DNA of 64,000 bases, taken from IMG/VR virus record IMGVR_UViG_3300020438_000030, positions 1 to 64,000 of that record. The stretch is one strand, 5' to 3'. The translations under genes and the position numbers were made by a program. This document shows, one piece after another, positions 1 through 64,000 of this stretch (the stretch's first letter is position 1; each line of letters starts with the position of its first letter). The notes below the pieces were generated by a model. The model made no database searches and was not told the origin of the DNA. It worked only from the letters and a program-made list of their open reading frames with translations. This DNA comes from a virus.

Positions 1-109
1 CACACACGTTGTCCGACTGCGAATGCGTATAGAAAAAAAAGAAGGGCGGGACTTCATATATACAGGAAGTAATGAAAGGGTGGGACAGCAGGAGGACAGT
101 GTGAAATTC

Positions 110-170
110 ACAGGCAATCTCGCGATTGTCCTGTGGAAAACTCAATTATTATTCCACAACTTGTGGAAAA
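110..170. other. Candidate origin/control element: hairpin plus DnaA-box cluster
   Basis: This lies in the 309-base gene-free left end. A hairpin pairs ACAGGCAATC (110-119) with GATTGTCCTGT (124-134), with one bulged T. It abuts TGTGGAAAA at 132-140. A second TGTGGAAAA is at 162-170 and an opposite-strand near copy, TATTCCACA, at 150-158. TTTTCCACA is the DnaA-box consensus reported for Synechococcus elongatus, and TGTGGAAAA is its exact complement. The last two boxes form a 15-bp palindrome. An origin or control role is inferred. Apart from an AACGTC/GACGTT inverted repeat at 259-276, nothing else was recognised before the first gene. Confidence 0.45.
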
Positions 171-309
171 TGTACTTTCTATCTGTTGTTTACCAGCTTT
201 TACTTGTTATTTCGCGCTCTCTGGCGCCGAAGTCCAGGAAAGATTGTAGCGAACAACTAACGTCAAGCTGGACGTTAAACGTAGCAACGTTCTAACTCAA
301 CTCAACATC

Positions 310-477
310 ATGTCTTTCGCTCTTGAGACCAAACAAGCTGTTTACTTCTTTCATATTGAAGGAGACCAAGCGCTTGTATCTAAACTTGTCCGCAAAGGAC
401 AGAAAGGAACAGACGAGACAGCACGTTGCAGTGTAGAGATGGCTCGCCATTGGTACAAGCAACTGCTTAACAAGTGA
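310..477 (+). CDS. Small hypothetical protein, 55 aa
   Basis: This short ORF starts at an ATG preceded by the leader AACTCAACTCAACATC, the type used by most genes in this arm, and has no Shine-Dalgarno sequence. The product is soluble and mildly basic, beginning MSFALETKQAVYFFHIEGDQ and ending in a Trp/Tyr/Lys-rich helix. No family was recognised. It is called a gene because of the leader and its position as first gene of the plus-strand block. Confidence 0.6.
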   Translation: MSFALETKQAVYFFHIEGDQALVSKLVRKGQKGTDETARCSVEMARHWYKQLLNK

Positions 478-492
478 TCCGTGCAAGCGGAA

Positions 493-541
493 CCAGGGGT
501 GCAATCCCCCTGGCACTTATTGCCCTTAGTGGAGATGGGCA
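493..541 (+). other. Two consecutive stem-loops between the first two genes
   Basis: CCAGGGG (493-499) pairs with CCCCTGG (507-513), and TGCCC (521-525) pairs with GGGCA (537-541). Neither is followed by a T tract, so a Rho-independent terminator is unlikely. The second loop contains CTTAGTGG, which also occurs in the leader element at 8167. It may be a degenerate relative of that family. Confidence 0.4.
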
Positions 542-562
542 CCACACACTTCAGTTCAACTC

Positions 563-928
563 ATGCTTAACGCATTGCGTCTGATGGTTCCTTCCATCCA
601 GATGATCGAAGAAGAAGCTGATCGTCTCACCAGGCTCTCAGCCTGCTGGACAGATGAAGATGGCTTCAAGAAAACTCACACCGTCAAGTTCGGCTACGAG
701 TACAACGATGAAGCCCTTGCCTATCATCAAGGTCAGTGGTCAGAAGATAACAACTGCTATATCTATGTCAGTGCCCGTGGCAATGTGCATACCTGTTCAG
801 CAGAGCAGGGTGATACTTACAAGCGCTCACGTGATGAGCGTGAAGTCAAGTACCAACAAGCACATACACGTCACCATGGTGCTCCAGATGTTGATGCTGT
901 AGTGGTCGAAGCCACTGTTGTTTCCTGA
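563..928 (+). CDS. Hypothetical protein, 121 aa
   Basis: The ATG follows the leader CAGTTCAACTC. The first half is acidic, with a Trp/Tyr-rich region (GYEYNDEALAYHQGQWSEDN). The C-terminal part is His/Arg-rich and ends in a valine-rich tail. No domain was recognised. The next gene starts 52 bases later, after a short hairpin (936-955). Confidence 0.6.
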   Translation: MLNALRLMVPSIQMIEEEADRLTRLSACWTDEDGFKKTHTVKFGYEYNDEALAYHQGQWSEDNNCYIYVSARGNVHTCSAEQGDTYKRSRDEREVKYQQAHTRHHGAPDVDAVVVEATVVS

Positions 929-935
929 CCAAACT

Positions 936-955
936 AGGGGGCTGTAAAGTCCCCT
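936..955 (+). other. Short hairpin in intergenic leader
   Basis: AGGGG (936-940) pairs with CCCCT (951-955). The interior GCTGTAAAGT partly resembles the TAAG strand of the repeated leader element seen from 2.9 kb onwards. It could be a reduced copy, but the fixed GGCA segment is missing. Confidence 0.3.
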
Positions 956-980
956 CTTCTCTTTATTCTTATTTGTAACC

Positions 981-1187
981 ATGGCTAAGTCGTACCTTGC
1001 TGTAATTCTGGGCATAGGTTTAGGAGGTCTTATCTGTGCCTTTGGCCAGAAGCATTTAAACCACCGTGCAGTGCAAACTTGTAATGCACAACCTGACTAT
1101 CATCGACTGCTCACGTTAACATCGTGGGTAGGTGATGCTAAACATTGCGTACACATTCGCTATCTCAACAATGACCAAACCTATTAA
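981..1187 (+). CDS. Small predicted membrane protein, 68 aa
   Basis: The N-terminus MAKSYLAVILGIGLGGLICA is a hydrophobic, Gly-rich segment able to span the membrane or act as a signal anchor. A hydrophilic part with several Cys and His follows. The ATG follows a pyrimidine-rich leader. Its 3' end overlaps the next small gene by 17 bases. No family was recognised. Confidence 0.5.
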   Translation: MAKSYLAVILGIGLGGLICAFGQKHLNHRAVQTCNAQPDYHRLLTLTSWVGDAKHCVHIRYLNNDQTY

Positions 1188-1317
1188 ACGCACTGATGAT
1201 CTTGTATCTTATGGAACAAGTGCTGGCATTATTGGCATGGCTGCTTTAGTTGGCTTGCCAGTAGGTGCTGCATGTGTTTACCTTGCATATAAGATCTATC
1301 AATCCAGAAGGAAGTAA
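1171..1317 (+). CDS. Small predicted membrane protein, 48 aa
   Basis: The chosen ATG follows CTATCTCAACA. An in-frame ATG at 1132 is possible but lies deeper inside the upstream gene. The product has one long hydrophobic segment (about residues 16-40, AGIIGMAALVGLPVGAACVY) and a basic tail ending QSRRK, giving a likely single-span protein with the C-terminus in the cytoplasm. Function is unknown. Confidence 0.5.
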   Translation: MTKPIKRTDDLVSYGTSAGIIGMAALVGLPVGAACVYLAYKIYQSRRK

Positions 1318-1323
1318 TGACTT

Positions 1324-1355
1324 CTGCACTAAAGGGCTATGGCCCTTTTCTGCAG
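1324..1355 (+). terminator. Strong stem-loop after the 1171 gene
   Basis: CTGCA (1324-1328) pairs with TGCAG near 1351-1355, enclosing AAAGGGC (1331-1337) paired with GCCCTTT (1342-1348). It lies directly after a stop codon. T residues are inside the structure rather than after it, so terminator function is uncertain. Confidence 0.4.
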
Positions 1356-1415
1356 GACTCTATATCCTGCTCAATCTTTATCCATTTCACATGATTCAAT
1401 CCACGGTCAAAACTA

Positions 1416-1589
1416 ATGATTTTTAAATTCACTCTTGAAGACAACAACAAGGAAGGTGCATTTACCTTCGTAACTGTTGAAGATTGCACTGATATGGATG
1501 ATGCAATCAATCATATTCGTAGTGAGTTCCCTGATCACACTATCGAACACATCAACAAAATCCACCGCTTCTCACCAAATGACAACTAA
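1416..1589 (+). CDS. Hypothetical protein, 57 aa
   Basis: The ATG is in TAATGATTTT. The product begins MIFKFTLEDNNKEGAFTFVT and is acidic, of alternating beta/helix character, with no membrane segment. Its last codons overlap the start of the next ORF (ATG at 1579), so the two are probably translationally coupled. No family was recognised. Confidence 0.55.
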   Translation: MIFKFTLEDNNKEGAFTFVTVEDCTDMDDAINHIRSEFPDHTIEHINKIHRFSPNDN

Positions 1590-1872
1590 AGAACTACAAG
1601 ACCAAGCTATCCAGGCTGCTCGCAAGCTGGGATGGATGGTCTCCACTGAAGGTAATGATTATGCAGCGATGGTTGTTGCCTGGAGTAAAGCGGCTGGCAC
1701 AAAGAGAGGTAAAGCAACTAACTGGTGCAGAGTCATGACCATCGTTGATGGTATGGCTCAAACCGATACTGTTAAGATGCCTCATTATTACCAAGATGTT
1801 AATGCAACAGTAATGGGCTCTGGCTATGTTACTGAACTACTCAGGCTTTTTAAACTTAACACTAACCTTTAA
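1579..1872 (+). CDS. Hypothetical protein, 97 aa
   Basis: The start at 1579 is preferred over the longer frame open from 1477, because 1416-1589 is itself coding and because the N-terminus MTTKELQDQAIQAARKLGW makes a plausible helix. The product is soluble with mixed charge. The stop overlaps the next ATG as TAATG at 1871-1875, a sign of translational coupling. Function is unknown. Confidence 0.55.
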   Translation: MTTKELQDQAIQAARKLGWMVSTEGNDYAAMVVAWSKAAGTKRGKATNWCRVMTIVDGMAQTDTVKMPHYYQDVNATVMGSGYVTELLRLFKLNTNL

Positions 1873-2066
1873 TGGCTTATCACACTGTTCGTCTTGCTCC
1901 TAATCATTACGTAAGACTTGATTCCTATGCGAAGTCCCCTGTCCCCGTCATTGCTACTATTGTTATTACTCTCCTGTTATTTACAGGTGCTGCAACATAT
2001 GTATTGACGTATCAAGAACCTGTGTGCCCACCAGGGCGCACTGAATACCATGGACCTGCTTGTTAA
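1872..2066 (+). CDS. Small predicted membrane protein, 64 aa
   Basis: The ATG overlaps the preceding stop. After about 24 hydrophilic residues comes one transmembrane segment (about residues 25-46, PVIATIVITLLLFTGAATYV), then a short Cys-containing tail ending HGPAC. The terminal Cys is notable. Function is unknown. Confidence 0.55.
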   Translation: MAYHTVRLAPNHYVRLDSYAKSPVPVIATIVITLLLFTGAATYVLTYQEPVCPPGRTEYHGPAC

Positions 2067-2068
2067 CT

Positions 2069-2254
2069 ATGGTTGTTTGTTGCCCTACTATCTATTATTC
2101 CTTGTTACAACCTCCATGGAATACTGTTGACTTAAACCTTGAAGATCACATTGACTTTTGGTACAAGAGTCTTAATCTCTGTTGCCAAAATCATATGCCA
2201 ATTGATATGTTTTGTACTTATCTTGAGGCTATCAATGATGAAGATACTGAATAA
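2069..2254 (+). CDS. Hypothetical protein, 61 aa
   Basis: The ATG at 2069 is used; an in-frame TTG three codons upstream overlaps the previous gene. The product is acidic and rich in Cys (several in the first 40 residues), Trp and Tyr. No recognised domain. Confidence 0.5.
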   Translation: MVVCCPTIYYSLLQPPWNTVDLNLEDHIDFWYKSLNLCCQNHMPIDMFCTYLEAINDEDTE

Positions 2255-2280
2255 CATTACTCACTTCATTTCAATTCACT

Positions 2281-2535
2281 ATGACTATTGAAACATTTGG
2301 CAACGGTGGTTACATCGTTACTGGTGACAGCATTCCTACCTATCGTTTGTTGATGCTACGCCATGGATTAAAGATGGAGATGAAAGGTCTCCGTATATCT
2401 TCTCATCGTCCTACTGCTTATTCAACTATCAAGAAAGAGTTTAATTTAAAAGGCTCAAAACATAAAGTTTTAATTGCATTTGAACGTATACTTACTCATG
2501 ATTACAATTTAAAATTAACAAATCCAACGGTTTAG
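2281..2535 (+). CDS. Hypothetical protein, 84 aa
   Basis: The ATG follows the leader CATTTCAATTCACT. The protein is basic (Lys/Arg-rich, MEMKGLRISSHR), which would suit nucleic-acid binding, but no domain was recognised. It is followed by a CTGCG/CGCAG hairpin (2550-2570) in the spacer. Confidence 0.55.
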   Translation: MTIETFGNGGYIVTGDSIPTYRLLMLRHGLKMEMKGLRISSHRPTAYSTIKKEFNLKGSKHKVLIAFERILTHDYNLKLTNPTV

Positions 2536-2593
2536 TATTTACTAGGGGGCTGCGCATCCTACCAACGCAGACATTCACATTATCTCAATTCAA

Positions 2594-2947
2594 ATGACTA
2601 ACAAAGTTGTTCCTCTTATTCTTGATCGTGCGTGCTTTGGTCGGTTGCTTACGACACCAACAGTACGTGACACTGTTCCTCCTGCAGTTATTGTTCGTTT
2701 AGCAGAACGTCACTTCAATGATGATTGGGGTGATCTGCCAGGAGAAGATGAAGAACTAAATATGAATATTATCAACGGTATTCATAACAAAGACAAGGAG
2801 GCTGAATCTGGTCGTATTATGTCTGTTTACACATGGCCTGGTCTACCAGAAAAGATCTGGATCATTTCATATCTGCAATATGATGCCAAATTGCAACAAG
2901 ATCCTGACTGCTGCAACACAATAGTTATGTTTCCATCAGAGTACTAA
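2594..2947 (+). CDS. Small plasmid/phage-type hypothetical protein, 117 aa
   Basis: The product contains DDWGDLPGEDEELN, then SGRIMSVYTWPG, EKIWIIS and a C-terminal MFPSEY. From memory, this order matches a widespread small protein of plasmids and phages with the pattern GDWGDL..ED..N, G.RI.S.Y, KIWIITE and LLP.EY. Its function is not established. The leader is ATCTCAATTCAA with no Shine-Dalgarno. A structured leader element follows at 2953. Confidence 0.65.
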   Translation: MTNKVVPLILDRACFGRLLTTPTVRDTVPPAVIVRLAERHFNDDWGDLPGEDEELNMNIINGIHNKDKEAESGRIMSVYTWPGLPEKIWIISYLQYDAKLQQDPDCCNTIVMFPSEY

Positions 2948-2952
2948 ACTAC

Positions 2953-3017
2953 CCTGGGCATTATGTCTTATTACTTGCGTTCTATTCCAGGGACGCCAAG
3001 ACTATGTAAGTCCCAGG
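2953..3017 (+). promoter_or_regulatory. Structured leader element, copy 1 (long inner hairpin)
   Basis: Outer helix CCTGGG (2953-2958) pairs with CCCAGG (3012-3017). Fixed strand CA follows the 5' side and GTAAGT precedes the 3' side. The insert forms its own hairpin: GTCTT pairs with AAGAC and GCGT with ACGC. This is the longest member of an eight-copy family. It precedes the ATG at 3053. Interpretation as an RNA structure is inferred from conserved pairing. Confidence 0.6.
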
Positions 3018-3052
3018 CTACACACCTCATTCAATTCAACGTTTCTAACACT

Positions 3053-3253
3053 ATGTCTCTCATCAAAACCTGGCTGCTTGAAGAACAGCGTCGTCAATTC
3101 GAAGTTGGTCAAGCTGAATACAAAGACTTTATGACCAAGTACACACAAGATCAGCAATTCATTCTTAATGATATTGCAGACGAACAAGAACAAATCATGC
3201 AAGAACTTATGTCAGAGGAGGTGGCAGGAGATGCCGACTACCACCAAGGATGA
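3053..3253 (+). CDS. Hypothetical coiled-coil protein, 66 aa
   Basis: The start at ATG 3053 is preferred over an in-frame ATG at 2963, which lies inside the structured leader element. The 3053 ATG follows CAATTCAACGTTTCTAACACT. The product is Glu/Gln/Asp-rich (LLEEQRRQFEVGQAEYKDF, then DEQEQIMQELMSEE) and should be almost entirely helical, probably a coiled coil. Function is unknown. Confidence 0.55.
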   Translation: MSLIKTWLLEEQRRQFEVGQAEYKDFMTKYTQDQQFILNDIADEQEQIMQELMSEEVAGDADYHQG

Positions 3254-3307
3254 TGTCATCTTGCACATCATTGTAATCATTTCAATTATTATCACTGAAT
3301 TAATCTC

Positions 3308-3652
3308 ATGCTTCCTCCAGAAACCTACGAAATCGCTCAAGCCCTCACTGGCTACGAAAAGTTCAGTGAAGAAGAATACCTGGAACAATGGGAAGCAACC
3401 GTCACCTACGACAGAGCAAAGCCCTGCAACAAGCCGCCCTTCAACGGCAGCATCAGCAAGGACAAAGAAGGCAAGCTCTGGTGCTACTGGATCCCAGTCC
3501 ATGACAACAAAGAGCTCCAAGGCTGGTACGAAATCCCGTGCAAAGAAGACATTGAAGACTATGTCCTTGGTTCATTAGCCTTTACACCTGGTGACCAAGA
3601 AGTTGAACCAGACCATCCTGATTCTTGGTTGAATCTTCTCTGTTTAATCTGA
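3308..3652 (+). CDS. Hypothetical protein, 114 aa
   Basis: Acidic, aromatic-rich protein (YEIAQALTGYEKF, KLWCYWIPVHD, LQGWYEIPCKED). The overlapping frame open from 3231 is Ser/Thr/Lys-rich low complexity and was judged a shadow. Codon choice here is more GC-rich in the first half than in neighbours. No family was recognised. A leader element follows 8 bases after the stop. Confidence 0.6.
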   Translation: MLPPETYEIAQALTGYEKFSEEEYLEQWEATVTYDRAKPCNKPPFNGSISKDKEGKLWCYWIPVHDNKELQGWYEIPCKEDIEDYVLGSLAFTPGDQEVEPDHPDSWLNLLCLI

Positions 3653-3659
3653 CCTAAGT

Positions 3660-3688
3660 CTGGGCATCCTTAACGGTGTAAGCCCCAG
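3660..3688 (+). promoter_or_regulatory. Structured leader element, copy 2
   Basis: CTGGG pairs with CCCAG. GGCA follows the 5' strand and GTAAG precedes the 3' strand, with a short inner hairpin around CTTAAC. It ends 17 bases before the ATG of the 112-residue gene. There is no T tract, so it is not a terminator. Confidence 0.6.
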
Positions 3689-3705
3689 ATATATAACTAA
3701 ATCTT

Positions 3706-4044
3706 ATGTCAACAACAATCAGAGTCTACAAAGATTGTGGTCCTTATTGGGATCCAGATACTGACATACATGTACTTCATAGCTTAGCCGATTTAATTGG
3801 CTGGGTTCGACATTACATGTCAGAAGAAATCCCAGACTGTATTGCTATCTACAACAATGATAATCTCATTGGTGGTTGGCTAGCAGAAGGAGATGCAGAG
3901 CCAGATGGTGAAGGGGGTATGTACCCTATTCACTGTGGTTATGAACGTGTTAGCCCCAATAGCTGGCACTGGACTAACAATCTTTTCAGACACACTTCCA
4001 AAATTACTCAAATGACAATTTTAAAAAGCAATGAATCAATCTGA
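3706..4044 (+). CDS. Hypothetical protein, 112 aa
   Basis: Acidic, Trp-rich soluble protein (CGPYWDPDTDIHVLHSLADL, GWVRHYMSEEIPDC). It begins 17 bases after a structured leader element, with no Shine-Dalgarno. Its last 14 bases overlap the next gene. Function is unknown. Confidence 0.6.
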   Translation: MSTTIRVYKDCGPYWDPDTDIHVLHSLADLIGWVRHYMSEEIPDCIAIYNNDNLIGGWLAEGDAEPDGEGGMYPIHCGYERVSPNSWHWTNNLFRHTSKITQMTILKSNESI

Positions 4045-4309
4045 AATGACAAAGCTTCACAAACAACAACTCAACATCAGATTACCTCAACATTGGTACA
4101 TTGATAAACTTGATGATCTTGCAGAACGCACAGGTCGCAGTCGTATTGATGTAGCACGTTCATTGCTTATGGCTGCTGTTGAAACTTGTTATCCAGAAGA
4201 AGGACCAATTATTACAGTAGAAGATGTTCCTAAGTTTGAAGACTTAATGGACATCTACACATGGTCCTGTTATGACAATGAACAACAAACACCTACTAAC
4301 GACAAATGA
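4031..4309 (+). CDS. Putative ribbon-helix-helix DNA-binding protein, 92 aa
   Basis: Residues about 14-50 (LNIRLPQHWYIDKLDDLAER, then TGRSRIDVARSLLMAAVE) fit a ribbon-helix-helix fold: a short beta strand, then two helices with a polar turn. This suggests a small transcriptional regulator that binds as a dimer. The C-terminus is acidic. An alternative start is ATG 4046. The N-terminal codons for MNQSE are repeated at the 4536 gene. The stop overlaps the next ATG (ATGA). Confidence 0.5.
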   Translation: MNQSEMTKLHKQQLNIRLPQHWYIDKLDDLAERTGRSRIDVARSLLMAAVETCYPEEGPIITVEDVPKFEDLMDIYTWSCYDNEQQTPTNDK

Positions 4310-4530
4310 CAGGACGCAATCGCTATCGTGTCAAGTACAGACATGAGCCACCAACAGATCCTGTACCTGGTCAAGATTATCTTCTTGGTGTAGGTACTTG
4401 GTCTGCCAATATTTATGCTCATGACATTGATGATGCACGGCACCAGATCCTAAAGAACTTTCCACGCAGAAAGTCTGATGGAAAAATGGTCCATAGAGTT
4501 ATTGTTTCTTGTCGCAAAATCTACTACTGA
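4306..4530 (+). CDS. Hypothetical basic protein, 74 aa
   Basis: ATGA overlap with the upstream RHH-like gene implies coupled translation. The product is basic (RNRYRVKYRHEPP, KNFPRRKSDGKMVHRVIV) with a central region LLGVGTWSANIYAHDIDDAR suggesting a small alpha/beta domain. No family was recognised. Confidence 0.55.
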   Translation: MTGRNRYRVKYRHEPPTDPVPGQDYLLGVGTWSANIYAHDIDDARHQILKNFPRRKSDGKMVHRVIVSCRKIYY

Positions 4531-4535
4531 ATTTA

Positions 4536-4697
4536 ATGAATCAATCTGAATACATACCACCACCGTCTTTAAAAGAACGTGGTGGTCGTAATCCTGTTAT
4601 GACAGTAGGCAACAGGCGTCCATGGAAAACTAAAGATCGTAAACGATCTAAATCCAAATCAAATCTAACAATCTTAACCAAACTTAACAATGAGTAA
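4536..4697 (+). CDS. Hypothetical basic peptide, 53 aa
   Basis: The ATG at 4536 repeats the 16-base start context of the 4031 gene (AATGAATCAATCTGAA), so both begin MNQSE. The rest is Arg/Lys-rich (NRRPWKTKDRKRSKSKSN) and probably disordered. Its last codons, which include ATCCAAATCAAA, also serve as the leader of the next gene at 4690. Confidence 0.45.
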   Translation: MNQSEYIPPPSLKERGGRNPVMTVGNRRPWKTKDRKRSKSKSNLTILTKLNNE

Positions 4698-4911
4698 ACC
4701 TGAAAAGTATTTGATTGAACCTATGACTGGTGTTGATCAAAGCATGGTCGAGTCACTTGCTAAAGTACTTGAGGTAATGCCGCACCAGATTATAGAGACT
4801 GCTCTGCATGAATGGCTTGAAGTTAACTTCATGCGTATCAATTCACTACATCGTAGTGCACAAGAGATCCACAATCAACTCAATCCCAAATCAAATGAAA
4901 CAGGAACATGA
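4690..4911 (+). CDS. Hypothetical protein, possible RHH-like regulator, 73 aa
   Basis: It overlaps the upstream gene by 8 bases. Residues about 15-47 (DQSMVESLAKVLEVMPHQII, then ETALHEWLEVNF) form two helices resembling the helical part of CopG/ribbon-helix-helix proteins, though the beta strand is less clear. The next ATG overlaps the stop (ATGA). Confidence 0.45.
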   Translation: MSKPEKYLIEPMTGVDQSMVESLAKVLEVMPHQIIETALHEWLEVNFMRINSLHRSAQEIHNQLNPKSNETGT

Positions 4912-5099
4912 AAAACTTTATTAATTCCTATTTAATTGATGTAGTAGATGATGATTATGCTGAAACGGGTTTGACCAAAAGTCAAATCGACGATGCAACT
5001 GAATACATCTACTGGGCGTACGACTGTACTGAAATGTACGAACAAATTGATCGTTTGCTCACGGCTTACCTTGCAACTCAATCCAAATCAAACTCATGA
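4908..5099 (+). CDS. Hypothetical acidic protein, 63 aa
   Basis: ATGA overlap on both sides places it inside a coupled cluster (4306-5374). The product is very acidic and Tyr-rich (VVDDDYAETG, EYIYWAYDCTEMYEQIDRLL). The C-terminus QSKSNS is encoded by the TCCAAATCAAA sequence that precedes the next start. Function is unknown. Confidence 0.5.
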   Translation: MKNFINSYLIDVVDDDYAETGLTKSQIDDATEYIYWAYDCTEMYEQIDRLLTAYLATQSKSNS

Positions 5100-5374
5100 C
5101 AACCAAATTTATTACTCCAAAAATCAATCTCAATGGTACTTCAGCAGAAACAATCTATGATGAACTTAATGAAGCAAGAGTAAAACTTAATCAAGCATTA
5201 AAAACATTACGACTTGTCACAGTGCATGGTCGAGACTTTCAGACCATGCCTGACCCTAATGCTACTTGGCTTCAAGCCAAAACAGAACATCACGAAGCTA
5301 TCAATCGTGTTGATGATGCATTAGATTGGGTTGACGCATGGATGGTAGCTATCCAAGAACAGATGTTCACTTGA
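5096..5374 (+). CDS. Hypothetical helical protein, 92 aa
   Basis: The ATG overlaps the upstream stop (ATGA). Mostly helical: ETIYDELNEARVKLNQALKT and HHEAINRVDDALDWVDAWMV suggest a helical hairpin. No membrane segment, no recognised family. Confidence 0.55.
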   Translation: MTTKFITPKINLNGTSAETIYDELNEARVKLNQALKTLRLVTVHGRDFQTMPDPNATWLQAKTEHHEAINRVDDALDWVDAWMVAIQEQMFT

Positions 5375-5402
5375 TCAAACCTATTCAATTCAATTCAAAC
5401 TC

Positions 5403-5675
5403 ATGGCTAAAAAACGCAGCGCTATCAACTTCCGCAAAACAATTTTCGGAATTGAAATCACAGAGAATGGTATACAATCTTTCGGTAAATCCGTAAAGCT
5501 TGGTCCTATTCAACTGTCTGGTAACATTGGACGGTCCGGTATCCTGGGATCTGTGGCGATCCCTGGAACCGGCATCAGCAAACGCAGAATTAAATTGGCT
5601 GACCTACCAGACTTCAACACACCTGACTTACCTGAACACAAGAACAAACCTGACATGTGGACTGAAGACGAATGA
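5403..5675 (+). CDS. DUF4236-like small protein, 90 aa
   Basis: The middle part, LSGNIGRSGILGSVAIPGTG followed by ISKRR, resembles the Gly-rich repeats and PGTGLS ending typical of DUF4236 proteins, whose role is unknown. The leader is TTCAATTCAATTCAAACTC directly before the ATG. The C-terminus is acidic. The stop overlaps the next ATG (ATGA). Confidence 0.5.
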   Translation: MAKKRSAINFRKTIFGIEITENGIQSFGKSVKLGPIQLSGNIGRSGILGSVAIPGTGISKRRIKLADLPDFNTPDLPEHKNKPDMWTEDE

Positions 5676-5866
5676 CGTACGTTTCCAAAGATCAAGTACC
5701 TGCTGATGCTGAAATCTTTACAGGACCCAAAGGCGGTACTTATTTCTACCGTGATGGTAAACGTATTTATATCTTCAGAGATAAGAAGAAAGGTCAAAGA
5801 CATACATTTAATCCTCGTAAAGGTAAATTCACTGAGTGGTTAGATAACCAACTCACACAACATTAA
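5672..5866 (+). CDS. Hypothetical basic protein, 64 aa
   Basis: ATGA overlap with the upstream gene. The product is basic and aromatic, with FTGPKGGTYFYRDGKRIYIF as its most distinctive part, a beta-hairpin-like segment often seen in small phage proteins. It ends the gene block; a hairpin (5881-5898) and a structured leader element follow. Confidence 0.5.
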   Translation: MTYVSKDQVPADAEIFTGPKGGTYFYRDGKRIYIFRDKKKGQRHTFNPRKGKFTEWLDNQLTQH

Positions 5867-5880
5867 GAAATGATAAAGCC

Positions 5881-5898
5881 CCCTGCACCCCCGCAGGG
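5881..5898 (+). other. GC-rich stem-loop at end of gene block
   Basis: CCCTGC (5881-5886) pairs with GCAGGG (5893-5898). It lies 15 bases after a stop codon, without a T tract. It may protect the 3' end or act as a weak terminator. Confidence 0.4.
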
Positions 5899-5940
5899 AC
5901 CACCAAGAATACTTATATACCTTTAAGTAAATACTTCTAT

Positions 5941-5973
5941 CTAGGCATTGTCCCCCCTACATGTAAGCCCTAG
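5941..5973 (+). promoter_or_regulatory. Structured leader element, copy 3
   Basis: Outer helix is CTAGG with CCTAG, a compensatory change from the CTGGG/CCCAG of other copies. The fixed GGCA and GTAAG strands are kept. The inner part TTGTCCCCCCTACAT pairs poorly, so this copy has the weakest inner hairpin. The ATG of the next gene is at 6002. Confidence 0.55.
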
Positions 5974-6001
5974 ACTTCTGTTGTTCATTCAATCTCATCT
6001 C

Positions 6002-6247
6002 ATGCTTCAACCCAATGATCCAACCATCTATGACACTCTTGAACGAATGGAGTTGTTTGGCGGTGGCTTTGTTGCCAAGTTGGTAGCTGCTTTTAAGCAT
6101 GCTGATCAACGTAACAAAGAACGTATCATCGCTGCTTTTCCAGAACTCTTTGAAGAGTACGGACCTAACAGTGTCTTTGCTTCTAAAGATTCTTCTATCC
6201 AATCTATGGGTTATTCCATGGTCAAACATCTCAGTATACGAAAGTAA
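6002..6247 (+). CDS. Hypothetical protein, 81 aa
   Basis: The start at ATG 6002 follows the leader CATTCAATCTCATCTC; the longer frame from TTG 5948 would run through the leader element. The product is helical (YDTLERMELFGGGFVAKLVA, then DQRNKERIIAAFPELFEEYG). This sequence type, with a Gly-Gly-Gly turn between helices, is common in small phage proteins of unknown role. Confidence 0.6.
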   Translation: MLQPNDPTIYDTLERMELFGGGFVAKLVAAFKHADQRNKERIIAAFPELFEEYGPNSVFASKDSSIQSMGYSMVKHLSIRK

Positions 6248-6249
6248 TT

Positions 6250-6549
6250 ATGTCTATTATCAACATCATTGATCTTGAAGAAGATCTAGTAACACATGAA
6301 TCAATTCATTACATCGTCACTGCAATGGTTGCAGACAAACGTCTTGCCCGGCCTGCTGTCTATCACCCAGCAGATCTGGCTTCGCCTGAAGAGTATGGCC
6401 CTGGTGTTTGTTCAGCAGGGTTTGAAATTTTGCTTGGCGACAATCCTCCGCCAACCTTGGGTAGTCCTGTAGATCTACTCAATTACATTCAAGACTTAAA
6501 TCTTGACTGGCAACTAGACGAATACCCGTATCATTATGGAAGCTTCTAG
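6250..6549 (+). CDS. Hypothetical protein, 99 aa
   Basis: It starts 2 bases after the previous stop, so the two are probably cotranslated. Acidic product with an N-terminal LEEDLVTHESIHYIVTAMVA and Pro-rich middle. No recognised domain. Confidence 0.55.
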   Translation: MSIINIIDLEEDLVTHESIHYIVTAMVADKRLARPAVYHPADLASPEEYGPGVCSAGFEILLGDNPPPTLGSPVDLLNYIQDLNLDWQLDEYPYHYGSF

Positions 6550-6595
6550 TCATGCCTTGCAAAAACCTACGCAACAGTTAAACTGATTGCACAAA

Positions 6596-6643
6596 CCTAG
6601 GCAGCCGAGTGACATCCTTGTCGCGGCTAGGCGTAAGTCCTAA
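6596..6643 (+). promoter_or_regulatory. Structured leader element, copy 4 (directly upstream of tRNA)
   Basis: CCTAGGCA starts the element and GTAAGTCCTA ends it. The inner hairpin is long: GCCG pairs with CGGC, with ACA/TGT inside. The 3' strand ends CCTAA instead of CCTAG, so the outer helix is one pair shorter. It is the only copy that precedes a tRNA (6 bases downstream) rather than a start codon. Confidence 0.5.
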
Positions 6644-6649
6644 AACATT

Positions 6650-6737
6650 GGGAGTGTGGCGGAATTGGTAGACGCATCAGACTTAAAATCTGTGGACTGT
6701 TACAGTCGTGCGAGTTCAAGTCTCGCCACTCCTACCA
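6650..6737 (+). tRNA. tRNA-Leu(UAA)
   Basis: Cloverleaf readable by eye: acceptor GGGAGTG/CACTCCT with the first pair G-U, D-loop with GGTAGACGC, anticodon arm CAGA-CTTAAAA-TCTG with anticodon TAA at 6684-6686, a long variable arm (GGACTGTTACAGTC) as expected for tRNA-Leu, T-loop GTTCAAG, and an encoded CCA end. It decodes UUA, a frequent codon in this AT-rich genome. Confidence 0.95.
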
Positions 6738-6771
6738 AACACTTAGTATTCATTATTAATTCTATTTTTCA

Positions 6772-7443
6772 ATGCAAGATAATGTCTCACTCATCTGGGC
6801 TACACAAAATGCTGAACCACTCATTGTAGAGATGGCTCGCGTTAGTGCTCCAGCTAATGCAAAGAACGTCTCAACTGGTCCCAGGTTGTTAAAGTATCTT
6901 ATTAAACAAAAGCATTGGTCACCATTTCAAATGGCATCAATGTGTGTAGAGATACGTACAACCAGAGGGATTAGTCCTCAAATTTTACGTCATTCATCCT
7001 TTGGTTTCCAAGAATTTTCACAACGCTATGCAAACAGCAACGCTATTGGTAGTCCCCAGCTACCTCATTTACGCGCACAAGATCACAAGAACAGACAAAA
7101 CAGTACAGATGATTTACAACAAAAGTTAGGTAAGCCAAGGCTTTCTGATTTTTACAGACGTATAGGTATCTTGTATGAAGATGCTGAACATCTGTATCAA
7201 GAAATGCTTAGTGCTGGTGTTGCAAAAGAATCAGCACGTTTTGTATTACCTTTGTCTGCGCCCACAAAATTATTTATGTGCGGCACACTCAGATCATGGC
7301 TCCATTACATAGACTTGCGTACTGCTAATGGTACGCAACAAGAACACAAAGAGATAGCTGAGCAATGCAAGGCTATCTTTCAACAACAATTCCCTATTAT
7401 TTCGGAGGCAATGTGGGACGCCACTATCACCAAACACTCATGA
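6772..7443 (+). CDS. thyX: Flavin-dependent thymidylate synthase ThyX
   Basis: ThyX makes dTMP from dUMP using methylenetetrahydrofolate and FAD/NADPH, supplying thymidine for phage DNA. At 223 residues the size is normal. The signature region at 71-86 reads ILRHSSFGFQEFSQRY. The FQEFSQRY part fits cyanobacterial and phage ThyX, but the usual RHR is RHS here (Ser75). The C-terminal region LRTANGTQQEHKEIAEQ matches the second substrate-binding segment, normally R..AQ.E. It lies downstream of tRNA-Leu, and its stop overlaps the next ATG. Confidence 0.9.
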   Translation: MQDNVSLIWATQNAEPLIVEMARVSAPANAKNVSTGPRLLKYLIKQKHWSPFQMASMCVEIRTTRGISPQILRHSSFGFQEFSQRYANSNAIGSPQLPHLRAQDHKNRQNSTDDLQQKLGKPRLSDFYRRIGILYEDAEHLYQEMLSAGVAKESARFVLPLSAPTKLFMCGTLRSWLHYIDLRTANGTQQEHKEIAEQCKAIFQQQFPIISEAMWDATITKHS

Positions 7444-7760
7444 CACTTACGTGTAAATGTTGTGGTACAGACTTTACACGTAAAACAAAGCTTGAAGCTT
7501 ATCGTATTAGACATAAAAAGTCAGGTCCTTATTGCAGTAAAAGCTGTGCTTCTAAAAGCAAACGAGATTATGCACGTGCTTCTGGTTTAGAACATCCAAA
7601 CACTATTCTTACTGAACAAGATGTTAGAACAATACGTATGCAATTCAAACACGGTGTACCAGTAAAGAACATAATGATTCTTACTGGTATGTCTGAGAAT
7701 TGTATTCGTTCAATCTTGTATAGAAAAACATGGAAACATGTGGAGGATTATGTCGCTTGA
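7440..7760 (+). CDS. Zinc-finger plus helix-turn-helix DNA-binding protein, 106 aa
   Basis: The ATG overlaps the thyX stop (ATGA). The N-terminus has a zinc-ribbon-like pattern, CKCC at residues 5-8 and CSKSC at about 32-36. The C-terminus, LTEQDVRTIRMQFKHGVPVK and SENCIRSILYRKTWKHV, is the helix-turn-helix commonly attached to phage HNH endonucleases (NUMOD-like). No HNH catalytic core is present, so this may be a regulator or a remnant of a homing endonuclease. Confidence 0.6.
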   Translation: MTLTCKCCGTDFTRKTKLEAYRIRHKKSGPYCSKSCASKSKRDYARASGLEHPNTILTEQDVRTIRMQFKHGVPVKNIMILTGMSENCIRSILYRKTWKHVEDYVA

Positions 7761-7938
7761 ATTAGAAGATGCTCTCCATCTTATTTATAAAGGTCAAACT
7801 AATGTAGCTGTTATGGCAAAAAAATTAGGCATCTCATTAGAAGAAATGAAACGCCTATTTGGTTTGTATGTAAGCCAACGTCCTATTGATCCGGACATAT
7901 GGCAAGCCGATGTAGAACCAAGCTGGCCTTGGGCTTAA
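7750..7938 (+). CDS. Small HTH-like conserved cyanophage protein, 62 aa
   Basis: The start at ATG 7750 has a rare clear Shine-Dalgarno (GGAGG) 4 bases upstream; the ATG at 7738 is less likely. NVAVMAKKLGISLEEMKRLF looks like a helix-turn-helix. The ending RPIDPDIWQADVEPSWPWA is, from memory, a conserved cyanophage tail sequence. A regulatory role is possible but unproven. Confidence 0.6.
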   Translation: MSLELEDALHLIYKGQTNVAVMAKKLGISLEEMKRLFGLYVSQRPIDPDIWQADVEPSWPWA

Positions 7939-8084
7939 ACGACTTGTCCTTTCATTCGTTCACGATCAAGTTTTGCTTCAAACTCTTCACGTTGTTTCTT
8001 TAACCTTTCATTGGTCATCCAAATGAGCAAAGGGTTAGTACGTTCGTACTTAACACCTCGATAGGTCAGTGTCTTGGTAGACAT
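7935..8084 (-). CDS. DUF4278-family protein, 49 aa
   Basis: It begins MSTKTLTYRGVKYERTNP; LTYRGVKYE is the hallmark of DUF4278, a small family typical of cyanobacteria and their phages, function unknown. The chosen start has GGAGG upstream; the longer frame to 8201 would read through a palindromic region. It is isolated on the minus strand within a plus-strand arm and converges with the 7750 gene (4-base overlap). The upstream region holds CAGGT/ACCTG and CCCCA/TGGGG inverted repeats. Confidence 0.75.
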   Translation of the reverse strand: MSTKTLTYRGVKYERTNPLLIWMTNERLKKQREEFEAKLDRERMKGQVV

Positions 8085-8166
8085 GATGTCCTCCGCTAAA
8101 ACCCAGGTCCCGTTCCCTACCTGGTGAATTGCGCCCCAATGGGGTGAACGTCTTTTTATTATAGTC

Positions 8167-8195
8167 CTGGGCAGCCTTAGTGGTATAAGTCCTAG
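8167..8195 (+). promoter_or_regulatory. Structured leader element, copy 5
   Basis: CTGGG faces CCTAG, giving one G-U pair in the outer helix. GGCA is fixed; the 3' strand is ATAAGT rather than GTAAGT. The inner hairpin is GCC-TTAGT-GGT. It lies 24 bases before the ATG of the GP88-like gene, and the spacer is a run of CTCAA repeats. Confidence 0.6.
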
Positions 8196-8219
8196 ACTCA
8201 ACTCAACTCAACTTAACTC

Positions 8220-8990
8220 ATGCACACACTAAAACTTTCCAAAGGTAATGCCAAACTTGGTAAACGCCTTATCTTTTCATTACCAGCAGGATATACATGC
8301 CCTAATGCTGGTCATTGCAAAACATTTGCAGACAGAGTTACTGGTACAATTTCAGATTTACCTATGGCAGCTAATGCTTCTGGTCCTGAATACAGATGCT
8401 TTGCTGCTATGTCAGAAGCACGTAGTAAAAACTGTCGTGATGCACGTTGGTATAACTGGGATATCCTTAAAGAATTATTGTATAGTCCAGACGTAAGAAA
8501 TCCTCAAGGTGCAATAGAAGATACAATTGCTTATGCAATATGGCAGCATAATAACAAGAAGTTTATATACGATTTGTTTCGCATCCATGAGTCAGGTGAT
8601 TTTTGGTCTGAGATTTATTTCAAAGCATGGCTTGAAGTTGCAAGACAACATCCAAAAATTAAATTCTATGCTTACACTAAACAACTTCAGTACTGGCTCA
8701 ACAATCAAGATGCTATTCCTTCTAACTTCTTTCTCACTGCTTCAGTTGGCGGTAATCTCGACCCTCTCTTAAATAAATACAGACATGTATTTAAACGTAT
8801 TGCTTATGTAGTCTATACAGAACAAGAAGCTATTGACATGGGATTAGAAATAGACCATGATGACAGTCATTGTTTTGGTGACAAACCTTTTGCTTTATTA
8901 GTTCATAGTGTTCAACGTAAAGGTTCTGATGCATCTAAAGCATTAAGTGCACGTAAACGTCAGGGTTCTTGGACAGGATATAGCAAATAA
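8220..8990 (+). CDS. GP88-family phage protein, 256 aa
   Basis: From memory this matches the Pfam family Gene product 88 of phages: TCPNAGHCKTFA near residue 25, a central FRIHESGDFWSEIYFKAW and FYAYTKQ. Function is not established; the CP.AG.C cluster and conserved Cys/His residues could bind metal or an iron-sulfur cluster. It sits between thyX and the DNA polymerase, so a role in nucleotide or DNA metabolism is plausible. The leader is four CTCAA-type repeats after a structured element. Confidence 0.75.
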   Translation: MHTLKLSKGNAKLGKRLIFSLPAGYTCPNAGHCKTFADRVTGTISDLPMAANASGPEYRCFAAMSEARSKNCRDARWYNWDILKELLYSPDVRNPQGAIEDTIAYAIWQHNNKKFIYDLFRIHESGDFWSEIYFKAWLEVARQHPKIKFYAYTKQLQYWLNNQDAIPSNFFLTASVGGNLDPLLNKYRHVFKRIAYVVYTEQEAIDMGLEIDHDDSHCFGDKPFALLVHSVQRKGSDASKALSARKRQGSWTGYSK

Positions 8991-9044
8991 CAAGTTGCAT
9001 AATTGTGCAGAACAGATATTATTTATGTGTTCTGCATTTATTTT

Positions 9045-9278
9045 ATGGCTTATTTAATTACAACTTATTTAGAAGACATACCTCATGCCATTATTCCTAA
9101 TCCTTCTGCTAAACGTTTTGAATTAATTCCTATTGTAAAAGACTCTCAAGTTTCAAAAGCATTTTGTTCTCCTAACAAAACAGGTGCTATGAGTATACTT
9201 AACTGGATCAATGACAATGACACAGAACTTGCTTCAAAAAACCTTTCTGTTCAACCTGAAGCCAAGTTCTTCTGCTGA
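9045..9278 (+). CDS. Hypothetical protein, 77 aa
   Basis: The ATG at 9045 is chosen over the TTG at 9003. The product begins MAYLITTYLEDIPHAIIPNP and has a mixed, soluble composition. Its last 68 bases overlap the DNA polymerase start at 9211 in another frame. Function is unknown, perhaps related to the polymerase it precedes. Confidence 0.5.
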   Translation: MAYLITTYLEDIPHAIIPNPSAKRFELIPIVKDSQVSKAFCSPNKTGAMSILNWINDNDTELASKNLSVQPEAKFFC

Positions 9279-11079
9279 AAAATGGTACGTATTTGATATA
9301 GAAACTAACGGACTTTATGATGATGTTAATGAAATCTTCTGCATCGTTATCTACGATGTCACGCGACAACAAACTATTACTTACGGGCCTGACTCTATTG
9401 ACAGTGCTATTGATGCTCTCAATGGTGCTGATGTACTTATCGGTCATAACATAATTTTCTATGATATTCCTGTCCTACAAAAATTAAAACCATCTTTTGT
9501 TTTAAACAAACAACATGTCATTGATACACTCATCTGCACACGACTCATCTGGCCGAAAGAAAAGTTATTCGAATCGGATACAGCTTCATACACACGTGTG
9601 CCAGGTGGACTCAAAGGGTCAGCTTCACTCAAAGCTTGGGGTCATAGGTTATCCGACTACAAAATTGAGTTTAAAGATTTCTCGTCTTTTTCTCAAGACA
9701 TGTTGTCCTACTGTATACAAGACGTCAATGTCACAACCAAGCTTTTCGAACATATCCAAAAGCAAACCATTGCAGAAAGCTCGCTTCAACTGGAACATAT
9801 TTTTGCATCCTGTATTGAGAGACAGATTAGATCAGGTTTTCCTTTTGATATTGATGCAGCTCTTAATTTTGTGGATGAACTTGAATGTAAAAAACAAATA
9901 TTAGAAAAAGAATTAATTAATTTGTTTCCTCCTATTGAACATGAAGAATGGTTTACTCCTAAAGTAAATAATGTTTCTCGTGGTTATATAAAAGGACAAC
10001 CGTTTTGTAAGAAACGTATTGAAGTTTTTAATCCTGGTTCACGTCAACAAATTGTAGAACGATTAAAACAAAAATATAATTGGATTCCTGAAACTAAAAC
10101 AGAGAAGGGAAATCCAGTTCTTAACGATGATGTTCTAGAAAAACTTCCATACCCTGAAGCTAAACCTTTAGCTGAATACATGTTACTCAAAAAAAGATTA
10201 GGTCAACTCAAAGATGGAAACAATGCATGGATCAAGCTTGTATCTCCTGATGGTTATATTCACGGTGACGTCATTACTAATGGCTGTATTACTGGCCGTT
10301 GTAGCCACCGTAATCCAAACACAGCCCAAATTCCAGCAGCTTATAGTCCATATGGAAAAGAATGCCGTTCTTTATTTCATGCTCCTAATGATTGGATCCT
10401 TATTGGTTCTGATGCTAAAGCCTTGGAACTTCGTTGTCTTGCAGGGTACTTAGCTTTTTGGGATGAAGGAGAATATGGGCAAATGGTTACTGATGATTCA
10501 GTTGATATTCATACATACAATCAAGAAAAGTTTGGTGTTGAAACAAGAGACATAAGTAAACGACTTCTCTATGCAGTTCTTTATGGTGCTGGTTTTCTTA
10601 AAGCAGGTAGCATTGTAGATCCTAATGAAAAGAATCCTGATGTACTTAAAAGATTAGGTAAGACTGCTATCAATTCTTTTATGACGGGAGTTCCAGCTCT
10701 TCAACAACTTAAAAATAAACTAGCAGAAAACTTAATTGCGCGTGGTTATTTACTTGGTTTAGATAGAAGACCTTTGTATTGTCGTTCTGATTTTAAAGCT
10801 TTAAATGTATTACTGCAATCTTGTGGTGCAATTTTAATGAAGCAAGTTGTAGTTAACATCCATAAGAATTTAACAAAAGCTTGTTTTGTTTATGGTCAAG
10901 ACTGGCAGCAACATGGAATGATCCATGATGAAATCCAACTCAGCTGCAGACCAGGACTTGAAAAAGAAATCATTCGTCTTGTTCTATCAGCTTTCCCTAT
11001 GGCTGGTGAAACATTTGATTTTCAATGTAAGATTGAAGGCGATGCCAAGACTGGATATACTTGGTACGATACACACTGA
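9211..11079 (+). CDS. polA: Family A DNA polymerase (T7-like replicative type)
   Basis: 622 residues. N-terminal 3'-5' exonuclease: DIE at 29-31 (exo I), HN..FYD around 79-85 (exo II) and Y167..D171 (exo III). Polymerase: motif A SDAKALELR with D401, motif B R446..K450...Y454...YG, motif C HDE at 572-574. There is no 5' nuclease domain, as in T7 polymerase. Tyr454 aligns with T7 Tyr526 (E. coli Phe762), a residue associated with virulent phages. The start (ATG 9211 or 9217) overlaps the upstream gene. The SSB gene follows. Confidence 0.95.
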   Translation: MTMTQNLLQKTFLFNLKPSSSAEKWYVFDIETNGLYDDVNEIFCIVIYDVTRQQTITYGPDSIDSAIDALNGADVLIGHNIIFYDIPVLQKLKPSFVLNKQHVIDTLICTRLIWPKEKLFESDTASYTRVPGGLKGSASLKAWGHRLSDYKIEFKDFSSFSQDMLSYCIQDVNVTTKLFEHIQKQTIAESSLQLEHIFASCIERQIRSGFPFDIDAALNFVDELECKKQILEKELINLFPPIEHEEWFTPKVNNVSRGYIKGQPFCKKRIEVFNPGSRQQIVERLKQKYNWIPETKTEKGNPVLNDDVLEKLPYPEAKPLAEYMLLKKRLGQLKDGNNAWIKLVSPDGYIHGDVITNGCITGRCSHRNPNTAQIPAAYSPYGKECRSLFHAPNDWILIGSDAKALELRCLAGYLAFWDEGEYGQMVTDDSVDIHTYNQEKFGVETRDISKRLLYAVLYGAGFLKAGSIVDPNEKNPDVLKRLGKTAINSFMTGVPALQQLKNKLAENLIARGYLLGLDRRPLYCRSDFKALNVLLQSCGAILMKQVVVNIHKNLTKACFVYGQDWQQHGMIHDEIQLSCRPGLEKEIIRLVLSAFPMAGETFDFQCKIEGDAKTGYTWYDTH

Positions 11080-11082
11080 TTA

Positions 11083-11110
11083 CTGGGCATTCTTAGTATG
11101 TAAGTCCCAG
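11083..11110 (+). promoter_or_regulatory. Structured leader element, copy 6
   Basis: CTGGG pairs with CCCAG; GGCA and GTAAGT are kept; the inner hairpin is CAT-TCTTAGT-ATG. It begins 3 bases after the DNA polymerase stop and ends 23 bases before the ssb ATG. Confidence 0.6.
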
Positions 11111-11133
11111 ATTTCTGATCCAACTTTAAACTC

Positions 11134-11979
11134 ATGAATCAAGTATTCGTTTGTGCTCAAGCTACAGAAGATCCAAAAGAAATTTATTTGGATTCTTCCA
11201 GGACTGCACTTAAAGTAAAAGTACAACTGCCTCCTATTAGTGCTAACAAAGCACCCACAGAGTTGTACTATCATATCTTTCAAGATCAAGCACGCTGGCG
11301 TTCATTAATCAAAGCAGGTACTTGTCTGTTTATTTATGGTGCAAAGTTACACCATGACTTGGAAGCACGTGAACATTCTATTCATGGTGGTAATCCAGCT
11401 ATTGTTGATGATTCCTTTCCTATTTACAACTCAGTTATTTTGACAGGTCGTGTTGCAAAAGATCCTGATCAAACTAATCCAATGACATTTAAAACTACTG
11501 ACAGTGGTTTGATGATTGCCAATATGAGTATGACAGTGAGTAAAGGGAAAGCATCTGCTGATCTTTTTAACTTTACTTCTATGAATAAAATGAATGACGC
11601 ATTTAGACCTGCTGAACTTTTAGTTAATCTTTGCAAAAAAGGAACTGGCATTACTATTCAAGGCCAGTTAATTACTGACAGTTGGTTTGATCACAAATCA
11701 AAACAACAACGATATAACACTAAGATTCAAATGAAACAGATGACATTAGCTCCTAAAACAGAGTTAACATCTAATTCAATTAAGCCAACCACAACAATAG
11801 CTACTGACATTGAACCTAAACCACTCTGGGGTGGACGTACTGCTGAATCAGAGCCAGTAGAAACTTCTGTTTCTGAACCTGTAAAACCAATGGCTGTTGC
11901 TGAACCTTGGGGTGAATCTACTAATGGTTTACCTTCATTACCTGTTAATGATTCAACCAGTTCAAAGGAACCCTTTTGA
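11134..11979 (+). CDS. ssb: Single-stranded DNA-binding protein with two OB folds
   Basis: 281 residues. The second half holds a typical SSB OB fold: YNSVILTGRVAKDPDQ at about 96, then IANMSMTVSKGK, LFNFTS, and TGITIQGQLITDSWFDH. The first about 95 residues look like a second, more diverged OB-like domain. A disordered Pro/Ser/Thr/Glu-rich tail follows and ends KEPF, recalling the acidic-Pro-Phe tip that recruits replication partners. It lies just after the DNA polymerase, so it probably coats DNA in the phage replisome. Confidence 0.8.
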   Translation: MNQVFVCAQATEDPKEIYLDSSRTALKVKVQLPPISANKAPTELYYHIFQDQARWRSLIKAGTCLFIYGAKLHHDLEAREHSIHGGNPAIVDDSFPIYNSVILTGRVAKDPDQTNPMTFKTTDSGLMIANMSMTVSKGKASADLFNFTSMNKMNDAFRPAELLVNLCKKGTGITIQGQLITDSWFDHKSKQQRYNTKIQMKQMTLAPKTELTSNSIKPTTTIATDIEPKPLWGGRTAESEPVETSVSEPVKPMAVAEPWGESTNGLPSLPVNDSTSSKEPF

Positions 11980-11995
11980 GCTAAGCTACCACCAT

Positions 11996-12025
11996 CTAGG
12001 CAGTCGTTAACGACGTAAGACCTAG
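11996..12025 (+). promoter_or_regulatory. Structured leader element, copy 7
   Basis: CTAGG pairs with CCTAG. The inner hairpin GTCG-TTAA-CGAC is perfect and is closed by a C-G pair with a bulged A. GGCA and GTAAG are fixed; the next base is A (GTAAGA). It ends 26 bases before the ATG at 12052. Confidence 0.65.
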
Positions 12026-12051
12026 ATATTCACACTAGTCCGACGGACTTT

Positions 12052-13170
12052 ATGACACCGATCAAAACAGCAACCAAGTCTACAGCGCTCAGTTTATTTC
12101 CAGAAACATCATCCATTGTTGTTCAAAAAGCTCCAGAACAACGTTCACTTGATTCCTTTTTACATCTCACACAACCTGAGTTTATAGGAGCTGCTCCATC
12201 CCCTGGACAAATTATTGCTCTTAACAAACCAAATGATCGTGCTCATTCACGTGATACTGGTGGCTTGTTTATTAAACAAGAAGATCTAATTAAATGTGCT
12301 TGGAAAGCATCTGCTTCTGATCTTGAACCTGCCTCATTTATCCAACCTTACAAACAAAAGTTTGGTGGTAATGATGAACCAAATGCAGGTATTCTTTTTA
12401 CTAAACCACGGTTCCAGATTGTTTTTGAAACTGCTGGTTTACTTGAGAAGAATGTTGTAGATGAAAAGACAGGATCTAATAAGTCAGTAATCATTGGCTC
12501 GTTTAATCCTGCAGATAACTTATCTGATTCAGGTAAAATTAATATGCTGTGGGATATGTATAACGAAAATAAAAAAGACCATACAATTCGTACTTGGTAC
12601 TATGTTTATTTCATGAGTGGTTATGGCCAACGGTGTCATGAACTTCCTTTGATTCTTAGTATTAAAGGTGCTGTTGGTGCTTCTTTTAGAGATCAACTGA
12701 AAGCATTTAGAGATGATGTAGGTTCTGCTTTAGCAGCTGCTACTAAAACTCCTAAGCGTCCTGCTAACTATGATGCTTATGCGCAGTACATTTTCCAACC
12801 CCATCTTGAATTAAAAGATGTAGGTCAAGGAAACAATCAATCAACAGCGGTAACAGCTTTTGATTATGAACATCCTCTTTATGATCAAGGTCAAGAAGCT
12901 GCTTTAGTTTCTTTGGATTCTCATATTATTCCTGACAATCTAAAGACAATTACGTCTGAAGAACGTCAAGATGAATATGCTATTGGCATGATGAGCCGTT
13001 ACACAGATGGTAATGGTTTCATCAACATTGCAGATGGTGTACAAATTACACCTATGGGAATCATGCCACCTATGCTTAAGGAGTCTTCTAGCAATTTGTT
13101 AGAAAGTTCTATGCCTAACAAGATGCTTGCATCTGCTCGTGATTCATTCGGAGCTGACTCTAAGTTCTGA
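12052..13170 (+). CDS. DUF5895-like hypothetical protein, 372 aa
   Basis: Large soluble protein. Segments such as GGLFIKQEDLIKCAW and AGILFTKPRFQIVFE recall, tentatively, the cyanobacterial/cyanophage DUF5895 family, whose role is unknown. It is downstream of DNA polymerase and SSB, preceded by its own structured leader element, so a role in replication or recombination is inferred from context only. No catalytic motif was recognised. Confidence 0.6.
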   Translation: MTPIKTATKSTALSLFPETSSIVVQKAPEQRSLDSFLHLTQPEFIGAAPSPGQIIALNKPNDRAHSRDTGGLFIKQEDLIKCAWKASASDLEPASFIQPYKQKFGGNDEPNAGILFTKPRFQIVFETAGLLEKNVVDEKTGSNKSVIIGSFNPADNLSDSGKINMLWDMYNENKKDHTIRTWYYVYFMSGYGQRCHELPLILSIKGAVGASFRDQLKAFRDDVGSALAAATKTPKRPANYDAYAQYIFQPHLELKDVGQGNNQSTAVTAFDYEHPLYDQGQEAALVSLDSHIIPDNLKTITSEERQDEYAIGMMSRYTDGNGFINIADGVQITPMGIMPPMLKESSSNLLESSMPNKMLASARDSFGADSKF

Positions 13171-13359
13171 TTCCATACGGTCTAGTGAATCTCTTACTAG
13201 ACCTTTAATCACGCATTGACGGGTCGCAGCTAGCTTGACAAGCATAGTTGCGATCTGTTTTAATTCATATACTGAGTTACAGTCTTCGATGGCACGTTCC
13301 ATCTTGACCTTCCAGAATTCTTCTTCTGGGCTTGATTCAAAACTCAGCATTTCATTCAA
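13144..13359 (-). CDS. Hypothetical helical protein, 71 aa (minus strand)
   Basis: Acidic N-terminus (MLSFESSPEEEFWKVKMERA) followed by helices. It lies between two plus-strand genes, converging with the 12052 gene (27-base overlap) and ending its 5' side 20 bases before the 13380 start. Composition is protein-like rather than a shadow. An isolated antisense gene; function unknown. Confidence 0.5.
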   Translation of the reverse strand: MNEMLSFESSPEEEFWKVKMERAIEDCNSVYELKQIATMLVKLAATRQCVIKGLVRDSLDRMESELRVSSE

Positions 13360-13379
13360 TTTTATTCTTTATTCTAACC

Positions 13380-14312
13380 ATGACTACAACAATTGAACAG
13401 TTAAATTCAGGTCAACGCATTATATATTCTCGTTCAAATATACGCAGAACATTTGCAGACTTTGATGATACAGATATATCAGGGATGTATTTAAATCCTG
13501 ATGATCTTGTAGTTGTTTATAACGATGGAACAGAGAAAGAATTTAATACACGTCCTATTAAAGAAACCTTCAAAGACTTTCGTTCTCGTTGTCCTGACTT
13601 CTTTGCTTACCTTGGTCCTGATTTAAAAGGTCCTAGTTTCTGGCGTAACAATTGTTATGTCTTATATAAAGGTTGGAACTATCAATTTCAAGGTTCATAT
13701 CGTTTGCCTCAAGCAATTATGCAACAGAAATGGGGAGACAAACTTCAACTAATAGAAAATGAAGAGGGCATGAAAGCTTTCTTAAATAATCCTGACTACG
13801 GTTTTGGTTATTTAATTGCACCTGATGGTGTGCTTTTACCTGCTCCTCCTTTGTCTATTGATGATTCAGATGAGATTGCGCAAGAACCTGACTTATCTCC
13901 TTACTGTTCTTGTGGTTCTTTTCTCCAGCAAAAAGAAGTATTGAATGAAATACAAGAAGAAATACCAGGTTATGAACTTACCTGTAAACATCTCACATGG
14001 ATCAATCGTTATCGAGAGTTTCTTTCTAAACGATCAGCTTTAATAGAATCTAAGCCAGGAATGATTGAGAAAGCTACAGCTTGGTCTTATGCTCCACCAC
14101 CATCTGGAGAACAACTTGGTCAACTACAAATTTTGTATACAACATCAGGTAAGATGGCTCCCATTAACAAATGGCGTATCTATAAAAAGGATGTGCGTTA
14201 CACCCAACATGATGCTTGGGATTTGTTTGATGCCATGTTAGAAAATGAGTTTGTTCCTTTTCCTGCTCCAGCTTTAACTCAACTCAAACCTTTCTTTAGC
14301 AAGAAAAACTAG
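13380..14312 (+). CDS. Hypothetical protein with SWIM-like zinc motif, 310 aa
   Basis: The ATG 13380 start follows TTCTTTATTCTAACC; the longer frame from 13332 overlaps the minus-strand gene. C176, C178, C202 and H204 form CxC-x23-CxH, the pattern of SWIM zinc fingers, which bind DNA or proteins. The N-terminal half (VVVYNDGTEKEF, FFAYLGPDLKG) may be a separate alpha/beta domain. The stop codon is part of the next structured leader element. Confidence 0.6.
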   Translation: MTTTIEQLNSGQRIIYSRSNIRRTFADFDDTDISGMYLNPDDLVVVYNDGTEKEFNTRPIKETFKDFRSRCPDFFAYLGPDLKGPSFWRNNCYVLYKGWNYQFQGSYRLPQAIMQQKWGDKLQLIENEEGMKAFLNNPDYGFGYLIAPDGVLLPAPPLSIDDSDEIAQEPDLSPYCSCGSFLQQKEVLNEIQEEIPGYELTCKHLTWINRYREFLSKRSALIESKPGMIEKATAWSYAPPPSGEQLGQLQILYTTSGKMAPINKWRIYKKDVRYTQHDAWDLFDAMLENEFVPFPAPALTQLKPFFSKKN

Positions 14313-14333
14313 GCAGCTTTGCGTAAGTCCTAG
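14309..14333 (+). promoter_or_regulatory. Structured leader element, copy 8 (minimal)
   Basis: CTAGG pairs with CCTAG; the inner hairpin is just GC-TTT-GC. This shortest copy shows which parts are fixed: GGCA and GTAAGT. It overlaps the preceding stop codon and ends 27 bases before ATG 14361. Confidence 0.6.
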
Positions 14334-14360
14334 CGTTCACTTTTATCTCTATCTTATTCA

Positions 14361-14474
14361 ATGTTTGGTTTCATTTTTGGTTTTGCTTCAGATTTAATCC
14401 GTGAAGTTGCTTATGCAGCTATGGGTGCAGTCTGTGCTTTTGCTATCAACTACGCTACTTCTTTCTTCTCATGA
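14361..14474 (+). CDS. Small membrane protein, 37 aa
   Basis: It begins MFGFIFGFASDLIREVAYAA and continues with a hydrophobic stretch (MGAVCAFAINYATSFFS), so it is almost wholly hydrophobic and amphipathic. The leader is CTCTATCTTATTCA. The stop overlaps the next ATG (ATGA), giving tight coupling to the Gp157-like gene. Function is unknown. Confidence 0.55.
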   Translation: MFGFIFGFASDLIREVAYAAMGAVCAFAINYATSFFS

Positions 14475-15106
14475 ATCAAATCACACCAACCAATCTCAAA
14501 GCTCTTAATGTCTTTGAATTGTATGATCACTATCATGCTTTAGAAGGCGACCTTGAAAGAACAAAAGATTCTAAAAACAAAGAGTTAATGTTAGCTGAAT
14601 TAGAAACTTGTTCTCGTTTGCGTTCAGAAAAAATTGATGCAATTTATTATTACATGGAAAAAAATACAGGAGCTGTTAAACGAGGGAAAGAAATAAAAGC
14701 AGAGATAGATAAGTCAATTAAGCATCACAATGCAAAATTAAATAGTGATCGTGCATTGTTAATGGAACTACATCACAGAGGATGTGCTGATAAGAAAAAT
14801 AAAATCAAAGGAAAAGATATTGAATTTACTATCTCTCAAATTGCAGACAAATTAATTGTCTCTTCTACGGTTGAAGAGTGGTCCGATGACGAGCGTGCAA
14901 AATACGCTATGGTAAAGAAGACCCGTATTGTTACCCAGTACACAAGCCTAGACGAAACCGTTTTACACACTGATTCAAAAGAAAAACTCGACGTAGTTGC
15001 AAATCCTGATGCCCTTTTCAACGCCCACAAAAACCAAGACGTACTTCCCAAAGGAGTCACAGTCCTTCCCAACTATGCAATCAAATCTAGATTCCTCTTG
15101 GATTAA
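14471..15106 (+). CDS. Sipho_Gp157-like protein, 211 aa
   Basis: N-terminal helical coiled coil (ELYDHYHALEGDLERTKDSK) with a continuing Glu/Lys-rich helix, then KIKGKDIEFTISQIADKLIV, matches the layout of the siphovirus Gp157 family. Members are thought to act near replication or recombination genes, but the activity is unclear. The last about 60 residues (VVANPDALFNAHKNQDVLPK) are extra. ATGA overlap with the upstream gene. Confidence 0.65.
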   Translation: MNQITPTNLKALNVFELYDHYHALEGDLERTKDSKNKELMLAELETCSRLRSEKIDAIYYYMEKNTGAVKRGKEIKAEIDKSIKHHNAKLNSDRALLMELHHRGCADKKNKIKGKDIEFTISQIADKLIVSSTVEEWSDDERAKYAMVKKTRIVTQYTSLDETVLHTDSKEKLDVVANPDALFNAHKNQDVLPKGVTVLPNYAIKSRFLLD

Positions 15107-15395
15107 ACACCATCCTAATTTACAACCAAATTTCTATAACAATCTTGACGTTCCTAAAAACATTAAAGATGCTGAGCTGCGTATGCAATGCTCACGTCAA
15201 GCTGTTGAAGATATTAATCTTCAGTTAGCTATTGTTGATCAAGAGATTGAATTAGAAAGTAATCAAGAAGTTCCTTACAATGAGAACAAACTTGATGAGT
15301 GTAAAGAACACAAGCTTAAACTAATGAAAGCAAAACGCTATCACAACAACGCAGCTAATGCTTACTGGTATTACCTGCAGCTTGCGGTAGGATAG
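15075..15395 (+). CDS. Hypothetical coiled-coil protein, 106 aa
   Basis: The ATG at 15075 lies inside the end of the Gp157-like gene (32-base overlap). The product has a long charged helix (SRQAVEDINLQLAIVDQEIE, then KLDECKEHKLKLMKAKRYHN). Function is unknown; perhaps it works with the upstream protein. Confidence 0.55.
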   Translation: MQSNLDSSWIKHHPNLQPNFYNNLDVPKNIKDAELRMQCSRQAVEDINLQLAIVDQEIELESNQEVPYNENKLDECKEHKLKLMKAKRYHNNAANAYWYYLQLAVG

Positions 15396-15401
15396 TGAAA
15401 A

Positions 15402-15686
15402 ATGAGTGCCATGAATTCAAAAAATTACGAGGAACATATTTACTATATCCTCGATCATTTTACGAAAGGTGGCACTCCTCTTCCTGCTTTAATTGGTAAC
15501 AAGCTTGAATGGCAGGTCACTACCTTAGTAGCTGGCCTGCTTGCTAATGAGCACGTCTCAACTGGGCTTGAAGCAGAACAAATTGTAGATGCTGCTATTA
15601 ACTACGTCAACATTATTCAACAACGTTTAGGACATTATCAGAACGCAAAAATTAATAGTCTTGAAGGTTTGTTAGACAAAAATTAA
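15402..15686 (+). CDS. Hypothetical protein, 94 aa
   Basis: It starts 6 bases after the previous stop. Helical soluble product (EEHIYYILDHFTKGG, QIVDAAINYVNIIQQRLGHY). No recognised family. Confidence 0.55.
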   Translation: MSAMNSKNYEEHIYYILDHFTKGGTPLPALIGNKLEWQVTTLVAGLLANEHVSTGLEAEQIVDAAINYVNIIQQRLGHYQNAKINSLEGLLDKN

Positions 15687-15718
15687 AGGTTATACTTTTA
15701 AAAGTTTCCAAGGTTCTA

Positions 15719-15916
15719 GTGACCAAGCCTCTTGCTCAAATCAAATTCTTAGTTGAACTTGAAATTGAATATGATCCATTCCAAGGACGTACGCCTAAGG
15801 AATTTGCTGAAATTGTTCATGACGATTTAATTGATTCTTTATGGGAAATGCGCAACGGTACTGTGCAAGGTTTGTTTACTGATGTAAAATCTGTTGAAGT
15901 CAATCAAAAAGAATGA
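15719..15916 (+). CDS. Hypothetical protein, 65 aa (GTG start)
   Basis: GTG start, with AAGG nearby upstream. The product is acidic (LVELEIEYDPFQGRTPKEFA, then VHDDLIDSLWEM), a small alpha/beta protein. The stop overlaps the glycosyltransferase ATG (ATGA). Confidence 0.55.
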   Translation: MTKPLAQIKFLVELEIEYDPFQGRTPKEFAEIVHDDLIDSLWEMRNGTVQGLFTDVKSVEVNQKE

Positions 15917-16644
15917 ACAGAGAACCTAGCATTTTGTTTCTCCTTCCACAATATGGAGGACACGTTACTACTTCTTTCTTTGAAGCCATGCTTACCTGGG
16001 CTCAAGAAGCAGAAGCCTATGGCGTTAAATGGAATTGGTTAATTGATGATAAAGCTACATTGTTACCTATGGCTCGTAGCCAGCTGGTTCAATTGGCAAT
16101 GGAACTAGATGACTGGACTCATATCTGTATGGTAGACAATGATATGGGTTTTACTGTTGAAGGACTTTGTCAATTAATTACTGCAGACAAAGATATTATT
16201 GGAGCATTAGCTCCAGTAAAAGCGTATCCTTTGTTTGCTAATAGTTCTACAGATGCTTGTAGTGGCGTTATAAAACATGAAGGTCCATTAGCTCAATGTA
16301 AATACATTGGCAGTGGAATGATGGTTATTAAACGTAAAACTATTGAAAAAATGCATAATCATTATGCAGATACATTAACGTTTACTTCTATCGATGGGTA
16401 TAAAGAACAGCAAACACGTTTTAAAGTGATTGATTTATTTGCTTGTGTTACTAATGGTGGACGTGAGGAAGACCCTGAACTTTATCTCAGTGAAGATTAT
16501 GCTTTCTGCCAACGTGCTAGAGACATTGGATTAGAAGTATGGTCACATACTCAAGTAAATCCATCACATACTGGAATACACACCTTTTCTTTTGAAGAAG
16601 AAGCTAAGATGTTAGAGCGTTACAGGAGCAAAAAAGTCTTATGA
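15913..16644 (+). CDS. GT-A-fold glycosyltransferase, 243 aa
   Basis: Likely transfers a sugar from a nucleotide-sugar donor. VDNDMG at 74-79 has a DxD motif for metal and donor binding. KYIGSGMMVIKRKT and the C-terminal LSEDYAFCQRARDIGLEVW, then a His in THTGI, match phage glycosyltransferases of this type. The target could be DNA, capsid or host glycan. ATGA overlaps at both ends link it to small neighbours. Confidence 0.75.
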   Translation: MNREPSILFLLPQYGGHVTTSFFEAMLTWAQEAEAYGVKWNWLIDDKATLLPMARSQLVQLAMELDDWTHICMVDNDMGFTVEGLCQLITADKDIIGALAPVKAYPLFANSSTDACSGVIKHEGPLAQCKYIGSGMMVIKRKTIEKMHNHYADTLTFTSIDGYKEQQTRFKVIDLFACVTNGGREEDPELYLSEDYAFCQRARDIGLEVWSHTQVNPSHTGIHTFSFEEEAKMLERYRSKKVL

Positions 16645-16892
16645 ACACTGACTATTTGAAAGGTTGGGATGTTCAAGAACAACAACAACGTGTTGAGTTC
16701 ATGCAACATATGTATGAATGCTCTGGTCGCACTAACGGTTTGTTTACTGGTCTATGGCAAGAGTTTTGTCTTAATGAAGCAGGACCCGCTTGTCGTCAAA
16801 TGTTTTTTGATAGACAGAAAGCAATTAAACAATTTATAGAATTAGAAGAGCAAAAAACAACACACGAATTTGTTCCTACTCTCCATGATTGA
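16641..16892 (+). CDS. Hypothetical protein, 83 aa
   Basis: ATGA overlap with the glycosyltransferase. Soluble helical product rich in Gln/Glu with two to three Cys. No family recognised; overlaps the next gene by 8 bases. Confidence 0.5.
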   Translation: MNTDYLKGWDVQEQQQRVEFMQHMYECSGRTNGLFTGLWQEFCLNEAGPACRQMFFDRQKAIKQFIELEEQKTTHEFVPTLHD

Positions 16893-17082
16893 CAATGATC
16901 TTGTAAATGAATTTGAAGACATCATCTGTGGTGCTACTGAATTATTTACAGGGCAAGAAATATATGATGCTTTAAATGAAGCAATCAACAAGCAACTTGC
17001 CTGGCATAACTCAGAACTTAAAGCTCTTCAGGAACTTCAATGGTTAATGACGGGTGCGTGTCTAGAGGATCATTCTGGTTAG
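16885..17082 (+). CDS. Hypothetical acidic protein, 65 aa
   Basis: The ATG 16885 is chosen; a TTG at 16870 is in frame. Acidic helical product (NDLVNEFEDIICGATELFTG). Last gene of the plus-strand early arm; its 3' end overlaps a convergent minus-strand gene by 65 bases, and a terminator follows at 17126. Confidence 0.5.
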   Translation: MIDNDLVNEFEDIICGATELFTGQEIYDALNEAINKQLAWHNSELKALQELQWLMTGACLEDHSG

Positions 17083-17185
17083 CCGTAATTGCTACTGCTC
17101 GTCTGTAAAACATGTTATCTGTTTGACCCACTTCTTCGAGGTGGGTTTTAATTTTTTCCCAGTTAGATTTTGTGTGCTGATCCAT
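17018..17185 (-). CDS. Conserved cyanophage-type protein, 55 aa
   Basis: It begins MDQHTKSNWEKIKTHLEEVG. The sequence NWEKIKTHLEE followed by FYRRAVAIT resembles, from memory, small conserved cyanophage proteins. The start overlaps the stop of the upstream 52-residue gene. It converges with the plus-strand block, and the plus-strand terminator at 17126 lies inside its coding region. Confidence 0.55.
   Translation of the reverse strand: MDQHTKSNWEKIKTHLEEVGQTDNMFYRRAVAITANQNDPLDTHPSLTIEVPEEL
17126..17155 (+). terminator. Rho-independent terminator of the plus-strand early arm
   Basis: ACCCACTTC pairs with GAGGTGGGT (9 bp including one G-U) around a 3-base loop, followed by TTTAATTTTTT. It sits 44 bases beyond the last plus-strand stop, inside an opposing coding sequence. 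Confidence 0.8.
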
Positions 17186-17321
17186 AGTAAGAAGCAAAAG
17201 CAAGTTTACAATGAGCTTTGTCTGCTTTACGAATAAGTTTTTGTGCTTCTTCGCGTGACAAACATTGTTCAGCTTTTACATTAAGTGCTTGTAATTTTTT
17301 ATGTTGTTTTAATGGATTCAT
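17163..17321 (-). CDS. Hypothetical basic protein, 52 aa
   Basis: A short minus-strand ORF that begins MNPLKQHKKLQALNVKAEQC and ends YYGSAHKI. Basic and helical. AGGAAA precedes the ATG. Its stop overlaps the next start and its start overlaps the upstream gene's end, giving a three-gene coupled cluster (17018-17487). Confidence 0.55.
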   Translation of the reverse strand: MNPLKQHKKLQALNVKAEQCLSREEAQKLIRKADKAHCKLAFASYYGSAHKI

Positions 17322-17487
17322 TTTCCTCGCTGTTTTTTGGTATAAAGTAATCTGTATATCCAGTATATTCGGCTACAGCTTTGTGTAATTGCCAGTACCT
17401 TTTGTACCAATCAGGTACCATCCCATAATGTGGCAACATAAAGTAGTCATCTTCATTGTTGATTAGTAATTGAATTAGTTCTTCCAT
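17299..17487 (-). CDS. Hypothetical acidic protein, 62 aa
   Basis: It begins MEELIQLLINNEDDYFMLPH, with a Trp/Tyr-rich middle (VPDWYKRYWQLHKAVAEYTG). It heads the minus-strand trio; the divergent Dps-like gene starts 45 bases away on the other strand. Function is unknown. Confidence 0.55.
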   Translation of the reverse strand: MEELIQLLINNEDDYFMLPHYGMVPDWYKRYWQLHKAVAEYTGYTDYFIPKNSEENESIKTT

Positions 17488-17531
17488 ATCTATTTTAGTA
17501 GAATAGAAACTAATAATAAACTAACTGGGCT

Positions 17532-18071
17532 ATGTATAGTGGAATCTCTTTGGAGCAGCCTAACCAAGTTCCTGAGCGGCAAGAAGAGCCAGTAACTAAC
17601 GATCCACAACCCAAGAGTAAGCGTGAACCCGTAAGTCGATTGGCCAATGAATTGATTGGTTTGGCTTGTCAAGCGACTCAATTGATGTTGCAGTCTCATT
17701 TGATTCATTTCAATTACGAAGAATCTAATTTTTTTGGTGTACATAAATTCACCAAGAAACAATATGAAAAACACCAGGAACAATTGGATCGACTCGGAGA
17801 ACTGGTGCGCTCTCTTGATTTCATGATGCCAATGTGTAGCAAGGGATTGCTTGGTGCTACTAAAAAATTTGATCATGTCGATTCGTATAGTGGTAATTCA
17901 ATGCTTCATAACTATTATAAAAACCTTGAAGAGTTTGGTATGTGCTGTAAAAAAACAGCTAAGCTAGCGTCCAAACAAGAAGCTTATGATATTGAAAATT
18001 ATTGTGGAGAATTAATTGAAGAAGCTTTTAAATCTTCTTGGATGATTAAAGCAATGCTGCGTAAAAATTAA
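17532..18071 (+). CDS. dps: Dps-like ferritin with intact ferroxidase residues, 179 aa
   Basis: Four-helix ferritin-like protein with a disordered N-terminus of about 30 residues. H59, H71, D86 and E90 have exactly the spacing (12, 15, 4) of the E. coli Dps ferroxidase ligands H51, H63, D78 and E82; E. coli D67 has no acidic counterpart. Dps oxidises and stores iron using peroxide and can shield DNA. Helices later in the sequence (YYKNLEEFGMCCKKTAKLAS, YCGELIEEAFKSSWMIKAML) complete the bundle. It lies 39 bases before hli, suggesting a joint photo-oxidative stress role in the infected cyanobacterium. Family recognised by pattern, not search. Confidence 0.7.
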   Translation: MYSGISLEQPNQVPERQEEPVTNDPQPKSKREPVSRLANELIGLACQATQLMLQSHLIHFNYEESNFFGVHKFTKKQYEKHQEQLDRLGELVRSLDFMMPMCSKGLLGATKKFDHVDSYSGNSMLHNYYKNLEEFGMCCKKTAKLASKQEAYDIENYCGELIEEAFKSSWMIKAMLRKN

Positions 18072-18110
18072 TAACAACGTTTAAAATAAAACATTAATTA
18101 AGTATTAATT

Positions 18111-18242
18111 ATGTCTTGCGAAAAGAATGAATGTAAAACACAAGAGGGTGAAGTTTTAAACGGCAGGCTCGCCATGCTAGGAATTGTTGCTGCTATTGGT
18201 GCTTATGCATTAACAGGACAAATCATTCCTGGTATTTGGTAA
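18111..18242 (+). CDS. hli: High-light-inducible protein Hli, 43 aa
   Basis: Single-helix chlorophyll-binding stress protein. The core LNGRLAMLGIVAAIGAYALT carries the ExxNGR-type chlorophyll-binding signature (E14-V-L-N-G-R) at the start of the membrane helix, and the tail GQIIPGIW fits the family. Cyanophage Hli proteins are thought to protect photosystems during infection. It is downstream of the Dps-like gene on the same strand. Its last 20 bases overlap the convergent endonuclease gene. Confidence 0.93.
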   Translation: MSCEKNECKTQEGEVLNGRLAMLGIVAAIGAYALTGQIIPGIW

Positions 18243-18483
18243 TATACTCAACCGCTTTTAATAATTGCTTTGGGTCATCATTCATATGGCCTAAAGCAAC
18301 ATTACATTTATGACATAACAACCCACGTATTTTATTTGTACTGTGACAATGATCTACGTATAAAGGTTTAATTGGTTTACTATCACAGATTTGACAACAA
18401 TACTTTTGTCTTTCTGCCATTTTGTTATAGTCTTCTTCTGTAATGCCATACCTATGTTTAAGGTTATGTTTACGGCTAGCCAC
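18223..18483 (-). CDS. HNH endonuclease, recombination endonuclease VII family, 86 aa
   Basis: RYGITEEDYNKMAERQKYCC, then CQICDSKP, YVDHCHSTNKIRGLLCHKCN and VALGHM form the zinc-bound His-Asn-His-type core of the endonuclease VII family. These resolve branched DNA in T4 but are often free-standing homing-like nucleases in phages. It is short (86 aa) and lacks the extra domains of T4 gp49. It converges with hli. Confidence 0.85.
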   Translation of the reverse strand: MASRKHNLKHRYGITEEDYNKMAERQKYCCQICDSKPIKPLYVDHCHSTNKIRGLLCHKCNVALGHMNDDPKQLLKAVEYITKYQE

Positions 18484-18511
18484 TAATACTATTTACTTTT
18501 CTAAATAATAA

Positions 18512-18540
18512 CAAAAAAGGAGACCAATTGGTCTCCTAAT
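18512..18540 (-). terminator. Rho-independent terminator for the minus-strand glycan operon
   Basis: Perfect 18-bp palindrome GGAGACCAATTGGTCTCC at 18519-18536. Read on the minus strand, it is followed by TTTTTTG. It lies 64 bases downstream of the 18604-21777 operon and before the endonuclease VII-like gene. Confidence 0.85.
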
Positions 18541-18603
18541 AATTCCCTCAACCGTCCCGTTCAAGAACACTTGTAAACAGTATGTAATGTAGGTTCGACT
18601 AAC

Positions 18604-19902
18604 CTACTTCTTGATGATAGCCCAAACAAGATCATCGTAACGTCCACGACTCGGTCGGTTATCAAAAATTTGTACGTTCTTTTGATCTTCTTTAGGTAGT
18701 TTTTTCGTTAACATTTCTAAGTAATTTATATCTTGTATGTCTTCAATGATTAAGATTCCTCCCATTTTAACCATTGGATAATAGTGCTCAATAGCAAACA
18801 GCTGTGACGGCAAAGAATGAGGACCATCATCGATAATCACATCAAAACCTTCTGCACATTCATTGCAGAATAAACTAACGCTACCTCCGTTATAAGCATC
18901 CCCTTGATAGAAATCATAACGATCAGGATCCATTTGATCCCAAATCAAATCAGGGACAATGTCTTGAATATCAGAAAGAAATAATCTAAAACATGGTAAG
19001 TATTCATGCCAAAGCAAAGAAGATCCACCATGTTGTACTCCAATCTCTAGTAATGTTCCTTGAACATCACGATATTTTTCTAATAACGTGGCATAAATCC
19101 CTGTGTAATTATGAATTGTATTTTTATCTGTCCCACCAGGGGATTCAAAACCATTGATATTTAAATTTTCTAGCAACGAAGCTAGTTCTTTATTGGGCTC
19201 TTGCCATTCATCTTGTGTTTTCATTAGTTGTTCGTTTAAATACCTAGTACTATATAAACTTCTAGCATAGGGTTGCGTGTAATGCATAGCTTTATCTGTA
19301 CGATTTAAATTACTTTCCCAAAAATTAGTTACTACTGGTTGTCCTGTACCAATCCAAAACTCACGCCAATAGCGGTTGGGATAATTTAAATAATCATCTG
19401 AAAGCTCTGCTACATAACTAGAGTTAGCCCACCAAAACCCACCTGAAAAATGAGGATGATATCCCATTGATGTTTGTTCTTGCCAGTTCACACCAACAAG
19501 ATCTGAGGGTGGTGTTGTTTCATCTGCACCAAGTGCTAAATGATTAATGCATTTTTCCCATTGATGAATACAGAAAAATTCCATTAGATGACGCCAGTCA
19601 TCTGTATATTGTGTTCGCCTTGATACACCTTTGGTATGCATGTAAAGCACTGCTGCATCAGGGTTGTCTTTACACCAGGTATGTAAAGCTTTTAATGTTT
19701 CTGTTTCCTCCTGTTTATTCTTATTCTCGCTCGCAATAGCTTTATCTGGAATAGACAATAAGTCAAGGCTGCCGTTAAACCCAATGTACAAATGATCCAG
19801 TTGTTCATACAGTTTACTTGCTAAGAGTGCGCCTAGTTGTTCAAGATACATATCTTCCCAGTTATCTCCTGGGAAGACGTGATAAAAGACTGCATATTTC
19901 AT
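18604..19902 (-). CDS. Two-domain glycosyltransferase-like / SAM methyltransferase, 432 aa
   Basis: Residues about 1-230 resemble a glycosyltransferase domain found in many surface-glycan loci (YMHTKGVSR at 88, DLVGVNW at 134, HFSGGFWWA at 151). Residues about 265-432 form a class I methyltransferase: SAM loop LLEIGVQHGGSS at 284-295, FDVIIDDGPHS at 353-363 and GGILIIEDIQ. It is last in a three-gene operon, with its ATG overlapping the upstream stop (ATGA). It probably builds and methylates a glycan; the acceptor is unknown. Confidence 0.8.
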   Translation of the reverse strand: MKYAVFYHVFPGDNWEDMYLEQLGALLASKLYEQLDHLYIGFNGSLDLLSIPDKAIASENKNKQEETETLKALHTWCKDNPDAAVLYMHTKGVSRRTQYTDDWRHLMEFFCIHQWEKCINHLALGADETTPPSDLVGVNWQEQTSMGYHPHFSGGFWWANSSYVAELSDDYLNYPNRYWREFWIGTGQPVVTNFWESNLNRTDKAMHYTQPYARSLYSTRYLNEQLMKTQDEWQEPNKELASLLENLNINGFESPGGTDKNTIHNYTGIYATLLEKYRDVQGTLLEIGVQHGGSSLLWHEYLPCFRLFLSDIQDIVPDLIWDQMDPDRYDFYQGDAYNGGSVSLFCNECAEGFDVIIDDGPHSLPSQLFAIEHYYPMVKMGGILIIEDIQDINYLEMLTKKLPKEDQKNVQIFDNRPSRGRYDDLVWAIIKK

Positions 19903-21122
19903 TGATGATCCTGTGCTTCGTCTATATAAATATCTGGCATCATCGTAATAATTTTTCCTTTGTATTGATCATGACGTAACTTTGTTGTAATATAACCAGC
20001 AAAATTGTGTGCCAAAATCACAACATTATCTGGTTCGTCATCTAACATAAATTGACGACTTTGAATTTTCATTCCTGTTCCAGGTACAAACAATCCTTGT
20101 TTACTTGGTGTGTCATCTACAACATATTGTCCTTTCTCTGAATTCATTTGAAGTGCATTGAGGTATACACAACCTTTTGCTGCTGCTCCAAAGAAAACTG
20201 TTTTACCTTCTAGCTTATTTAAAAACACTGAGTCTTCGACAATTTTTTTGTAGCATTGACTATAAAAACTCCTGTAATCGTATGTTTCTTCTTGTGCAAT
20301 AAATTTTTCTGCTGCTTCTGTATCGGCATAAAAATCTTTATTAGTAATCCATAAACGCATTGATCCTCCATGAATAGCTACTTCTTCTGCATGATAGATA
20401 TTGAGACCGTATTTAGATAATAATTTTTTAAGTGGTTTAACCATCCAATAGTAATAATGTTCGTGATAAAACTGATCAAACTGCAACGTTTGAATTGTTC
20501 GTAATGTATAAGGAAACTCTAAAATCCAAGTACCATCCAGTTTTGCTGCAATGCCTTCTACAAAACGTTCAGCATCTGGTGTGTGCTGAAAAACATTTGT
20601 TGAAGTAATAAGATCTGCTTTAGGTACCTTGGTATCTTTATTAAAATAATCGTTGACATATTTAATTCCTTTCTTTTTATTTTCTTTTTTGAAAGATTTA
20701 CTGGCATCAACGTTGTATAAATTTAAATCTTTTTTGCTTTGAGATTGAAAAGCAGCTAACAATGTACCGTCATTTCCTCCAATGTCAATGATCGTGTCGT
20801 GTCGTAGATGTTTAACTGAATGCCACATCTCTCTGCAGTGATAAATATAAGGCATATTGATACCTGAATGATACAAATAATCTTTGTATAATTCGTCACT
20901 AGGTACTTCAGTATCTAGTTTGATTAGTAAGTCATTATCAATAGTGGCGCACAGTTGATATTTTTTAGCGTTTACTGCTGCTTGTTTTGAAAGACATAGA
21001 TTATTTACTAAAGGTTGAACGCCTAAGTTCAACAGAATTTTTTCACCAACGGAGTTCTTCTCTACGTGAGGGATTGAACGTCCAGTAGTTGACAGGGAAT
21101 CCTTTATTAAACGGAGTGTCAT
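19899..21122 (-). CDS. C-methyltransferase-like protein (sugar methylation), 407 aa
   Basis: Domain order fits sugar C-methyltransferases: an N-terminal segment with LGVQPLVNN, a SAM-binding site IIDIGGNDGTLL at 111-122, and a C-terminal part with GKTVFFGAAAKGCVYLN near 305. The usual N-terminal CxxC zinc ribbon before LG.QPL is absent. The start overlaps the upstream glycosyltransferase gene by 80 bases in another frame, so the true start may be internal. It likely methylates a nucleotide-linked hexose for the glycan made by its operon partners. Confidence 0.75.
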   Translation of the reverse strand: MTLRLIKDSLSTTGRSIPHVEKNSVGEKILLNLGVQPLVNNLCLSKQAAVNAKKYQLCATIDNDLLIKLDTEVPSDELYKDYLYHSGINMPYIYHCREMWHSVKHLRHDTIIDIGGNDGTLLAAFQSQSKKDLNLYNVDASKSFKKENKKKGIKYVNDYFNKDTKVPKADLITSTNVFQHTPDAERFVEGIAAKLDGTWILEFPYTLRTIQTLQFDQFYHEHYYYWMVKPLKKLLSKYGLNIYHAEEVAIHGGSMRLWITNKDFYADTEAAEKFIAQEETYDYRSFYSQCYKKIVEDSVFLNKLEGKTVFFGAAAKGCVYLNALQMNSEKGQYVVDDTPSKQGLFVPGTGMKIQSRQFMLDDEPDNVVILAHNFAGYITTKLRHDQYKGKIITMMPDIYIDEAQDHQ

Positions 21123-21777
21123 ACTTTTCTTGGCCGGGTTTTCCGCCCCATTTCTCTACATAATACATATAATTTTGCTGAAATGTATATTGATTTTTCT
21201 TTTTAAAACGGCTGGAGCTATTTAATGTGCTGGATCTATCATGTGTATTAGCTAAAGGATAATGTATTACATCAGCATTTGCTAATAAAATTCTGCGTTT
21301 GTAGTCGTTATCTTCAAAATAACCTGGGAAAAAGTTCTCATCAAGTAATCCTACTTTCTCAATAAGACTTGATGTAAAAATAAAACCACACATATCGTCT
21401 ATGCCTTGACCAAGAAATGCACCTTCTTTAAAATTTTTATTTAATAATTTTTTATATTGGCCTTTGGTTACCCACCAATCAAAACCAGTGACAATCCAGT
21501 AGTCACAATCAGTATTGTCACGTATAATTTGATTCACTGCCCCAGGGTAGCCTGAGTTTTGGTTGTTACTGACAACGGCAATCTCTTGAATATGTTCTGG
21601 TTTGTTATCGCAAATCCAATCAATAGCTTCGTCTACTGAAGGATTGATACCCATTGAATTATCTAAAACGTAATAGCGTTTTATGGGAACATCAATCGAT
21701 TTAAAATGGCGTACTAATTTCTCACCTTGCACCATAACTGGTACAGCAATAAGATCTAAGCACTTCATGGTTTTCAA
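21043..21777 (-). CDS. GT2-like glycosyltransferase, 244 aa
   Basis: NSGYPGAVNQII near residue 74, YWIVTGFDWW near 93, GLLDENFFPGYFEDNDYKRR near 143 and the C-terminal YVEKWGGKPGQEKYDTPFN are characteristic of family 2 glycosyltransferases in phage and cyanobacterial glycan loci. DW or DND could serve as the metal-binding site. First gene of the minus-strand operon; the divergent nuclease gene starts 31 bases away. Confidence 0.8.
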   Translation of the reverse strand: MKTMKCLDLIAVPVMVQGEKLVRHFKSIDVPIKRYYVLDNSMGINPSVDEAIDWICDNKPEHIQEIAVVSNNQNSGYPGAVNQIIRDNTDCDYWIVTGFDWWVTKGQYKKLLNKNFKEGAFLGQGIDDMCGFIFTSSLIEKVGLLDENFFPGYFEDNDYKRRILLANADVIHYPLANTHDRSSTLNSSSRFKKKNQYTFQQNYMYYVEKWGGKPGQEKYDTPFNKGFPVNYWTFNPSRREELRW

Positions 21778-21808
21778 GCTACAATAAATTTAATATACAC
21801 AACTTACC

Positions 21809-22657
21809 GTGGTTGATACGGATAAATCGCCAACTGTATACGAGCTATTTAACGAAGATCCAGAATCATTTCTTGCATTAAACGCACAACCTGCACGAGT
21901 TACAATTAATGGCAAACGCCATTATCAAACCCCTTTTCAAACAGGGCCAGCTGCTTCTGTAACTACAATTATTAGTGAGACTGCTTCGGAAGCCAATAAG
22001 AAGAAGTTAGAGATGTGGGCAAAAGCGAACCCTGGTGTGAAAGAAGCTGCAGCAGAACGTGGAACTGCGATACATAGCTGTATGGAGATGTACCTGAAGC
22101 AAGAAGACGTTGACGTTCCAGAGGCGTATCAAGAATTTTGGACTGGTATGCCCGAGATTCTTGAACAATTTGAAGAAGTCCTTTGGGCAGAAACACCCTT
22201 GAGGGATGATCACCAGTTTTCTTTATCCGAAGACGGGATTGGGCGCGTGTGGGGTAGGGACGAGGAAGAGAGACCATGGGTAGGTAGCCCGGACATCATT
22301 GGGATTGCCAACGGCAAGCTGACGCTTGCTGACCTAAAGACTAGTGCCAAACCGTACTGTCGTTGGTGGCCTAAAGATTTAGAAAAGGGTTGCCCCGAGT
22401 GGCGGACCAGACTTGGTGGCTACATGAAGTTCAAGAAGTGCTGTCTTCAACTCGGCGCTTACGCTCTCGGAATTGAGCAAACACTTAATATGAAAGTACA
22501 CCAAGCCGCTATCATTGTCTCGACACCCGAAGATACGCAATTGTTTAAAATTTCTCGTCATCACTTAGATGTGTGCCAAGAAAAATGGCTAAAGGTTGTA
22601 GCAGAATACTACAACCAGATCAGCAACTGTGTTGTATATGATTTAGATACTATTTAA
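21809..22657 (+). CDS. PD-(D/E)XK nuclease (RecB/Cas4-like exonuclease), 282 aa
   Basis: GTG start. Motifs in order: AAERGTAIHSCME with H89, WVGSPDIIG with D162, LTLADLKTS with D175 and K177, and QLGAYALG with Q214 and Y218. This is the standard arrangement of RecB-type nuclease domains, used by phages for recombination or end processing. The middle (about 22.2-22.46 kb) is more GC-rich than neighbours. It converges with the next gene (4-base overlap). Confidence 0.82.
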   Translation: MVDTDKSPTVYELFNEDPESFLALNAQPARVTINGKRHYQTPFQTGPAASVTTIISETASEANKKKLEMWAKANPGVKEAAAERGTAIHSCMEMYLKQEDVDVPEAYQEFWTGMPEILEQFEEVLWAETPLRDDHQFSLSEDGIGRVWGRDEEERPWVGSPDIIGIANGKLTLADLKTSAKPYCRWWPKDLEKGCPEWRTRLGGYMKFKKCCLQLGAYALGIEQTLNMKVHQAAIIVSTPEDTQLFKISRHHLDVCQEKWLKVVAEYYNQISNCVVYDLDTI

Positions 22658-23784
22658 AAAACATACCCACTAGATAAAGGGCCTCGTGTAGGTCCTACCA
22701 AAGGTTGGTTTAATAAAGATTCAAACCCTGGATAAACTGTTGTTGCAGGAGTTTGAGTCTGAGTAGAGTTTGGTTTAATTAACGCTTGTACTTGTCCACC
22801 TACTTTTCCACCTCTTTCCATGTAATCTTTTAAATAATTTGAAATATATTCTGCATCTTGATTTTTATAACCTAGTGCTGCATTGTAATCACTCATAGAA
22901 AATTTGTTTCCAAATGCATTTTGTGCATTGTCCATGCCAACGTTTACTTTTGTTGTCGTTGTAACTGGCTCAGAACCTATGTTCCCTTCTTGAAAAGCCT
23001 TGATCATATCTTGAATTTCTTGTTGAGTTCCATCTCCTCCTACATTTTTAATGCCTAATGATTGAGCAGCATCTTGCATGTCTTGCTCACTTAATCCAGC
23101 TGAAGATAGTTGGTTATAAATATCTGCTTTAAAAGGATCATTATAAGTATATTCATTACCTACACGTTGTTCTGGACTTAACTCTGCAATGCTTCCAAAA
23201 GTTGTAGTTCCACCTTCATCGTCATCAGGATCTATATTTGCTTTAACAGACTGAGCACGTTGTAAGAAGTAATCAAAGTCTCTTCCATCCCAAGAAGCTA
23301 GATCTCCTGTTAAACCTCCTTCAGTGGTTTCTGTTACCTTTTTATTTTTATCTAAGTTTGGAAGTTTTAATGCTTCAATCTCATCAGCAATATTTTTGTT
23401 CTTATCTTTTTCAGGTTTACTAATATCAATAGGAGCTTCTGGCATATATTCATCTGGTACTCCTTGCAAACTTTGCCTATAAGTATTAACAAATTGTTGA
23501 TTCTGGTCCATCGATGTTTGAATACTTTCCGGAATCTCATAATTATTTACACGATAACTATCTCTATCACCTCTATAACTACCTGTGGCTACAGAATGAT
23601 CTCCTGGTTGTCTGGCTAATAACTCTGCAACACTAGCTTGTGCTGTAGAAGTTACAGGATTATTTCCTAGGTCAGCAATTGTATCGCGTACATCTTGTTT
23701 ACTTTTCTCTAAACGATCATAATCAATCCTTCCATGAGTTCCGTAATCAGAAGGATTGAAAGGAGGATTAGGATTGTATACCAT
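22654..23784 (-). CDS. Hypothetical protein, possible virion component, 376 aa
   Basis: Asn/Gln/Asp/Gly-rich sequence with many disordered stretches (GGDGTQQEIQD, DPDDDEGGTTTFGS) and no recognised enzyme motif. Composition resembles virion-associated proteins at 48-51 kb. It is placed alone on the minus strand between replication genes. Function unknown. Confidence 0.55.
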   Translation of the reverse strand: MVYNPNPPFNPSDYGTHGRIDYDRLEKSKQDVRDTIADLGNNPVTSTAQASVAELLARQPGDHSVATGSYRGDRDSYRVNNYEIPESIQTSMDQNQQFVNTYRQSLQGVPDEYMPEAPIDISKPEKDKNKNIADEIEALKLPNLDKNKKVTETTEGGLTGDLASWDGRDFDYFLQRAQSVKANIDPDDDEGGTTTFGSIAELSPEQRVGNEYTYNDPFKADIYNQLSSAGLSEQDMQDAAQSLGIKNVGGDGTQQEIQDMIKAFQEGNIGSEPVTTTTKVNVGMDNAQNAFGNKFSMSDYNAALGYKNQDAEYISNYLKDYMERGGKVGGQVQALIKPNSTQTQTPATTVYPGFESLLNQPLVGPTRGPLSSGYVF

Positions 23785-23895
23785 GATGCTTATGCTTTCT
23801 TCTTATTTTAAGACAAAATATTTTGATTGTTAATACTCTATCCGCTCCAGGTTTAATTCACTTAAGATAAAGGAACACAAAAAGAAATCGGCTCC

Positions 23896-24069
23896 ATGGA
23901 CCACAAGATCCAGTTGGGCCAGTGGATTTCGTATATCACTAGTATCATGGCTTCGGCTAAGGATGGTGATTGTTTTCTGCTGCCAACTAACGCTCATCTA
24001 CATGCTTATGAAATAGCAAAAAACACTGCAGCTATCTCAAAATGTTTTAAAGTAAAAGTCGAACAATGA
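23896..24069 (+). CDS. Hypothetical protein, 57 aa, upstream of primase-helicase
   Basis: It begins MDHKIQLGQWISYITSIMAS and ends KCFKVKVEQ. The ATG is in GGCTCCATGG. Its stop overlaps the primase-helicase ATG (ATGA), which implies coupled translation and perhaps a shared role. No domain recognised. Confidence 0.55.
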   Translation: MDHKIQLGQWISYITSIMASAKDGDCFLLPTNAHLHAYEIAKNTAAISKCFKVKVEQ

Positions 24070-26675
24070 ATTTAATGTCAAATCAAAATTTTAATGCTCT
24101 CAAGCCAGGGGAAATTAATCTTTCTTTGATTCCTGTTGATTGGCCCTTAACTCCTTTAGGAGAAAATAAAAATCCTTACAAAGCTGGGTGGCAAAATAAA
24201 CCTTTTACTGTAAAAGATATTTCTCATGAGATTGAAGAAAACGTTTGTAAGGCTGTTGGCCTTTTAGGTGGTCCTGTTTATAACGAGCCTTATGGTTTTG
24301 TTTGGGTTGATATTGATGGCCCTACTGTTTACGAAAAAATTAAAGAATTATCAAACGCAACAATTGATGAAGCACTGCCTTCTACCTTAACTATTTGTTC
24401 TGGCCGTGAAGGTCGTGAACGAAAACTATATAAAGCACCTAAAAAAATATGGGATAAATTTATTCGTAACAAATATTGCTGGCATGCAGAAGGTAATCAT
24501 GAAAAATTAGAAGTTCTTTGGAAGCGTCACCAGGGTGTTTTGATGGGTGCCCACCCTAATACGGAAGGGTATTACACAAAAGAAAATGAAGATTTTACAT
24601 TCATAGATAAAATTCCTGACTTGCCTTCTTGGCTTTTAACTGAAATTGTAATTAAAAATAAAAAACAAGGTTCGCCTAAAGAAGAAACAACTAGAGTTTT
24701 TGGTCCTAATTTTGCAATCAATTCTTTTATTTCAATTGAACGTACAATGCAAGAGGCGGTAGAAGCCATGTGGGCTTTGCCTCCAGAAACAGCTGATGAC
24801 TACGATCACTGGATTACTATTGGGCAATCACTTCATTCTGTAGACGATACATTACTAGATTCTTGGGACGAATGGTCTAAACAATCTAGTAAATATAAAG
24901 ATGGTGAATGTCATCGTCGTTGGTTATCTTTTTCAAAAGCAGGTGGTAGAGGTATTGGATCTTTATTTCATCTGGCAAAAGAAAATGGCTGGCAAGCAGA
25001 TCAAAGCTATAGAGGTCTAAATGTTGATGACACGCTATTGGAATATGCTGTACAACAATTTGAACAATTCGAAAACAATTTTATGCCTTCCTCTAATGAA
25101 GTTGAAACTCCTGTACGCAGGCATCGTATAAGTACCCGACAAGAAGCTAAAGAAGATAGAAAAGCAAAACGAAATAAACCTGATGATTTTCTTGTGAGTA
25201 TGTTGCTCACTATGTATCAAGGAAATTTTCTTTTCTCTCAAGGACATGATGAGTTCTTTATGTACAATTCAAAGTCTCCTGGACTTTGGGCACCTTTAAA
25301 TGAACTAGAAGCTAAAGCAGATATTTATAACAAGCTTGACATCATAAAAGAAGAGCACTTACCAAGAGGATTTGGTCCTCGTTTAATCAATGACATGTAT
25401 GCCATGTTAAAAATTCAACTTGCTTTTGATGACTGGAATGAAAATAAAAATTTATTGCTGTTTAAAAATGGTGTCTTAGACGTTAACTCTTTAAGTCTGA
25501 TGCCTTTCCAGCGGGAGTTTTATCTGATTCAACTCTTGCCTTATGACTACAATCCACATGCTGAGTGTGAAACAATTATTAAATGGTTGAAGTTTACGCA
25601 AGACGGTGACTGGGGTCGTGTTCAAGTCTTACGTGCTTGGTTGCGTGCTGTACTTTTAGGGGCTTCTGATATTCAAAAATTTGTAGAGATTGTTGGTCCT
25701 GGTAAATCAGGTAAATCTACCTATGCCAATCTTTGTAATGCTTTGGTAGGCGATGAAAACACAACGATTTCAACCTTAGAACATCTAGAAAAAAATAGAT
25801 TTGAAACTGCAAATTTATTTAAAAAGAAACTCTTACTCTTTAATGATGTTGAACGTTATGGCGGTAGTGTTTCTATTCTTAAAGCGTTAACAGGTCGTGA
25901 CCTACTTCGGAATGAGCATAAGTATCAAGTTGGTAAACAAAAACCATTTAAGTTTGATGGTCTTTGTATGATTACTGCCAATGAGCCGATTCAAACTACT
26001 GATCCTACATCTGGTTTGGCTCGTCGTCGTTTGACTATTCCTTTTAATAATCCATTTAGAGGTTCAGCTAAAGAACAAAAAACCTTGATTGATATGGATG
26101 ATCAAGGCAATGCGTTTGGTGAGTTTGCTCCTCTGCTTCCAGGGCTTGTCAATTGGTTATTAGATATGTCTCATGATCAGATGCGTGAGTATCTAATGGA
26201 AACAACTAAGCAAGTTAAGTTCTTTGCTGATTACACTATTGACCAACAATTAAAATCCAATCCTGTTAAAGATTGGATGCATCACTGCTTAGTGTTTGAG
26301 CTAAATACTTCTGCTCAAATTGGTTTTAAAAAGTTTGCTCCACAAGGTAGTTCTACTCATTACGCTAAAACAAATGAATGGTTGTATGCCAGCTACTGTG
26401 AATTCTGCATGAATTCAAATAACAACATCATGTCTCGTTCTAGATTTGAATCGTTGTTGATGGATATCTTTAATCATCAACTACATCTGAACGTATACTG
26501 CAAACGCAATACAAAAGGTTTGCGTATCTTTAATGTAGCTATTCGTTCTGGTCAACAACGCTACGATAGCTACCCATCGTTGGTAGATTTAGGAGAGAAT
26601 CCAGAACGGTATAAAGATTTTTATGGGCAAATTGATGTTGGGTACAAACAACATCTACCTAATAATCAAGATTAA
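24066..26675 (+). CDS. Prim-pol / PriCT-2 / SF3 helicase replication protein, 869 aa
   Basis: Multidomain replication initiator. An N-terminal prim-pol-like domain has WVDIDG (D82, D84). Residues about 228-310 (AVEAMWALPPETADDYDHWI, then SLFHLAKENGW) fit PriCT-2. A D5-like region precedes the SF3 helicase: Walker A GPGKSGKST at 544-552, Walker B LLLFNDVE at 589-596, sensor ITANEP near 636, and Arg finger ARRR at 652-655. Such proteins prime and unwind DNA in plasmids, satellites and some phages. Combined here with a T7-type polymerase. Confidence 0.88.
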   Translation: MNLMSNQNFNALKPGEINLSLIPVDWPLTPLGENKNPYKAGWQNKPFTVKDISHEIEENVCKAVGLLGGPVYNEPYGFVWVDIDGPTVYEKIKELSNATIDEALPSTLTICSGREGRERKLYKAPKKIWDKFIRNKYCWHAEGNHEKLEVLWKRHQGVLMGAHPNTEGYYTKENEDFTFIDKIPDLPSWLLTEIVIKNKKQGSPKEETTRVFGPNFAINSFISIERTMQEAVEAMWALPPETADDYDHWITIGQSLHSVDDTLLDSWDEWSKQSSKYKDGECHRRWLSFSKAGGRGIGSLFHLAKENGWQADQSYRGLNVDDTLLEYAVQQFEQFENNFMPSSNEVETPVRRHRISTRQEAKEDRKAKRNKPDDFLVSMLLTMYQGNFLFSQGHDEFFMYNSKSPGLWAPLNELEAKADIYNKLDIIKEEHLPRGFGPRLINDMYAMLKIQLAFDDWNENKNLLLFKNGVLDVNSLSLMPFQREFYLIQLLPYDYNPHAECETIIKWLKFTQDGDWGRVQVLRAWLRAVLLGASDIQKFVEIVGPGKSGKSTYANLCNALVGDENTTISTLEHLEKNRFETANLFKKKLLLFNDVERYGGSVSILKALTGRDLLRNEHKYQVGKQKPFKFDGLCMITANEPIQTTDPTSGLARRRLTIPFNNPFRGSAKEQKTLIDMDDQGNAFGEFAPLLPGLVNWLLDMSHDQMREYLMETTKQVKFFADYTIDQQLKSNPVKDWMHHCLVFELNTSAQIGFKKFAPQGSSTHYAKTNEWLYASYCEFCMNSNNNIMSRSRFESLLMDIFNHQLHLNVYCKRNTKGLRIFNVAIRSGQQRYDSYPSLVDLGENPERYKDFYGQIDVGYKQHLPNNQD

Positions 26676-26684
26676 TTGTTATAG

Positions 26685-26707
26685 TTAGATCAGTTTTTAT
26701 GATCTAA
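26685..26707 (+). promoter_or_regulatory. Hairpin covering the start region of the GT4 gene
   Basis: TTAGATCA (26685-26692) and TGATCTAA (26700-26707) form a perfect 8-bp stem with loop GTTTTTA. The last stem base is the A of the ATG. It could limit ribosome access, or act as a weak terminator after the primase gene. Confidence 0.45.
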
Positions 26708-27957
26708 TGTCTAAGAAGCCGAAGATTTTGTGGTCGGGTGACATCGTTGCCCGTACTGGTTTTGCACGTGTTACTGAAAACCTAATCACTAGGCTAAAAG
26801 ATCGGTACGAAATTGTTGTCTTAGGCAATAACTGGTGGGGAGATCCGAATGAATTCCAAGCGGATTTTAAAATGTTCCCTTCATCTAATCGCTTCCAAAC
26901 TGAACCGTTTGGTGTGCAACGTATTCGTCAAATTACAGAGCAAGAAAAACCTGATTTAGTTTTTGTTAACAATGATGCTTGGATTGTTAATCAAATCTAT
27001 AGCCAAATTAAAGATTTTCATGAGGCTGGCAACTTTAAATTTGTTGCTTACATGCCTATGGATAGCTATGGCTGGACTGGCTGTTTAACTGACCATGCTA
27101 ATAGTTGGGATGGCATTGTTGTTTATACAGAATTTGGTGCCCATGAGTTTCATTCTGCTGGTATCAGTAAGCCTGTTACTGTCATTCCTCATGGTGTAAC
27201 AGATGGGCAATTCTTCCCCATGGATCAGGCTGAATGTCGCCGTCGTTTAAACTTAGCTGAAGAAGGCTTCATTGTATTTAATGGTAATCGTAACCAGGCA
27301 CGCAAACGTATCGACATCACAATTGATGCCTTTGCTGAATTTGCTATCGGTCGTCCTGATACCAAGCTCTATCTTCATATGGGTAAGAAAGATCAAGGGT
27401 GGGATGTTATGAATCTCTTTGGTCGTGAGATGAGAAAGCGAGGTCTTGATCCTAATGGTCGTATCATCATGACTACAGATACTCCTCAACCTCCTTCTGT
27501 AGACGTTGGCTTACTAAATATTATTTATAATGCTTGTGATGTAGGTGTAAATACCTGCAAAGGAGAAGGGCATGGCTTGGTTAACCATGAGCATGCTTCC
27601 TGTGGGGTCGCCCAGGTGGTACCTAACCACACGTCTTGTAAGGAGATCTTTGAAGGTGCTGCGCCTTTAATTGATAACTGTTTTATAGACGTAGACATGA
27701 ACTACAACCGTGATATGCCAGTTCCAAGTGCGGAACATTTGACTGAGATCTTAATTGAGCTTTATGAGAATCCTGCAAAGCTTGCTGATGTTGGTGCTGC
27801 TTGTTACCAAAGGGCCACTGACGCTAAGTACCAGTGGGATACCATTGCTGAACAATTTAACGAGGTCTTTGAGGAAACTCTTAAGGATCTGGTAGAAATT
27901 GATAAACCTGTAGTGCGTAAGCCTAAGCGACGAAAGAAAGCTCCTGTAACAGCATGA
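26707..27957 (+). CDS. GT4-family (GT-B) glycosyltransferase, 416 aa
   Basis: GT-B fold typical of family 4: N-terminal ILWSGDIVARTGFARVTENL, linker VIPHGVTDGQFFP near 160, FNGNRNQARKRID near 195 (donor phosphate binding), and the EX7E-type site GEGHGLVNHEHASCG near 285-299. The C-terminal tail is Lys/Arg-rich (KPKRRKKAP), which would suit nucleic-acid contact, so a DNA-base glycosyltransferase is conceivable but unproven. It ends at a strong terminator. Confidence 0.8.
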   Translation: MSKKPKILWSGDIVARTGFARVTENLITRLKDRYEIVVLGNNWWGDPNEFQADFKMFPSSNRFQTEPFGVQRIRQITEQEKPDLVFVNNDAWIVNQIYSQIKDFHEAGNFKFVAYMPMDSYGWTGCLTDHANSWDGIVVYTEFGAHEFHSAGISKPVTVIPHGVTDGQFFPMDQAECRRRLNLAEEGFIVFNGNRNQARKRIDITIDAFAEFAIGRPDTKLYLHMGKKDQGWDVMNLFGREMRKRGLDPNGRIIMTTDTPQPPSVDVGLLNIIYNACDVGVNTCKGEGHGLVNHEHASCGVAQVVPNHTSCKEIFEGAAPLIDNCFIDVDMNYNRDMPVPSAEHLTEILIELYENPAKLADVGAACYQRATDAKYQWDTIAEQFNEVFEETLKDLVEIDKPVVRKPKRRKKAPVTA

Positions 27958-27962
27958 ACTTT

Positions 27963-27990
27963 TTGGGGCCTTTTGGGTCCCAATTTTTTT
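27963..27990 (+). terminator. Rho-independent terminator after the GT4 gene
   Basis: TTGGGGCC pairs with GGTCCCAA (8 bp including one G-U) around loop TTTTG, followed by seven T. It lies 5 bases beyond the stop codon. Confidence 0.85.
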
Positions 27991-27992
27991 GT

Positions 27993-28335
27993 AGGGCGGA
28001 GTTTGCTTGTCTCATTTCAATCTCAGCCCTGCTGTAATCCATTGCTAGAGAAGGGGTTCCAGCTATTAGGGCGGATCTCGACCCCCCTAAACCTCTTAGT
28101 CTTAGAACAACGGCCATTTAGGTGGCTCATTTTGGTAGACACTTTGGGGCGTCTCACAAGACTTACAGTGATAACCCAAATGGTACGCCCAAATGGTACG
28201 CCCAAATGGCCGTTATTACTATAATAAGAGTAAATAGGGGGTGAGAATGATGAGACTTACGTGAGATCTATTGCGCTGCAGTCGATTTACATCGAAAACA
28301 AAGTCCGCCCTGAGACACCAAAGTCCGCCCTAACC
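27993..28335. promoter_or_regulatory. Repeat-rich control region upstream of the HNH-type gene
   Basis: This non-coding stretch holds four copies of an 8-mer: AGGGCGGA at 27993 and 28068, and its complement TCCGCCCT at 28304 and 28324 (20 bases apart, inside repeats AAAGTCCGCCCT). It also contains the 13-base iterons at 28175 and a related inverted GGCCATTTAGG at 28112. TATAAT at 28220 is a plausible -10 box; no good -35 is seen. An operator or origin role is inferred. Confidence 0.6.
28175..28212 (+). repeat. Tandem 13-bp iterons
   Basis: CCCAAATGGTACG starts at 28175 and 28188 exactly; the third unit at 28201 keeps CCCAAATGG and then diverges to CCG. An inverted near copy (GGCCATTTAGG) lies at 28112-28122. 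The array ends 8 bases before a TATAAT, the position of an activator or repressor site. Confidence 0.8.
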
Positions 28336-29037
28336 ATGGCAAACACTCTTACCAATCGCAAGAAAAGAGCCAAAGACATCCTAGATGGGTTGAATTTTCG
28401 GTACCTTCCAGATGAGGAGGATGAAACCCTGGAGGCTTTGGGTTATTACAGAGGATTTTCTTGTCCCTTTGGTCACCAGATTCGAGATAAGAAAGATCAC
28501 TGGTGTTACCACTGTGTTCGCCGCATCCAAGGGAACATCTGTGGTTTAGATATTAATTATTTACATAACATTTATCAACAAGATGCAAGAGAAGTTTTAA
28601 GTCTTGTTGATATTAAAGGGCCTGATGAGTGTTGGCCTATAAAAATTAACACTGATTCTTATAGAGGTATTAGCTCTCCTAAACGAGTTAATTTTCCTTC
28701 TTATCGAACAAAAAATATGGATCGTCGCACTGATAAAGTCAGTATCCATAAAGCAATTTATACATTTACCTGGGGGGATGTAGGTAGCATGCGCGTTAGT
28801 CGGCGGTGTCGTAATAATTGGTGTGGTAATCCATTACATATGTGCTCCAGCTGGAATAGAGCTGATTTATTAAAAGACTTTCATTACTTAGATCTTAAAA
28901 TTAACCCAAAAAAATTATTGCTTATGGCTAAACGTCATCGTCATAATCTTCCAATAGAAGAGTTAATTGCCATGTCTTATCGCCCTACAATTTCCAGTCC
29001 CCAGTCTGTAGACATTTCCCAGAAGTACAATAGATAA
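28336..29037 (+). CDS. HNH-type endonuclease-like protein, 233 aa
   Basis: The ATG 28336 start lies just after the TCCGCCCT repeats; the GTG at 28261 would run through them. Zinc-binding pairs are visible: C.FGH near residue 43 with CYHC near 55, and RRCRNNWCGNPLHM near 181, which matches the C.N..C.NP.H part of HNH homing endonucleases. The final catalytic pattern is incomplete, so it may be a DNA-binding relative. Its promoter region carries iterons, which is unusual for a homing endonuclease. Confidence 0.65.
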   Translation: MANTLTNRKKRAKDILDGLNFRYLPDEEDETLEALGYYRGFSCPFGHQIRDKKDHWCYHCVRRIQGNICGLDINYLHNIYQQDAREVLSLVDIKGPDECWPIKINTDSYRGISSPKRVNFPSYRTKNMDRRTDKVSIHKAIYTFTWGDVGSMRVSRRCRNNWCGNPLHMCSSWNRADLLKDFHYLDLKINPKKLLLMAKRHRHNLPIEELIAMSYRPTISSPQSVDISQKYNR

Positions 29038-29055
29038 TAAAGTCTATGTGGGCGA

Positions 29056-30021
29056 ATGACAGCTCAAAGGGAACGTTCACAAAATAATCCTTTAAATCTT
29101 GGTACTTTTACACGCACTTCACTGCGAATGTTAAAAGGTACTCTGGGACCTAAAAGTCAGGTTATCCCTGGTGGTTATGGACGTGAAACATACAACCATT
29201 GGTTTCAGGTTACGTTAGCCAGTCCTGCTTGGATTATTTTATTTAAAGCTTCTTCTGCTTTAGCAAGCGGTACTAACCAATTATCTTCTCGTCGTTCTTC
29301 TTTAAACGACCGGTTTATGGTTACGGTATACGATCAAAACCGTAGTCCTCTTCAAGGTCGTAGTATTTTTCAAGCTGATTCAGCTATTGTTTACAGTCCA
29401 AAAGATACTTTTCATTCTAGTTTTAGCAACAGTTATATTGGGCATGTAATGAATGCTCAAAGTGATTTATATAACACAATAGAACCTGATCGTGCTGACC
29501 AAGGGGATGATCGTTATTTTCCTTTAGGTGCAGGTAATTATTTAATTTGTGTTTCAGCAACGCGCAATGAAGAGTTTGACTACGGTGTTGGCTTAGTAGT
29601 TGAGTTTCAAATTCCACAGGATGAATTATTTTTTCTTTGTGAAGATACTTCTGACATTACTTATTTAATTACTGAAAACGATCTCAGTGAATCAGTTGTT
29701 GAATTTGTTCCTGAAGAAGTCACAAGTGGAATTACTCTTGCTGCTTTAAATGGTTTTACAGAAAATCTGTGTACAATCATTGATCCAGATGGTGTAGTGC
29801 AAGTTAATTATGCAACTGTAGAAGGCAATCCATTGTCATGGTTAATTGGTCCAGATCCTGGAGATATTGCTATTGGTCGTGTCTTATTAGACGCTACTAA
29901 AAACTGGATTGATACTACACATGAACACTCTCTAACTGAATGGCGTGAAGCATGGCTACGTGATCATTCAATGGATGATAAATTTCCTAATGTTTTTGCA
30001 ACATATACAAACGCTGCTTAG
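29056..30021 (+). CDS. Hypothetical, probably virion protein, 321 aa
   Basis: Beta-rich protein (NHWFQVTLASPAWIILFKAS, NDRFMVTVYDQNRSPLQGRS, GAGNYLICVSATRNEEFDYG) resembling jelly-roll or carbohydrate-binding modules. A structural role is suggested by composition only. The last 60 residues are helical and charged. Confidence 0.55.
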   Translation: MTAQRERSQNNPLNLGTFTRTSLRMLKGTLGPKSQVIPGGYGRETYNHWFQVTLASPAWIILFKASSALASGTNQLSSRRSSLNDRFMVTVYDQNRSPLQGRSIFQADSAIVYSPKDTFHSSFSNSYIGHVMNAQSDLYNTIEPDRADQGDDRYFPLGAGNYLICVSATRNEEFDYGVGLVVEFQIPQDELFFLCEDTSDITYLITENDLSESVVEFVPEEVTSGITLAALNGFTENLCTIIDPDGVVQVNYATVEGNPLSWLIGPDPGDIAIGRVLLDATKNWIDTTHEHSLTEWREAWLRDHSMDDKFPNVFATYTNAA

Positions 30022-30050
30022 GTATACAATAAATGAGTGTCTAAATAATT

Positions 30051-30218
30051 ATGACCCTTGATTCATTGGGCAGAGTCAATCAATCTGATGACTTAATTAG
30101 CGACTACTGGACTGGTAAATTAAAAGATAAAGAAGAAATTTTAAAACCAACTGAATTTTTTAAAAGGTATTGCGCAGCTGAGCCTTGGATGCCAGAATGC
30201 AAAGAATATGATGTCTAA
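30051..30218 (+). CDS. Conserved cyanophage-type small protein, 55 aa
   Basis: It begins MTLDSLGRVNQSDDLISDYW and ends RYCAAEPWMPECKEYDV; the C..EPW.PEC..Y ending is, from memory, typical of a small conserved cyanophage protein. Function is unknown. The next gene starts 3 bases later with GTG. Confidence 0.65.
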   Translation: MTLDSLGRVNQSDDLISDYWTGKLKDKEEILKPTEFFKRYCAAEPWMPECKEYDV

Positions 30219-30221
30219 AAC

Positions 30222-30953
30222 GTGTCTACTCTTATCACTAATCTTCCTCCTTTAAAGGTATGGGTTAGGAAAGAATATCTTCGTGATCTAAGAGACGGCT
30301 TTGGTGAATATGTTTTAGGGTACTGGACATCTGTAAAGTCTTTACCTGGCAGAGTTTTTTATTTTGAAACTTTCTTGCCAAGTTATGGTGCTCTTTATGA
30401 CAAGCTTCCTATCTCAGCTTTTTTATCTTGGGATTCTGATAGTCCTGAAGCACCTGTAGCGCCATCTCCTGATCTTCCTTTAGAAGAGTTGCAATTCTGG
30501 AATTGTTTTAGTCATGACATTACCACGTTGGAAAAAAATCTTACCTACACAATGGGTTGGGAAATCAGAACCAAAACCCACGGGTCTATCCCTGGTGAAT
30601 ACTTGTTTACTATTGACAGTTTTAACGGCGACCGTTCTAGGGCTGACATTTCTTTTGCAGAAACGCCCGACGAACACAAATCCTTCAACATCATTGCGTT
30701 GCCAAATGGTCAAATTGCAGCGTATCCAAACAACAGATGCCGTCTTACTGATCCTTCTTTGTCCCCAGAAGAACTCAAACGGCCCGACTTCCTTGTTTCT
30801 ACACGATACTTTCAAGTAGAAAGTCCTAATGCAAAATGGGGTCGTTTAGGAGAATCAGAAGAATATTTTTGGGAAACCAAAACAGAAAAAACTTTAGTTG
30901 CTTTTACAGCTAATAAAGATAGTTTTGATGAACAACAAGACTTTGATAGGTAG
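30222..30953 (+). CDS. Conserved phage hypothetical protein, 243 aa
   Basis: GTG start in AAACGTGTCT. The product has VWVRKEYLRDLRDGFGEYVL, then GRVFYFETFLPSYGALYDKL and a long beta-rich middle. The part at 100-150 is locally more GC-rich. It looks like a conserved cyanophage protein but its function is not known; it adjoins the small membrane protein with the frameshift signal. Confidence 0.6.
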   Translation: MSTLITNLPPLKVWVRKEYLRDLRDGFGEYVLGYWTSVKSLPGRVFYFETFLPSYGALYDKLPISAFLSWDSDSPEAPVAPSPDLPLEELQFWNCFSHDITTLEKNLTYTMGWEIRTKTHGSIPGEYLFTIDSFNGDRSRADISFAETPDEHKSFNIIALPNGQIAAYPNNRCRLTDPSLSPEELKRPDFLVSTRYFQVESPNAKWGRLGESEEYFWETKTEKTLVAFTANKDSFDEQQDFDR

Positions 30954-30979
30954 AATATAGAAGTTGAATCTACTTTGTT

Positions 30980-31126
30980 ATGCAAGATCTTTTAAGTAGC
31001 CCTATTACTTGGATTCTTATTGCTGCTGCTTCTGAAATTATTGCTTTATCTCCTTTGAAAGATAACAGCATTATTCAAGTTGTTTTAAAAGCAGTTCTTA
31101 AAATTAAACCATCTGTAAAAAAGTAG
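30980..31126 (+). CDS. Small membrane protein, 48 aa, possible holin-like
   Basis: It begins MQDLLSSPITWILIAAASEI; the hydrophobic segment at 8-24 could span the membrane, and an amphipathic basic tail follows (VVLKAVLKIKPSVKK). It faces the lysis cassette on the opposite strand. It ends at codons GTA AAA AAG TAG, in which A AAA AAG forms a slippery heptamer, so a longer 104-residue form may be made. Holin function is a guess. Confidence 0.65.
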   Translation: MQDLLSSPITWILIAAASEIIALSPLKDNSIIQVVLKAVLKIKPSVKK

Positions 31127-31181
31127 AAGGCATCACTCCTGATGACGCAGTGTTTATTGCACAGTGGTCATTAAGGAGTGA
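31117..31181 (+). other. Candidate programmed -1 frameshift signal
   Basis: The slippery heptamer A AAA AAG (31117-31123) is in the correct phase, directly followed by the stop TAG. Nine bases after the heptamer begins a stem: TCACTCCT (31133-31140) pairs with AGGAGTGA (31174-31181), continued by GATGAC (31141-31146) with GTCATT (31167-31172), interrupted only by a bulged A. This is the same heptamer used by E. coli dnaX. No T tract follows, so it is not a terminator. Confidence 0.7.
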
Positions 31182-31293
31182 CAAAAAAAGAATTAAAGAT
31201 GCACTTAGACGTCGTAGAAATATGGCATTAACAAGTCATCGTATTGATGAAGCCATACGTAAATATAAAGAAGATACAAACTGGGACGATTAA
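31123..31293 (+). CDS. C-terminal extension read in the -1 frame, 56 aa
   Basis: After a -1 slip, reading continues VEGITPDDAVFIAQWSLRSD and then a very basic helix (KKRIKDALRRRRN) to TAA at 31291-31293. The frame has no ATG before its middle; the only upstream candidate is GTG 31150, inside the stem. The extension would add a basic, nucleic-acid- or membrane-binding tail to the 48-residue membrane protein, giving 104 residues. Confidence 0.55.
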   Translation, partial: VEGITPDDAVFIAQWSLRSDKKRIKDALRRRRNMALTSHRIDEAIRKYKEDTNWDD

Positions 31294-31445
31294 TCATCTA
31301 AAGCTTGAAACCAAAAGGTAACGCCTCCATTATCTTCTACATATTTTCTAGTTTTATATGCTTCATCTTTTTCCATTGTTTTGCAATGTCTTTCTTCTCC
31401 TAGTTCCCAACAAATATTGACACGAATAGGTTTATTTGATTTCAT
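31290..31445 (-). CDS. Hypothetical protein, 51 aa
   Basis: It begins MKSNKPIRVNICWELGEERH and ends VTFWFQALDD. Small acidic/basic mixed protein. It converges with the -1 frame extension (4-base overlap) and is last in the minus-strand lysis cluster; its start overlaps the upstream gene. Confidence 0.55.
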   Translation of the reverse strand: MKSNKPIRVNICWELGEERHCKTMEKDEAYKTRKYVEDNGGVTFWFQALDD

Positions 31446-31593
31446 TCTCTAGTTGCATTAGTTTAGCCGTAGCTAGCGCATTTACTGCTGTCCAAGCTGT
31501 TTGTCCAGATACACGCTCTTGATCGCAAAAGTATTCAATAGAATCTTCTAATAATTCTACTAGTTCTTGTTTTGCAGCATAAGTAAGGATCAT
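31432..31593 (-). CDS. Hypothetical protein, 53 aa
   Basis: The ATG at 31593 overlaps the upstream stop (ATGA). Acidic helical product (MILTYAAKQELVELLEDSIE, then VSGQTAWTAVNALATAKLMQ). Member of the lysis-cassette cluster; function unknown. Confidence 0.55.
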   Translation of the reverse strand: MILTYAAKQELVELLEDSIEYFCDQERVSGQTAWTAVNALATAKLMQLENEIK

Positions 31594-31781
31594 GAGTACA
31601 TAGCCAGTAATAGTAATATTGAAGCACAAATTCCCCAAAAACCGAGGAATGATATTGCTATCAAAGCACCTTCAGTGTCTGTTGAAAACTTTCTTGCACG
31701 TTTCCCATTTTGTATCACGATCTTTTTTTCCGTTCCAGCCTCCGTTGATTCTGTAACAACAGGCATCAAATCCTTGTCCAA
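31590..31781 (-). CDS. Small protein with C-terminal membrane anchor, 63 aa
   Basis: A polar N-terminus is followed by one transmembrane segment at the end (ALIAISFLGFWGICASILLL). The first half lies inside the GH19 gene in another frame, so the start (ATG 31781, ATG 31766 or an internal TTG) is uncertain. Next to an endolysin, a tail-anchored protein is a candidate holin or spanin-like component. Confidence 0.5.
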   Translation of the reverse strand: MDKDLMPVVTESTEAGTEKKIVIQNGKRARKFSTDTEGALIAISFLGFWGICASILLLLAMYS

Positions 31782-32382
31782 GACAAATACCTAACAAATC
31801 ATTATCTTTAATCCATGTTAGTGCAGAACGAAAAGGATATTGTTCAGCAACATAATCACATCCGCGTTCCACGATAAGTGGATCATGTAATTCAGCGGCC
31901 AGACGTGTGTAATTAAATTTTCCTGTCAGCATTAGCACACCGGCTCCTTTATATTTAGGTCCGTCATTTGGACCATTGCCTAAATCAGAACGGTTATTGT
32001 ATGCAGTGCCATCTGCAATTTCTTTCATCCAACGAAAGTTTCCTGTTTCATGCATAAGATTTGCAATCAACATGCACATTGCATCTGTGTGTTGATCAAA
32101 CTTTGTAAGCATTAACAATTTATTAAAGTCACCACAAAAAGTTTTATCAAATTTATTTGCTGCCCAACCAGTTAGTTGTTGCATTATTTCTGGTGTGATG
32201 ATTTCATCAGTAGGATTAGCTGGACCTGCACGATACAGGTCCGCAAATTCATCTAATTGATCATCAGTTAGAACTGATTCAAGCCAGTTCCAAGCAGCTA
32301 ATTGATGTGACTCTTCTTTGTAATACTTAGCTGCTTTGCTCAGATTGATTGTCACTGGTTTCTGCTTCTGAAGTGGGCTCAT
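31672..32382 (-). CDS. GH19 (chitinase-like) endolysin, 236 aa
   Basis: Glycoside hydrolase family 19 pattern: ANLMHETGNFRWMKE with catalytic Glu112, then YNNRSDLGN, KYKGAGVLMLTGKFNYTRLA and RINGGWNGKKDR. In most relatives the second segment reads YEGR.DLGN; here Glu is replaced by Asn129, while Glu121 remains a possible second acid. It would cleave peptidoglycan glycan strands. The start at ATG 32382 is inside the upstream 64-residue gene; the longer frame is a shadow. Confidence 0.85.
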   Translation of the reverse strand: MSPLQKQKPVTINLSKAAKYYKEESHQLAAWNWLESVLTDDQLDEFADLYRAGPANPTDEIITPEIMQQLTGWAANKFDKTFCGDFNKLLMLTKFDQHTDAMCMLIANLMHETGNFRWMKEIADGTAYNNRSDLGNGPNDGPKYKGAGVLMLTGKFNYTRLAAELHDPLIVERGCDYVAEQYPFRSALTWIKDNDLLGICLGQGFDACCYRINGGWNGKKDRDTKWETCKKVFNRH

Positions 32383-32521
32383 CTTCTGGATCAAAGTTAA
32401 GATCTTCCAGAAGTTCTCCAATAAGCCTACCAGAAAATGCAACAAGATTTTGATCTCCTGTAGAACGAGCAGCACCAAAAGAATTAATGGCTGATACTAA
32501 TTCAGATTTTTTGCAGGCCAT
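32327..32521 (-). CDS. Conserved cyanophage-type small protein, 64 aa
   Basis: It begins MACKKSELVSAINSFGAARS and ends in an acidic tail (EDEPTSEAETSDNQSEQSS). From memory the CKKSELVSAINSFAAAR start is common in cyanophages near fibre or lysis genes. It heads the lysis cluster and overlaps the endolysin by 56 bases. Confidence 0.65.
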   Translation of the reverse strand: MACKKSELVSAINSFGAARSTGDQNLVAFSGRLIGELLEDLNFDPEDEPTSEAETSDNQSEQSS

Positions 32522-32549
32522 AGTTAATAGTTATAACTTAAACAATATA

Positions 32550-34361
32550 TCAGTTATTTTTTAAAGCTGCAACTTCGGTTTCCAGGGTTTCTATCTTTGC
32601 GATTGCTTCCTGCAGTGCAGCAGTTAACAACGGTATAAGCTTGGATTTATCAATGCCTTGCATTACAGCTTTACCGTGTTCATCTACTTCGTCTTTAGTT
32701 CCAGTAACAGCCTGTGGTACGACAGCCTGTACTTCGTGAGCCAAGAAGCCGTCAACTTTGTCACCAGAAACACCAATAAAATTAAAGCGGTGAGCTTTAA
32801 GTTCATTGATACGGTCAATGGCTCCGGTCAGTGAAACAACGTTTTCTTTTAAACGATAGTCTGAAGTTTCTATGTAACTGGTAGAACTGCCATTAATTGA
32901 GATTTTTCCTCTTTCAGTGCCTCCATTGTCATGAAAAGTAATCATATTTCCACTTACATTGTTCCCAGAGTTATTTGCATATGAATTTCTCAGCATCAAA
33001 CAAGTGTAGTTAACATTTGTTGATTGAAAAATCACTATGCCATGGCTGTTTCCTTGGAAAGCAGCCATTTCTCCAGCGCCGTTGTAATTACTTGTGCGAC
33101 CCTTAAGTAAATTGCCCGAGCTAGTGATTCGCATCCGCTCGGTAGATCCGCCAGTTGTAAAAATTAAATGCTGACCTGATCTTACGGCTAAATCATTTCC
33201 ACTACCACCAGCCGCTATAAGACCTGCACTGCCTATATAACCAGCAAAACCATTACCAGCTTGATTCGCAAATTCAAGATATTGTTTAAACGACACACCA
33301 CCATCGGAGTGAATTCTCATCCGCTCGGAACTGTTGGTATCAAACGTTATTGTTTTGGCGTCACTGGAGTGGGTTGATCCGTGAAGGTCTATATTTGCTG
33401 AGCCACTACCTCCACCACTTAAGTGCAATGCAGCTGCAGAATTAGCGTTAAAAATTTGGTTAAATGTTGAGCTAGAACTGCCTAGCGTAATCGAGCCCGC
33501 AAATGAAGCAGCACCGTCCGCACTGATAAGTGAGGTAGTAGTACCATTTAATTGTCCATAGAATAAACCATTAGACCCAGTAGCTCTATTTATAGTCAAG
33601 TTTGCATTGCCGCCGCCTAATCCATTTATTAATAGCCCATTGTTAGCACTATGATCCCCAAACTCAGCGGAGCCGTCCGCATTAATCGTGCTAGTTACTG
33701 TTCCATTTAACTTGCCATTCCAAAGATCATTAGTACCTGCTGTTCTGTTCGAAACGTATGTTCCATTTTGTGAGATATAAGCTGCATTAGTTGAGGAAGT
33801 AGCTGTTCCTCCTACTATTACATTCCCCGAGCTGTCAATTCGCATCCGCTCAGTATTAGCGGTCCCAAATGTCATTAAATTCCCATCAAACATTTTAAGC
33901 AGACAATGAGGAGTGTTATCATTGCCTCCATTCGCGAGAATTAGATCGCCAGCGCTGTTAGAGATCCAGGCTTCACGCGTGTCACTCCCATCTTTTAATC
34001 GAATACTTGGAGTTGTACTTGCATCACTATTACCTTTGATAACAAGCAAAGCATCTATAGATGTTTCGCCAATCCCAACCTTGCCCAAGCTGTCTACACG
34101 TATACGTTCTGTCGCTGCAGTTGTAATTGCTACTGTATCTGCTGCAGGAGAATAAAGACCAGTATTATTATCATCAATAAAAGTAACACCTGGAGCACTT
34201 ACAGTTCCAGATGCAAATTCTGCAGTACCACTAACAGTTAGATTTGTTCCACCAGATATTGTAATACCACTTGCAAATACACTAGTACCATCCTCCAGCA
34301 GAACGATGTTTGGTTCCGTTGCATCAGTGTGCTGAAGGTTAACGACTCTGATGGTACTCAT
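32550..34361 (-). CDS. Tail fibre with C-terminal S74 chaperone domain, 603 aa
   Basis: Long beta-rich, Gly/Ser/Thr/Asn-rich fibre with repeated ERMRI-type segments. The last about 100 residues (SDYRLKENVVSLTGAIDRIN, then HRFNFIG, DGFLAHEVQAVVPQAVTG, SKLIPLLTAALQEAI and a terminal coiled coil) are an intramolecular S74 chaperone that trims itself at the Ser before DYR after trimer folding. A likely host-receptor-binding protein, one of several fibres in tandem here. Confidence 0.88.
   Translation of the reverse strand: MSTIRVVNLQHTDATEPNIVLLEDGTSVFASGITISGGTNLTVSGTAEFASGTVSAPGVTFIDDNNTGLYSPAADTVAITTAATERIRVDSLGKVGIGETSIDALLVIKGNSDASTTPSIRLKDGSDTREAWISNSAGDLILANGGNDNTPHCLLKMFDGNLMTFGTANTERMRIDSSGNVIVGGTATSSTNAAYISQNGTYVSNRTAGTNDLWNGKLNGTVTSTINADGSAEFGDHSANNGLLINGLGGGNANLTINRATGSNGLFYGQLNGTTTSLISADGAASFAGSITLGSSSSTFNQIFNANSAAALHLSGGGSGSANIDLHGSTHSSDAKTITFDTNSSERMRIHSDGGVSFKQYLEFANQAGNGFAGYIGSAGLIAAGGSGNDLAVRSGQHLIFTTGGSTERMRITSSGNLLKGRTSNYNGAGEMAAFQGNSHGIVIFQSTNVNYTCLMLRNSYANNSGNNVSGNMITFHDNGGTERGKISINGSSTSYIETSDYRLKENVVSLTGAIDRINELKAHRFNFIGVSGDKVDGFLAHEVQAVVPQAVTGTKDEVDEHGKAVMQGIDKSKLIPLLTAALQEAIAKIETLETEVAALKNN
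33826..33853 (-). repeat. Fibre repeat, copy in the 32550 gene
   Basis: GAGCTGTCAATTCGCATCCG differs at one base from the consensus of the dispersed fibre repeat. It encodes RMRIDSS on the minus strand. A second, more diverged copy is at about 33117-33140 in the same gene. Confidence 0.8.
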
Positions 34362-34415
34362 TTCTACGCAGTCTAATATCTTCTATTTTAACTCCAAAAT
34401 ACTGTTAACTATCTA

Positions 34416-34748
34416 TCACCAAGGAATACCTGCAGCATGTGTAGGATTTTCTTGCTCATCTAGATCAGAAGTTAAACTAGATTCCATGGAAGCAACTTGC
34501 TCTTCACCTAAGGAATCTTGCACCCAACCAATACAGATTGCTTCTGTTAAATCATCGTAAGCAACAAAGCCTGGATCAGAAGGATCAGCTGTAAAACCTT
34601 GTGAACCATAAGCACCTGAGTTGTAGTCTTCACCACTTACTTCGGGGTTGGGGCGAGAAGCTGCCAGATTCCAATGCACTGTATAGACTACACCATCAGA
34701 AAGTTCACGATCTAAAGTATTAACAGACCAAGTGTACGTATCAGCCAT
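34416..34748 (-). CDS. Conserved cyanophage fibre-region protein, 110 aa
   Basis: It begins MADTYTWSVNTLDRELSDGV and continues VYTVHWNLAAS; the start resembles a family frequent beside cyanophage fibres (short protein with Y-T-W and HW). It ends HAAGIPW. Perhaps a fibre assembly factor or minor virion protein; function not established. Confidence 0.6.
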   Translation of the reverse strand: MADTYTWSVNTLDRELSDGVVYTVHWNLAASRPNPEVSGEDYNSGAYGSQGFTADPSDPGFVAYDDLTEAICIGWVQDSLGEEQVASMESSLTSDLDEQENPTHAAGIPW

Positions 34749-34781
34749 TGTTATTAAGTAGTTTTTATTATTTTAACAGTA

Positions 34782-35168
34782 TTAAACAATATGCATACTT
34801 TCTAATGGTTCTAATACATTAGAAGAAAAATAATTTTGTGCATCAGCTTGTTGTTTAATTGTTAATAATTTAAGAAATTCAATATCATCTGAAACCACAC
34901 AATCGATACCGTCAAATCCTTTTTCAATACCAACGCGTAATCTTAAACCTCCATTCCATAGTTCTCTGCCATGCAGAAGAAGTGGGTTGCCCAGTTGATC
35001 TTGCTTTAAAAGTTCATAGTAACGTTCAAATTTTGGTTGATCTAGACAATTACGACAGGGTTTACCACTCCAAGTAATATCATCAAAAAGAATTTCCTGA
35101 AGTGGTTGATTATAATTGTATTTAGCTTTCCAGATTTTTAACACGTTCTTTAAGTTTTTCAATTTCAA
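34782..35168 (-). CDS. Hypothetical protein in fibre cluster, 128 aa
   Basis: Mixed alpha/beta protein (ILFDDITWSGKPCRNCLDQP, LLLHGRELWNGGLRLRVGIE) with a CRNC pair. It overlaps the end of the upstream S74 fibre gene by 47 bases, suggesting coupling, so a fibre chaperone or sugar-related role is possible. Confidence 0.55.
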   Translation of the reverse strand: MKLKNLKNVLKIWKAKYNYNQPLQEILFDDITWSGKPCRNCLDQPKFERYYELLKQDQLGNPLLLHGRELWNGGLRLRVGIEKGFDGIDCVVSDDIEFLKLLTIKQQADAQNYFSSNVLEPLESMHIV

Positions 35169-37155
35169 GAATTGATTCTTGCAATGCAGCAGTCAAAAGC
35201 GGAATAAGCTTGGATTGATCTATATATTGCATCTTTTCACCGTCTTTTTCACCTGTTACTGATTCAGGTACAACCAATTGAGCTTCATGAGCAAGAAAGC
35301 CATCAACTGTTAGCTCAGCATCAGTAATAAAATTAAAACGATGAACTGGTAAGTTTTTAAGACGAGGAATAGCATCAGTTAAATCAACAATGTTTTCCTT
35401 AAGTCTGTAGTCAGAACTTGTATTGTAAGCAGTGCTGCTACTGCTAGTTACAATAGTACCAACAGTAGTACCGGCTGTATTTCTAAAGCTAACAATTTGC
35501 CCATTATTTGTATTCCTACGAAGAACAAGAGCTTCTCCATTTGTACGAGTAATAACTACTTCACCGTGAGCTCTAATCTCAGTGCCTTGAGCTGCAAAAT
35601 TACTACCTGATTTTCCAACCAACAAATTGCCTGAGCTGTCAAACAGTCCTCGTTGTAGTCCGTTTGTAGCAAAAATTACTCCACCAGCTTGGTAGTTCCA
35701 TATATATGCATTAGTCGCATCTCCCATGCCCATCACAAGACCGTCTGATGCACCAGAACCTGTGCCTGTATTTGTTGACTGTATATAGGCAGAGCTGGCC
35801 GTATCTCCATTGTGCATTTGAACATATCTAGCAGGATTAGATGATGTTGTTCGCCCAATAACTAAAGTACCCGAGTTGGTGATTCTCATCTTCTCGGTAT
35901 TATTTGTTCCAAAAATTGTAGATTGGTTTTCATAATTCCATAGATACATATTCTGACCACCCCAGTTTCCAACGAAACCTCCTTGGCTAGAACCAGTACC
36001 TGTATTAGGATTTTGAAATAATACTGCCGTACCAAGTGTTGCACTATAAATATTTAAAGCCGCAGTACCAGCAGCACTATTGCCCATGTGAACTCTACCC
36101 GAGCTGTCGATTCGCATCCGCTCTGCAGCATTTACCATAAATTGCATGTGATCAGTATTATGTGCATATCGAATACCACCGGCAAACCTAGAATTTCCTG
36201 TTGTACCGTCTGCAAAAAATATCTCAGTATCAGAGGTTGTGCCTCCTCTTAAAGTCATTCCGCAATGAGATGCACGCGCTATTGTTAAAGCATCACCATA
36301 AATAGCAAATCCTGGAGTTGTTGTTCCTAAAAGCAACCTGCCTGAGCTGTCGATTCGCATGCGCTCGACCGGACCAGCAGTATTTAACGCAGTGTTCGAA
36401 AAGGTCATATATGACCCTCTTGCACTACCAGTCCATGTTTGATCTGAATGGACTTCAATCTCGGCTGTATTTGCAGAGCCCTCTCCATAACTAAGTGCAC
36501 CAATTAGCTGATTTGAACCGCTAACACTTGCACCTTTTTGAATAGTAATAGCACCTGCGCCTGCACTGTTATTCCCATTGCCTTTGACACATAAAAGCCC
36601 ACTGTTGCTTGTTGACGTATTACCTATTAACACACGTCCAGAAGATGTAATTCGCATCCACTCTGCACCTGCCGTGCCAAAACCTAGGTAATCATCAGAA
36701 TGACCGTAAGCTACAAATCCTCTAAGACCGCCTGCAGCATCATTAAAAACAAGTTGCCCAAAGCTAGATGCACCTGACTTAATAGTCATTCCACTATTGC
36801 CAGTGCTATTAATAACTAAATCATTAGCAGCAGACCACCCATCGCCAGATGGATCTGTGCTTCCAATCCCAATATTTCCCGAGCTGTCAATATTTAAACG
36901 GTTATTACCACCAGTAACTAAGTTAAGAGTATTAGTACCAGAAGAATATAAGCCAGTATCAGTATCTCCTTCAAAGGTAAGAGAAGGCTGTGATGCAGAT
37001 CCTAACTCAAGCGTTAGTTTTGATATAGGTGAGTCAGTAGTAAGAAGGGTACCACCAGCCGTGGGTAGAATAAAGGTTTGGTCTGCAGCTACAGCAGGTG
37101 CTTGGAGTTCAGAATAACCAGATGTTGCACCACGCAGCCTTAAAGTACCCGACAT
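35122..37155 (-). CDS. Tail fibre with C-terminal S74 chaperone domain, 677 aa
   Basis: The N-terminal GYSELQAPAVAADQTFILPT is typical of cyanophage fibres. The long beta-rich shaft has repeated ERMRIDSSG-type units. The C-terminal S74 chaperone starts near residue 580 (SSDYRLKENIVDLTDAIPRL, then DGFLAHEAQLVVPESVTG). Paralogous to the 32550 fibre; the two may be alternative or sequential adhesins. Confidence 0.88.
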   Translation of the reverse strand: MSGTLRLRGATSGYSELQAPAVAADQTFILPTAGGTLLTTDSPISKLTLELGSASQPSLTFEGDTDTGLYSSGTNTLNLVTGGNNRLNIDSSGNIGIGSTDPSGDGWSAANDLVINSTGNSGMTIKSGASSFGQLVFNDAAGGLRGFVAYGHSDDYLGFGTAGAEWMRITSSGRVLIGNTSTSNSGLLCVKGNGNNSAGAGAITIQKGASVSGSNQLIGALSYGEGSANTAEIEVHSDQTWTGSARGSYMTFSNTALNTAGPVERMRIDSSGRLLLGTTTPGFAIYGDALTIARASHCGMTLRGGTTSDTEIFFADGTTGNSRFAGGIRYAHNTDHMQFMVNAAERMRIDSSGRVHMGNSAAGTAALNIYSATLGTAVLFQNPNTGTGSSQGGFVGNWGGQNMYLWNYENQSTIFGTNNTEKMRITNSGTLVIGRTTSSNPARYVQMHNGDTASSAYIQSTNTGTGSGASDGLVMGMGDATNAYIWNYQAGGVIFATNGLQRGLFDSSGNLLVGKSGSNFAAQGTEIRAHGEVVITRTNGEALVLRRNTNNGQIVSFRNTAGTTVGTIVTSSSSTAYNTSSDYRLKENIVDLTDAIPRLKNLPVHRFNFITDAELTVDGFLAHEAQLVVPESVTGEKDGEKMQYIDQSKLIPLLTAALQESILEIEKLKERVKNLES
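36098..36125 (-). repeat. Fibre repeat, copy in the 35122 gene
   Basis: GAGCTGTCGATTCGCATCCG, the consensus 20-mer. Another copy with one change is at about 36344-36363 in the same gene; a truncated one lies near 36871. Confidence 0.85.
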
Positions 37156-37178
37156 TTTACTACTTTACTTTTTTCTAA

Positions 37179-37433
37179 TTATACGTCAGGTTGTTGTGCT
37201 GCAATGCTTGCTAGATAAGCATCGATTAGTTCTTGTGTCCAAAGAACACCAGCTACATCTTGTACTTCTTGTGGTGCTTCAGATACATCATCACCAGGGG
37301 AATAGACAGTACGGTGATAAGACCGTGCAATTTCAGCACCATCTTTAGAAATGATATCAGCACGACGGCATTGGATAATGCTATAAGGAGGAATAATTTC
37401 CAACTTATATTCAAAAGATTCTGTTAAAGCCAT
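37179..37433 (-). CDS. Conserved cyanophage fibre-region protein, 84 aa
   Basis: It begins MALTESFEYKLEIIPPYSII and continues QCRRADIISKDGAEIARSYH. The order matches a small protein often encoded between cyanophage fibre genes (PY..IQ.R.A..I.KDG.EI.RS.HR). Probably a virion or assembly protein; function unknown. Confidence 0.65.
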   Translation of the reverse strand: MALTESFEYKLEIIPPYSIIQCRRADIISKDGAEIARSYHRTVYSPGDDVSEAPQEVQDVAGVLWTQELIDAYLASIAAQQPDV

Positions 37434-37495
37434 ATTAGGAACTACCGACTGGTAGAAACAGGTTTAATGATTTTTAGTTTTGAGCCAGTTGCGGG

Positions 37496-39103
37496 CTATG
37501 AAGTCCTGTAAGAAAATACTCCATCAAGTCTTGTGGTATTAGCAAGAATAGTTGAACTATTGACCATGGCACTTCCACCTCCTGCAGGTATATGATTCAC
37601 ATAAGCTTGACCTGTACCAGCTCTAGCATTTAATTGAAGTGCTGATACACTAATTCCTAAGTTATTAAAATAGGCAATGCTACCTGAGCCAGATCCAGCT
37701 AAACCTTGAACTACATAAGGAAAGCCACCAACCAAAATACCAGTACCTGATAACGTTCCTTTATTTGTTAGTTCAACATAAAAACTAGCAATAACTATTT
37801 TTCCTACTTTTACATAATATCCTTGTATAGTTGCTATATATGATTGACCTGAAGCTCCTGCTGTTCCTATAATGCTTGGAGTAAAAGTACCTTCTTCGTA
37901 ATCATCTAGCGCATTTGCTTGTGCAGTATCACCGTTAAATGTAAGTCCGCCAGCAGCAAGAATTCGCATTCGCTCCTGAGCATTAGTTAGAAATCTTAGG
38001 TTGCTATTCTCCATTTGGGCAACCTCAGCGTGTGTATCACTGCCTACTTTTAGTTGGAACCCTTGACTATCGTTAGCTGCACCCGTAGCACCATTTGTAA
38101 GCATTATGCCTACAGTTGCTGATGATGATTGATGAATATGTAAGTGGCGTTGCGGTGTTATTCCAATCCCAACATTGCCCGAGCTGTCGATTCGCATCCG
38201 CTCGGTTGAGCCTGCTTCACCATCTCCAGTAGTCGAGAATGTCAAAGCACCTGGCATGTCATCAGTGCCAGGGGTGCCGTCTATAACAGAAGAAATTTTT
38301 GCACATTCAACAAAGTGACTTCCATCTGCACCTTGAAAATTAACTACACCAACAGTATTACCGTCTGACACTAATGTATTGCCACCAACACTAGCGCTGC
38401 CCGATTTAGCAAGTATTAGTTGTGCGCCTAGTGTACTGCCAGCAAAGTTAGAAACAACAGACAAAGCATAATTTGAATTACTTCCACTGCCTTCTAGTTG
38501 AATATGTGGGCTGTTAGTAGAATTGTAGAAATTACTACGCGCAACATTCGTACCAATCAACAGCTTGCCCGAGCTGTCGATTCGCATTGCTTCACTGGCA
38601 CTTCCAGCAGCTGCAGTATGGAACTGCAGTACACCATCATCTTTATTTGTTGTATCAGTTCCAGTGCCACCGATAATACGAGCAACCTGAGTATTATTCC
38701 AGTTAAAATCAAGAATGCCTAATGCAGCGTCAGCACCAGACCTATTAGCGTGAAAATCAATCTTGCCAAAAACATTAGTGGAGCTTGATAATCGGATACC
38801 TTCATTGTTAGAATCTATTGCTAAATCTAAGTTGTTTGCAGGACTTGCAGTTCCAATCCCTACGCGACTCGCGCTGTCGATTAATATCGCATTAGTACCG
38901 GCAGTAGATAGACCAATACTATTAGTGCCTGCATAATATAAACCGTTATCTGTATCACCACTAAACGTATAAGAAGGTGCTGCAGCTGTACCTGAAACTG
39001 CTTCAATTGGTGTGGTCATAGTGAGACCACTAATACTTATCGTAGGTTCTTCAAGAGAAGTACATCCTGTAATTGCACCGTCGCCGCCAAGTCGTAATGT
39101 CAT
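37496..39103 (-). CDS. Tail fibre, receptor-binding type, 535 aa
   Basis: Beta-rich shaft with ERMRIDSSG units and a DDYEEGTFTP segment near residue 405, common in cyanophage fibres. The C-terminus lacks S74 and instead has a Gly/Ser-rich beta domain (GKIVIASFYVELTNKGTLSG, ILVGGFPYVVQGLAGSGSGS), likely the receptor-binding tip. Shares the dispersed DNA repeat with the two S74 fibres. Confidence 0.8.
   Translation of the reverse strand: MTLRLGGDGAITGCTSLEEPTISISGLTMTTPIEAVSGTAAAPSYTFSGDTDNGLYYAGTNSIGLSTAGTNAILIDSASRVGIGTASPANNLDLAIDSNNEGIRLSSSTNVFGKIDFHANRSGADAALGILDFNWNNTQVARIIGGTGTDTTNKDDGVLQFHTAAAGSASEAMRIDSSGKLLIGTNVARSNFYNSTNSPHIQLEGSGSNSNYALSVVSNFAGSTLGAQLILAKSGSASVGGNTLVSDGNTVGVVNFQGADGSHFVECAKISSVIDGTPGTDDMPGALTFSTTGDGEAGSTERMRIDSSGNVGIGITPQRHLHIHQSSSATVGIMLTNGATGAANDSQGFQLKVGSDTHAEVAQMENSNLRFLTNAQERMRILAAGGLTFNGDTAQANALDDYEEGTFTPSIIGTAGASGQSYIATIQGYYVKVGKIVIASFYVELTNKGTLSGTGILVGGFPYVVQGLAGSGSGSIAYFNNLGISVSALQLNARAGTGQAYVNHIPAGGGSAMVNSSTILANTTRLDGVFSYRTS
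38177..38205 (-). repeat. Fibre repeat, copy in the 37496 gene
   Basis: GAGCTGTCGATTCGCATCCG, identical to the consensus. Another copy at about 38571-38587 keeps the first 17 bases; a decayed one is near 38870. Confidence 0.85.
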
Positions 39104-39114
39104 TGTTCTTTAAA

Positions 39115-39873
39115 TTAAACGATGGACCAGTTTTCACCGGTGCCAATAGTGACAGTGACACCAGAATTTAAATAAATAGGACCACAACTAGTGGCGTTTT
39201 CTCCTGATGGCAGAGTGAAACTTGTAGTTACATTCTGCTCATTCAATAGGAATACTCTATCACCGCCAGAACCAGTTGCTCCTCCACCAAGGATTGCCCA
39301 AGTTCCGTCGTACCCTTCAAATTGATTAAGGGTAGTGTTATACCGGATCATACCGGTAGATGAAGTTCCTGGTCTAGCTGCTGTTGTACCAGACGGAATT
39401 TTTAATGCACCGCTGCTAAATAGATGTGTATCTCCATTACCTGAAACACGTACCCATTCAGTGCCATCAGCAGTAACTGAAAGAGTGTTAGGGGCAACAG
39501 TAAAGATGCCTGTATTCTCGTCATCAATAAAAGTAATTGATGGTTCAGATGCACTGCCACTTTCAAAATAAATTCGGTCAACACCAGATAGTGTTCCGGT
39601 AACCGTTAAATCTCCAACAATTCCTGTTGTAAATCGGCCAATAGCACCTGAAATAGTGCCACTAGTTGTCGTGATATTTCCTGTTACGGTATTGTAGTTA
39701 CCACTATTTGTAATATCACCTTGAACATCCAGGTCACCATTAATGATGACATTACCACTAAAAGTAGGATTACGAAGAAGTCCTGAGACAGGTACGGTAA
39801 CACTTGCCTCGTTTGGTGAAACGCCTGTAGTAAACGTTATAAAATCAACGCGAACTTCGCCAAACTGTGGCAT
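39115..39873 (-). CDS. Tail fibre, short, 252 aa
   Basis: Gly/Thr/Ser-rich fibre (NVIINGDLDVQGDITNSGNY, SITFIDDENTGIFTVAPNTL) ending in a compact domain with TSSTGMIRYNTTLNQFEGYD, a motif shared with many phage fibres. It probably attaches to the larger 810-residue fibre encoded upstream. Confidence 0.75.
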   Translation of the reverse strand: MPQFGEVRVDFITFTTGVSPNEASVTVPVSGLLRNPTFSGNVIINGDLDVQGDITNSGNYNTVTGNITTTSGTISGAIGRFTTGIVGDLTVTGTLSGVDRIYFESGSASEPSITFIDDENTGIFTVAPNTLSVTADGTEWVRVSGNGDTHLFSSGALKIPSGTTAARPGTSSTGMIRYNTTLNQFEGYDGTWAILGGGATGSGGDRVFLLNEQNVTTSFTLPSGENATSCGPIYLNSGVTVTIGTGENWSIV

Positions 39874-39914
39874 GATTAAAAGATCTCAGCTACTACTTTT
39901 AAATACATTCTAAC

Positions 39915-42347
39915 TCAGTTACCCCAAATTGTTAGGACGGCACCGTAGACGCCAGAAGAGATTGTTGCTTTTCTGCTTGCACCTGCAGTAAATTCAATCG
40001 CATCTCCTGAGCTGGTATATAAGCCTGTATTGGCATCGTCAATAAAAGTAATTCCTGGATTAGTTTGGTTTCCTGAAGGGAAGAAAGCTTGATCTCTACT
40101 TAATAATCCGCTTTGGAAATAAGCTTCTCCACTTACATTTAAATCTCCACTAACAGTTAAGTTATCTCCAACAATAAAAATGTCATCAATATAAAGATCA
40201 TTAAACTGACCTGTTGTAAACGTTGCTGTTTCTCCTGTAACAGTAGTTCCAGAAATAGTTCCAGTTACTGTTAGGTTTTGTCCAATAAGAATTCCGCTAA
40301 CAAAATTACTTGTACCGGTGACTGTAATACCTTCACGGAAAATACTAGAGCCACTGACAACAATGCCATTATCAAAGACTGAATTGCCACTGACTTCTAG
40401 ATCACCACTAACAGTAAGGTTGTCTCCAATAACAAAGTCATCATCGACAAATAAATCTTGGAACGTACCTGTGGCAAATAGTGCTCTAACACCTGTAACT
40501 GTTTGACCCGAAATTGTTGCGCCTGAAACAGTATTCGCAAGAACAGTTAAACCTGTAACAGTACCTGCAAAAGCTCCGCTGGCTGCTGTTATTTCTTGTA
40601 CTGCATCAATAAATTCACCTGAAATGCGATAGCCAGTAATCGTATTACTAACAAATAAATCACCAGTAATTGATATTTCACCACCACTAATAACAATGCC
40701 ACTAATTGTACTTGTCCAGATAGGTGCTTCACCTGCACCTTGTGAAACTAAAACTTGTCCATGAGCACCGTAGTTTTCTCCCGAGATTCCCAGGGCACCA
40801 TAACGACTAATACGGAAACGTTCCTGACCACTGGTAGTAAAGCCTAGATATTTTTCTTGTGCTGGGTTGCCATCAATAGTTCCACTGGTAACAAAGATAC
40901 CTGTATCATCTTGTCCTTCAAAACTAATAGAAGGTCTTAGTGCAGTTCCGGAAGCAAATACACCTGTTTGTGCATGAACTGTTGTACCTGAGAATGACGT
41001 GCCTGTTACGTTAGTAAAGACTCCACTTACTCCTGTAAATGTTGTAAAGGAAGCAGTAGTACCTGTAGCAGTTACAAAGTGTCCACTTGTTGTAGAAACA
41101 GTTGTTCCTGTAATTGTTCCGCTTACATATACATTGTCACCTGATAAAGTTCCGGTAATCAAAGGAGAGGTAATAATAGTATCAAAATTACCTGACTGTG
41201 CTGTAATTACTTCACCGCTTACTTCTCCTGTAATTGTTACACCAGAAGCAAAGTAACCTGAGCCACTAACAAATAAATTTTCTAATACAGTGAAACTACC
41301 GCTAACAGTTTGGTCACCACTAAATTGTAAGTTTGCTGCAGTTAATGTTTGTGCTTGTAATGAAGTAAATAAACCAGAAGCACCAGTAACAGTAGTACCA
41401 GAAAGATAAGTAAAAAATCCTGATGTGCCGTAAGTAGCTGCTAAATTTGCAGTATCACCTGTAATTGTTGTACCAGATAAAGAAGTAAAGTGTGAATTAA
41501 ATCCAGTAACATTTAAAAACTGACCATTGTCACCTGTGATCGTTGTACCAGATAAATTTATTACATTAATAAATGTTCCTGTTGTTCTTTCAAAGAAAGC
41601 TGAGTCACCGGTAATGGTTGTACCAGAGATTTGCGTTGTAAATACGGCTGTTTGACCTGTAAGTGTCGTATATTTTCCGATGTCACCTGTAATCGTCGCA
41701 CCAGAAATAGTGCCTGTTGCATTAATGTCATTGCTATTAATAGTGCCACTATGAGTTAAAACTCCTGTAAATGTTGCATTGTTTACATTAAGAGTATCTA
41801 TTTGAGCTACTTGTGCGTATAAATCGTTGATATCAGCATCGACAATAATTCCGGAGACAACACCAAAACTTTCTCCTGTCAGGGTTGCACCTGACATGGT
41901 GTCAAAGAAACCAGTAACAAAATCTATGGTTGTGCCAGTAGCAATTGTAAAGTTGCCTGAACTAATTTCAATAAAATCTGCAATAACATTATTGACTTCA
42001 ATTTGACTGCCAGTAATCGTTCCTGTTACAGAAAAACTTCCACTGGTCGTTAAATCACCACCAACAATAACCGCTTGAAAATCCGAATCGCCACTTACAG
42101 TAAGGTTATTAAGACTCGTGTCACCGCTTACACCTAAATTACCTGTAATGGTAATATTGTTATATGTCGGATCTTCGCCAACGTTAATATAATATTCATC
42201 TAAGTAGTTTCTAAAACCACTAAAAGTAATCTTTTTATTTCTTAAGGCAGGGTCAACTTCAAAGACATGAACCAGGGTCAGAAGATCTGCATTGGCAATA
42301 TCTACCGATTCAATCGTCGGAAATTGTGAGATCTTTCTATTTGCCAC
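39915..42347 (-). CDS. Long repetitive tail fibre/proximal fibre, 810 aa (GTG start)
   Basis: It starts GTG. The N-terminus MANRKISQFPTIESVDIANA resembles cyanophage virion-attachment segments. The shaft is built of many ISGTTITGD/TVSGDL-type repeats, expected to form a triple beta helix. The end has GITFIDDANTGLYTSSG. Probably the proximal part that joins distal fibres to the tail. Confidence 0.82.
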   Translation of the reverse strand: MANRKISQFPTIESVDIANADLLTLVHVFEVDPALRNKKITFSGFRNYLDEYYINVGEDPTYNNITITGNLGVSGDTSLNNLTVSGDSDFQAVIVGGDLTTSGSFSVTGTITGSQIEVNNVIADFIEISSGNFTIATGTTIDFVTGFFDTMSGATLTGESFGVVSGIIVDADINDLYAQVAQIDTLNVNNATFTGVLTHSGTINSNDINATGTISGATITGDIGKYTTLTGQTAVFTTQISGTTITGDSAFFERTTGTFINVINLSGTTITGDNGQFLNVTGFNSHFTSLSGTTITGDTANLAATYGTSGFFTYLSGTTVTGASGLFTSLQAQTLTAANLQFSGDQTVSGSFTVLENLFVSGSGYFASGVTITGEVSGEVITAQSGNFDTIITSPLITGTLSGDNVYVSGTITGTTVSTTSGHFVTATGTTASFTTFTGVSGVFTNVTGTSFSGTTVHAQTGVFASGTALRPSISFEGQDDTGIFVTSGTIDGNPAQEKYLGFTTSGQERFRISRYGALGISGENYGAHGQVLVSQGAGEAPIWTSTISGIVISGGEISITGDLFVSNTITGYRISGEFIDAVQEITAASGAFAGTVTGLTVLANTVSGATISGQTVTGVRALFATGTFQDLFVDDDFVIGDNLTVSGDLEVSGNSVFDNGIVVSGSSIFREGITVTGTSNFVSGILIGQNLTVTGTISGTTVTGETATFTTGQFNDLYIDDIFIVGDNLTVSGDLNVSGEAYFQSGLLSRDQAFFPSGNQTNPGITFIDDANTGLYTSSGDAIEFTAGASRKATISSGVYGAVLTIWGN

Positions 42348-42388
42348 CTATTTATAAAGTCAAATCCTAACTGATATTATAGGACTGC

Positions 42389-42871
42389 TTATTTATCACG
42401 AATTTCAATTCGAGGTAAAATATCTGTTGTAAATGACCAGATGCCTTGCACACCTAAAACAATGCCACTAGCAAGAACAAAAATAACTAAAATCTCTGCT
42501 AGTGTTAAGTTTCTTCTTACATAAACAATTTTAGGTTCTTCTGGTACTGGTTGTTGCATTTGAGCAGGAGGTGCAGGAGTTTGAGTAACTTGCTGGATAG
42601 CTTGTTGTAAAGCTTCTTTCCTCATTGCCTCAAAGTCAGGCACATTAAATTGTACTCCTGGTTGTTGTGGCTGAGGCGTTTGTGCTGCCATAGCTTGTTC
42701 ATACACTGCTTGATCAAATTCAGCTGGATTTTTATAACGTGGTCCAGTCGGATCTGTAAAATAATTATTTTCTTGCGGCATTTGCCCAGGAGTTACATAT
42801 TGCTTACTGGAAGGGACTTGATCTTCCATTGGTACTGGGTTATTGTTCATTGAAAGTGTAGCATTAATCAA
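42389..42871 (-). CDS. Membrane-anchored Pro/Gln-rich protein, 160 aa
   Basis: Disordered N-terminal about 110 residues (many Gln and Pro) followed by one membrane segment (TLAEILVIFVLASGIVLGVQ) and a short basic/acidic tail. The topology recalls cyanophage proteins of unknown role near fibre genes; a spanin-like function is conceivable. An alternative start is ATG 42850. Divergent from the 42883 gene. Confidence 0.6.
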   Translation of the reverse strand: MINATLSMNNNPVPMEDQVPSSKQYVTPGQMPQENNYFTDPTGPRYKNPAEFDQAVYEQAMAAQTPQPQQPGVQFNVPDFEAMRKEALQQAIQQVTQTPAPPAQMQQPVPEEPKIVYVRRNLTLAEILVIFVLASGIVLGVQGIWSFTTDILPRIEIRDK

Positions 42872-42882
42872 AACCTTTTGCG

Positions 42883-43347
42883 ATGAGCAAAACTGAAACA
42901 GGCGGAATCGTTAAAGCATTGAATTCTATTAATGCTGAATTGCGCGGAATTCGAAACATTTTGTCTTCAATGTGGCACAGTCGATACCAAAACGAAGAAA
43001 CTGATCTAGTATCTCCCGAAGTTTATTCTGATGAATACATTTCTACTGAAGAATGTGCGCGTCGTTTAAACGTAACAGATCAAACAATTCGAAATTGGAT
43101 TTTACAAGGTAAAAAAAGAAAAGATTTTGGTTGGCAACAAGGTGTTCATTACATTGTCATGCCTGTTGGAACACATAAAAAAATGATTCGTATTCCTTGG
43201 AATCAGCTTATTCTTTCTTACAGGAAAGGAGAAGATGTTAATCTGAGAACATTTGATCCCGTTAATTCTGTTGATTTATATTCCGGTGATTCACGCAGGA
43301 ATTTAGATCATATACCTGATCCTTCTGTTCCTAATGTAGAAGATTAA
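42883..43347 (+). CDS. Helix-turn-helix (MerR/excisionase-like) DNA-binding protein, 154 aa
   Basis: Residues about 48-95 (DEYISTEECARRLNVTDQTI, then RNWILQG and HYIVMPVGTHKKMIRIPWNQ) form a winged helix-turn-helix of the excisionase/MerR type. The N-terminal helix (ALNSINAELRGIRNILSSM) may dimerise. It is the first gene of a plus-strand block (42.9-45.4 kb), suggesting a regulator. Confidence 0.65.
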   Translation: MSKTETGGIVKALNSINAELRGIRNILSSMWHSRYQNEETDLVSPEVYSDEYISTEECARRLNVTDQTIRNWILQGKKRKDFGWQQGVHYIVMPVGTHKKMIRIPWNQLILSYRKGEDVNLRTFDPVNSVDLYSGDSRRNLDHIPDPSVPNVED

Positions 43348-43348
43348 A

Positions 43349-43810
43349 ATGACGCATCGTTTTGATGGAATAAAAATAGCTGAACTTACTTTTGATAATT
43401 ATCAAGAGAACTTACCAAAAAGTTTAGCCACTCAAGTAGAAAAATTTCTACCTCCTCAAGGTTCTTTTGATGAAAATATTATGCGTCGTTATGTCCAATC
43501 GATTCGTGATTTTGAATTAGAAGATCCTAATAGCAGCATGACATTGGCTAATCGATTACGTTTAGCTTTTCAAGATATGTCCCCAGAAACTATTTGTAGT
43601 CGTTTTCCAAATGCTGATCTTCCTTTGAAACGTCGCTTACGTTGTGTAGCTGAGTATTTAATTCGTTCTGGTGAGTTTGATAAAGTAAAAGATGAGAATG
43701 GAAAACTAATAAAAAAACGTGGTATCTTAGGAAAAATGGTTGTTATTTATCAGCCGTTACCTAAAATGCTTTCAATACTTCAAAAACAAAAACTTTTAAA
43801 AAATGGATAG
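43349..43810 (+). CDS. Hypothetical protein, 153 aa
   Basis: It starts one base after the upstream stop. Helical, basic C-terminus (GILGKMVVIYQPLPKMLSIL). It contains LRLAFQDMSPETICSRFPNA. No family recognised; overlaps the next start by 8 bases. Confidence 0.55.
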   Translation: MTHRFDGIKIAELTFDNYQENLPKSLATQVEKFLPPQGSFDENIMRRYVQSIRDFELEDPNSSMTLANRLRLAFQDMSPETICSRFPNADLPLKRRLRCVAEYLIRSGEFDKVKDENGKLIKKRGILGKMVVIYQPLPKMLSILQKQKLLKNG

Positions 43811-44186
43811 ACGCGAAAAACTTCTTACTGCTTTGTGTGGAAAAAATCTTGATGGTAATAGCGTTAAGTATGCTGATGCCACTATCAAGTTAATTCTTGG
43901 TGATATGGGTAAAGAATATGTAAAATTCTGGGAACTAGAAGGTCCAGGAGCAATGTGTTTTCAGCCAAATAATGCAGAACGCACAATGTTTTGGTTGACT
44001 TTAGGTGAACTGCATAATGCAAAGGAAGAAGCAGAATCAGCTAATAATGAAGATCTTTCTGAATCTTTTAGACGAATTTTAGAATCAGTACAAAAAATTG
44101 ACCCTATGGCAGGAGCTGGCTACATTCTTAATGACCATCAAGGCATGCGTTATTTTTATATTGATTACAATAAAGAATCTGAGTAA
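43803..44186 (+). CDS. Hypothetical protein, 127 aa
   Basis: Soluble acidic protein (VKYADATIKLILGDMGKEYV, ERTMFWLTLGELHNAKEEAE). Its stop overlaps the methyltransferase ATG (TAATG). No domain recognised; perhaps works with the adjacent methyltransferase. Confidence 0.55.
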   Translation: MDRREKLLTALCGKNLDGNSVKYADATIKLILGDMGKEYVKFWELEGPGAMCFQPNNAERTMFWLTLGELHNAKEEAESANNEDLSESFRRILESVQKIDPMAGAGYILNDHQGMRYFYIDYNKESE

Positions 44187-44779
44187 TGGGTCTTAAGCGA
44201 GGTAACGTACGCTCAGAAGAGTTTGAATGGATTACTAACCGTGATTTGGTTGACTCTGCCCATCTCCTTATGGGTCAAATTGACCTCGATCCAGCTAGCT
44301 CTGCATTTGCTAACGAATACGTCGGAGCAAACCATTACTACACTCCAAAAGAAGATGGCTTAAATGAAGAAAAATGGTTTGGAAATGTTTATTTATTTCC
44401 TCCAAGCCAATCTTATTTTTGGCACAAGAAAAGCCAACGCTGGAAAACAACAAGAGGATTGTCTCCAACATTGACTTCGGGACATGCATTATGGTGGAGA
44501 ACATTAAAACGTAAATGGTTATCAGGAGAAATTGAACAAGGTTTATATTTTTCTAATTTTATTGATATGACAATGTACTGTCAGGATATTTTTGATTATC
44601 CTGTTTGCATTTTAAAATCACGACCCACATTAACGCGTCACTACTATGCTGACGATAAAATTTTATCAAGAAACACAGGTTGTAGTTTGGTTGTTTATCT
44701 GCAGCCTAGAGACAATATAGAAGAAACTACTCAAGAATTTATTAATATTTATTCTGAAAAAGGCAGAATTATTGTGTAA
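44186..44779 (+). CDS. Phage N6-adenine methyltransferase-like (Dam family), 197 aa
   Basis: Matches the phage Dam family layout: IDLDPASSAFANEYVGANHY near residue 31, YYTPKEDGLNEEKWFGNVYL, then FPPSQ at 71-75 where the catalytic [D/N/S]PP[Y/F/W] normally stands, and a C-terminal CILKSRPTL. The replacement of both flanking residues (F and S) is unusual and could mean lost or altered activity. The true role may be DNA modification against host restriction, if active. Confidence 0.65.
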   Translation: MGLKRGNVRSEEFEWITNRDLVDSAHLLMGQIDLDPASSAFANEYVGANHYYTPKEDGLNEEKWFGNVYLFPPSQSYFWHKKSQRWKTTRGLSPTLTSGHALWWRTLKRKWLSGEIEQGLYFSNFIDMTMYCQDIFDYPVCILKSRPTLTRHYYADDKILSRNTGCSLVVYLQPRDNIEETTQEFINIYSEKGRIIV

Positions 44780-44802
44780 ACTATTTGAACTGAGTTCTAA
44801 TT

Positions 44803-45387
44803 ATGACGGTTTTAAGCGATAAAGAAATTTGTGTATTTGCTGACGAAGGAATGATTACTCCCTTTCATTCTTCCCTAATTAATAAGGAAAATGAAGTTCC
44901 TATTCTTAGTTATGGTCTTAGCTCCTATGGTTATGATATTCGGTTATCGCCTAATCAATGCCTCTTATTTGGTGGTGTCCAGCACGGTATGTGCGATGCT
45001 AAAAACTTTGACCCTGAAATCCTAAAGGAAACTGAACTCCATGAAGATGACCACGGACAGTATTTTATTATTCCTCCTTTTGGCTATTGCCTCGGCGTTG
45101 CTGTTGAACGCTTGGCTTTACCCCGCGACGTCACTGTAGTTGCTGTAGGTAAAAGTACGTATGCAAGGGCTGGAATTATGGCAAACATTACACCAGCTGA
45201 AGCTGGTTGGGAAGGTCATTTGACACTAGAGATTAGTAACTGTACTCCTTTGTTTAATAAAATTTATGCCAATGAAGGAATCTGTCAATTGTTATTTTTC
45301 CAAGGAGAACCTTGTGAAGTTGATTATCAAATGCGTAAAGGAAAATATCAAAAACAACCCTATGAAGTAGTCTTATCTAAGGTTTAA
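44803..45387 (+). CDS. dcd: dCTP deaminase
   Basis: 194 residues. GYDIRLSP near 43, GKSTYARAGI at 116-125, ITPAEAGWEGHLTLEISN at 129-146 with catalytic Glu133, and IYANEGICQLLFF at 154-166 are typical of Dcd. It converts dCTP to dUTP, the route to dUMP used by ThyX. It converges with a minus-strand gene (4-base overlap). Confidence 0.93.
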   Translation: MTVLSDKEICVFADEGMITPFHSSLINKENEVPILSYGLSSYGYDIRLSPNQCLLFGGVQHGMCDAKNFDPEILKETELHEDDHGQYFIIPPFGYCLGVAVERLALPRDVTVVAVGKSTYARAGIMANITPAEAGWEGHLTLEISNCTPLFNKIYANEGICQLLFFQGEPCEVDYQMRKGKYQKQPYEVVLSKV

Positions 45388-45725
45388 GAAAAACTTGTGT
45401 ATGGATAGTACAAACGATTTGTTGAGGGTTGTGGTTTATTTGCATAGTTAGTTGCGCCTGCTTTTCCAAAGGGGTCTCCTTCAATAAAAGCTGGTGTTTG
45501 TCCTTGCCTATCTGTAAATGGTTGATCGTAATTCATCTTCTGCCGAAACTTTCCGGCTGATTTCTTTGCTCTCAAAAACTTTTCAACACGATCTTGCTGC
45601 CGCTCGTTGCGAATGTCCCCGGCATACGCAGTACGCTTCTCGTCATCTTCCAAACGGCGAATATCTACGTCATAAGCTCTCTCAGGAGTTAGATCATTAA
45701 CAAACCCACCAGAGCTAGCTGCCAC
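45384..45725 (-). CDS. Hypothetical charged protein, 113 aa
   Basis: Charged, probably disordered protein (DVDIRRLEDDEKRTAYAGDI, then FLRAKKSAGKFRQKMN) ending in a Tyr-rich tail. Convergent with dcd. Composition suits a small virion or internal protein; function unknown. Confidence 0.5.
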   Translation of the reverse strand: MAASSGGFVNDLTPERAYDVDIRRLEDDEKRTAYAGDIRNERQQDRVEKFLRAKKSAGKFRQKMNYDQPFTDRQGQTPAFIEGDPFGKAGATNYANKPQPSTNRLYYPYTSFS

Positions 45726-45789
45726 TATTATTTTTAAAAATTATTATAGTTGAATTATAATTGAACTTAACTAATGAGAATAAAACGAC

Positions 45790-46149
45790 ATGGATTTTTT
45801 ATCCTCTTTTATTAAAAACAATGACGAGCTTAAGACTCGTATGGTTACAATTTCTGATTTTGGACAGGAATTAGATAATGAAAATAATGACGTTCCAGTG
45901 TATGATCAATTCAATAGAGGACTTGCAGTAACTCAAGAGATGCGTCCTCGTACTAACTTAGCTATTGATCCTGAGGAACTAAATCGATGCGGAGTAACGG
46001 GAACAATTCCGAGCGCGGAACAGGGAATTGCGATGGGAGCCATGCCACAACCACGTCAGTTGATGGTGGATATGGGAGATTACGCTCCGGAGGAAATGGA
46101 AATGGACGAGAAGAAACAAAGAAAGATGATGGCTGGTTTGAACCGGTAA
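45790..46149 (+). CDS. Hypothetical protein, 119 aa
   Basis: It begins MDFLSSFIKNNDELKTRMVT and is acidic, with a Met/Pro/Glu-rich end (MGAMPQPRQLMVDMGDYAPE). Overlaps the long DUF3310 frame by 163 bases. Function unknown. Confidence 0.5.
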   Translation: MDFLSSFIKNNDELKTRMVTISDFGQELDNENNDVPVYDQFNRGLAVTQEMRPRTNLAIDPEELNRCGVTGTIPSAEQGIAMGAMPQPRQLMVDMGDYAPEEMEMDEKKQRKMMAGLNR

Positions 46150-46493
46150 CTTCAGAAGAAGAAGTATTAGATTGCCCTGGGGGCATTTGCCCTGTACCTT
46201 GGGCTGTTGATACAAGTGGTGATGAAAATGAAATAACGTATGACAAAAAAGTATGGAATGACTATGTAAAAAAACACGAAGAAATTTTTGTTGATAATGT
46301 TAATCATCCTTTACATTACAATGATGGAGGGCTTGAGTGCATTGAAGCCATCGAAGCACAGCTAACGCCAGAAGAATATAGAGGCTACCTAAAAGGTAAC
46401 GTAGCAAAATATGTTTGGCGCGAAAAGCATAAAGGGGGTATTGAATCACTGAAAAAAGCTCAGTGGTATTTAACTAGATTAATAGCTTTGTAA
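45987..46493 (+). CDS. DUF3310-family protein (start unclear), 168 aa if ATG 45987
   Basis: The C-terminal part, VNHPLHYNDGGLECIEAIEA, then GNVAKYVWREKHKGG and SLKKAQWYL, is the DUF3310 domain, a small phage domain sometimes annotated as nucleotide kinase. The first about 50 residues come from a region that also encodes the end of the 45790 gene and look like a shadow (SNGNNSERGTGNCDG). No ATG, GTG or TTG occurs in frame between that overlap and the domain, so the real start is unclear. Confidence 0.7.
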   Translation: MRSNGNNSERGTGNCDGSHATTTSVDGGYGRLRSGGNGNGREETKKDDGWFEPVTSEEEVLDCPGGICPVPWAVDTSGDENEITYDKKVWNDYVKKHEEIFVDNVNHPLHYNDGGLECIEAIEAQLTPEEYRGYLKGNVAKYVWREKHKGGIESLKKAQWYLTRLIAL

Positions 46494-46494
46494 T

Positions 46495-46794
46495 CTAGCC
46501 AAAAAAAGGAGTTAAGTCTTCATCATCTTCGTCATCTTCTTGACTGGCCATGATTGTTAGGGCTAGTTGAGCTAGCTCTATATCACTTGGAATGTCAAAC
46601 TCTAATTCAATATTTTCAGCTTGTAGCATATCTTTTACCGCTTGAATTTCTAAAAGACGTTGATGATATAAATTTAACAAGGCAATATAAAGTTGATCCC
46701 AAGTTAATTCTTGTGCCTCTAATTCTGCCTTACGCATCGCAAGCTGCAGGTGTAATGGTAATTCAAACTCTTTAGTAGATGTTGAGTCACCCAT
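46495..46794 (-). CDS. Hypothetical helical protein, NblA-like pattern, 99 aa
   Basis: Start at ATG 46794 (MGDSTSTKEF); ATG 46818 is also in frame. Residues 9-58 (EFELPLHLQLAMRKAELEAQ, then LTWDQLYIALLNLYHQRLLE) resemble by eye the helix-turn-helix hairpin of NblA (EL.LEQ.F..R, LS.EQ...LL.LY.Q). A long acidic tail follows (EDDEDDEDLTPFFG), which NblA lacks. NblA drives phycobilisome degradation and occurs in some freshwater cyanophages. The resemblance is weak and needs a profile search. Confidence 0.5.
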   Translation of the reverse strand: MGDSTSTKEFELPLHLQLAMRKAELEAQELTWDQLYIALLNLYHQRLLEIQAVKDMLQAENIELEFDIPSDIELAQLALTIMASQEDDEDDEDLTPFFG

Positions 46795-46832
46795 CCGATT
46801 AACCTTTACTCCATTCATTCTAGTGTATAGAT

Positions 46833-47486
46833 TTATTTTTGGAATTCAAAAATAAAACGCAAATCCTCTTCCGATAAATCAAAATCACCACTATAGGTAA
46901 CATTAAATTTGTTAGCAAATTCTGACAAAATATAAGGATTGATTTCTGTTTCAAGCTGCCTAATAGCAGCAACTTGTTCTGGGGAAGCTGAATAATTTCT
47001 AAAAGCTTTTAACAATAAATTTCCAGGTAAATTTTCTAAATCTAAAAATAAACAAGCTTCTTGTCTTCTTCTGTCTAATAAACCACCAATCACTTCGTGT
47101 TCTTCATTAAAAATCCATTTACCAAACTCTTGAGCTGCTTGTGCATAGTTTTCATTTTCACACAAATCAATGATAGGACTGTACAAAAAAGAATCCCAAC
47201 CAATTGAATGAATAAATGAAATTAATCCTTGTTTCATATCAAGATCAATTTCAAGATTTAATTTATCAATTTCTTCCGCAATAACATTTACTTCGTAAAG
47301 CAAATACTCTAATGCTTTTTCTTTGGTACAACAATGCCCTTGCTTAACTTGAGAACCATCTGGATAAAATTGTGTCCCATATCCAAAAGTATATGGATCG
47401 CTTCCAGTAACGGGATCAGGGTAAGCTTTTTCGTTAAAACCTTCAAAAGTTTTAATTATAGAAATAGCATCTTGATAAAGATACAT
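46833..47486 (-). CDS. GH24 lysozyme-like endolysin, 217 aa
   Basis: The T4-lysozyme-type site is visible: Glu15 in TFEGF, Asp24 in YPDPV nine residues later, and Thr33 in YTFGYGT. QGLISFIHSIGWDSFLYS and LLDRRRQEACLFL fit the C-terminal lobe. It hydrolyses peptidoglycan. The last 60 residues are extra. This is a second glycosidase besides the GH19 enzyme; it could be virion-associated. Confidence 0.88.
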   Translation of the reverse strand: MYLYQDAISIIKTFEGFNEKAYPDPVTGSDPYTFGYGTQFYPDGSQVKQGHCCTKEKALEYLLYEVNVIAEEIDKLNLEIDLDMKQGLISFIHSIGWDSFLYSPIIDLCENENYAQAAQEFGKWIFNEEHEVIGGLLDRRRQEACLFLDLENLPGNLLLKAFRNYSASPEQVAAIRQLETEINPYILSEFANKFNVTYSGDFDLSEEDLRFIFEFQK

Positions 47487-47515
47487 TAGAGCTTTGCATA
47501 TCTTTATACTATATA

Positions 47516-47629
47516 TTATTTTCCTTGTCCACGGAGTTTTTTGCGTCCGTGGTTTGGACGAGAATGTTTACCACTTCCTTGTTTTGTTTTCTTAGGTTTT
47601 CCAACGACGTAGCTGCCACCTTTGTTCAT
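47516..47629 (-). CDS. Small basic protein, 37 aa
   Basis: MNKGGSYVVGKPKKTKQGSG followed by a run of His/Arg/Lys. Highly basic, probably disordered, likely to bind nucleic acid. From memory, similar basic peptides accompany cyanophage structural genes. The ATG overlaps the previous stop. Confidence 0.6.
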   Translation of the reverse strand: MNKGGSYVVGKPKKTKQGSGKHSRPNHGRKKLRGQGK

Positions 47630-47796
47630 GTATCTAAAGAAGCTTCACACAGTATACTAAATAAAAATAATTTTAGTTGTTGATATTTTTCTTGTTCTTC
47701 TGGGAGCCCCCCTGGCCAATATTTTAAAGCTACACAAACTGCTTCATATAATGCTCTTACATCTTCAAGAGGTAATTTTAGTTCTACTGTTACCAC
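47626..47796 (-). CDS. Hypothetical protein, 56 aa (GTG start)
   Basis: A GTG start that overlaps the end of the 47790 gene. It begins MVTVELKLPLEDVRALYEAV and ends in a hydrophobic stretch (LFLFSILCEASLDT). Coupled to both neighbours by overlaps. Function unknown. Confidence 0.5.
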   Translation of the reverse strand: MVTVELKLPLEDVRALYEAVCVALKYWPGGLPEEQEKYQQLKLFLFSILCEASLDT

Positions 47797-48089
47797 TTAA
47801 CTTTGTGACTCCAATATCGTGCACTCATTTTACTTGGTTTGCTATCTTGAGCATTGTGTCTAGCATAATATGACTTCTTACGTGCTTTCTCTTTGGCTGT
47901 CTTCGGATTTTTGCCAGCGCCCTTTACACCCTGTTGACCGAAACGAACAATTTTTTCTTTCCCTTTTTCACAAGCTTTTACGACATGAGATTTAGTTTTA
48001 TGACCAGGAGTTTTTTTAGGTTTATTACAAGCCATTTTGTCTTTATTTAATTTCGCAGCTTTAGCTGCTTTTTTATATTTTTCTGCCAT
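47790..48089 (-). CDS. DUF6321-like basic phage protein, 99 aa
   Basis: MACNKPKKTPGHKTKSHVVK, then GKEKIVRFGQQGVKGAGKNP and KMSARYWSHKVKW match, from memory, a basic phage protein family annotated DUF6321. Strongly Lys-rich. The ATG 48089 overlaps the upstream stop (TAATG); MACNK at 48035 is an alternative start. Possibly a DNA-condensing virion protein. Confidence 0.7.
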   Translation of the reverse strand: MAEKYKKAAKAAKLNKDKMACNKPKKTPGHKTKSHVVKACEKGKEKIVRFGQQGVKGAGKNPKTAKEKARKKSYYARHNAQDSKPSKMSARYWSHKVKW

Positions 48090-51000
48090 TACGAACTAAA
48101 GAATGAAGTATATTCACTAATATAATCCCTCCCAGCATCACTATAAGAATCTTCTGGTTCATCAAAAAGCGTAAAGTAATTTGACTCTTCTTCATCATCA
48201 TCATCCTCATAACCCCCTGTATCAAATACACTTTCTGAACTTCCCAGTAATCCGCCAACTTGTGACAAAGCTGTAAAAGGATCACTGGAAATTGATTCTA
48301 AGTTAAACCCTGCACCTCCAGGCATTGCTTGTGTAATTAACTCCATATCTCCTCTATCTGCATCAGGCATAAATTCGGCAAAAAATTCGTCTTGTGAACC
48401 TGCATATCCTGCATCACTAAAAATTTGAAATAAAGCAGTTTGCCCCTCCGGGTCTGTAGGATTAGCATCTTCTTCTCTTTCAATATAACTAACACCTATG
48501 CGCTCTTGTGTTGGTGTTAATTTTTTTTCATTTAAATATTTAATAGTTTCTCTTATTTCTTGTGCTGCACCAGTTCTTGTAATATCAATAATATAGTCTT
48601 TAACTTCTTCTAAAGAAGCATCTACTTCCATTCCAAACTGTTCAAGTACTTCTTTCCACTCAGGATTATTTTCAGTAGGATCTATACCTTTTAAAAGATG
48701 ATCTGCAAATTCTTCTGGTGTAGTAAACTCAGAAAAAACAGCGCCATCTAAATCTATTTTTGTTTGATTAACTGCTGGGATAACTGTATCGGCAATATAT
48801 CCTTGAATATCAGCTGCACTAGTAATGTCTTTGGCAGGATCATAAAAAACTTCATTACCTTGTTCGTCTTTTGCTTTTCCATTACCAAGTACATCAAAAT
48901 GTAAACGTGCAAATTGATCTTTATCTGCTAAATTAACACCGTAATAATATGCATAGTCTGCCCAGGTATATCCATTTGGATTACCATCTATAGTTCCTTC
49001 AATAATTGAATCTGCATTAGCATTAGCTGCATCATAATCAGCTTGAACACGTTCAGCTTGCCTTCTATAATCTTCATCTTTTTGGCCTTCAAATCTCTCA
49101 TCAATTGCAGTTGTAGGATCAAAGTAAAATGCGGCATCAAAATATTGTGGGCTTGTGCTTTGAATTTGTTCTAATTTTGCAGATGCATATGCAGAAGCAG
49201 TATTTTTTAATGCTTCCATTGCATCTTGCGTTTGAAAAATGTTTTGTTCATTTTCATCTAAACTATCTAAATAAGATATAAATTCATCCATTGATTTTGA
49301 TTGGTCAAAGCGTGGTTTAATAAAATCATCAATAAATGATTCTCTGAATTGATCTTCAATTGTATAGATTTTAAAAATTTCATTTTCTGTACCTGTTAAT
49401 ATTTCAAGAGCTTCTTCTTTGTTTAAACTAGAATCTAAATCATATTTATTTAACAATGCGCCCCAGGTATCTGGGCTTTTAATTTCTAATGCTCTTTCTT
49501 TACTTACGCCTCTTGGAAGATTATTAGCATCCATCAATTGATTCCAACTATCTGTCCCTGGTTCTCTATTGTTTATTTGGTTTTGAAAACGAGTCCATTG
49601 ATTTTCGTTTAAAATAGGATCTAAATCTTCTACATCTGCTTTTAATTTTCCTGTAATTTCTTCCATATTTTCATAACGGTCAAGCAGTGTTTCATCAAAC
49701 CATTTTTGCCAATTAAAAACACTGCTGTTATTAGATATTCCTGTTACGTTGCTTAAACCTTTTTCTAAAGATTCTGTCATTGAATCTACATTCACACCTG
49801 CCATTGATAGATAACCACCTATGCCACTATCACCTATTAATGAATTTGCAATACTAGAATTTGCACCATAAATTTCATTAAACCCTGGTAGCCCCTTATA
49901 TATATTTAATTCGTTTTCTCGTTTTCTTTCTTGAGCTAATTTGTCTGAAGTTGTTTTTAAAAGATCAAAAGCTAAAGCTTGAAACTTATCTTGTTCTTCT
50001 AAATCCTTTTTACCAAAAACATTAAATATACTGGTTTCTAAAAAACTAACGCCTTCTTTATTGACTATAGGGGTTCGATTTCCATACTCATCTTCTTCAT
50101 ACATAATATTGCCATTTGAATCTAATACAAAAGGCTCATCCCAATCAATAGTAGGGCGACCACTTCCACTGCTTGGTGTTGTTAAACCTAATAAATTATC
50201 TCGATAAACTGTTTGATCCCCCGGATCCATTGAAGTCCAGGTTTCCGAATAGCTATTAGCCTTGTCTGTAGCTTCAGCTTCATTGCCTCTATTATCGTCA
50301 TCTGAAATACCAGAATTTTTAATATCTGTATATGTACCATGAAGAAAAAGTTCTAGACTATTTTCAGGAGTATCTGCAATATAGGGACCAACAACATCTA
50401 AATCAGGTAATGCGTAGTTTCCAGCAGTAACTCCTGTTTGTGCATTTTTCCAGTTTTCTAATGCAGTTCGTCCATGTGTCGTTTCCGTGCGGTAATATTG
50501 AGAATCAAAACCTTTACCACCTAGATCAAGACTAGGAGGTTGTGCATAATCTCCAGGGGCTTTTTTAGTTATATTATTATTTAAATAATATGCATCAAAA
50601 GTATTAATATCTCCTTCTCTATTTCCTTGATCATCAACTCTTATTATGTCTTCTGTATATTTATCAGGTAAAGAAGCAATGGCACCTTCAATTAACTTTT
50701 TATAATCTCCGGCTTCTGCGTTATTAAAATCGTTAGCAATACCATCAAATGTTTCTTGTAATCCTGTTCCAACTAAATTTTTGTCATATGTTATTTTGCC
50801 ATTTTCATTAACAGAAAACTTAGATCCAGGTAAAATTCTTGATTCATTTTTGCCATAGTAATCCCAGTGAAATTGTCCATAATTATTTGCAGTCTCATTA
50901 GCTTCACTTTGAGTTACAAAATCTTCACCATCTGTACTTAATGTAGTTATATAACTTCTTACATTACCGTCTGTCCCTGTCATTTCAAGGGTACTATATA

Positions 51001-51559
51001 CTTTAAAATTTCTATCTGGATTATTTCCAGGGGGGAATCCAGGGCTTCCTATTTCATCAAAACCACCTTCTCCATTGTGCCATTCAAAGGCCATGCGGCG
51101 TTTAGCTGCATGTTCTAATAAATCCTCTTTTCGTGTTTCATTTTCAACACTACTCCAAAGTTCTAGAGCTTTCTCTGCGCTTGGAAGCTTTTGCTGTGTA
51201 TCTGTAGATGTTCCTGTTGCGTTTGATTTAAAGATTTGATCTTTAATAGATTCAGCAAGCCATTTTCCTTCGTCTGTATTTTGATCAATAAAAGTTTCAT
51301 TTCTGAAGCCATCATCTGTAAGTACAGATACTGTCTTAAGTCCTTTATTTACATACTCAAGATATTCATTTCGTCGTGTTTCACCAATACCTCCCCATAC
51401 TCCTTTAGTTCCATCCCCCTCAAGAAAAGGTTTATGAGCATCATAATATGTGTTCCATCCTCTTATTTTTGCTTTTTTATCAGTAACAGTATCTGCTAAT
51501 CCCTCTGGTAAACCCTCTTCTCTTCCAACATATTGACCATATTCATTAAGTGATTTCAT
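48089..51559 (-). CDS. Very large hypothetical virion-region protein, 1156 aa
   Basis: The largest protein of the window. Acidic, Asp/Asn/Glu-rich and low in membrane segments. No catalytic motif was found. The C-terminus is acidic (DDDDEEESNYFTLFDEPEDS). Its size and location among structural genes suggest an internal, tail or ejection protein. It is coupled to the HNH gene upstream (TAATG) and the basic protein downstream. Confidence 0.55.
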   Translation of the reverse strand: MKSLNEYGQYVGREEGLPEGLADTVTDKKAKIRGWNTYYDAHKPFLEGDGTKGVWGGIGETRRNEYLEYVNKGLKTVSVLTDDGFRNETFIDQNTDEGKWLAESIKDQIFKSNATGTSTDTQQKLPSAEKALELWSSVENETRKEDLLEHAAKRRMAFEWHNGEGGFDEIGSPGFPPGNNPDRNFKVYSTLEMTGTDGNVRSYITTLSTDGEDFVTQSEANETANNYGQFHWDYYGKNESRILPGSKFSVNENGKITYDKNLVGTGLQETFDGIANDFNNAEAGDYKKLIEGAIASLPDKYTEDIIRVDDQGNREGDINTFDAYYLNNNITKKAPGDYAQPPSLDLGGKGFDSQYYRTETTHGRTALENWKNAQTGVTAGNYALPDLDVVGPYIADTPENSLELFLHGTYTDIKNSGISDDDNRGNEAEATDKANSYSETWTSMDPGDQTVYRDNLLGLTTPSSGSGRPTIDWDEPFVLDSNGNIMYEEDEYGNRTPIVNKEGVSFLETSIFNVFGKKDLEEQDKFQALAFDLLKTTSDKLAQERKRENELNIYKGLPGFNEIYGANSSIANSLIGDSGIGGYLSMAGVNVDSMTESLEKGLSNVTGISNNSSVFNWQKWFDETLLDRYENMEEITGKLKADVEDLDPILNENQWTRFQNQINNREPGTDSWNQLMDANNLPRGVSKERALEIKSPDTWGALLNKYDLDSSLNKEEALEILTGTENEIFKIYTIEDQFRESFIDDFIKPRFDQSKSMDEFISYLDSLDENEQNIFQTQDAMEALKNTASAYASAKLEQIQSTSPQYFDAAFYFDPTTAIDERFEGQKDEDYRRQAERVQADYDAANANADSIIEGTIDGNPNGYTWADYAYYYGVNLADKDQFARLHFDVLGNGKAKDEQGNEVFYDPAKDITSAADIQGYIADTVIPAVNQTKIDLDGAVFSEFTTPEEFADHLLKGIDPTENNPEWKEVLEQFGMEVDASLEEVKDYIIDITRTGAAQEIRETIKYLNEKKLTPTQERIGVSYIEREEDANPTDPEGQTALFQIFSDAGYAGSQDEFFAEFMPDADRGDMELITQAMPGGAGFNLESISSDPFTALSQVGGLLGSSESVFDTGGYEDDDDEEESNYFTLFDEPEDSYSDAGRDYISEYTSFFSS

Positions 51560-51918
51560 TATGCAGTTGCCTTATTATTCATATAAGTATCCACTAATTC
51601 TAAAGTATTCGATTTGATCCAGTTAATGATTGCTGTAAATTTATTTTCATTAAAAAAATTTTGTTTTCTATACCAACTTTCCATTGGTTCGCTTCCTTTA
51701 TCTGCATTACATCTAGTACAAGCAGGCACTAAGTTGTGTCTATTACTACATCCTGATTTATATTTAGGAACAATATGATCTAAAGATGTTGCTTTTGTGC
51801 CACAATAAGCGCATTTATGTTCCCAATCTTTGTATATTTCTTCTCTAAATCTTTTTTTGGCTAATCGTGGTGTCAGTTCAACGAGGAGGGCGAGGGGTTC
51901 GTGCTCCGTTCTGAACAT
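51559..51918 (-). CDS. HNH endonuclease, 119 aa
   Basis: HNH core: CAYCGTKATSLDHIVPKYKS, then NRHNLVPACTRCNADKGSEP. Two CxxC pairs bind zinc; the DHI histidine and N/N..P..R residues are in the catalytic positions. Free-standing phage HNH nucleases help packaging or act as homing elements. Coupled with the 1156-residue gene (1-base overlap), which argues for a resident rather than a recently inserted gene. Confidence 0.88.
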   Translation of the reverse strand: MFRTEHEPLALLVELTPRLAKKRFREEIYKDWEHKCAYCGTKATSLDHIVPKYKSGCSNRHNLVPACTRCNADKGSEPMESWYRKQNFFNENKFTAIINWIKSNTLELVDTYMNNKATA

Positions 51919-52047
51919 GTTTTGTTAGCCGTTATGTTATTTTAAGTGAACTAAACTTCATAAAAAATAACCCACCTTAAATTAAAGTAAATATGGTTGA
52001 CGTTTTGTGTATTGAACTTAATCTGTGTATGAAGTTTCTGCACAATC

Positions 52048-52302
52048 ATGCAAAACAAAGTCTGGTTTTCTGTCAAGGAAACCCTGGAAGAGCTACAGAT
52101 TGACCGTAAGCAGCTTTTTTGTATGCGTGATGATGGGACCTGTAAACTTGGCACACATTATGCCGCATTCCCCGAGACTAGGTCAAGAGATAACTACCGC
52201 TGGAACGTTCCCAAAATGAAAAAAATTCTAAAGGAACAAGCTACGCAGGGCACAGAAGTAATTTCTGTTTCTTTTGGAAACTCCTTGGTTGAGGCCGCTT
52301 AG
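52048..52302 (+). CDS. Excisionase-like DNA-binding protein, 84 aa
   Basis: VWFSVKETLEELQIDRKQLF, then RDDGTCKLGTHYAAFPETRS and RDNYRWNVPKMKKI form a winged-helix pattern of small cyanophage DNA-binding proteins. TTGACG at 51997-52002 upstream is a possible -35 box, but no good -10 follows. Its 3' end overlaps the convergent integrase-like gene by 62 bases. Confidence 0.6.
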   Translation: MQNKVWFSVKETLEELQIDRKQLFCMRDDGTCKLGTHYAAFPETRSRDNYRWNVPKMKKILKEQATQGTEVISVSFGNSLVEAA

Positions 52303-52678
52303 ACGGCGTGTAATAAATTTTACGTACTTTGTGAGCTAGGAGGACATCATCAATCCTTGACACCAGACCTGTGTCTTGCGCTACGGCTAGTGTTTGAGAA
52401 AGAGACTCCCAACAGCTCTTTATTTTAGAGGGCTGTTTTTCTTTGAGTTGAAACAAGAAAACCCACTGAGGATGGAGTGGGTGTAAAGGTCGTTTTTTGT
52501 TTTCAAGGCTAATACTATTGTCTTTATTCCAGACAAAGTGTTTTAGCTCGTTTGGATCTTTGCCATATACAGCAATCATTCCATATAACCAAGCAAGCTT
52601 TTCAAATCCAGGCTTGGATGATAAGGAAAAAAATTCATCTAAAATTTCTTGATCGCGAGGCACGCTACGAAGATTCAT
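52241..52678 (-). CDS. Integrase-like conserved protein, probably degenerate, 145 aa
   Basis: LAWLYGMIAVYGKDPNELKH, then LENKKRPLHPLHPQWVFLFQ recalls the segment around the first catalytic Arg of cyanobacterial tyrosine recombinases (MATYGLRPHE..., TKTG.R.V.PL.P.W). Here Arg of GLRP is replaced (GKDP), and no clear HxxR or Tyr follows before the short C-terminus. Probably an inactive derivative that may still bind DNA. Recognition is tentative. Confidence 0.5.
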   Translation of the reverse strand: MNLRSVPRDQEILDEFFSLSSKPGFEKLAWLYGMIAVYGKDPNELKHFVWNKDNSISLENKKRPLHPLHPQWVFLFQLKEKQPSKIKSCWESLSQTLAVAQDTGLVSRIDDVLLAHKVRKIYYTPSKRPQPRSFQKKQKLLLCPA

Positions 52679-52798
52679 GGCTCATGTCGCTAGTGATCTA
52701 ACTATACCCATAGGGCTTATTCTGTTGTGAGTAAAAACTGTCATCTCAAGAAACCTTCGGGAAACTTGATGTAAGTATTCTATATTATTAAGATTTAC

Positions 52799-54451
52799 TT
52801 ATGACTGACCATCTGCGTTCGGTTTTTGGCCAGAGGCTGGAATGTACGCTACCCCGTTTTTATCTCGCATAATGAACTGCTGTAGCTCAATAAACTCTGA
52901 AGGAAAGTTAAAAAGCTTTTGCAGCATAGGTATCATTACTGGGGATTGACAATTAAAAGGAGGAATGTCCATGTGACTAACTCCATAGTTAATAAACTCA
53001 CTTAATGATTTAGTTTGTTCTGTTGCTGTCTTATCAATCAAAGCACTTTCCCATTCAGACATTAAACCAGCATCAATAGGAAAGTCAGAAGGTTCAACAG
53101 GAAATTCTCCCGCTATATATTTCATTGCATAAATATGTTTGCAATAACGATATTGATCTAAAACATATGTCCAATCATCTGTAATTTGCGTAATTGTTAA
53201 TCCACTTTGTTTGTAATCTCCATACTTAGGCATACCTTCTGCTACCTGTGTTAAAGAAGGATTGTCTCCAAAACCACGACGATACACTTTACCAAAATCA
53301 TTATATTGTCCAGGAGAATCCCTATATAAAGCTTTGGGATCTCTTACATCTTTTGTTTCTCCGCTTGTACCTACACCTACCAATTGGAAACCACTTGGAG
53401 CAACAATAGTCAGTGTTCTATTTTGTACTATTTTTTGATTAACCTCCGTCATCATTGCATTTGATAACTGTCCTAATTCAAAAACTTCTTCAATACGTCC
53501 AGGTTTTATGCTTGAAACGTTTGCTCTGGGGAATAAAGGTTTCTTTCTTACTCCTAAATTAGATAGATAAGCATAATCTCTACGTGTAAAATCTTGACAA
53601 GAACAACAATATCTAGCTCCTGTTTGAAAAAAGCGTCCTGTATGTGGAGGGACTCTTGATGGAGTGGCAAGGATTCCATCAATTGTTCCTTGTACAGAAC
53701 CTAATTTTTCTAATTTTAAAATGCCTTGGAACTGGTCTACACCAGCCAATACAGCTTGAACAAAACCAAAACGACGGTTTGTTGCGGGATCTCTACTATC
53801 AAGACCAATAGCTTCTCCTGAAGTTGTAATAATTTTGTCTTCAATTATGTCTCCAACAATAGGTTTTAATGTTTGATTTGTTCCAGAAAAAGTTACAAAC
53901 AACGGTGGTGGTACAGGATTAACAGTATTAAATATGCCACTTAATTGAATGTACCAATAACTTTCATTGTCTTGTGGTACACCTAGATATAAAGTATTCT
54001 TGTTTACTTCTCCTGAGATTGCTAGTAATGTTCCTGATGTATCCTTTAGACGGTCAAAACGTAAATTACCTGGTTCAATCTTTCCCGCCCAGTGGATACC
54101 TAACTCTTTATTTTTTGTTGGAAATCCTCTAAACACTCCTGACATTAAAGGTTCTCTTGCACCTATTTGATTAACTGCTCCTGTGGTAGTAGGAATAATA
54201 TATTCAAAAGGATATTCGTAGGCAGTATTTGTTAAGTTTGCAGAACCTAGTTCCCAGCCTCTACGCCATCTTGACCAGGTAGCTTCTCGTTCAACTGTAT
54301 ATAAAGAGTTGGGTATTGAACCACCAAACACTCCTTCAACTGGTTCTACTTTATATTTTTTAACTTCAGGGGTACTTCCACTAAAAACTGATCCTTGGAA
54401 GCGTCCAAATGAACTACCTCCTCCAAAAGAGTTTTTATTCTTTTTTGCCAT
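52799..54451 (-). CDS. Virion-region protein with split SWIM-like zinc motif, 550 aa
   Basis: Beta-rich protein with an N-terminal Gly-rich tail. Cys283 and Cys285 (YCCSCQDF) pair in pattern with Cys437 and His439 (YCKHIYAMK), giving CxC...CxH as in SWIM fingers but with about 150 residues between. It is placed with structural genes, so a tail or adhesion-associated function is likely; a DNA-contact role is also possible. Confidence 0.6.
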   Translation of the reverse strand: MAKKNKNSFGGGSSFGRFQGSVFSGSTPEVKKYKVEPVEGVFGGSIPNSLYTVEREATWSRWRRGWELGSANLTNTAYEYPFEYIIPTTTGAVNQIGAREPLMSGVFRGFPTKNKELGIHWAGKIEPGNLRFDRLKDTSGTLLAISGEVNKNTLYLGVPQDNESYWYIQLSGIFNTVNPVPPPLFVTFSGTNQTLKPIVGDIIEDKIITTSGEAIGLDSRDPATNRRFGFVQAVLAGVDQFQGILKLEKLGSVQGTIDGILATPSRVPPHTGRFFQTGARYCCSCQDFTRRDYAYLSNLGVRKKPLFPRANVSSIKPGRIEEVFELGQLSNAMMTEVNQKIVQNRTLTIVAPSGFQLVGVGTSGETKDVRDPKALYRDSPGQYNDFGKVYRRGFGDNPSLTQVAEGMPKYGDYKQSGLTITQITDDWTYVLDQYRYCKHIYAMKYIAGEFPVEPSDFPIDAGLMSEWESALIDKTATEQTKSLSEFINYGVSHMDIPPFNCQSPVMIPMLQKLFNFPSEFIELQQFIMRDKNGVAYIPASGQKPNADGQS

Positions 54452-54454
54452 GAA

Positions 54455-55249
54455 TCAATAGAAACCACCTTGAGCTACAACATGTACTCCAGGAATATAA
54501 CCAGAAGCTGTGTTATAAACTCCTCGTTGAAGTACACCTACATAAAGACGATCTCCACGCTGTAGATAAATACCGCGATTTTTTAATGGTGTTTTTGGTC
54601 CTAATCCACCAGTATTTCCTTGTTGTGGTACAGGTGAAGCTAATTCTGGCATTACATCTGAACAGTCAACAAAACCAGAATTAGTAGGGACTGTTTTGCT
54701 AAACACAGGAATGTAGTCTCCATCTCCTGGAATGGGAACAGTAGTTCCACGAGTATGGTAAACAACAAAAGTAACAGCTGGAAGAGTGGTAGAACTTAAA
54801 GAATTAAAAGTAAATCCAGAAGCTGTAGGGCTTGCTACGCCTGAAAAATGAATAGAAGTATTAACAACATTTAATGCTGTAGTACCTGTATAGGTGTAAT
54901 ATCCCTGTCCACTTTCTGCAGGCGTTCCTAAAACACCTGTATTTTCTACATAAACAATTTGTCCTTTTGTTAGTCCAATAAAAGTTCCTGAAGTATCTGA
55001 ATTGATAGTGTAATCAGCATGCACTGCATCCGATGTATCATCACGCAGAATTGTAATTGAATCAACAACACCACCACTATTATTATCAGAACTTAAGGTG
55101 GCATCCATATCAACCAGTAGTCCGGGGCTTTGTCCCCCTTGGACATTAAGGTCTGTATTATTGCCAACAACTTGATTTGTTAATCTGGTCCTTGCTAACA
55201 AAGGACGATCAACAAACATAGGCTGCTTATTAGTATTAGTGGCTGTCAT
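54455..55249 (-). CDS. Putative virion structural protein, 264 aa
   Basis: Beta-rich, Thr/Gly/Ser-rich protein (TSGTFIGLTKGQIVYVENTG, HFSGVASPTASGFTF). It starts 3 bases after the next upstream structural genes' spacer and lies 3 bases from the 550-residue protein. Composition suits a capsid decoration or tail protein; no family identified. Confidence 0.6.
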   Translation of the reverse strand: MTATNTNKQPMFVDRPLLARTRLTNQVVGNNTDLNVQGGQSPGLLVDMDATLSSDNNSGGVVDSITILRDDTSDAVHADYTINSDTSGTFIGLTKGQIVYVENTGVLGTPAESGQGYYTYTGTTALNVVNTSIHFSGVASPTASGFTFNSLSSTTLPAVTFVVYHTRGTTVPIPGDGDYIPVFSKTVPTNSGFVDCSDVMPELASPVPQQGNTGGLGPKTPLKNRGIYLQRGDRLYVGVLQRGVYNTASGYIPGVHVVAQGGFY

Positions 55250-55289
55250 TTACAATGCTGTCTTATCTATCTATTTTATCTTACTATTA

Positions 55290-56027
55290 TTAAAACCCGC
55301 TAAAGCCTTGATATTGTTTAACTAAATTATCAGCTAATTGGTTTCCTTGTCTTTGAATAGCTCCCAACATTTGCTGAAAAGGGTTGCCAGTAGTACCAAC
55401 AGGATTACGACCTCCATATAATTGCCCTAGCATAAAACGTTCAAAAGGATCTTTTTCTTTTTTCTTTTTTTCTTCTTTTTCTACTGTGTAGTAATTATTA
55501 ATTTGAACTGTAGGATCTTGTATACCTGCTTGATATGTAGAAATAGCATCAGGGTCTCCTCCTAATAAAGCAGCTCCTTTTGCTTGTACTTCTTGTGAAA
55601 CAGGATCAAAATAAAAATTTCCTCTATCTTCAAACATAACGTCTCCTGGACGTTTGTTTTTTAAAAGAGCTTGACCTCTAAATGAAGTTGCTCCTCCTGT
55701 CTTTTGAAATGCTCCTCCAACTAAAGCAGGGTTTTCAGCAATAGAAACTAAACGATCATAATCTCTTTTTGATAGTCCTCTTAAATTTTCTTTTGCTAAT
55801 TGTTCTGAAGAATAATATTGATTAGCTTCATACTGTCCAGGGGCAGAAACTACTCCCATCATGTTATTTGAAAAAGAAGGAGACAATTTTCTTGCAACTA
55901 AATTAGATGCAACACCTGCAATATCTCCACCGCCTCCGCCAAGAAAAGCTTCTCCTGCAATAGTATTTAAATACGCAGCTCTTTGTGCAGGAGTAAAACC
56001 TAAAAGCTGACTTACTGTCTGTGCCAT
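55290..56027 (-). CDS. Putative virion-associated cell-wall hydrolase (SleB-like), 245 aa
   Basis: AAYLNTIAGEAFLGGGGGDI, then GVASNLVARKLSPSFSNNMM, SAPGQYEANQYYSS, LSKRDYDRLVSIAENPALV and FYFDP follow the order seen in SleB/Hydrolase_2 cell-wall hydrolases (GEA with catalytic Glu, AVA.VV.NR, QF, G). Location in the structural operon suggests a lysin carried in the virion for DNA entry. The match is by pattern only. Confidence 0.55.
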   Translation of the reverse strand: MAQTVSQLLGFTPAQRAAYLNTIAGEAFLGGGGGDIAGVASNLVARKLSPSFSNNMMGVVSAPGQYEANQYYSSEQLAKENLRGLSKRDYDRLVSIAENPALVGGAFQKTGGATSFRGQALLKNKRPGDVMFEDRGNFYFDPVSQEVQAKGAALLGGDPDAISTYQAGIQDPTVQINNYYTVEKEEKKKKEKDPFERFMLGQLYGGRNPVGTTGNPFQQMLGAIQRQGNQLADNLVKQYQGFSGF

Positions 56028-57130
56028 TATTTCTTTCCTGCTTGTTGTTGCATAAATAGTTTCATAAATTCTTGTGCTTGTAATTCCTGCGCTCTTGCTG
56101 CAGCAGCTTGTTGTCCTTCTAAACGATTAGCTTCAATAACTTCATTACGTGCATCTTTATCTGTCATGGTGTAGGGCATTTGTATCCCACCCTCTTTAAT
56201 ATAAGCTTCTAATGTTTCAGGATAACCTTCAGGAAAAACAGCTGTAGGTTGGTTACTTAAAGTGGGATTAAAAGGTCTATCAGTTTTCATAGGCACTTGA
56301 AAGTCACTATATAAATGAGGATTGTGTGCCTTATGTATGGCAAGACCTAAATCACGAACTTGATTGCGTTCTGCTTGTGTTGTTGCTGCACGACGACCTT
56401 GATCGTACAGTGCCATTTGATGCTGGAACGGTGTATTGTCTACAGACTGTTCAGCGGAAGCAGGAAGATCTTGATTGGGATTAATAGGAGGAACAATAGT
56501 AGAAGCTTGTTTGTAAACAGAAGATTGATCAAAATTAGGATCAAAACGAATTCCTCCACCCTCTGATTTAGGCACTACTACAAAACCACCTTTGCCTGTA
56601 CGTGGTTGTGGTACTGGTCCTACAACATCTTGTCCAGGTACAAATTGTGGTTTGCCGTCAACTACTTTAAAAGTACCAGGTTTTCTTCCGTATACAGTAT
56701 CGTCTTTAAAAGTTTCTGGATATAAAGCATCAAAAGCTTGCCCTGCTCCATAAGAACCAGCTCCATATGCTGCCATACCTACGTAAGGAGCTGCTGGCGC
56801 TGCAGGAGTTAATGCAGTAGCAGAAGATGCTCCTGCAGCAGACAAACTTCCTGCTCCCATTTCAACTAAAGTTTTCAGTGCTTGTCTACGAGGATCTCTT
56901 CCTGTTCTTGCTGCATCATAAACTTCCATTCCTCCGAGTCCTAAATTTATTAGTGGACCACCATATCTACCTAAAGTTTGTCCTCCTTGTCTTAATATTG
57001 TTTTACCACCCTGTTGCGCTACTTGCTTAGGTGCAGAACGAGTAATAATATTTGCTGGATTGGCACCACCATAACGTTCCATACCAAAGCCCATAGGATT
57101 ATAAGGAACGTTGTCAAAGTAAGAAGCCAT
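56027..57130 (-). CDS. Putative internal virion/ejection protein, 367 aa
   Basis: Ala/Gly/Gln-rich protein. A hydrophobic Ala/Gly stretch (about 85-130) includes MGAGSLSAAGASSATALTPA, and the C-terminal coiled coil (RLEGQQAAAARAQELQAQEF) is typical of ejection or internal core proteins. The stop overlaps the next ATG (1 base). Confidence 0.55.
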   Translation of the reverse strand: MASYFDNVPYNPMGFGMERYGGANPANIITRSAPKQVAQQGGKTILRQGGQTLGRYGGPLINLGLGGMEVYDAARTGRDPRRQALKTLVEMGAGSLSAAGASSATALTPAAPAAPYVGMAAYGAGSYGAGQAFDALYPETFKDDTVYGRKPGTFKVVDGKPQFVPGQDVVGPVPQPRTGKGGFVVVPKSEGGGIRFDPNFDQSSVYKQASTIVPPINPNQDLPASAEQSVDNTPFQHQMALYDQGRRAATTQAERNQVRDLGLAIHKAHNPHLYSDFQVPMKTDRPFNPTLSNQPTAVFPEGYPETLEAYIKEGGIQMPYTMTDKDARNEVIEANRLEGQQAAAARAQELQAQEFMKLFMQQQAGKK

Positions 57131-57132
57131 GA

Positions 57133-57612
57133 TTATCTCGTTGTAGCGTGAAGGTAAACGTTTGCGCCGATTGCAGTATCAGCTGGACCAGGTAATGCCT
57201 GGATAAATTCAGCACCTGATCGCTCATAGCGATACCGGGCTTGCATTGGATCTTTATAGTTAGGTACATAAAGAATCTGAGCAAGACGATTGGTCTCATA
57301 CATGTAGACCTCGTCCCATAGCTTCAAGGCTTCTTTAATACTGCTTGAACGAATCGTACGATCAACGTCACCTATGATCCCTTCAACTCTTGTACTAGGT
57401 ACTTGGAATGTATCCTCAAACGAAGCGAGTTGAGTTTTCTTTTCAGCTGCATCACAGCGGCCAATCTGAAGAATAATCTTGTCATGAAACACTGCATCTG
57501 GTACAGAGTTTAAAGATTCTTCTAGACGTGCATAGTCACCAGCAGGAACACTAACAACGTAGTATCCTAAATGATATCTAGTACGACTTTTATTAAAATC
57601 AGATAATTGCAC
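57133..57612 (-). CDS. Putative head-tail connector or structural protein, 159 aa (GTG start)
   Basis: GTG start. Alpha/beta protein (RYHLGYYVVSVPAGDYARLE, then FQVPSTRVEGIIGDVDRTIR, LWDEVYMYETNRLAQILYVP). It starts just after the region holding the upstream terminator. No family recognised; the operon suggests a head or neck component. Confidence 0.55.
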   Translation of the reverse strand: MQLSDFNKSRTRYHLGYYVVSVPAGDYARLEESLNSVPDAVFHDKIILQIGRCDAAEKKTQLASFEDTFQVPSTRVEGIIGDVDRTIRSSSIKEALKLWDEVYMYETNRLAQILYVPNYKDPMQARYRYERSGAEFIQALPGPADTAIGANVYLHATTR

Positions 57613-57650
57613 TGTAAGCCGCCTGTGTTTTTTTATTATACTTTGCGTTA

Positions 57651-57674
57651 ATAAAAAAAGCCCCGAAGGGCTTT
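57651..57674 (-). terminator. Rho-independent terminator
   Basis: AAAGCCC (57657-57663) pairs with GGGCTTT (57668-57674) around loop CGAA. On the minus strand the stem is followed by a T run (57651-57658). It terminates the 57677 gene before the next structural gene. Confidence 0.85.
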
Positions 57675-57676
57675 AT

Positions 57677-58087
57677 TTAAACTCTAACTAAATCAGCAGC
57701 AAAAACAGAATCCCAATCAACACGTTTAATTTGTTTTAATTGATCTAAACTGTGAAATCTTTCACCCGACAATGAAAGTTGTAAGTCTTTAATTTCACGA
57801 GCTGTTTTTAAACCAATTCCTTTAATGTGATCAGCAATCATTTGTGCGGTTGCTGCATTGACATTAAGGCGTGTTTCAGGAGGAAATTTGCGAACTTCTT
57901 CTTGAGCTGCTGCGTCTTTTACTTGAAGACTTTTAACTTGTTTAGTTGCCTTTTGATCGGGAACAACTTCAGTTTTATAAGCAGTAAATACACGACCGTC
58001 TTGATCTTCGATCATAAACCAATCGCCATCGTCCCACTCACTAACAACTTTTACTCGCGCTCCTGTTTTTACGTGCTGATAAAGCAT
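57677..58087 (-). CDS. Helix-hairpin-helix DNA-binding protein, 136 aa
   Basis: The C-terminal half, RLNVNAATAQMIADHIKGIG, then LKTAREIKDLQLSLSGERF and SLDQLKQIKRVD, has two helix-hairpin-helix units of the ComEA type, which contact DNA without sequence specificity. The N-terminal part (VKTGARVKVVSEWDDGDWFM) is a small beta (SH3-like) domain. It lies between capsid-region genes, so it may act in DNA packaging or as a head protein. Confidence 0.7.
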   Translation of the reverse strand: MLYQHVKTGARVKVVSEWDDGDWFMIEDQDGRVFTAYKTEVVPDQKATKQVKSLQVKDAAAQEEVRKFPPETRLNVNAATAQMIADHIKGIGLKTAREIKDLQLSLSGERFHSLDQLKQIKRVDWDSVFAADLVRV

Positions 58088-58128
58088 AAGGACCAGATGT
58101 AATCTCTGGTCCTATATTACCTTAATTA

Positions 58129-58884
58129 TCAGCTAACAGTGCGGTTAGGCAGATACTGTTCCATGTCAGCGTAAGCTACTGCCGTGTCAGGGCGGATGTA
58201 GCAAACTTCAACCAGGATGTAACCTTTACGTCCAGCAGCAACGTCATCAGCATGAATGGAGAAACCACCATTCAATGCAGTTGCGTTAGTAGTTGCTTTG
58301 GAATACACCTCGAAAGTGGTGTCGGTAGTTAACTCTTCATAGAGCCACTCCTTGGTCACAATGCCAGTAATGTTCTGGAAAGGATTAGTACCATAGCCAG
58401 CAGTACCTGCAGGGATGTTGTTAGAAGCAGCAGTTAAGTTTGCACCTTCTACAACACCAGAGGTGCTTACAGGGCCTGCAGGGCCGAATGCAACGACCTG
58501 GGTGCCACCAGAGGTCATGAGACCACTTTCAGCAACACGGCCGTCACCCCAGCCTTGAGCTACAGAAAGATTCGTACGATATACATAAGCAGGGCGTGTA
58601 GTGTCAGCAGACACGACCATGCCAGTAATATCAGTACGAGTATCATCATTCCTATAAGGGGAAGGAATAATGACACTTGCGGTAGAAGTGTAACCGGTGG
58701 TTGTCACAGGGACATAACCACGGAGTTGAAAGAACTGCCAGCCTGGATTAGCTAAAACAGAAGTAGGACCGCCATTGGAAGCATCGTTGCTTCCACTATC
58801 GTTGGTATCGATATTTTTGTACCAACCATTAAGAGGCTCGTTGAAGTTACCGGGGTAAATCTTCTTAGCAGACAAATAAGCCAT
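58129..58884 (-). CDS. Putative capsid decoration/minor capsid protein, 251 aa
   Basis: Beta-rich, Gly/Thr/Ser-rich protein (GWQFFQLRGYVPVTTTGYTS, TVSGTT-like repeats absent). It has a good GGAG Shine-Dalgarno and codon choice like the adjacent major capsid gene, indicating high expression. Directly downstream of that gene (38-base gap). No family identified. Confidence 0.65.
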   Translation of the reverse strand: MAYLSAKKIYPGNFNEPLNGWYKNIDTNDSGSNDASNGGPTSVLANPGWQFFQLRGYVPVTTTGYTSTASVIIPSPYRNDDTRTDITGMVVSADTTRPAYVYRTNLSVAQGWGDGRVAESGLMTSGGTQVVAFGPAGPVSTSGVVEGANLTAASNNIPAGTAGYGTNPFQNITGIVTKEWLYEELTTDTTFEVYSKATTNATALNGGFSIHADDVAAGRKGYILVEVCYIRPDTAVAYADMEQYLPNRTVS

Positions 58885-58922
58885 TTATTACTCCAAATAA
58901 GTTTGAAATTTGTTTATAACAA

Positions 58923-60086
58923 TCAGACGGAACCGTCATCTTGGACGAAGCTGAATGCATTAGTAATGAAATCCTTATTAAGGATCTCGAAACCAGCATA
59001 GAGCTGCCAAATCAGAATGATGAAACGACTGAAGTCATCATTATTGTTGATCAGAACCTGAGCGTTTGGTCCGCCAATGCCAACACCAACAGCCTGTGGG
59101 CCGAAGAAGAAACCTTGTGCTACTTCTTTAGCAGCATAAGTAGAACCTGCATCGAAAGAAGCAGTTACGTTCTTGTTGGGGAAGTTAGTTGACTCGAAGA
59201 ACTTGACACCTTCAAACTGAACACCGGTAGGCATTACAGGTTCGCCAGCCAGGAAGTAACCTTGGCCTGCCTGAGGACCCATGTAGAAGCTGGAGTTGTT
59301 AGGCATCATGGGGTTAGCCATGTACATGCCTTGTCCTGCGTTACCGGAGTAACGTGCAATCTCACGGAAGTCAGGATCACGACGCAGGTGAAGCATGAAG
59401 GTAGGATCGCAGATACAGCGATACAGACCATCAGCAAACGTAGGAACGTTACGCTTACGTAAATCCTTGACAGTTTCTAACAGGTCAGTGCGAACAGAGA
59501 ACTGTTGAATTTGATCACCATATTCAGCAACTGTGTAAGAAACACGACCACTAGAATCTTTCTCTTTACCACCGGCAAAGTAGTAACCACCTTGTGAAGA
59601 TGAGGCAGCGCCATTAGCTTCTGCTTTAGCAAGTTCGTCAATGAAGACGCGATCACGCCAACGACGATAGTCATCAAGCAGCGTCAAGCTACCGATGGAC
59701 TGGTGGAACATATTCAGGTTGCCGGTATCAAGCAGCAAACGCTGAGCAGTAATCAGAGTTTCGCGAGCAATCTTAAAAGTAGAAGGCTGGGTAGGATCAC
59801 CCGGATCTGCAGGACCAGTATATTCCTTAAGCACCACCAAGACTTTCTCTTTGGTGATGTTACGGCTGTTAGCTGTACCAATCGTTTGATCAGCAATACG
59901 CTCACGGCTATCCTTTGTACCAGGTGCTCCCCAGAACTTGTAGCGATCAAGCTGCACAGTTTGGCCGGGCTGTGAAGTGAAGTCATGCACTACCACAGGC
60001 TCAACAGCCATCTCGCAAACATACGCGGGATGAGGGCGGTATAATTCCGCACCTAAAATCTTGGGAAAATCGTTATCAAGAAACAC
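58923..60086 (-). CDS. Probable major capsid protein, 387 aa (GTG start)
   Basis: GTG start with GGAGG upstream. Length, high expression-type codon use, position between scaffold/portal and decoration genes, and a beta-rich sequence (PVVVHDFTSQPGQTVQLDRY, FEGVKFFESTNFPNKNV) agree with an HK97-fold major capsid protein. The CICDPTFMLHLRRDPDFREI segment resembles the capsid proteins of several cyanophages. The fold is inferred. Confidence 0.75.
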   Translation of the reverse strand: MFLDNDFPKILGAELYRPHPAYVCEMAVEPVVVHDFTSQPGQTVQLDRYKFWGAPGTKDSRERIADQTIGTANSRNITKEKVLVVLKEYTGPADPGDPTQPSTFKIARETLITAQRLLLDTGNLNMFHQSIGSLTLLDDYRRWRDRVFIDELAKAEANGAASSSQGGYYFAGGKEKDSSGRVSYTVAEYGDQIQQFSVRTDLLETVKDLRKRNVPTFADGLYRCICDPTFMLHLRRDPDFREIARYSGNAGQGMYMANPMMPNNSSFYMGPQAGQGYFLAGEPVMPTGVQFEGVKFFESTNFPNKNVTASFDAGSTYAAKEVAQGFFFGPQAVGVGIGGPNAQVLINNNDDFSRFIILIWQLYAGFEILNKDFITNAFSFVQDDGSV

Positions 60087-60198
60087 TTTCTTTTATCCTC
60101 CAGTTATACGGAAAATTAAGTAATCGGGTGAAAGACTCAGGCAGTATTTATGCCCTATCTAAAGAAAATTTTAGCAGTCTGTAATTTATTAGACTGTT

Positions 60199-60756
60199 TT
60201 AAACATAACCTTGCATATTAAGGCGTGAGTTTATTGTATTAGATGAACCAGGCAATTCAGGATCAATTGCACTTTGGAAGCCTGGTACCCCAATTGCTTC
60301 AGCAAGATTGGAATAACCTCCTCCATATAACCCGCCAACTCCGCCTGCTCCTGCAACTATTCCTGCTCCTGCAAGACCTTGTACATAAGGAACAGCAGAC
60401 ATCAATCTGTTTGCTCCTTTACGTTCTGGAAATCCTGCTTTTGCATCGGCAGCGTATTTATTTCCAATTTCAGGTCCTGAGCCTGTCGCTCTTTTACCTA
60501 AATCCGTATTTTTTAGATTTTCAGCAATAGTGCGTTTAGAAAGAAGCCTACGCATTGAAGGAATAGCTAAGCCAGCACTAGCAGCTGTAACACCACCCTG
60601 TAAAGATTCAAGTAATAAACGTCCGGGACCTTCTTGAGAAGCTTCTCCAGACGTAATATTACCTAAAGTCACAAGACCTGCACCAGCAGCGCCGCTGGCT
60701 AAAGCGGCTTGGCTAGGGTTATTAAGCATTTGCTTATATCTTCCTGCCAATTGCAT
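60199..60756 (-). CDS. Hypothetical Gly/Ala-rich virion protein, 185 aa
   Basis: Start at ATG 60756; the frame is open to a TTG at 60774. Sequence has a Gly/Ala-rich hydrophobic segment (SGAAGAGLVTLGN) and a second one (GAGIVAGAGGVGGLYGGG), like membrane-interacting virion proteins. It overlaps nothing but is next to the scaffold-like gene (its stop at 60761). A weak hairpin follows it (60178-60198). Confidence 0.55.
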   Translation of the reverse strand: MQLAGRYKQMLNNPSQAALASGAAGAGLVTLGNITSGEASQEGPGRLLLESLQGGVTAASAGLAIPSMRRLLSKRTIAENLKNTDLGKRATGSGPEIGNKYAADAKAGFPERKGANRLMSAVPYVQGLAGAGIVAGAGGVGGLYGGGYSNLAEAIGVPGFQSAIDPELPGSSNTINSRLNMQGYV

Positions 60757-60760
60757 TAGA

Positions 60761-61747
60761 TCACTCCATAACAAACAGTTTGTTTGCCATAACGCGAGGA
60801 TCTGCTTGGTTCATAATGCGCCAAGCTTGGCTAGGATCGACATCCATTTGCTGCTTAAATGCACCCCAGAAATCATGGGGCTGCTGAGGAGCTTCAGCTG
60901 CTGGGGGAGCAGGAAGACCAGCAACATTCATACCTTGCTGCTGTTGAATAGGAGCAGTAGGATAGCCACGCGTTTCAAGTTCTTGCTCAGACTCATACAC
61001 AGGGCATGGACCTTCAGGACCGAAATACTTCAACGTGTAATCCGACAGAACGTCAGGATTAGTTAAAATTTCGTTATAAGCAAGATTTTCTTGATGCTCA
61101 CGCACTGAGAAATTGGCATACCCAGTAAGTGTTTTTGTTGCTTGTTGTCCCCAAGAAACAGCACTATCGAGCATCCCTTCTAGGTTTAGGGCGTACTGAT
61201 TTAGAATCGCTGGAGCCTCTACTCCGTAGTTTGCTACTACCATCCGGCTTTCCGGACTCCAGTTCAGTAGATTCGCTACGTCCTCTAAGGAGTTGATCGA
61301 GGAAGTTTGGGAAGAGCTGGGCGATGAGGTCTGGTTTGTTTGCCAGGTCGGCTGAGCCGAGGGTGCCGAGGTCTGTGCCGGGGCTTGTGTTACTCCGTAA
61401 TTGGCCGGGCTGTACTGCGTCGGCTGTGATGGTTGACCCTGGAATGGGGATTGCACCGGACTTCCCAACAGGTTGACTACCTTGTTGAATGCCGATTCCC
61501 ATGGGTTCCCTTGGGGTGCCGCCGACTCCTGGTATTGGGGGGCGGATACTGACGGGGCGGGTTGGTAACTGGTAAGCCCCTGAGGTGCGGCCTGGGGTAC
61601 TGCCTGGGGGTAATACGTTCCCACTTGGGTCGGAGCCACTTGAGTCGGAGCTGCCGGTGCTGCCGGTGCTGCCGCCACGTAACTGCTCGGAGCCACTGCT
61701 ACTTGCGGGCTCGTCTGTGGGATCGATTGGACGGTAGCGTCCTGCAT
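60761..61747 (-). CDS. Scaffold-like protein, Pro/Gln/Ala-rich, 328 aa
   Basis: Starts at ATG 61747 with a strong AAGGAG 7 bases upstream. The first about 195 residues (Pro/Gln/Ala/Ser-rich, e.g. APAAPAAPTQVAPTQV) overlap the portal C-terminus in another frame. The non-overlapping C-terminal part is helical (YANFSVREHQENLAYNEILT, FWGAFKQQMDVDPSQAW). Position between portal and major capsid protein suggests a scaffold or prohead assembly protein. Confidence 0.65.
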   Translation of the reverse strand: MQDATVQSIPQTSPQVAVAPSSYVAAAPAAPAAPTQVAPTQVGTYYPQAVPQAAPQGLTSYQPAPSVSAPQYQESAAPQGNPWESAFNKVVNLLGSPVQSPFQGQPSQPTQYSPANYGVTQAPAQTSAPSAQPTWQTNQTSSPSSSQTSSINSLEDVANLLNWSPESRMVVANYGVEAPAILNQYALNLEGMLDSAVSWGQQATKTLTGYANFSVREHQENLAYNEILTNPDVLSDYTLKYFGPEGPCPVYESEQELETRGYPTAPIQQQQGMNVAGLPAPPAAEAPQQPHDFWGAFKQQMDVDPSQAWRIMNQADPRVMANKLFVME

Positions 61748-63491
61748 AGCTCATCTCCTTTTGTAATGCTTCTAAGGTTCGATACAGATATGGAGTTAAG
61801 TCCAAACGTGGATCTGCCGCCATGGGTAAATCCGGTGCTTGTGGGTGAGGGGTCTGCATCATTCCCCCCACTAAACGAGAAAACTGGGAATAAGCTCCCT
61901 GTAATTCGTTGACCATCCTGAACGGGAAGCCCGAAAGCATTTCCGCTCTTTCCTCATCTGTTTTTGATGGGAAAAGATATTTCAGTGCTTCTATGCTATC
62001 AACTCCTAATTCTTGTAAGTTTCTTACAACAATTGAATTGTTCAGGATGTCTTGTGTTGAGTCCTCATAAACAGGACCAAGCCAACGCCAAAGCATTGTG
62101 ATATCCCCATCTGGAATTAAACCTTTAACACCAGGAGGTACCATTTGCGCTTGAACACAAGCCATCATAAGCTTTTTCATTTGTGCGTCAAATGCAGCTA
62201 AAGCTTGCTTATACATTAACTGTTCTTCTTCAGAAGCATTTTCTGCTGGTTGAACAGGTTTTTCAAATTTGGCTGCAGCTGCAAGAGTATCTTTAAATAG
62301 CTGTTCTTCTTGATAAATAATTAATTCAAGGCAACGACATAGTCCATGTGTATAAATTGCATTTGCTTTTTTCTTAGACGTTGCAGATACACGTCCAAAT
62401 AATGATTTATATTCAGTAGCAGTAACACCTGCACTAATTGAAAGCTCATCTACACCACCTAAAGATGTACGAATTTCTTCTCTATACTGACGAACAAAAG
62501 CATTTTGGTCACCAGAAATTGCATCGGGAACAATATAACCAACACGATCATTAGGTTCTAAATTTGCAATGACCCGTGGAACTCTGATCTGTCCATCAAC
62601 ACCTCGACTAACCGGATCTTGTTTAAAAGTAGAACGACTTAAATTTGCTGGGCTTGTAAAACCGGAGTTAGCTGCAATTGACGGCCGTTGTGCACCACCA
62701 TCACCACCCGACTCCATTAAGTCAGTTTTAGGTCTAGATGACAGTAATGTTGGATTACCAAAGAACTGCAAGTTTTTTCGCATGTTATGCACAAGGCTAT
62801 CGTGAATAACAATGTGATTAGCTAACGCATCAAACTCACCACTACCTTCCATTGAAAACCCTTTCGGGTTATTAAAGATTTCAACGCAAGGAATGAACTG
62901 TAAAGTATTTGGAAACTTTTCAGTATTACCTGGCATTTGAATATTGACATTATCAAAAGACATTTCGCCTTCTGAATGTGTTTCTTCAATTGTGTTAGCT
63001 TTAATTGATAAACGAATATAACGTTTTTGACCAGGGGTTTGATTTGGATCGCCTGTTAAATTGTATGTTCCAATATCTTGAAAACCAGAATTTGGTTTTT
63101 TAACTTTATAGCTATAGATGATAACAACTTCTTCTAGTTCACCATCAACGTTATAATAAGAGCGATACTCGTGACTACGAAAATAATAAAGACGATAATT
63201 ATTTTCTGTGGGTCTTATATAAAATAAACCTTTTCCATCACATAAAAAATAATCCCAAATTGAATCGAGACGCGTATCTAACTTGTTATATTTAACAACT
63301 TTATCAATAAAGTCTTTGCGTTGGTTGCCAAAGTTATCTTGTGAAGGAAAAAACTCAACTCCTTGGCGCACGCCAAAAAGTTTCATCTGAGCAATATGTG
63401 ACGCAACAATACCCGTATCAATACCAGCTCCACCATCTCGCTCTACATAAGCATCAATGATTTCTTTAAGACGAGACTTAGCGTCAGCCAT
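61164..63491 (-). CDS. Portal protein, 775 aa
   Basis: Cyanophage-type portal: GYIVPDAISGDQNAFVRQYR, ISAGVTATEYKSLFGRVSAT, then MLWRWLGPVYEDSTQDILNN, LQELGVDSIEALKYLFPSKT and MVNELQGAYSQFSRLVGGMM. The C-terminal about 190 residues (from about residue 582) are Ser/Gly/Pro-rich and share bases with the scaffold-like gene; the real portal domain may end near YAGRYRP. The portal forms the head-tail gate for DNA. Confidence 0.85.
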   Translation of the reverse strand: MADAKSRLKEIIDAYVERDGGAGIDTGIVASHIAQMKLFGVRQGVEFFPSQDNFGNQRKDFIDKVVKYNKLDTRLDSIWDYFLCDGKGLFYIRPTENNYRLYYFRSHEYRSYYNVDGELEEVVIIYSYKVKKPNSGFQDIGTYNLTGDPNQTPGQKRYIRLSIKANTIEETHSEGEMSFDNVNIQMPGNTEKFPNTLQFIPCVEIFNNPKGFSMEGSGEFDALANHIVIHDSLVHNMRKNLQFFGNPTLLSSRPKTDLMESGGDGGAQRPSIAANSGFTSPANLSRSTFKQDPVSRGVDGQIRVPRVIANLEPNDRVGYIVPDAISGDQNAFVRQYREEIRTSLGGVDELSISAGVTATEYKSLFGRVSATSKKKANAIYTHGLCRCLELIIYQEEQLFKDTLAAAAKFEKPVQPAENASEEEQLMYKQALAAFDAQMKKLMMACVQAQMVPPGVKGLIPDGDITMLWRWLGPVYEDSTQDILNNSIVVRNLQELGVDSIEALKYLFPSKTDEERAEMLSGFPFRMVNELQGAYSQFSRLVGGMMQTPHPQAPDLPMAADPRLDLTPYLYRTLEALQKEMSYAGRYRPIDPTDEPASSSGSEQLRGGSTGSTGSSDSSGSDPSGNVLPPGSTPGRTSGAYQLPTRPVSIRPPIPGVGGTPREPMGIGIQQGSQPVGKSGAIPIPGSTITADAVQPGQLRSNTSPGTDLGTLGSADLANKPDLIAQLFPNFLDQLLRGRSESTELESGKPDGSSKLRSRGSSDSKSVRPKPRRDAR

Positions 63492-63495
63492 TTAC

Positions 63496-63705
63496 CTATT
63501 TACTGCCCTTTTGTTTATACATCCTAGCAGCTTTGCCTGCTTTTTTAGCCTTGTCAGTATTAGCAACAAATTGTTTTCCTTTGCGAGAACCTGCTCGTTT
63601 TTTACGGTCAGTATCTTCACGTTCTTCTTTTGAAAGCTTTGACCAGGCTTTCTTAGGAAGATAACGTTTAGTTGTACCGTCTTTTTGAATTGCTTTATCA
63701 GCCAT
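63496..63705 (-). CDS. Basic DUF5872-like protein, 69 aa
   Basis: Lys/Arg-rich small protein (KKAWSKLSKEEREDTDRKKR, then KGKQFVANTDKAKKAGKAA). It recalls, from memory, a basic virus protein family (DUF5872). Likely DNA-binding; it sits at the portal operon, 4 bases from the portal start. Confidence 0.65.
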   Translation of the reverse strand: MADKAIQKDGTTKRYLPKKAWSKLSKEEREDTDRKKRAGSRKGKQFVANTDKAKKAGKAARMYKQKGSK

Positions 63706-63706
63706 G

Positions 63707-64000
63707 TCAGTCGTAACGTATTTTCATTTGTCCGTCTGGACCAATTTGCAACTGATAGGAATAAGGATTACCATAACCTTGTTGTACCAGTCTTCTTCCA
63801 ATATTTGCAGGATTCATATCTAATCCTGTATCAAAATGTTGTCCGTCTTTGGTTCCTCCTTTATCTATAGGTGCATATCCAAAATTATAATCTTCGTCAA
63901 TAATAAAACTTCCATCTTGTTGTGGTTTGGCCCAGAAAGATCCAATTGATTCGGAAAGCTGGCCACGCATTCCGACATCTTTAGGTAATTGTGATTTAAT
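63707..64000 (-). CDS. Hypothetical protein, runs off right edge (partial)
   Basis: The frame is open past the ATG at 63970 to the window end (preceding residues IKSQLPKDVG look coding), so this is the C-terminal portion of a longer protein. Sequence: MRGQLSESIGSFWAKPQQDG and GPDGQMKIRYD. Its stop is 1 base from the 63705 start of the next gene. Function unknown. Confidence 0.5.
   Translation of the reverse strand: MKSQLPKDVGMRGQLSESIGSFWAKPQQDGSFIIDEDYNFGYAPIDKGGTKDGQHFDTGLDMNPANIGRRLVQQGYGNPYSYQLQIGPDGQMKIRYD

What the first reader, a model, noticed from the sequence alone, without database searches (positions are those of the whole stretch)
2953..14333. Eight-copy structured leader element with compensatory base changes
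Copies at 2953, 3660, 5941, 6596, 8167, 11083, 11996 and 14309 share an outer helix (CTGGG/CCCAG or CTAGG/CCTAG), fixed GGCA after its 5' strand and TAAG (usually GTAAG) before its 3' strand, with an inner hairpin that ranges from GC-TTT-GC to over 40 bases. Changes in the helix preserve pairing, and inner stems differ in sequence but still pair. All are plus-strand, after a stop codon and mostly 17-36 bases before the next start (one precedes the tRNA). None has a T tract. This looks like an RNA element regulating or processing leaders of early genes. I do not recognise it among known phage or cyanobacterial RNA classes.
Basis: partly seen in the sequence, partly recalled or inferred. Interest (0 to 1): 0.85.

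Follow-up and report, generated by a model that had tools for sequence, protein, structure and literature searches.

The report
Cyanophage RNA hairpin between genes
A small folded RNA hairpin, absent from the Rfam library of RNA families, sits between genes in many viruses of cyanobacteria, before mRNAs, a tRNA and CRISPR-like guide RNAs, and probably marks where the long viral RNA is cut or punctuated.

Summary
All eight copies are present on the plus strand. The element is NNNGG-CA-[variable stem-loop]-RUAAGY-CCNNN.

It matches nothing in Rfam. It is widespread in cyanophage contigs, and the cultured phage S-EIV1 has two copies. In IMG/VR, paired versions of the outer helix are common (>=120, 74 and 115 stretches). 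A mispaired version (11) and a scrambled-loop version (6) are rare. Inner stems pair far above shuffles, and the loops are enriched in GNRA and UUCG tetraloops, so it acts as RNA. It follows the direction of its genes, begins 3-4 nt after the upstream stop codon, and ends 25-34 nt before a start codon or 3-4 nt before tRNA-Leu.

In other cyanophage lineages it stands 3-4 nt after the gene for Vipr, the RAMP protein of the 2026 VIPR system, and before each guide-RNA-like unit. In other VIPR arrays self-cleaving hammerheads are interspersed between units. None was found in the cyanophage arrays checked.

My best explanation is an intercistronic RNA-processing (punctuation) signal, cut by a nuclease or by itself. 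Cleavage is inferred and not shown. Rivals are a protein-bound stability or translation element, an antiterminator, and a new ribozyme.

It is not limited to early-gene leaders.

The parts
2954..3016 (+). copy 1: CTGGG-CA-[45-nt arm]-GTAAGT-CCCAG, 6 nt after a stop, 36 nt before the ATG at 3053
   Evidence: R1 31.1 bits (a long copy not used to build R1)
3660..3688 (+). copy 2: CTGGG-CA-[TCCTTAACGGT]-GTAAGC-CCCAG, 17 nt before the ATG at 3706
   Evidence: 44.0 bits, used in R1
5941..5973 (+). copy 3: CTAGG-CA-[TTGTCCCCCCTACAT]-GTAAGC-CCTAG, 28 nt before an ATG
6597..6643 (+). copy 4: CTAGG-CA-[long stem-loop]-GTAAGT-CCTAA (outermost pair broken), 6 nt before tRNA-Leu(UAA)
   Evidence: 19.1 bits, not used in R1
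6650..6737 (+). tRNA-Leu (anticodon UAA) served by copy 4
8167..8195 (+). copy 5: CTGGG-CA-[GCCTTAGTGGT]-ATAAGT-CCTAG, 24 nt before the GP88-family gene at 8220; divergent region with no codirectional gene directly upstream
11083..11110 (+). copy 6: CTGGG-CA-[TTCTTAGTAT]-GTAAGT-CCCAG, 3 nt after the DNA polymerase stop, 23 nt before the SSB gene
11996..12025 (+). copy 7: CTAGG-CA-[GTCGTTAACGAC]-GTAAGA-CCTAG, between SSB and the DUF5895 gene
14309..14333 (+). copy 8, the smallest: CTAGG-CA-[GCTTTGC]-GTAAGT-CCTAG; the stop TAG of the upstream ORF lies inside its 5' arm; 27 nt before an ATG

Best explanation
The element is an RNA punctuation signal placed between the cistrons of phage transcripts. 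Shown: the RNA folds into an outer helix of at least 5 bp, an asymmetric internal loop (CA opposite RUAAGY) and an inner stem-loop free in length and sequence. It lies on the coding strand between units, directly after one and ahead of the next. Inferred: the conserved loop is recognised, and the RNA is cut at or beside the element by a host or phage endonuclease, or less likely by the RNA itself. This would release the downstream unit (mRNA with an open G-poor leader of about 28 nt, tRNA with a 3-4-nt leader, or Vipr guide RNA) and leave a hairpin at the 3' end of the upstream RNA. In function it would resemble the RNase III sites between phage T7 early genes, or the hammerheads interspersed in some VIPR arrays, but with a fold of its own.
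For: Real RNA fold: inner-stem positions 2/3/4 are 91/82/82% Watson-Crick, against 46/35/26% after shuffling; position 1 is U-U, Watson-Crick or G-U in all 214 cores of 9 nt or more; GNRA loops 10/60 (1.1 expected, P 2e-7) and UNCG 6/60 (0.5 expected, P 1e-5). Covariation scores are 0.257 vs 0.083 and 0.310 vs 0.113. IMG/VR counts: paired arms >=120, 74 and 115; mispaired 11; scrambled loop 6. Intercistronic and strand-bound: stop of an ORF 0-15 nt upstream, same strand 153, opposite 21; ATG 10-45 nt downstream, 159 vs 16; stop-to-element distance peaks at 3-4 nt, never 0-1, and element-to-start peaks at 25-34 nt. Serves unlike RNAs: 50 of 62 tRNAs in these loci have it, 44 of them at 3-4 nt; it heads guide-RNA-like units beside Vipr. 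PMC13142463 reports hammerhead-interspersed VIPR arrays; Rfam finds no hammerhead in L163, L030 or L149.
Against: There are no transcript-end data, so cleavage is unproven. The inner stem can be 2-3 bp, too small for a classical RNase III substrate (general knowledge). T4-like and T7-like cyanophages of the same hosts lack the element. It is nearly absent from host genomes, so no host enzyme is known to read it. In psbA contigs it precedes an intrinsic terminator, where cutting is not obviously needed. In the divergent copy at 8167 there is no upstream cistron to separate.
Confidence: 0.42

Rival explanations
1. Protein-bound stability or translation element. A host or phage protein holds the internal loop; the hairpin blocks exonucleases at RNA ends or keeps the following leader open for initiation, without cleavage at the element.
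For: The element hugs the upstream stop (3-4 nt). It stands ahead of a terminator after psbA. Leaders after it are G-poor (5.8% G) and almost never carry a Shine-Dalgarno core: 1/81 vs 91/670 for other genes.
Against: It also stands before tRNAs and guide-RNA units, where translation is irrelevant. Many element-free genes of the same phages have the same kind of leader.
Confidence: 0.25
2. Transcription element: nascent RNA acting on RNA polymerase as an antiterminator or pause signal, like the put RNA of phage HK022.
For: Many copies along one operon; a copy directly ahead of an intrinsic terminator after psbA; no accompanying phage protein identified.
Against: put-type sites are promoter-proximal and few (general knowledge), while these are repeated before individual genes, a tRNA and guide units at fixed 3-4-nt spacings. 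The window has no excess of terminators between copies.
Confidence: 0.12
3. A new, very small self-cleaving ribozyme whose catalytic centre is the CA/GUAAG internal loop.
For: It fills the slot that hammerhead ribozymes occupy in other VIPR arrays (PMC13142463). It has about a dozen invariant nucleotides and freely variable helices. The CA/GUAAG loop recalls the A730 loop of the VS ribozyme; PMC4598650 confirms the importance of A730, C755 and A756, while the sequence match is from memory only.
Against: The smallest copies are 25 nt with one internal loop, smaller than any natural self-cleaving ribozyme I know. Nothing shows which bond would be cut.
Confidence: 0.1
4. A single-stranded DNA recombination site like the attC sites of integrons: palindromic arms, variable terminal loop, position just after stop codons, cassette-like arrays.
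For: Architecture and position resemble attC. Relative L002 carries an extra gene-plus-element unit.
Against: Loops show RNA-specific GNRA/UUCG enrichment. In the window that unit was lost by a deletion that left the tail of the gene, not by exchange at the elements. Copies stay at orthologous places (DNA polymerase/SSB) while their inner stems change.
Confidence: 0.04
5. A small-molecule riboswitch.
For: Conserved loop, 17-36 nt before start codons.
Against: It serves unrelated genes, a tRNA and guide RNAs. There is no consistent expression platform and no Rfam riboswitch match.
Confidence: 0.03

Closest known systems
RNase III processing sites (R sites) between early genes of phage T7
   Same: Hairpin elements repeated between early cistrons, on the RNA level, a short way before the next start (from general knowledge).
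   Different: T7 sites are long double-stranded hairpins read by RNase III. Here the inner stem may be 2-3 bp and a specific internal loop is conserved. Cleavage is not shown.
Hammerhead ribozymes interspersed in VIPR guide-RNA arrays (PMC13142463)
   Same: Found at the same kind of place, between units of Vipr guide-RNA arrays.
   Different: Different fold and conserved nucleotides. No Rfam ribozyme match in L163, L030 or L149. Most copies, including the window's, are in phages without a detectable Vipr.
Cyanophage RNA motifs manA, wcaG and PhotoRC-II (PMC2864571, Rfam)
   Same: Structured RNAs of cyanophages, some near psbA.
   Different: No match to any of these families. The new element is far smaller and repeated in the operon. 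In psbA contigs it lies downstream rather than upstream of the gene.
Integron attC sites
   Same: Folded palindrome with a variable terminal loop, just after stop codons.
   Different: Acts as RNA by its loops. Gene loss in the window did not use the elements as exchange points.
Glutamine-II riboswitch
   Same: One lies in the same intergenic region as copy 5 (8102-8153).
   Different: It is on the opposite strand and belongs to another gene.

Membership tests
Any Rfam 15 family | score at or above the gathering cut-off | tested here: not met
   E up to 10 over the early region; nine relative loci
Intrinsic terminator | hairpin followed directly by a T tract | tested here: not met
   No T tract after any of the eight copies; the terminator scan lists none of them
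T7-type RNase III site | intercistronic hairpin in an early operon | tested here: met
T7-type RNase III site | long double-stranded stem suited to RNase III | tested here: not met
   Inner cores as short as 6-9 nt with a 5-6-bp outer helix
T7-type RNase III site | cleavage by RNase III | not testable with these tools
   No transcript-end data
Hammerhead or other known self-cleaving ribozyme | match to a known ribozyme covariance model | tested here: not met
Self-cleaving ribozyme (new class) | self-cleavage in vitro | not testable with these tools
   Needs bench work
Integron attC site | acts as folded single-stranded DNA with gene exchange at the sites | tested here: not met
   RNA-type tetraloop enrichment; the one informative gene loss was not at the elements
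Sigma-70 promoter repeat | -10/-35 hexamers at the copies | tested here: not met
   Promoter-like sites are fewer than in shuffles and not at the copies
VIPR guide RNA (vrRNA) | pentanucleotide-repeat tract plus tail beside a vipr gene | tested here: not met
   No Vipr homologue among ORFs of 100 aa or more of the window lineage. The element precedes such tracts in other contigs

The most novel reading that the evidence does not exclude
The element is a new class of self-cleaving RNA, the smallest natural one, with its active site in a CA/GUAAG internal loop. Unrelated cyanophages use it to free mRNAs, a tRNA and VIPR guide RNAs from long transcripts.
Probability: 0.1. Interest if true: 0.95.

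Novelty: new variant of a known kind. Interest (0 to 1): 0.74.

Why it matters
How lineages of cyanophages such as S-EIV1 turn long transcripts into separate RNAs is, as far as I know, unstudied. This element is a compact, recurring and directly testable candidate signal. It links three kinds of RNA (mRNA, tRNA, VIPR guide RNA) under one structure and occurs in a cultured phage. A cleavage element that works with a 25-nt footprint would also be a useful tool for making multi-RNA constructs.

Tried and rejected
- Rfam at permissive thresholds: only chance hits besides the tRNA and Glutamine-II.
- Promoter repeats: no consensus promoters at the copies.
- tRNA arrays as the meaning of the ~145-bp spaced copies: no tRNAs there; they are VIPR units.
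- Element as part of a host regulatory system: a scan of bacterial genomes gave 41 exact-pattern hits, below the ~105 expected by my uniform-composition estimate, one of them cyanobacterial (Nostoc) and none in picocyanobacteria. In 292 cyanobacterial genomes there were three weak hits, of which one looks real, 4 nt after an integrase gene.
- DUF5895 as a remote Vipr: no similarity.
- Five-base periodicity of the leaders as a sign of short guides: element-free G-poor leaders show it too.
- DUF5895 relatives in IMG/VR by peptide pattern: none found.
- MAFFT alignment of all eight copies: misaligned by the variable stems. Replaced by short copies plus covariance models.
- Papers on the VS ribozyme A730 loop sequence: the NMR paper is not held, so that resemblance stays a lead from memory.
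Full report
What is there. The window is 64,000 bases of a 67,369-base virus record. Its DNA polymerase is 65% identical to that of Synechococcus phage S-EIV1. The eight copies are real, with the small corrections given under the observation check. Written as RNA the element is NNNGG-CA-[stem-loop]-RUAAGY-CCNNN: an outer helix, an asymmetric internal loop of CA opposite RUAAGY, and an inner stem-loop that varies from 7 to 45 nt in the window. Rfam finds only the tRNA and, on the other strand, a Glutamine-II riboswitch.

Is it more than chance? Inside the window the loop pattern occurs 6 times against 1.09 in shuffles. The strong evidence is outside it. The same loop with a mispaired helix (CTTGG/CCCAG) gave 11, and the paired helix with a scrambled loop gave 6. 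Both helix pairing and loop identity are therefore under selection. A covariance model found further copies not matched by those patterns in the same contigs, up to ten per virus. It found two in the cultured phage S-EIV1. It found none in P-SSM4, P-SSM2, S-SSM7, Syn30, S-BM3, Syn9, S-PM2, P-SSP7, Syn5, P-SCSP2, S-CBWM1, S-TIM5, S-SCSM1 or S-B43.

RNA rather than DNA. Among 224 distinct cores the inner stem pairs at 91, 82 and 82% (positions 2-4), against 46, 35 and 26% when partners are shuffled. Position 1 is U-U in 60% and otherwise always a standard pair (cores of 9 nt or more). Four-base loops are enriched in GNRA (10 of 60, 1.1 expected) and UNCG (6, 0.5 expected), which are stable in RNA. 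Pair counts on model-fitted alignments agree. My scan fixed the two inner GG/CC pairs, so their invariance is not evidence, and alignments fitted to a structure lean towards it. Folding single copies gives weak z-scores. Several window copies can form an alternative inner pairing, CUUA with UAAG.

Where it sits. In 215 intergenic cases with codirectional genes on both sides, the distance from stop codon to element is 3 or 4 nt in 71, never 0 or 1. The element-to-start distance peaks at 25-34 nt. Adjacent ORF ends are on the element's strand 153 to 21, and starts 159 to 16. Of 62 distinct tRNAs in these contigs, 49 tRNA-Leu(UAA) and one tRNA-Asn follow an element, 44 of them at 3-4 nt. Copy 5 of the window is informative. 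It lies in a divergent region ahead of the GP88-family gene, with no codirectional gene directly upstream, so the element is not merely a 3'-UTR feature. In contigs like L197 it lies after psbA and a short ORF, just before an intrinsic terminator. In L021-like contigs it precedes a major capsid gene. Contigs fall into several groups that share fewer than three ORFs with one another.

Link to VIPR. In a set of cyanophage contigs the element follows a gene of PHROG 4652. Its profile matches PDB entry 36pp, 'SUSP1 Vipr protein', at E 1e-38. Its predicted structure (pLDDT 89) matches Csm/Cas7-type subunits. VIPR was described in 2026 (PMC13142463) as a phage RAMP protein with guide RNAs of alternating GGY/NN pentanucleotides followed by a structured tail; some arrays are interspersed with hammerhead ribozymes. 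In 17 of 23 Vipr loci here the element starts 3-4 nt after the vipr stop, and covariance-model or looser matches add three more. It recurs at the head of each unit of arrays such as L163, whose tracts have a clear five-base period (lag-5 identity 0.454, shuffle maximum 0.329). Rfam finds no hammerhead in L163, L030 or L149. The element thus stands where a processing event is expected. The window lineage itself has no detectable Vipr.

How it most likely works. One structure placed between cistrons and before RNAs of three unlike kinds is best explained by RNA processing: recognition of the conserved loop and cleavage at or beside the element. This is inference; no end-mapping data exist. The main rival is a bound protein that protects ends or keeps the leader open. 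Leaders after the element contain 5.8% G and a Shine-Dalgarno core in 1 of 81, against 91 of 670 for other genes. G-poor leaders also occur without the element. A ribozyme is possible but would be unusually small. An attC-like DNA site is disfavoured by the tetraloops and by a gene loss in the window that did not use the elements: relative L002 has an extra 602-codon gene with its own element, and the window keeps only that gene's 3' tail.

Novelty. The fold and conserved nucleotides match no Rfam family, and the two papers found by a search for cyanophage RNA motifs describe other structures. The kind of thing, an intercistronic RNA signal, is known; this structure is new to the sources searched.

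Noticed in passing
L163 2242-3640, L168, L019, L030, L149 and others: Cyanophage contigs carry VIPR loci (Vipr = PHROG 4652) with units of [element]-[five-base-period tract]-[3' hairpin]. The L163-type tracts have a TT-based rather than GGY-based pentanucleotide consensus.
   Followed up: partly
L281 2884-3145 (Gordonia phage MakoManhole): Guide-RNA-like GGC tracts after a Vipr homologue end in what looks like a tRNA T-arm plus acceptor mini-helix (GGGGTTCGACTCC..CACCCGAGC), a possible RNase P substrate.
   Followed up: no
window 8102-8153, minus strand: Glutamine-II riboswitch ahead of a small minus-strand gene, back to back with copy 5 of the element.
   Followed up: no
window 6549-6596 versus L002 3578-5455: The window has lost a 602-codon gene together with its element; only the gene's last codons remain.
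   Followed up: yes
5' leaders in the window and relatives: G-poor leaders with a five-base period (such as CTCAACTCAACTCAACTTAACTC before 8220) and no Shine-Dalgarno core; common after elements but also found without them.
   Followed up: partly
L285 1501-1533 (2.5-Mb cyanobacterial genome, minus strand): An element-like hairpin 4 nt after a tyrosine integrase gene in a cellular genome, probably an integrated element.
   Followed up: partly
L063 353-425: Two elements in tandem, 8 nt apart.
   Followed up: no
window about 481-518: A strong hairpin with GTGCAAGCGGAACC and AGGGGTGCAATCCCCCT in a short intergenic gap; unidentified.
   Followed up: no

What the first reader, a model, noticed from the sequence alone, without database searches (positions are those of the whole stretch)
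17532..18242. Dps-like ferritin beside hli: a possible photo-oxidative stress module
A 179-residue protein with H59, H71, D86 and E90 spaced as in the Dps ferroxidase site lies 39 bases before hli. Hli is common in cyanophages; a phage-encoded Dps is unusual. Together they could limit light damage, peroxide and free iron in the host while the phage replicates.
Basis: partly seen in the sequence, partly recalled or inferred. Interest (0 to 1): 0.7.

Follow-up and report, generated by a model that had tools for sequence, protein, structure and literature searches.

The report
Cyanophage Dps miniferritin, core phage gene
A virus of aquatic cyanobacteria carries its own copy of Dps, a small iron-storing cage protein that bacteria use against oxidative damage; it is genuine and old in this phage group, but the light-stress gene beside it is a neighbour shared with only one other known relative.

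Summary
Window 17532-18071 (+) encodes a 179-aa protein with H59, H71, D86 and E90 at the Dps ferroxidase spacing. hli starts 39 bases later, at 18111. Pfam Ferritin, a confident AlphaFold four-helix model and a Foldseek list headed by Dps chains identify it as a Dps miniferritin. The four residues are invariant in all 55 sequences of its clade.

The window is an S-EIV1-type cyanophage. S-EIV1 (KJ410740) already has this gene annotated 'DNA-binding ferritin-like protein'. 53 IMG/VR loci carry it, many in conserved synteny, and no record lacking it was seen to span the interval. It forms one deeply divergent clade, so it is not a recent acquisition.

The 'module' is not supported. hli adjoins dps only in the window and one close relative; elsewhere the neighbour differs (sulfate adenylyltransferase in S-EIV1). 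Phage Dps is also not rare.

The freshest finding is an altered ferroxidase surround across the clade: the site-B acid is K/G/R, the Trp usual in relatives is F/L/A, and His81 is new and invariant.

Most likely function: an iron-oxidising cage limiting Fenton damage during infection. This is inferred from residues and fold; nothing was assayed.

The parts
17532..18071 (+). dps-like miniferritin gene, 179 aa
   Evidence: Pfam PF00210 1.3e-12; PHROG 3636 9.6e-23; C. jejuni Dps 3kwo 1.1e-7; AF2 pLDDT 86.6 four-helix bundle; Foldseek/VIA top matches Dps
17532..17627 (+). N-terminal tail, residues 1-32: low confidence, proline-rich, net negative, with basic patch K28-S-K-R31
   Evidence: mean pLDDT about 49-58 for residues 1-30; charges
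17706..17708 (+). codon of ferroxidase His59 (Listeria H31)
   Evidence: invariant 55/55
17742..17744 (+). codon of ferroxidase His71 (Listeria H43)
   Evidence: invariant 55/55
17754..17756 (+). codon of Lys75, where canonical Dps has the site-B acid (E. coli D67)
   Evidence: K40/G14/R1 in the clade; E/D 23, M 8, G 2, N 1 in 34 other Dps
17772..17774 (+). codon of His81, invariant in the phage clade, L/M/A elsewhere
17787..17789 (+). codon of ferroxidase Asp86 (Listeria D58)
   Evidence: invariant 55/55
17799..17801 (+). codon of ferroxidase Glu90 (Listeria E62)
   Evidence: invariant 55/55
18111..18242 (+). hli, 43-aa high-light-inducible protein; optional neighbour, not a conserved partner
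   Evidence: PHROG 178 4.2e-18; beside dps only in the window and L001/L010
18223..18483 (-). endonuclease VII-like HNH gene, convergent with hli (20-base overlap); the next gene after dps in several relatives
   Evidence: Pfam Endonuclease_7 4.6e-23

Best explanation
The gene encodes a genuine Dps miniferritin that is a core gene of the S-EIV1-type cyanophages. By homology, twelve subunits form a hollow cage. Fe(II) binds at each dimer interface to His59 of one subunit and Asp86/Glu90 of its partner, with His71 nearby; it is oxidised, most likely by H2O2, and stored as ferric mineral. During infection this would remove free iron and peroxide released as the photosynthetic cell is taken over, so that Fenton chemistry does not damage replicating phage DNA and host machinery. 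Shown here: family, fold, conserved ferroxidase residues, purifying selection, long residence in the lineage. Inferred: dodecamer, iron oxidation, oxidant, timing and benefit. hli is a later and optional neighbour.
For: Pfam PF00210 at twice its cut-off. Profile search hits P. aeruginosa Dps 8ff9 at 7e-22 and then many other Dps. AF2 mean pLDDT 86.6, helices 33-61, 67-94, 103-108 (the BC helix typical of Dps), 121-148 and 152-177. Foldseek hits are Dps chains; VIA Z 21 to MrgA and T. elongatus Dps. H59, H71, D86 and E90 kept in 55/55 sequences down to about 40% identity. dN/dS about 0.1-0.15. S-EIV1 homologue annotated as DNA-binding ferritin-like. Conserved flanks in many relatives; no Dps-negative record contains the whole interval. 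Listed ligands match the published Dps site (PMC7762939).
Against: No biochemistry. The acid of iron site B is replaced by K, G or R, and the Trp seen in other Dps is F, L or A, so oxidation rate or oxidant choice may differ. Expression timing and any benefit in light are untested. Oligomeric state could not be modelled.
Confidence: 0.72

Rival explanations
1. dps and hli form a dedicated photo-oxidative stress module, expressed and acting together.
For: In the window and in L001/L010 the two genes are a two-gene plus-strand unit 39-43 bases apart, with minus-strand genes on both sides. A terminator-like hairpin follows hli at 18265-18299, though that scan is weak evidence.
Against: The pairing exists in only two of the loci. 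L002/L003 have the endonuclease VII gene directly after dps, and S-EIV1 has sulfate adenylyltransferase. One other record carries four hli genes about 12 kb away from its dps; the remaining records have none beyond partial weak hits.
Confidence: 0.12
2. The protein mainly coats or compacts DNA (phage genome or host nucleoid) rather than handling iron.
For: DNA binding is a classical Dps activity; the tail carries a short basic patch (KSKR), and many homologues have KxPxKSK with net charge +1 to +4.
Against: The window tail is net -2 and the tails of its nearest relatives are net negative; the L055-L062 branch has clearly acidic tails. By contrast the ferroxidase residues never vary.
Confidence: 0.15
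3. The protein is a virion component, for example an iron or DNA-protecting cargo packaged in the head.
For: BFVD holds phage proteins in which a Dps-like domain occurs inside larger proteins named 'prohead protease', so head-linked Dps domains may exist in other phages.
Against: Here dps lies in the replication/nucleotide region, over 40 kb from the head genes at 58923-63491, and is not fused to anything.
Confidence: 0.07
4. The ferroxidase centre is altered enough that the protein stores or buffers iron (or another metal such as zinc) slowly and acts mainly as a metal sink.
For: Clade-wide loss of the site-B acid, loss of the Trp next to the first His, and a new invariant His81.
Against: All four principal ligands are strictly kept. 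The site-B acid is also absent from 11 of 34 other Dps sampled here, and an Asn there in Nostoc Dps4 does not abolish Fe(II) oxidation by O2 (PMC6675082).
Confidence: 0.2

Closest known systems
Synechococcus phage S-EIV1 'DNA-binding ferritin-like protein' (AHV82153, KJ410740)
   Same: Same gene, 49% identity, same ferroxidase residues, same genome region between the DNA polymerase and primase genes; the major head protein is 86% identical.
   Different: S-EIV1 has Gly at the site-B position, a different tail, and sulfate adenylyltransferase, not hli, as the next gene.
Cellular Dps: P. aeruginosa PA0962 (8ff9), C. jejuni Dps (3kwo), B. subtilis MrgA (2chp), H. pylori NapA (1ji4)
   Same: Same fold including the BC helix, same H-x11-H-x14-D-x3-E site.
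   Different: 16-26% identity; most have an acid at +4 after the second His and Trp after the first; no His81 equivalent in the 34 compared sequences.
Cyanobacterial His-type Dps (N. punctiforme Dps4, T. elongatus DpsA)
   Same: Same fold (VIA Z 20-21); also lacks the acid at position 67.
   Different: Those replace the site-A Asp by His78 (PMC6675082), whereas the phage protein keeps Asp86; extra His is elsewhere (H81). NCBIfam cyanobacterial DpsA scores 21 bits against a cut-off of 300.
Other phage Dps (Synechococcus phage S-SRM01, Salmonella phage pSal-SNUABM-01, Lactobacillus phages)
   Same: Phage-encoded Dps with the same four-ligand spacing in the two checked; one report proposes an antioxidant role in Lactobacillus phages (PMC6669764).
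   Different: They lie outside the S-EIV1-type clade in the tree, which is one side of a long, fully supported branch.

Membership tests
Dps miniferritin family | Four-helix bundle with a short helix in the B-C loop | tested here: met
   AF2 helices 33-61, 67-94, 103-108, 121-148, 152-177, pLDDT 86.6; Foldseek and VIA top hits Dps
Dps miniferritin family | Intersubunit ferroxidase ligands His, His, Asp, Glu at Dps spacing | tested here: met
   H59, H71, D86, E90; invariant 55/55; ligands per PMC7762939
Dps miniferritin family | Sequence profile match above curated cut-off | tested here: met
   PF00210 48.3 bits against 24.5
Dps miniferritin family | Dodecameric hollow cage | not testable with these tools
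   Only monomer prediction was available
Dps miniferritin family | Fe(II) oxidation, preferably with H2O2, and iron storage | not testable with these tools
   Needs purified protein
Canonical (E. coli/Listeria-type) ferroxidase subclass of Dps | Acid at position 67 (four after the second His), water-mediated site B | tested here: not met
   K75 here; K40/G14/R1 in the clade; canonical definition in PMC6675082
His-type ferroxidase Dps of cyanobacteria (NpDps4, TeDpsA) | His in place of the site-A Asp (His78) | tested here: not met
   D86 invariant
His-type ferroxidase Dps of cyanobacteria (NpDps4, TeDpsA) | His164 from a third subunit at site B | not tested
   Residue correspondence in helix D was not mapped
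High-light-inducible protein (Hli) | Chlorophyll-binding motif ExxNGRxAMxG and Hli profile | tested here: met
   EVLNGRLAMLG in 18111-18242; PHROG 178 4.2e-18
S-EIV1-type cyanophage lineage | Shared major head protein and collinear replication region | tested here: met
   Head protein 86% identical to S-EIV1, PHROG 1357; DNA polymerase 65% and primase 60%

The most novel reading that the evidence does not exclude
S-EIV1-type phages have evolved their own Dps subfamily with a re-engineered ferroxidase centre (site-B acid to K/G/R, Trp to F/L/A, new invariant His81) whose chemistry, for example oxidant preference or metal, is tuned to an infected photosynthetic cell and differs from every Dps class described so far.
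Probability: 0.2. Interest if true: 0.5.

Novelty: new member of a known kind. Interest (0 to 1): 0.3.

Why it matters
It shows that iron and peroxide control by a phage-encoded Dps is a long-standing feature of an abundant cyanophage lineage (at least 599 stretches in IMG/VR encode its head protein), not an occasional borrowed gene. That makes it a reasonable target for asking whether phages protect their replicating DNA from photosynthetic oxidants. The altered site surround offers a natural variant for ferroxidase studies. The reading as a paired dps-hli module should not be carried forward as a general statement.

Tried and rejected
1) dps-hli as a conserved operon: rejected, 2 loci only. 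2) Recent capture from a host: not supported. A genome scan with the clade's patterns found one confirmed cellular match, at 29% identity in a Halobacteriovorax MAG, no plasmid matched the S-EIV1 protein, and the clade sits on a branch of 4.74 changes per column with 100/100 support. The cellular rows of that tree came from a single phylum and no cyanobacterial DpsA could be included, so the ultimate donor is unknown. 3) His-type cyanobacterial ferroxidase centre: rejected, the site-A Asp is kept. 4) The antisense ORF 17490-17876 (-) inside dps: its hits in relatives mirror dps itself, no independent support. 5) Promoter scan: 5 found against 6.9 expected by chance, uninformative. 7) The original S-EIV1 paper is not held in the library, so what its authors said about the gene is unknown to me. 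8) Full-text searches found no paper treating a cyanophage Dps; the library is incomplete.

Full report
What is there. Both genes are plus-strand and are bounded by minus-strand ORFs: 17299-17487 upstream, and an endonuclease VII-like gene at 18223-18483 downstream that overlaps the end of hli by 20 bases.

Identity of the protein. Pfam reports only Ferritin PF00210, 1.3e-12, 48.3 bits against a cut-off of 24.5; PHROG 3636 'DNA binding protein' matches at 9.6e-23. Against solved structures by sequence, the best single-sequence hit is C. jejuni Dps (3kwo, 1.1e-7), and a profile of the phage family hits P. aeruginosa Dps (8ff9) at 7e-22, followed by many other Dps. AlphaFold2 with 31 relatives gives mean pLDDT 86.6 and the Dps layout: four long helices plus a short helix at 103-108 between B and C. 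Foldseek's listed PDB matches are Dps-family chains, and VIA-align gives Z 21.4 to B. subtilis MrgA and 21.2 to a T. elongatus Dps.

Ferroxidase site. The spacing equals Listeria Dps H31, H43, D58, E62. A review gives Glu62 and Asp58 of one subunit and His31 of its partner as iron ligands, with His43 the other candidate (PMC7762939). All four residues, and also H56 and H81, are invariant in 55 of 55 sequences of the clade (some of these are near-copies). Three clade-wide differences stand out against 34 other Dps (32 cellular from one bacterial phylum and two other phages). The residue four after the second His is K40/G14/R1 instead of mostly E or D. The Trp after the first His (34/34 there) is L30/F24/A1. 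His81 replaces L/M/A. The acid at that first position coordinates site B through water in canonical Dps and is already absent from Nostoc Dps4 (PMC6675082) and from 11 of the 34 comparison sequences, so its loss does not argue against activity. Because the His81 position is L, M or A elsewhere it is probably buried; this is inference.

Which virus. The window is 64,000 of 67,369 bases of a virus record. Its 387-aa major head protein at 58923-60086 (PHROG 1357) is 86% identical to the corresponding region of Synechococcus phage S-EIV1, its DNA polymerase 65% and primase 60%. S-EIV1 carries the same gene, 49% identical, annotated 'DNA-binding ferritin-like protein', followed directly by sulfate adenylyltransferase. 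The gene is therefore already known, at least as an annotation.

Is it a core gene? An alignment-based scan of IMG/VR returned 54 loci, 53 of them from this clade. Many of the syntenic ones share an upstream 83-aa gene, a downstream 282-aa gene and the primase. Of 13 long records chosen by head protein rather than by Dps, five have an intact Dps and a sixth has fragments. None of the seven without any match contains both the upstream DNA polymerase and the downstream 282-aa gene as an uninterrupted interval: six have at most one of the two, and the seventh, G177, has them at opposite contig ends. Absence has therefore not been demonstrated in any of them, but the number of informative records is small. 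Selection is purifying: dN 0.073-0.115, dS 0.53-0.91. In a maximum-likelihood tree of 77 rows the clade is one side of a branch of length 4.74 with 100/100 support; the outgroup sample is narrow and lacks cyanobacterial DpsA.

The supposed module. hli stands beside dps only in the window and in L001/L010, its closest relative. In L002 and L003, 87% and 83% identical in Dps, the endonuclease VII gene follows dps directly. Among 28 dps-bearing records, hli was found convincingly in three: the window, that relative, and a record with four hli genes about 12 kb from its dps; two further hits were partial and weak. hli DNA is 82% identical over 74 bases to hli of the T4-like cyanophage S-CAM8, which fits insertion from the cyanophage gene pool. 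hli in S-EIV1-type phages was noted before: a marine group with S-EIV1 is listed with hli and ptoX (PMC5332604). So dps is old and hli is a recent optional neighbour. Co-transcription in these two phages remains possible and untested.

How unusual is a phage Dps? One divergent phage Dps as query hit 35 GenBank phage records: Aeromonas, Proteus, Cronobacter, Synechococcus and others. BFVD lists many phage Dps. A published report on Lactobacillus phages proposes an antioxidant role (PMC6669764).

Most likely mechanism. A dodecameric cage binds Fe(II) at dimer interfaces, oxidises it, most likely with H2O2, and stores it, limiting Fenton damage to phage DNA in an illuminated, dying photosynthetic cell. 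Family, fold, residues and selection are shown; assembly, chemistry, timing and benefit are inferred. DNA binding is less likely for this member because its tail is net -2 despite a KSKR patch, although many relatives have basic tails. A virion role is possible but unsupported: dps lies over 40 kb from the head genes.

Verdict. New member of a known kind, with a mildly interesting altered ferroxidase surround.

Noticed in passing
BFVD entries A0A6J7WPK9, A0A6J7XDU5, A0A6J7WIS1 and others: Dps-like domains occur inside larger phage proteins of 290-763 aa named 'DNA-binding protein Dps' or 'Prohead protease'; possible head-linked Dps domains in uncultured phages.
   Followed up: no
window 17772-17774 (His81) and relatives: A histidine invariant in 55/55 phage Dps sits where other Dps have L/M/A; its role is unknown.
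   Followed up: partly
L008 20540-22006 (S-EIV1): In S-EIV1 the gene directly after dps is a sulfate adenylyltransferase, overlapping dps by one base; a sulfur-assimilation neighbour instead of hli.
   Followed up: partly
L007/L053 (IMGVR 3300005346_000026) near 1700-2159 of the locus: The dps copy is interrupted: the open frame stops early although homology continues, suggesting a frameshift or an assembly error.
   Followed up: no
window 18604-21777 (-): A three-gene minus-strand block of glycosyltransferase/methyltransferase-like genes next to dps is kept in the close relatives but absent from S-EIV1.
   Followed up: partly
window 32550-42347 (-): A run of long, repetitive tail-fibre-like proteins with recurring motifs; several end in a segment resembling the intramolecular chaperone type (SSDYRLKENV).
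   Followed up: no
window 6650-6737 (+): A single tRNA-Leu (anticodon TAA) that is 90% identical to the one in marine cyanophage S-BM3.
   Followed up: no
L051 record (G022) 44717-45335: Four tandem hli copies in one S-EIV1-type record.
   Followed up: no
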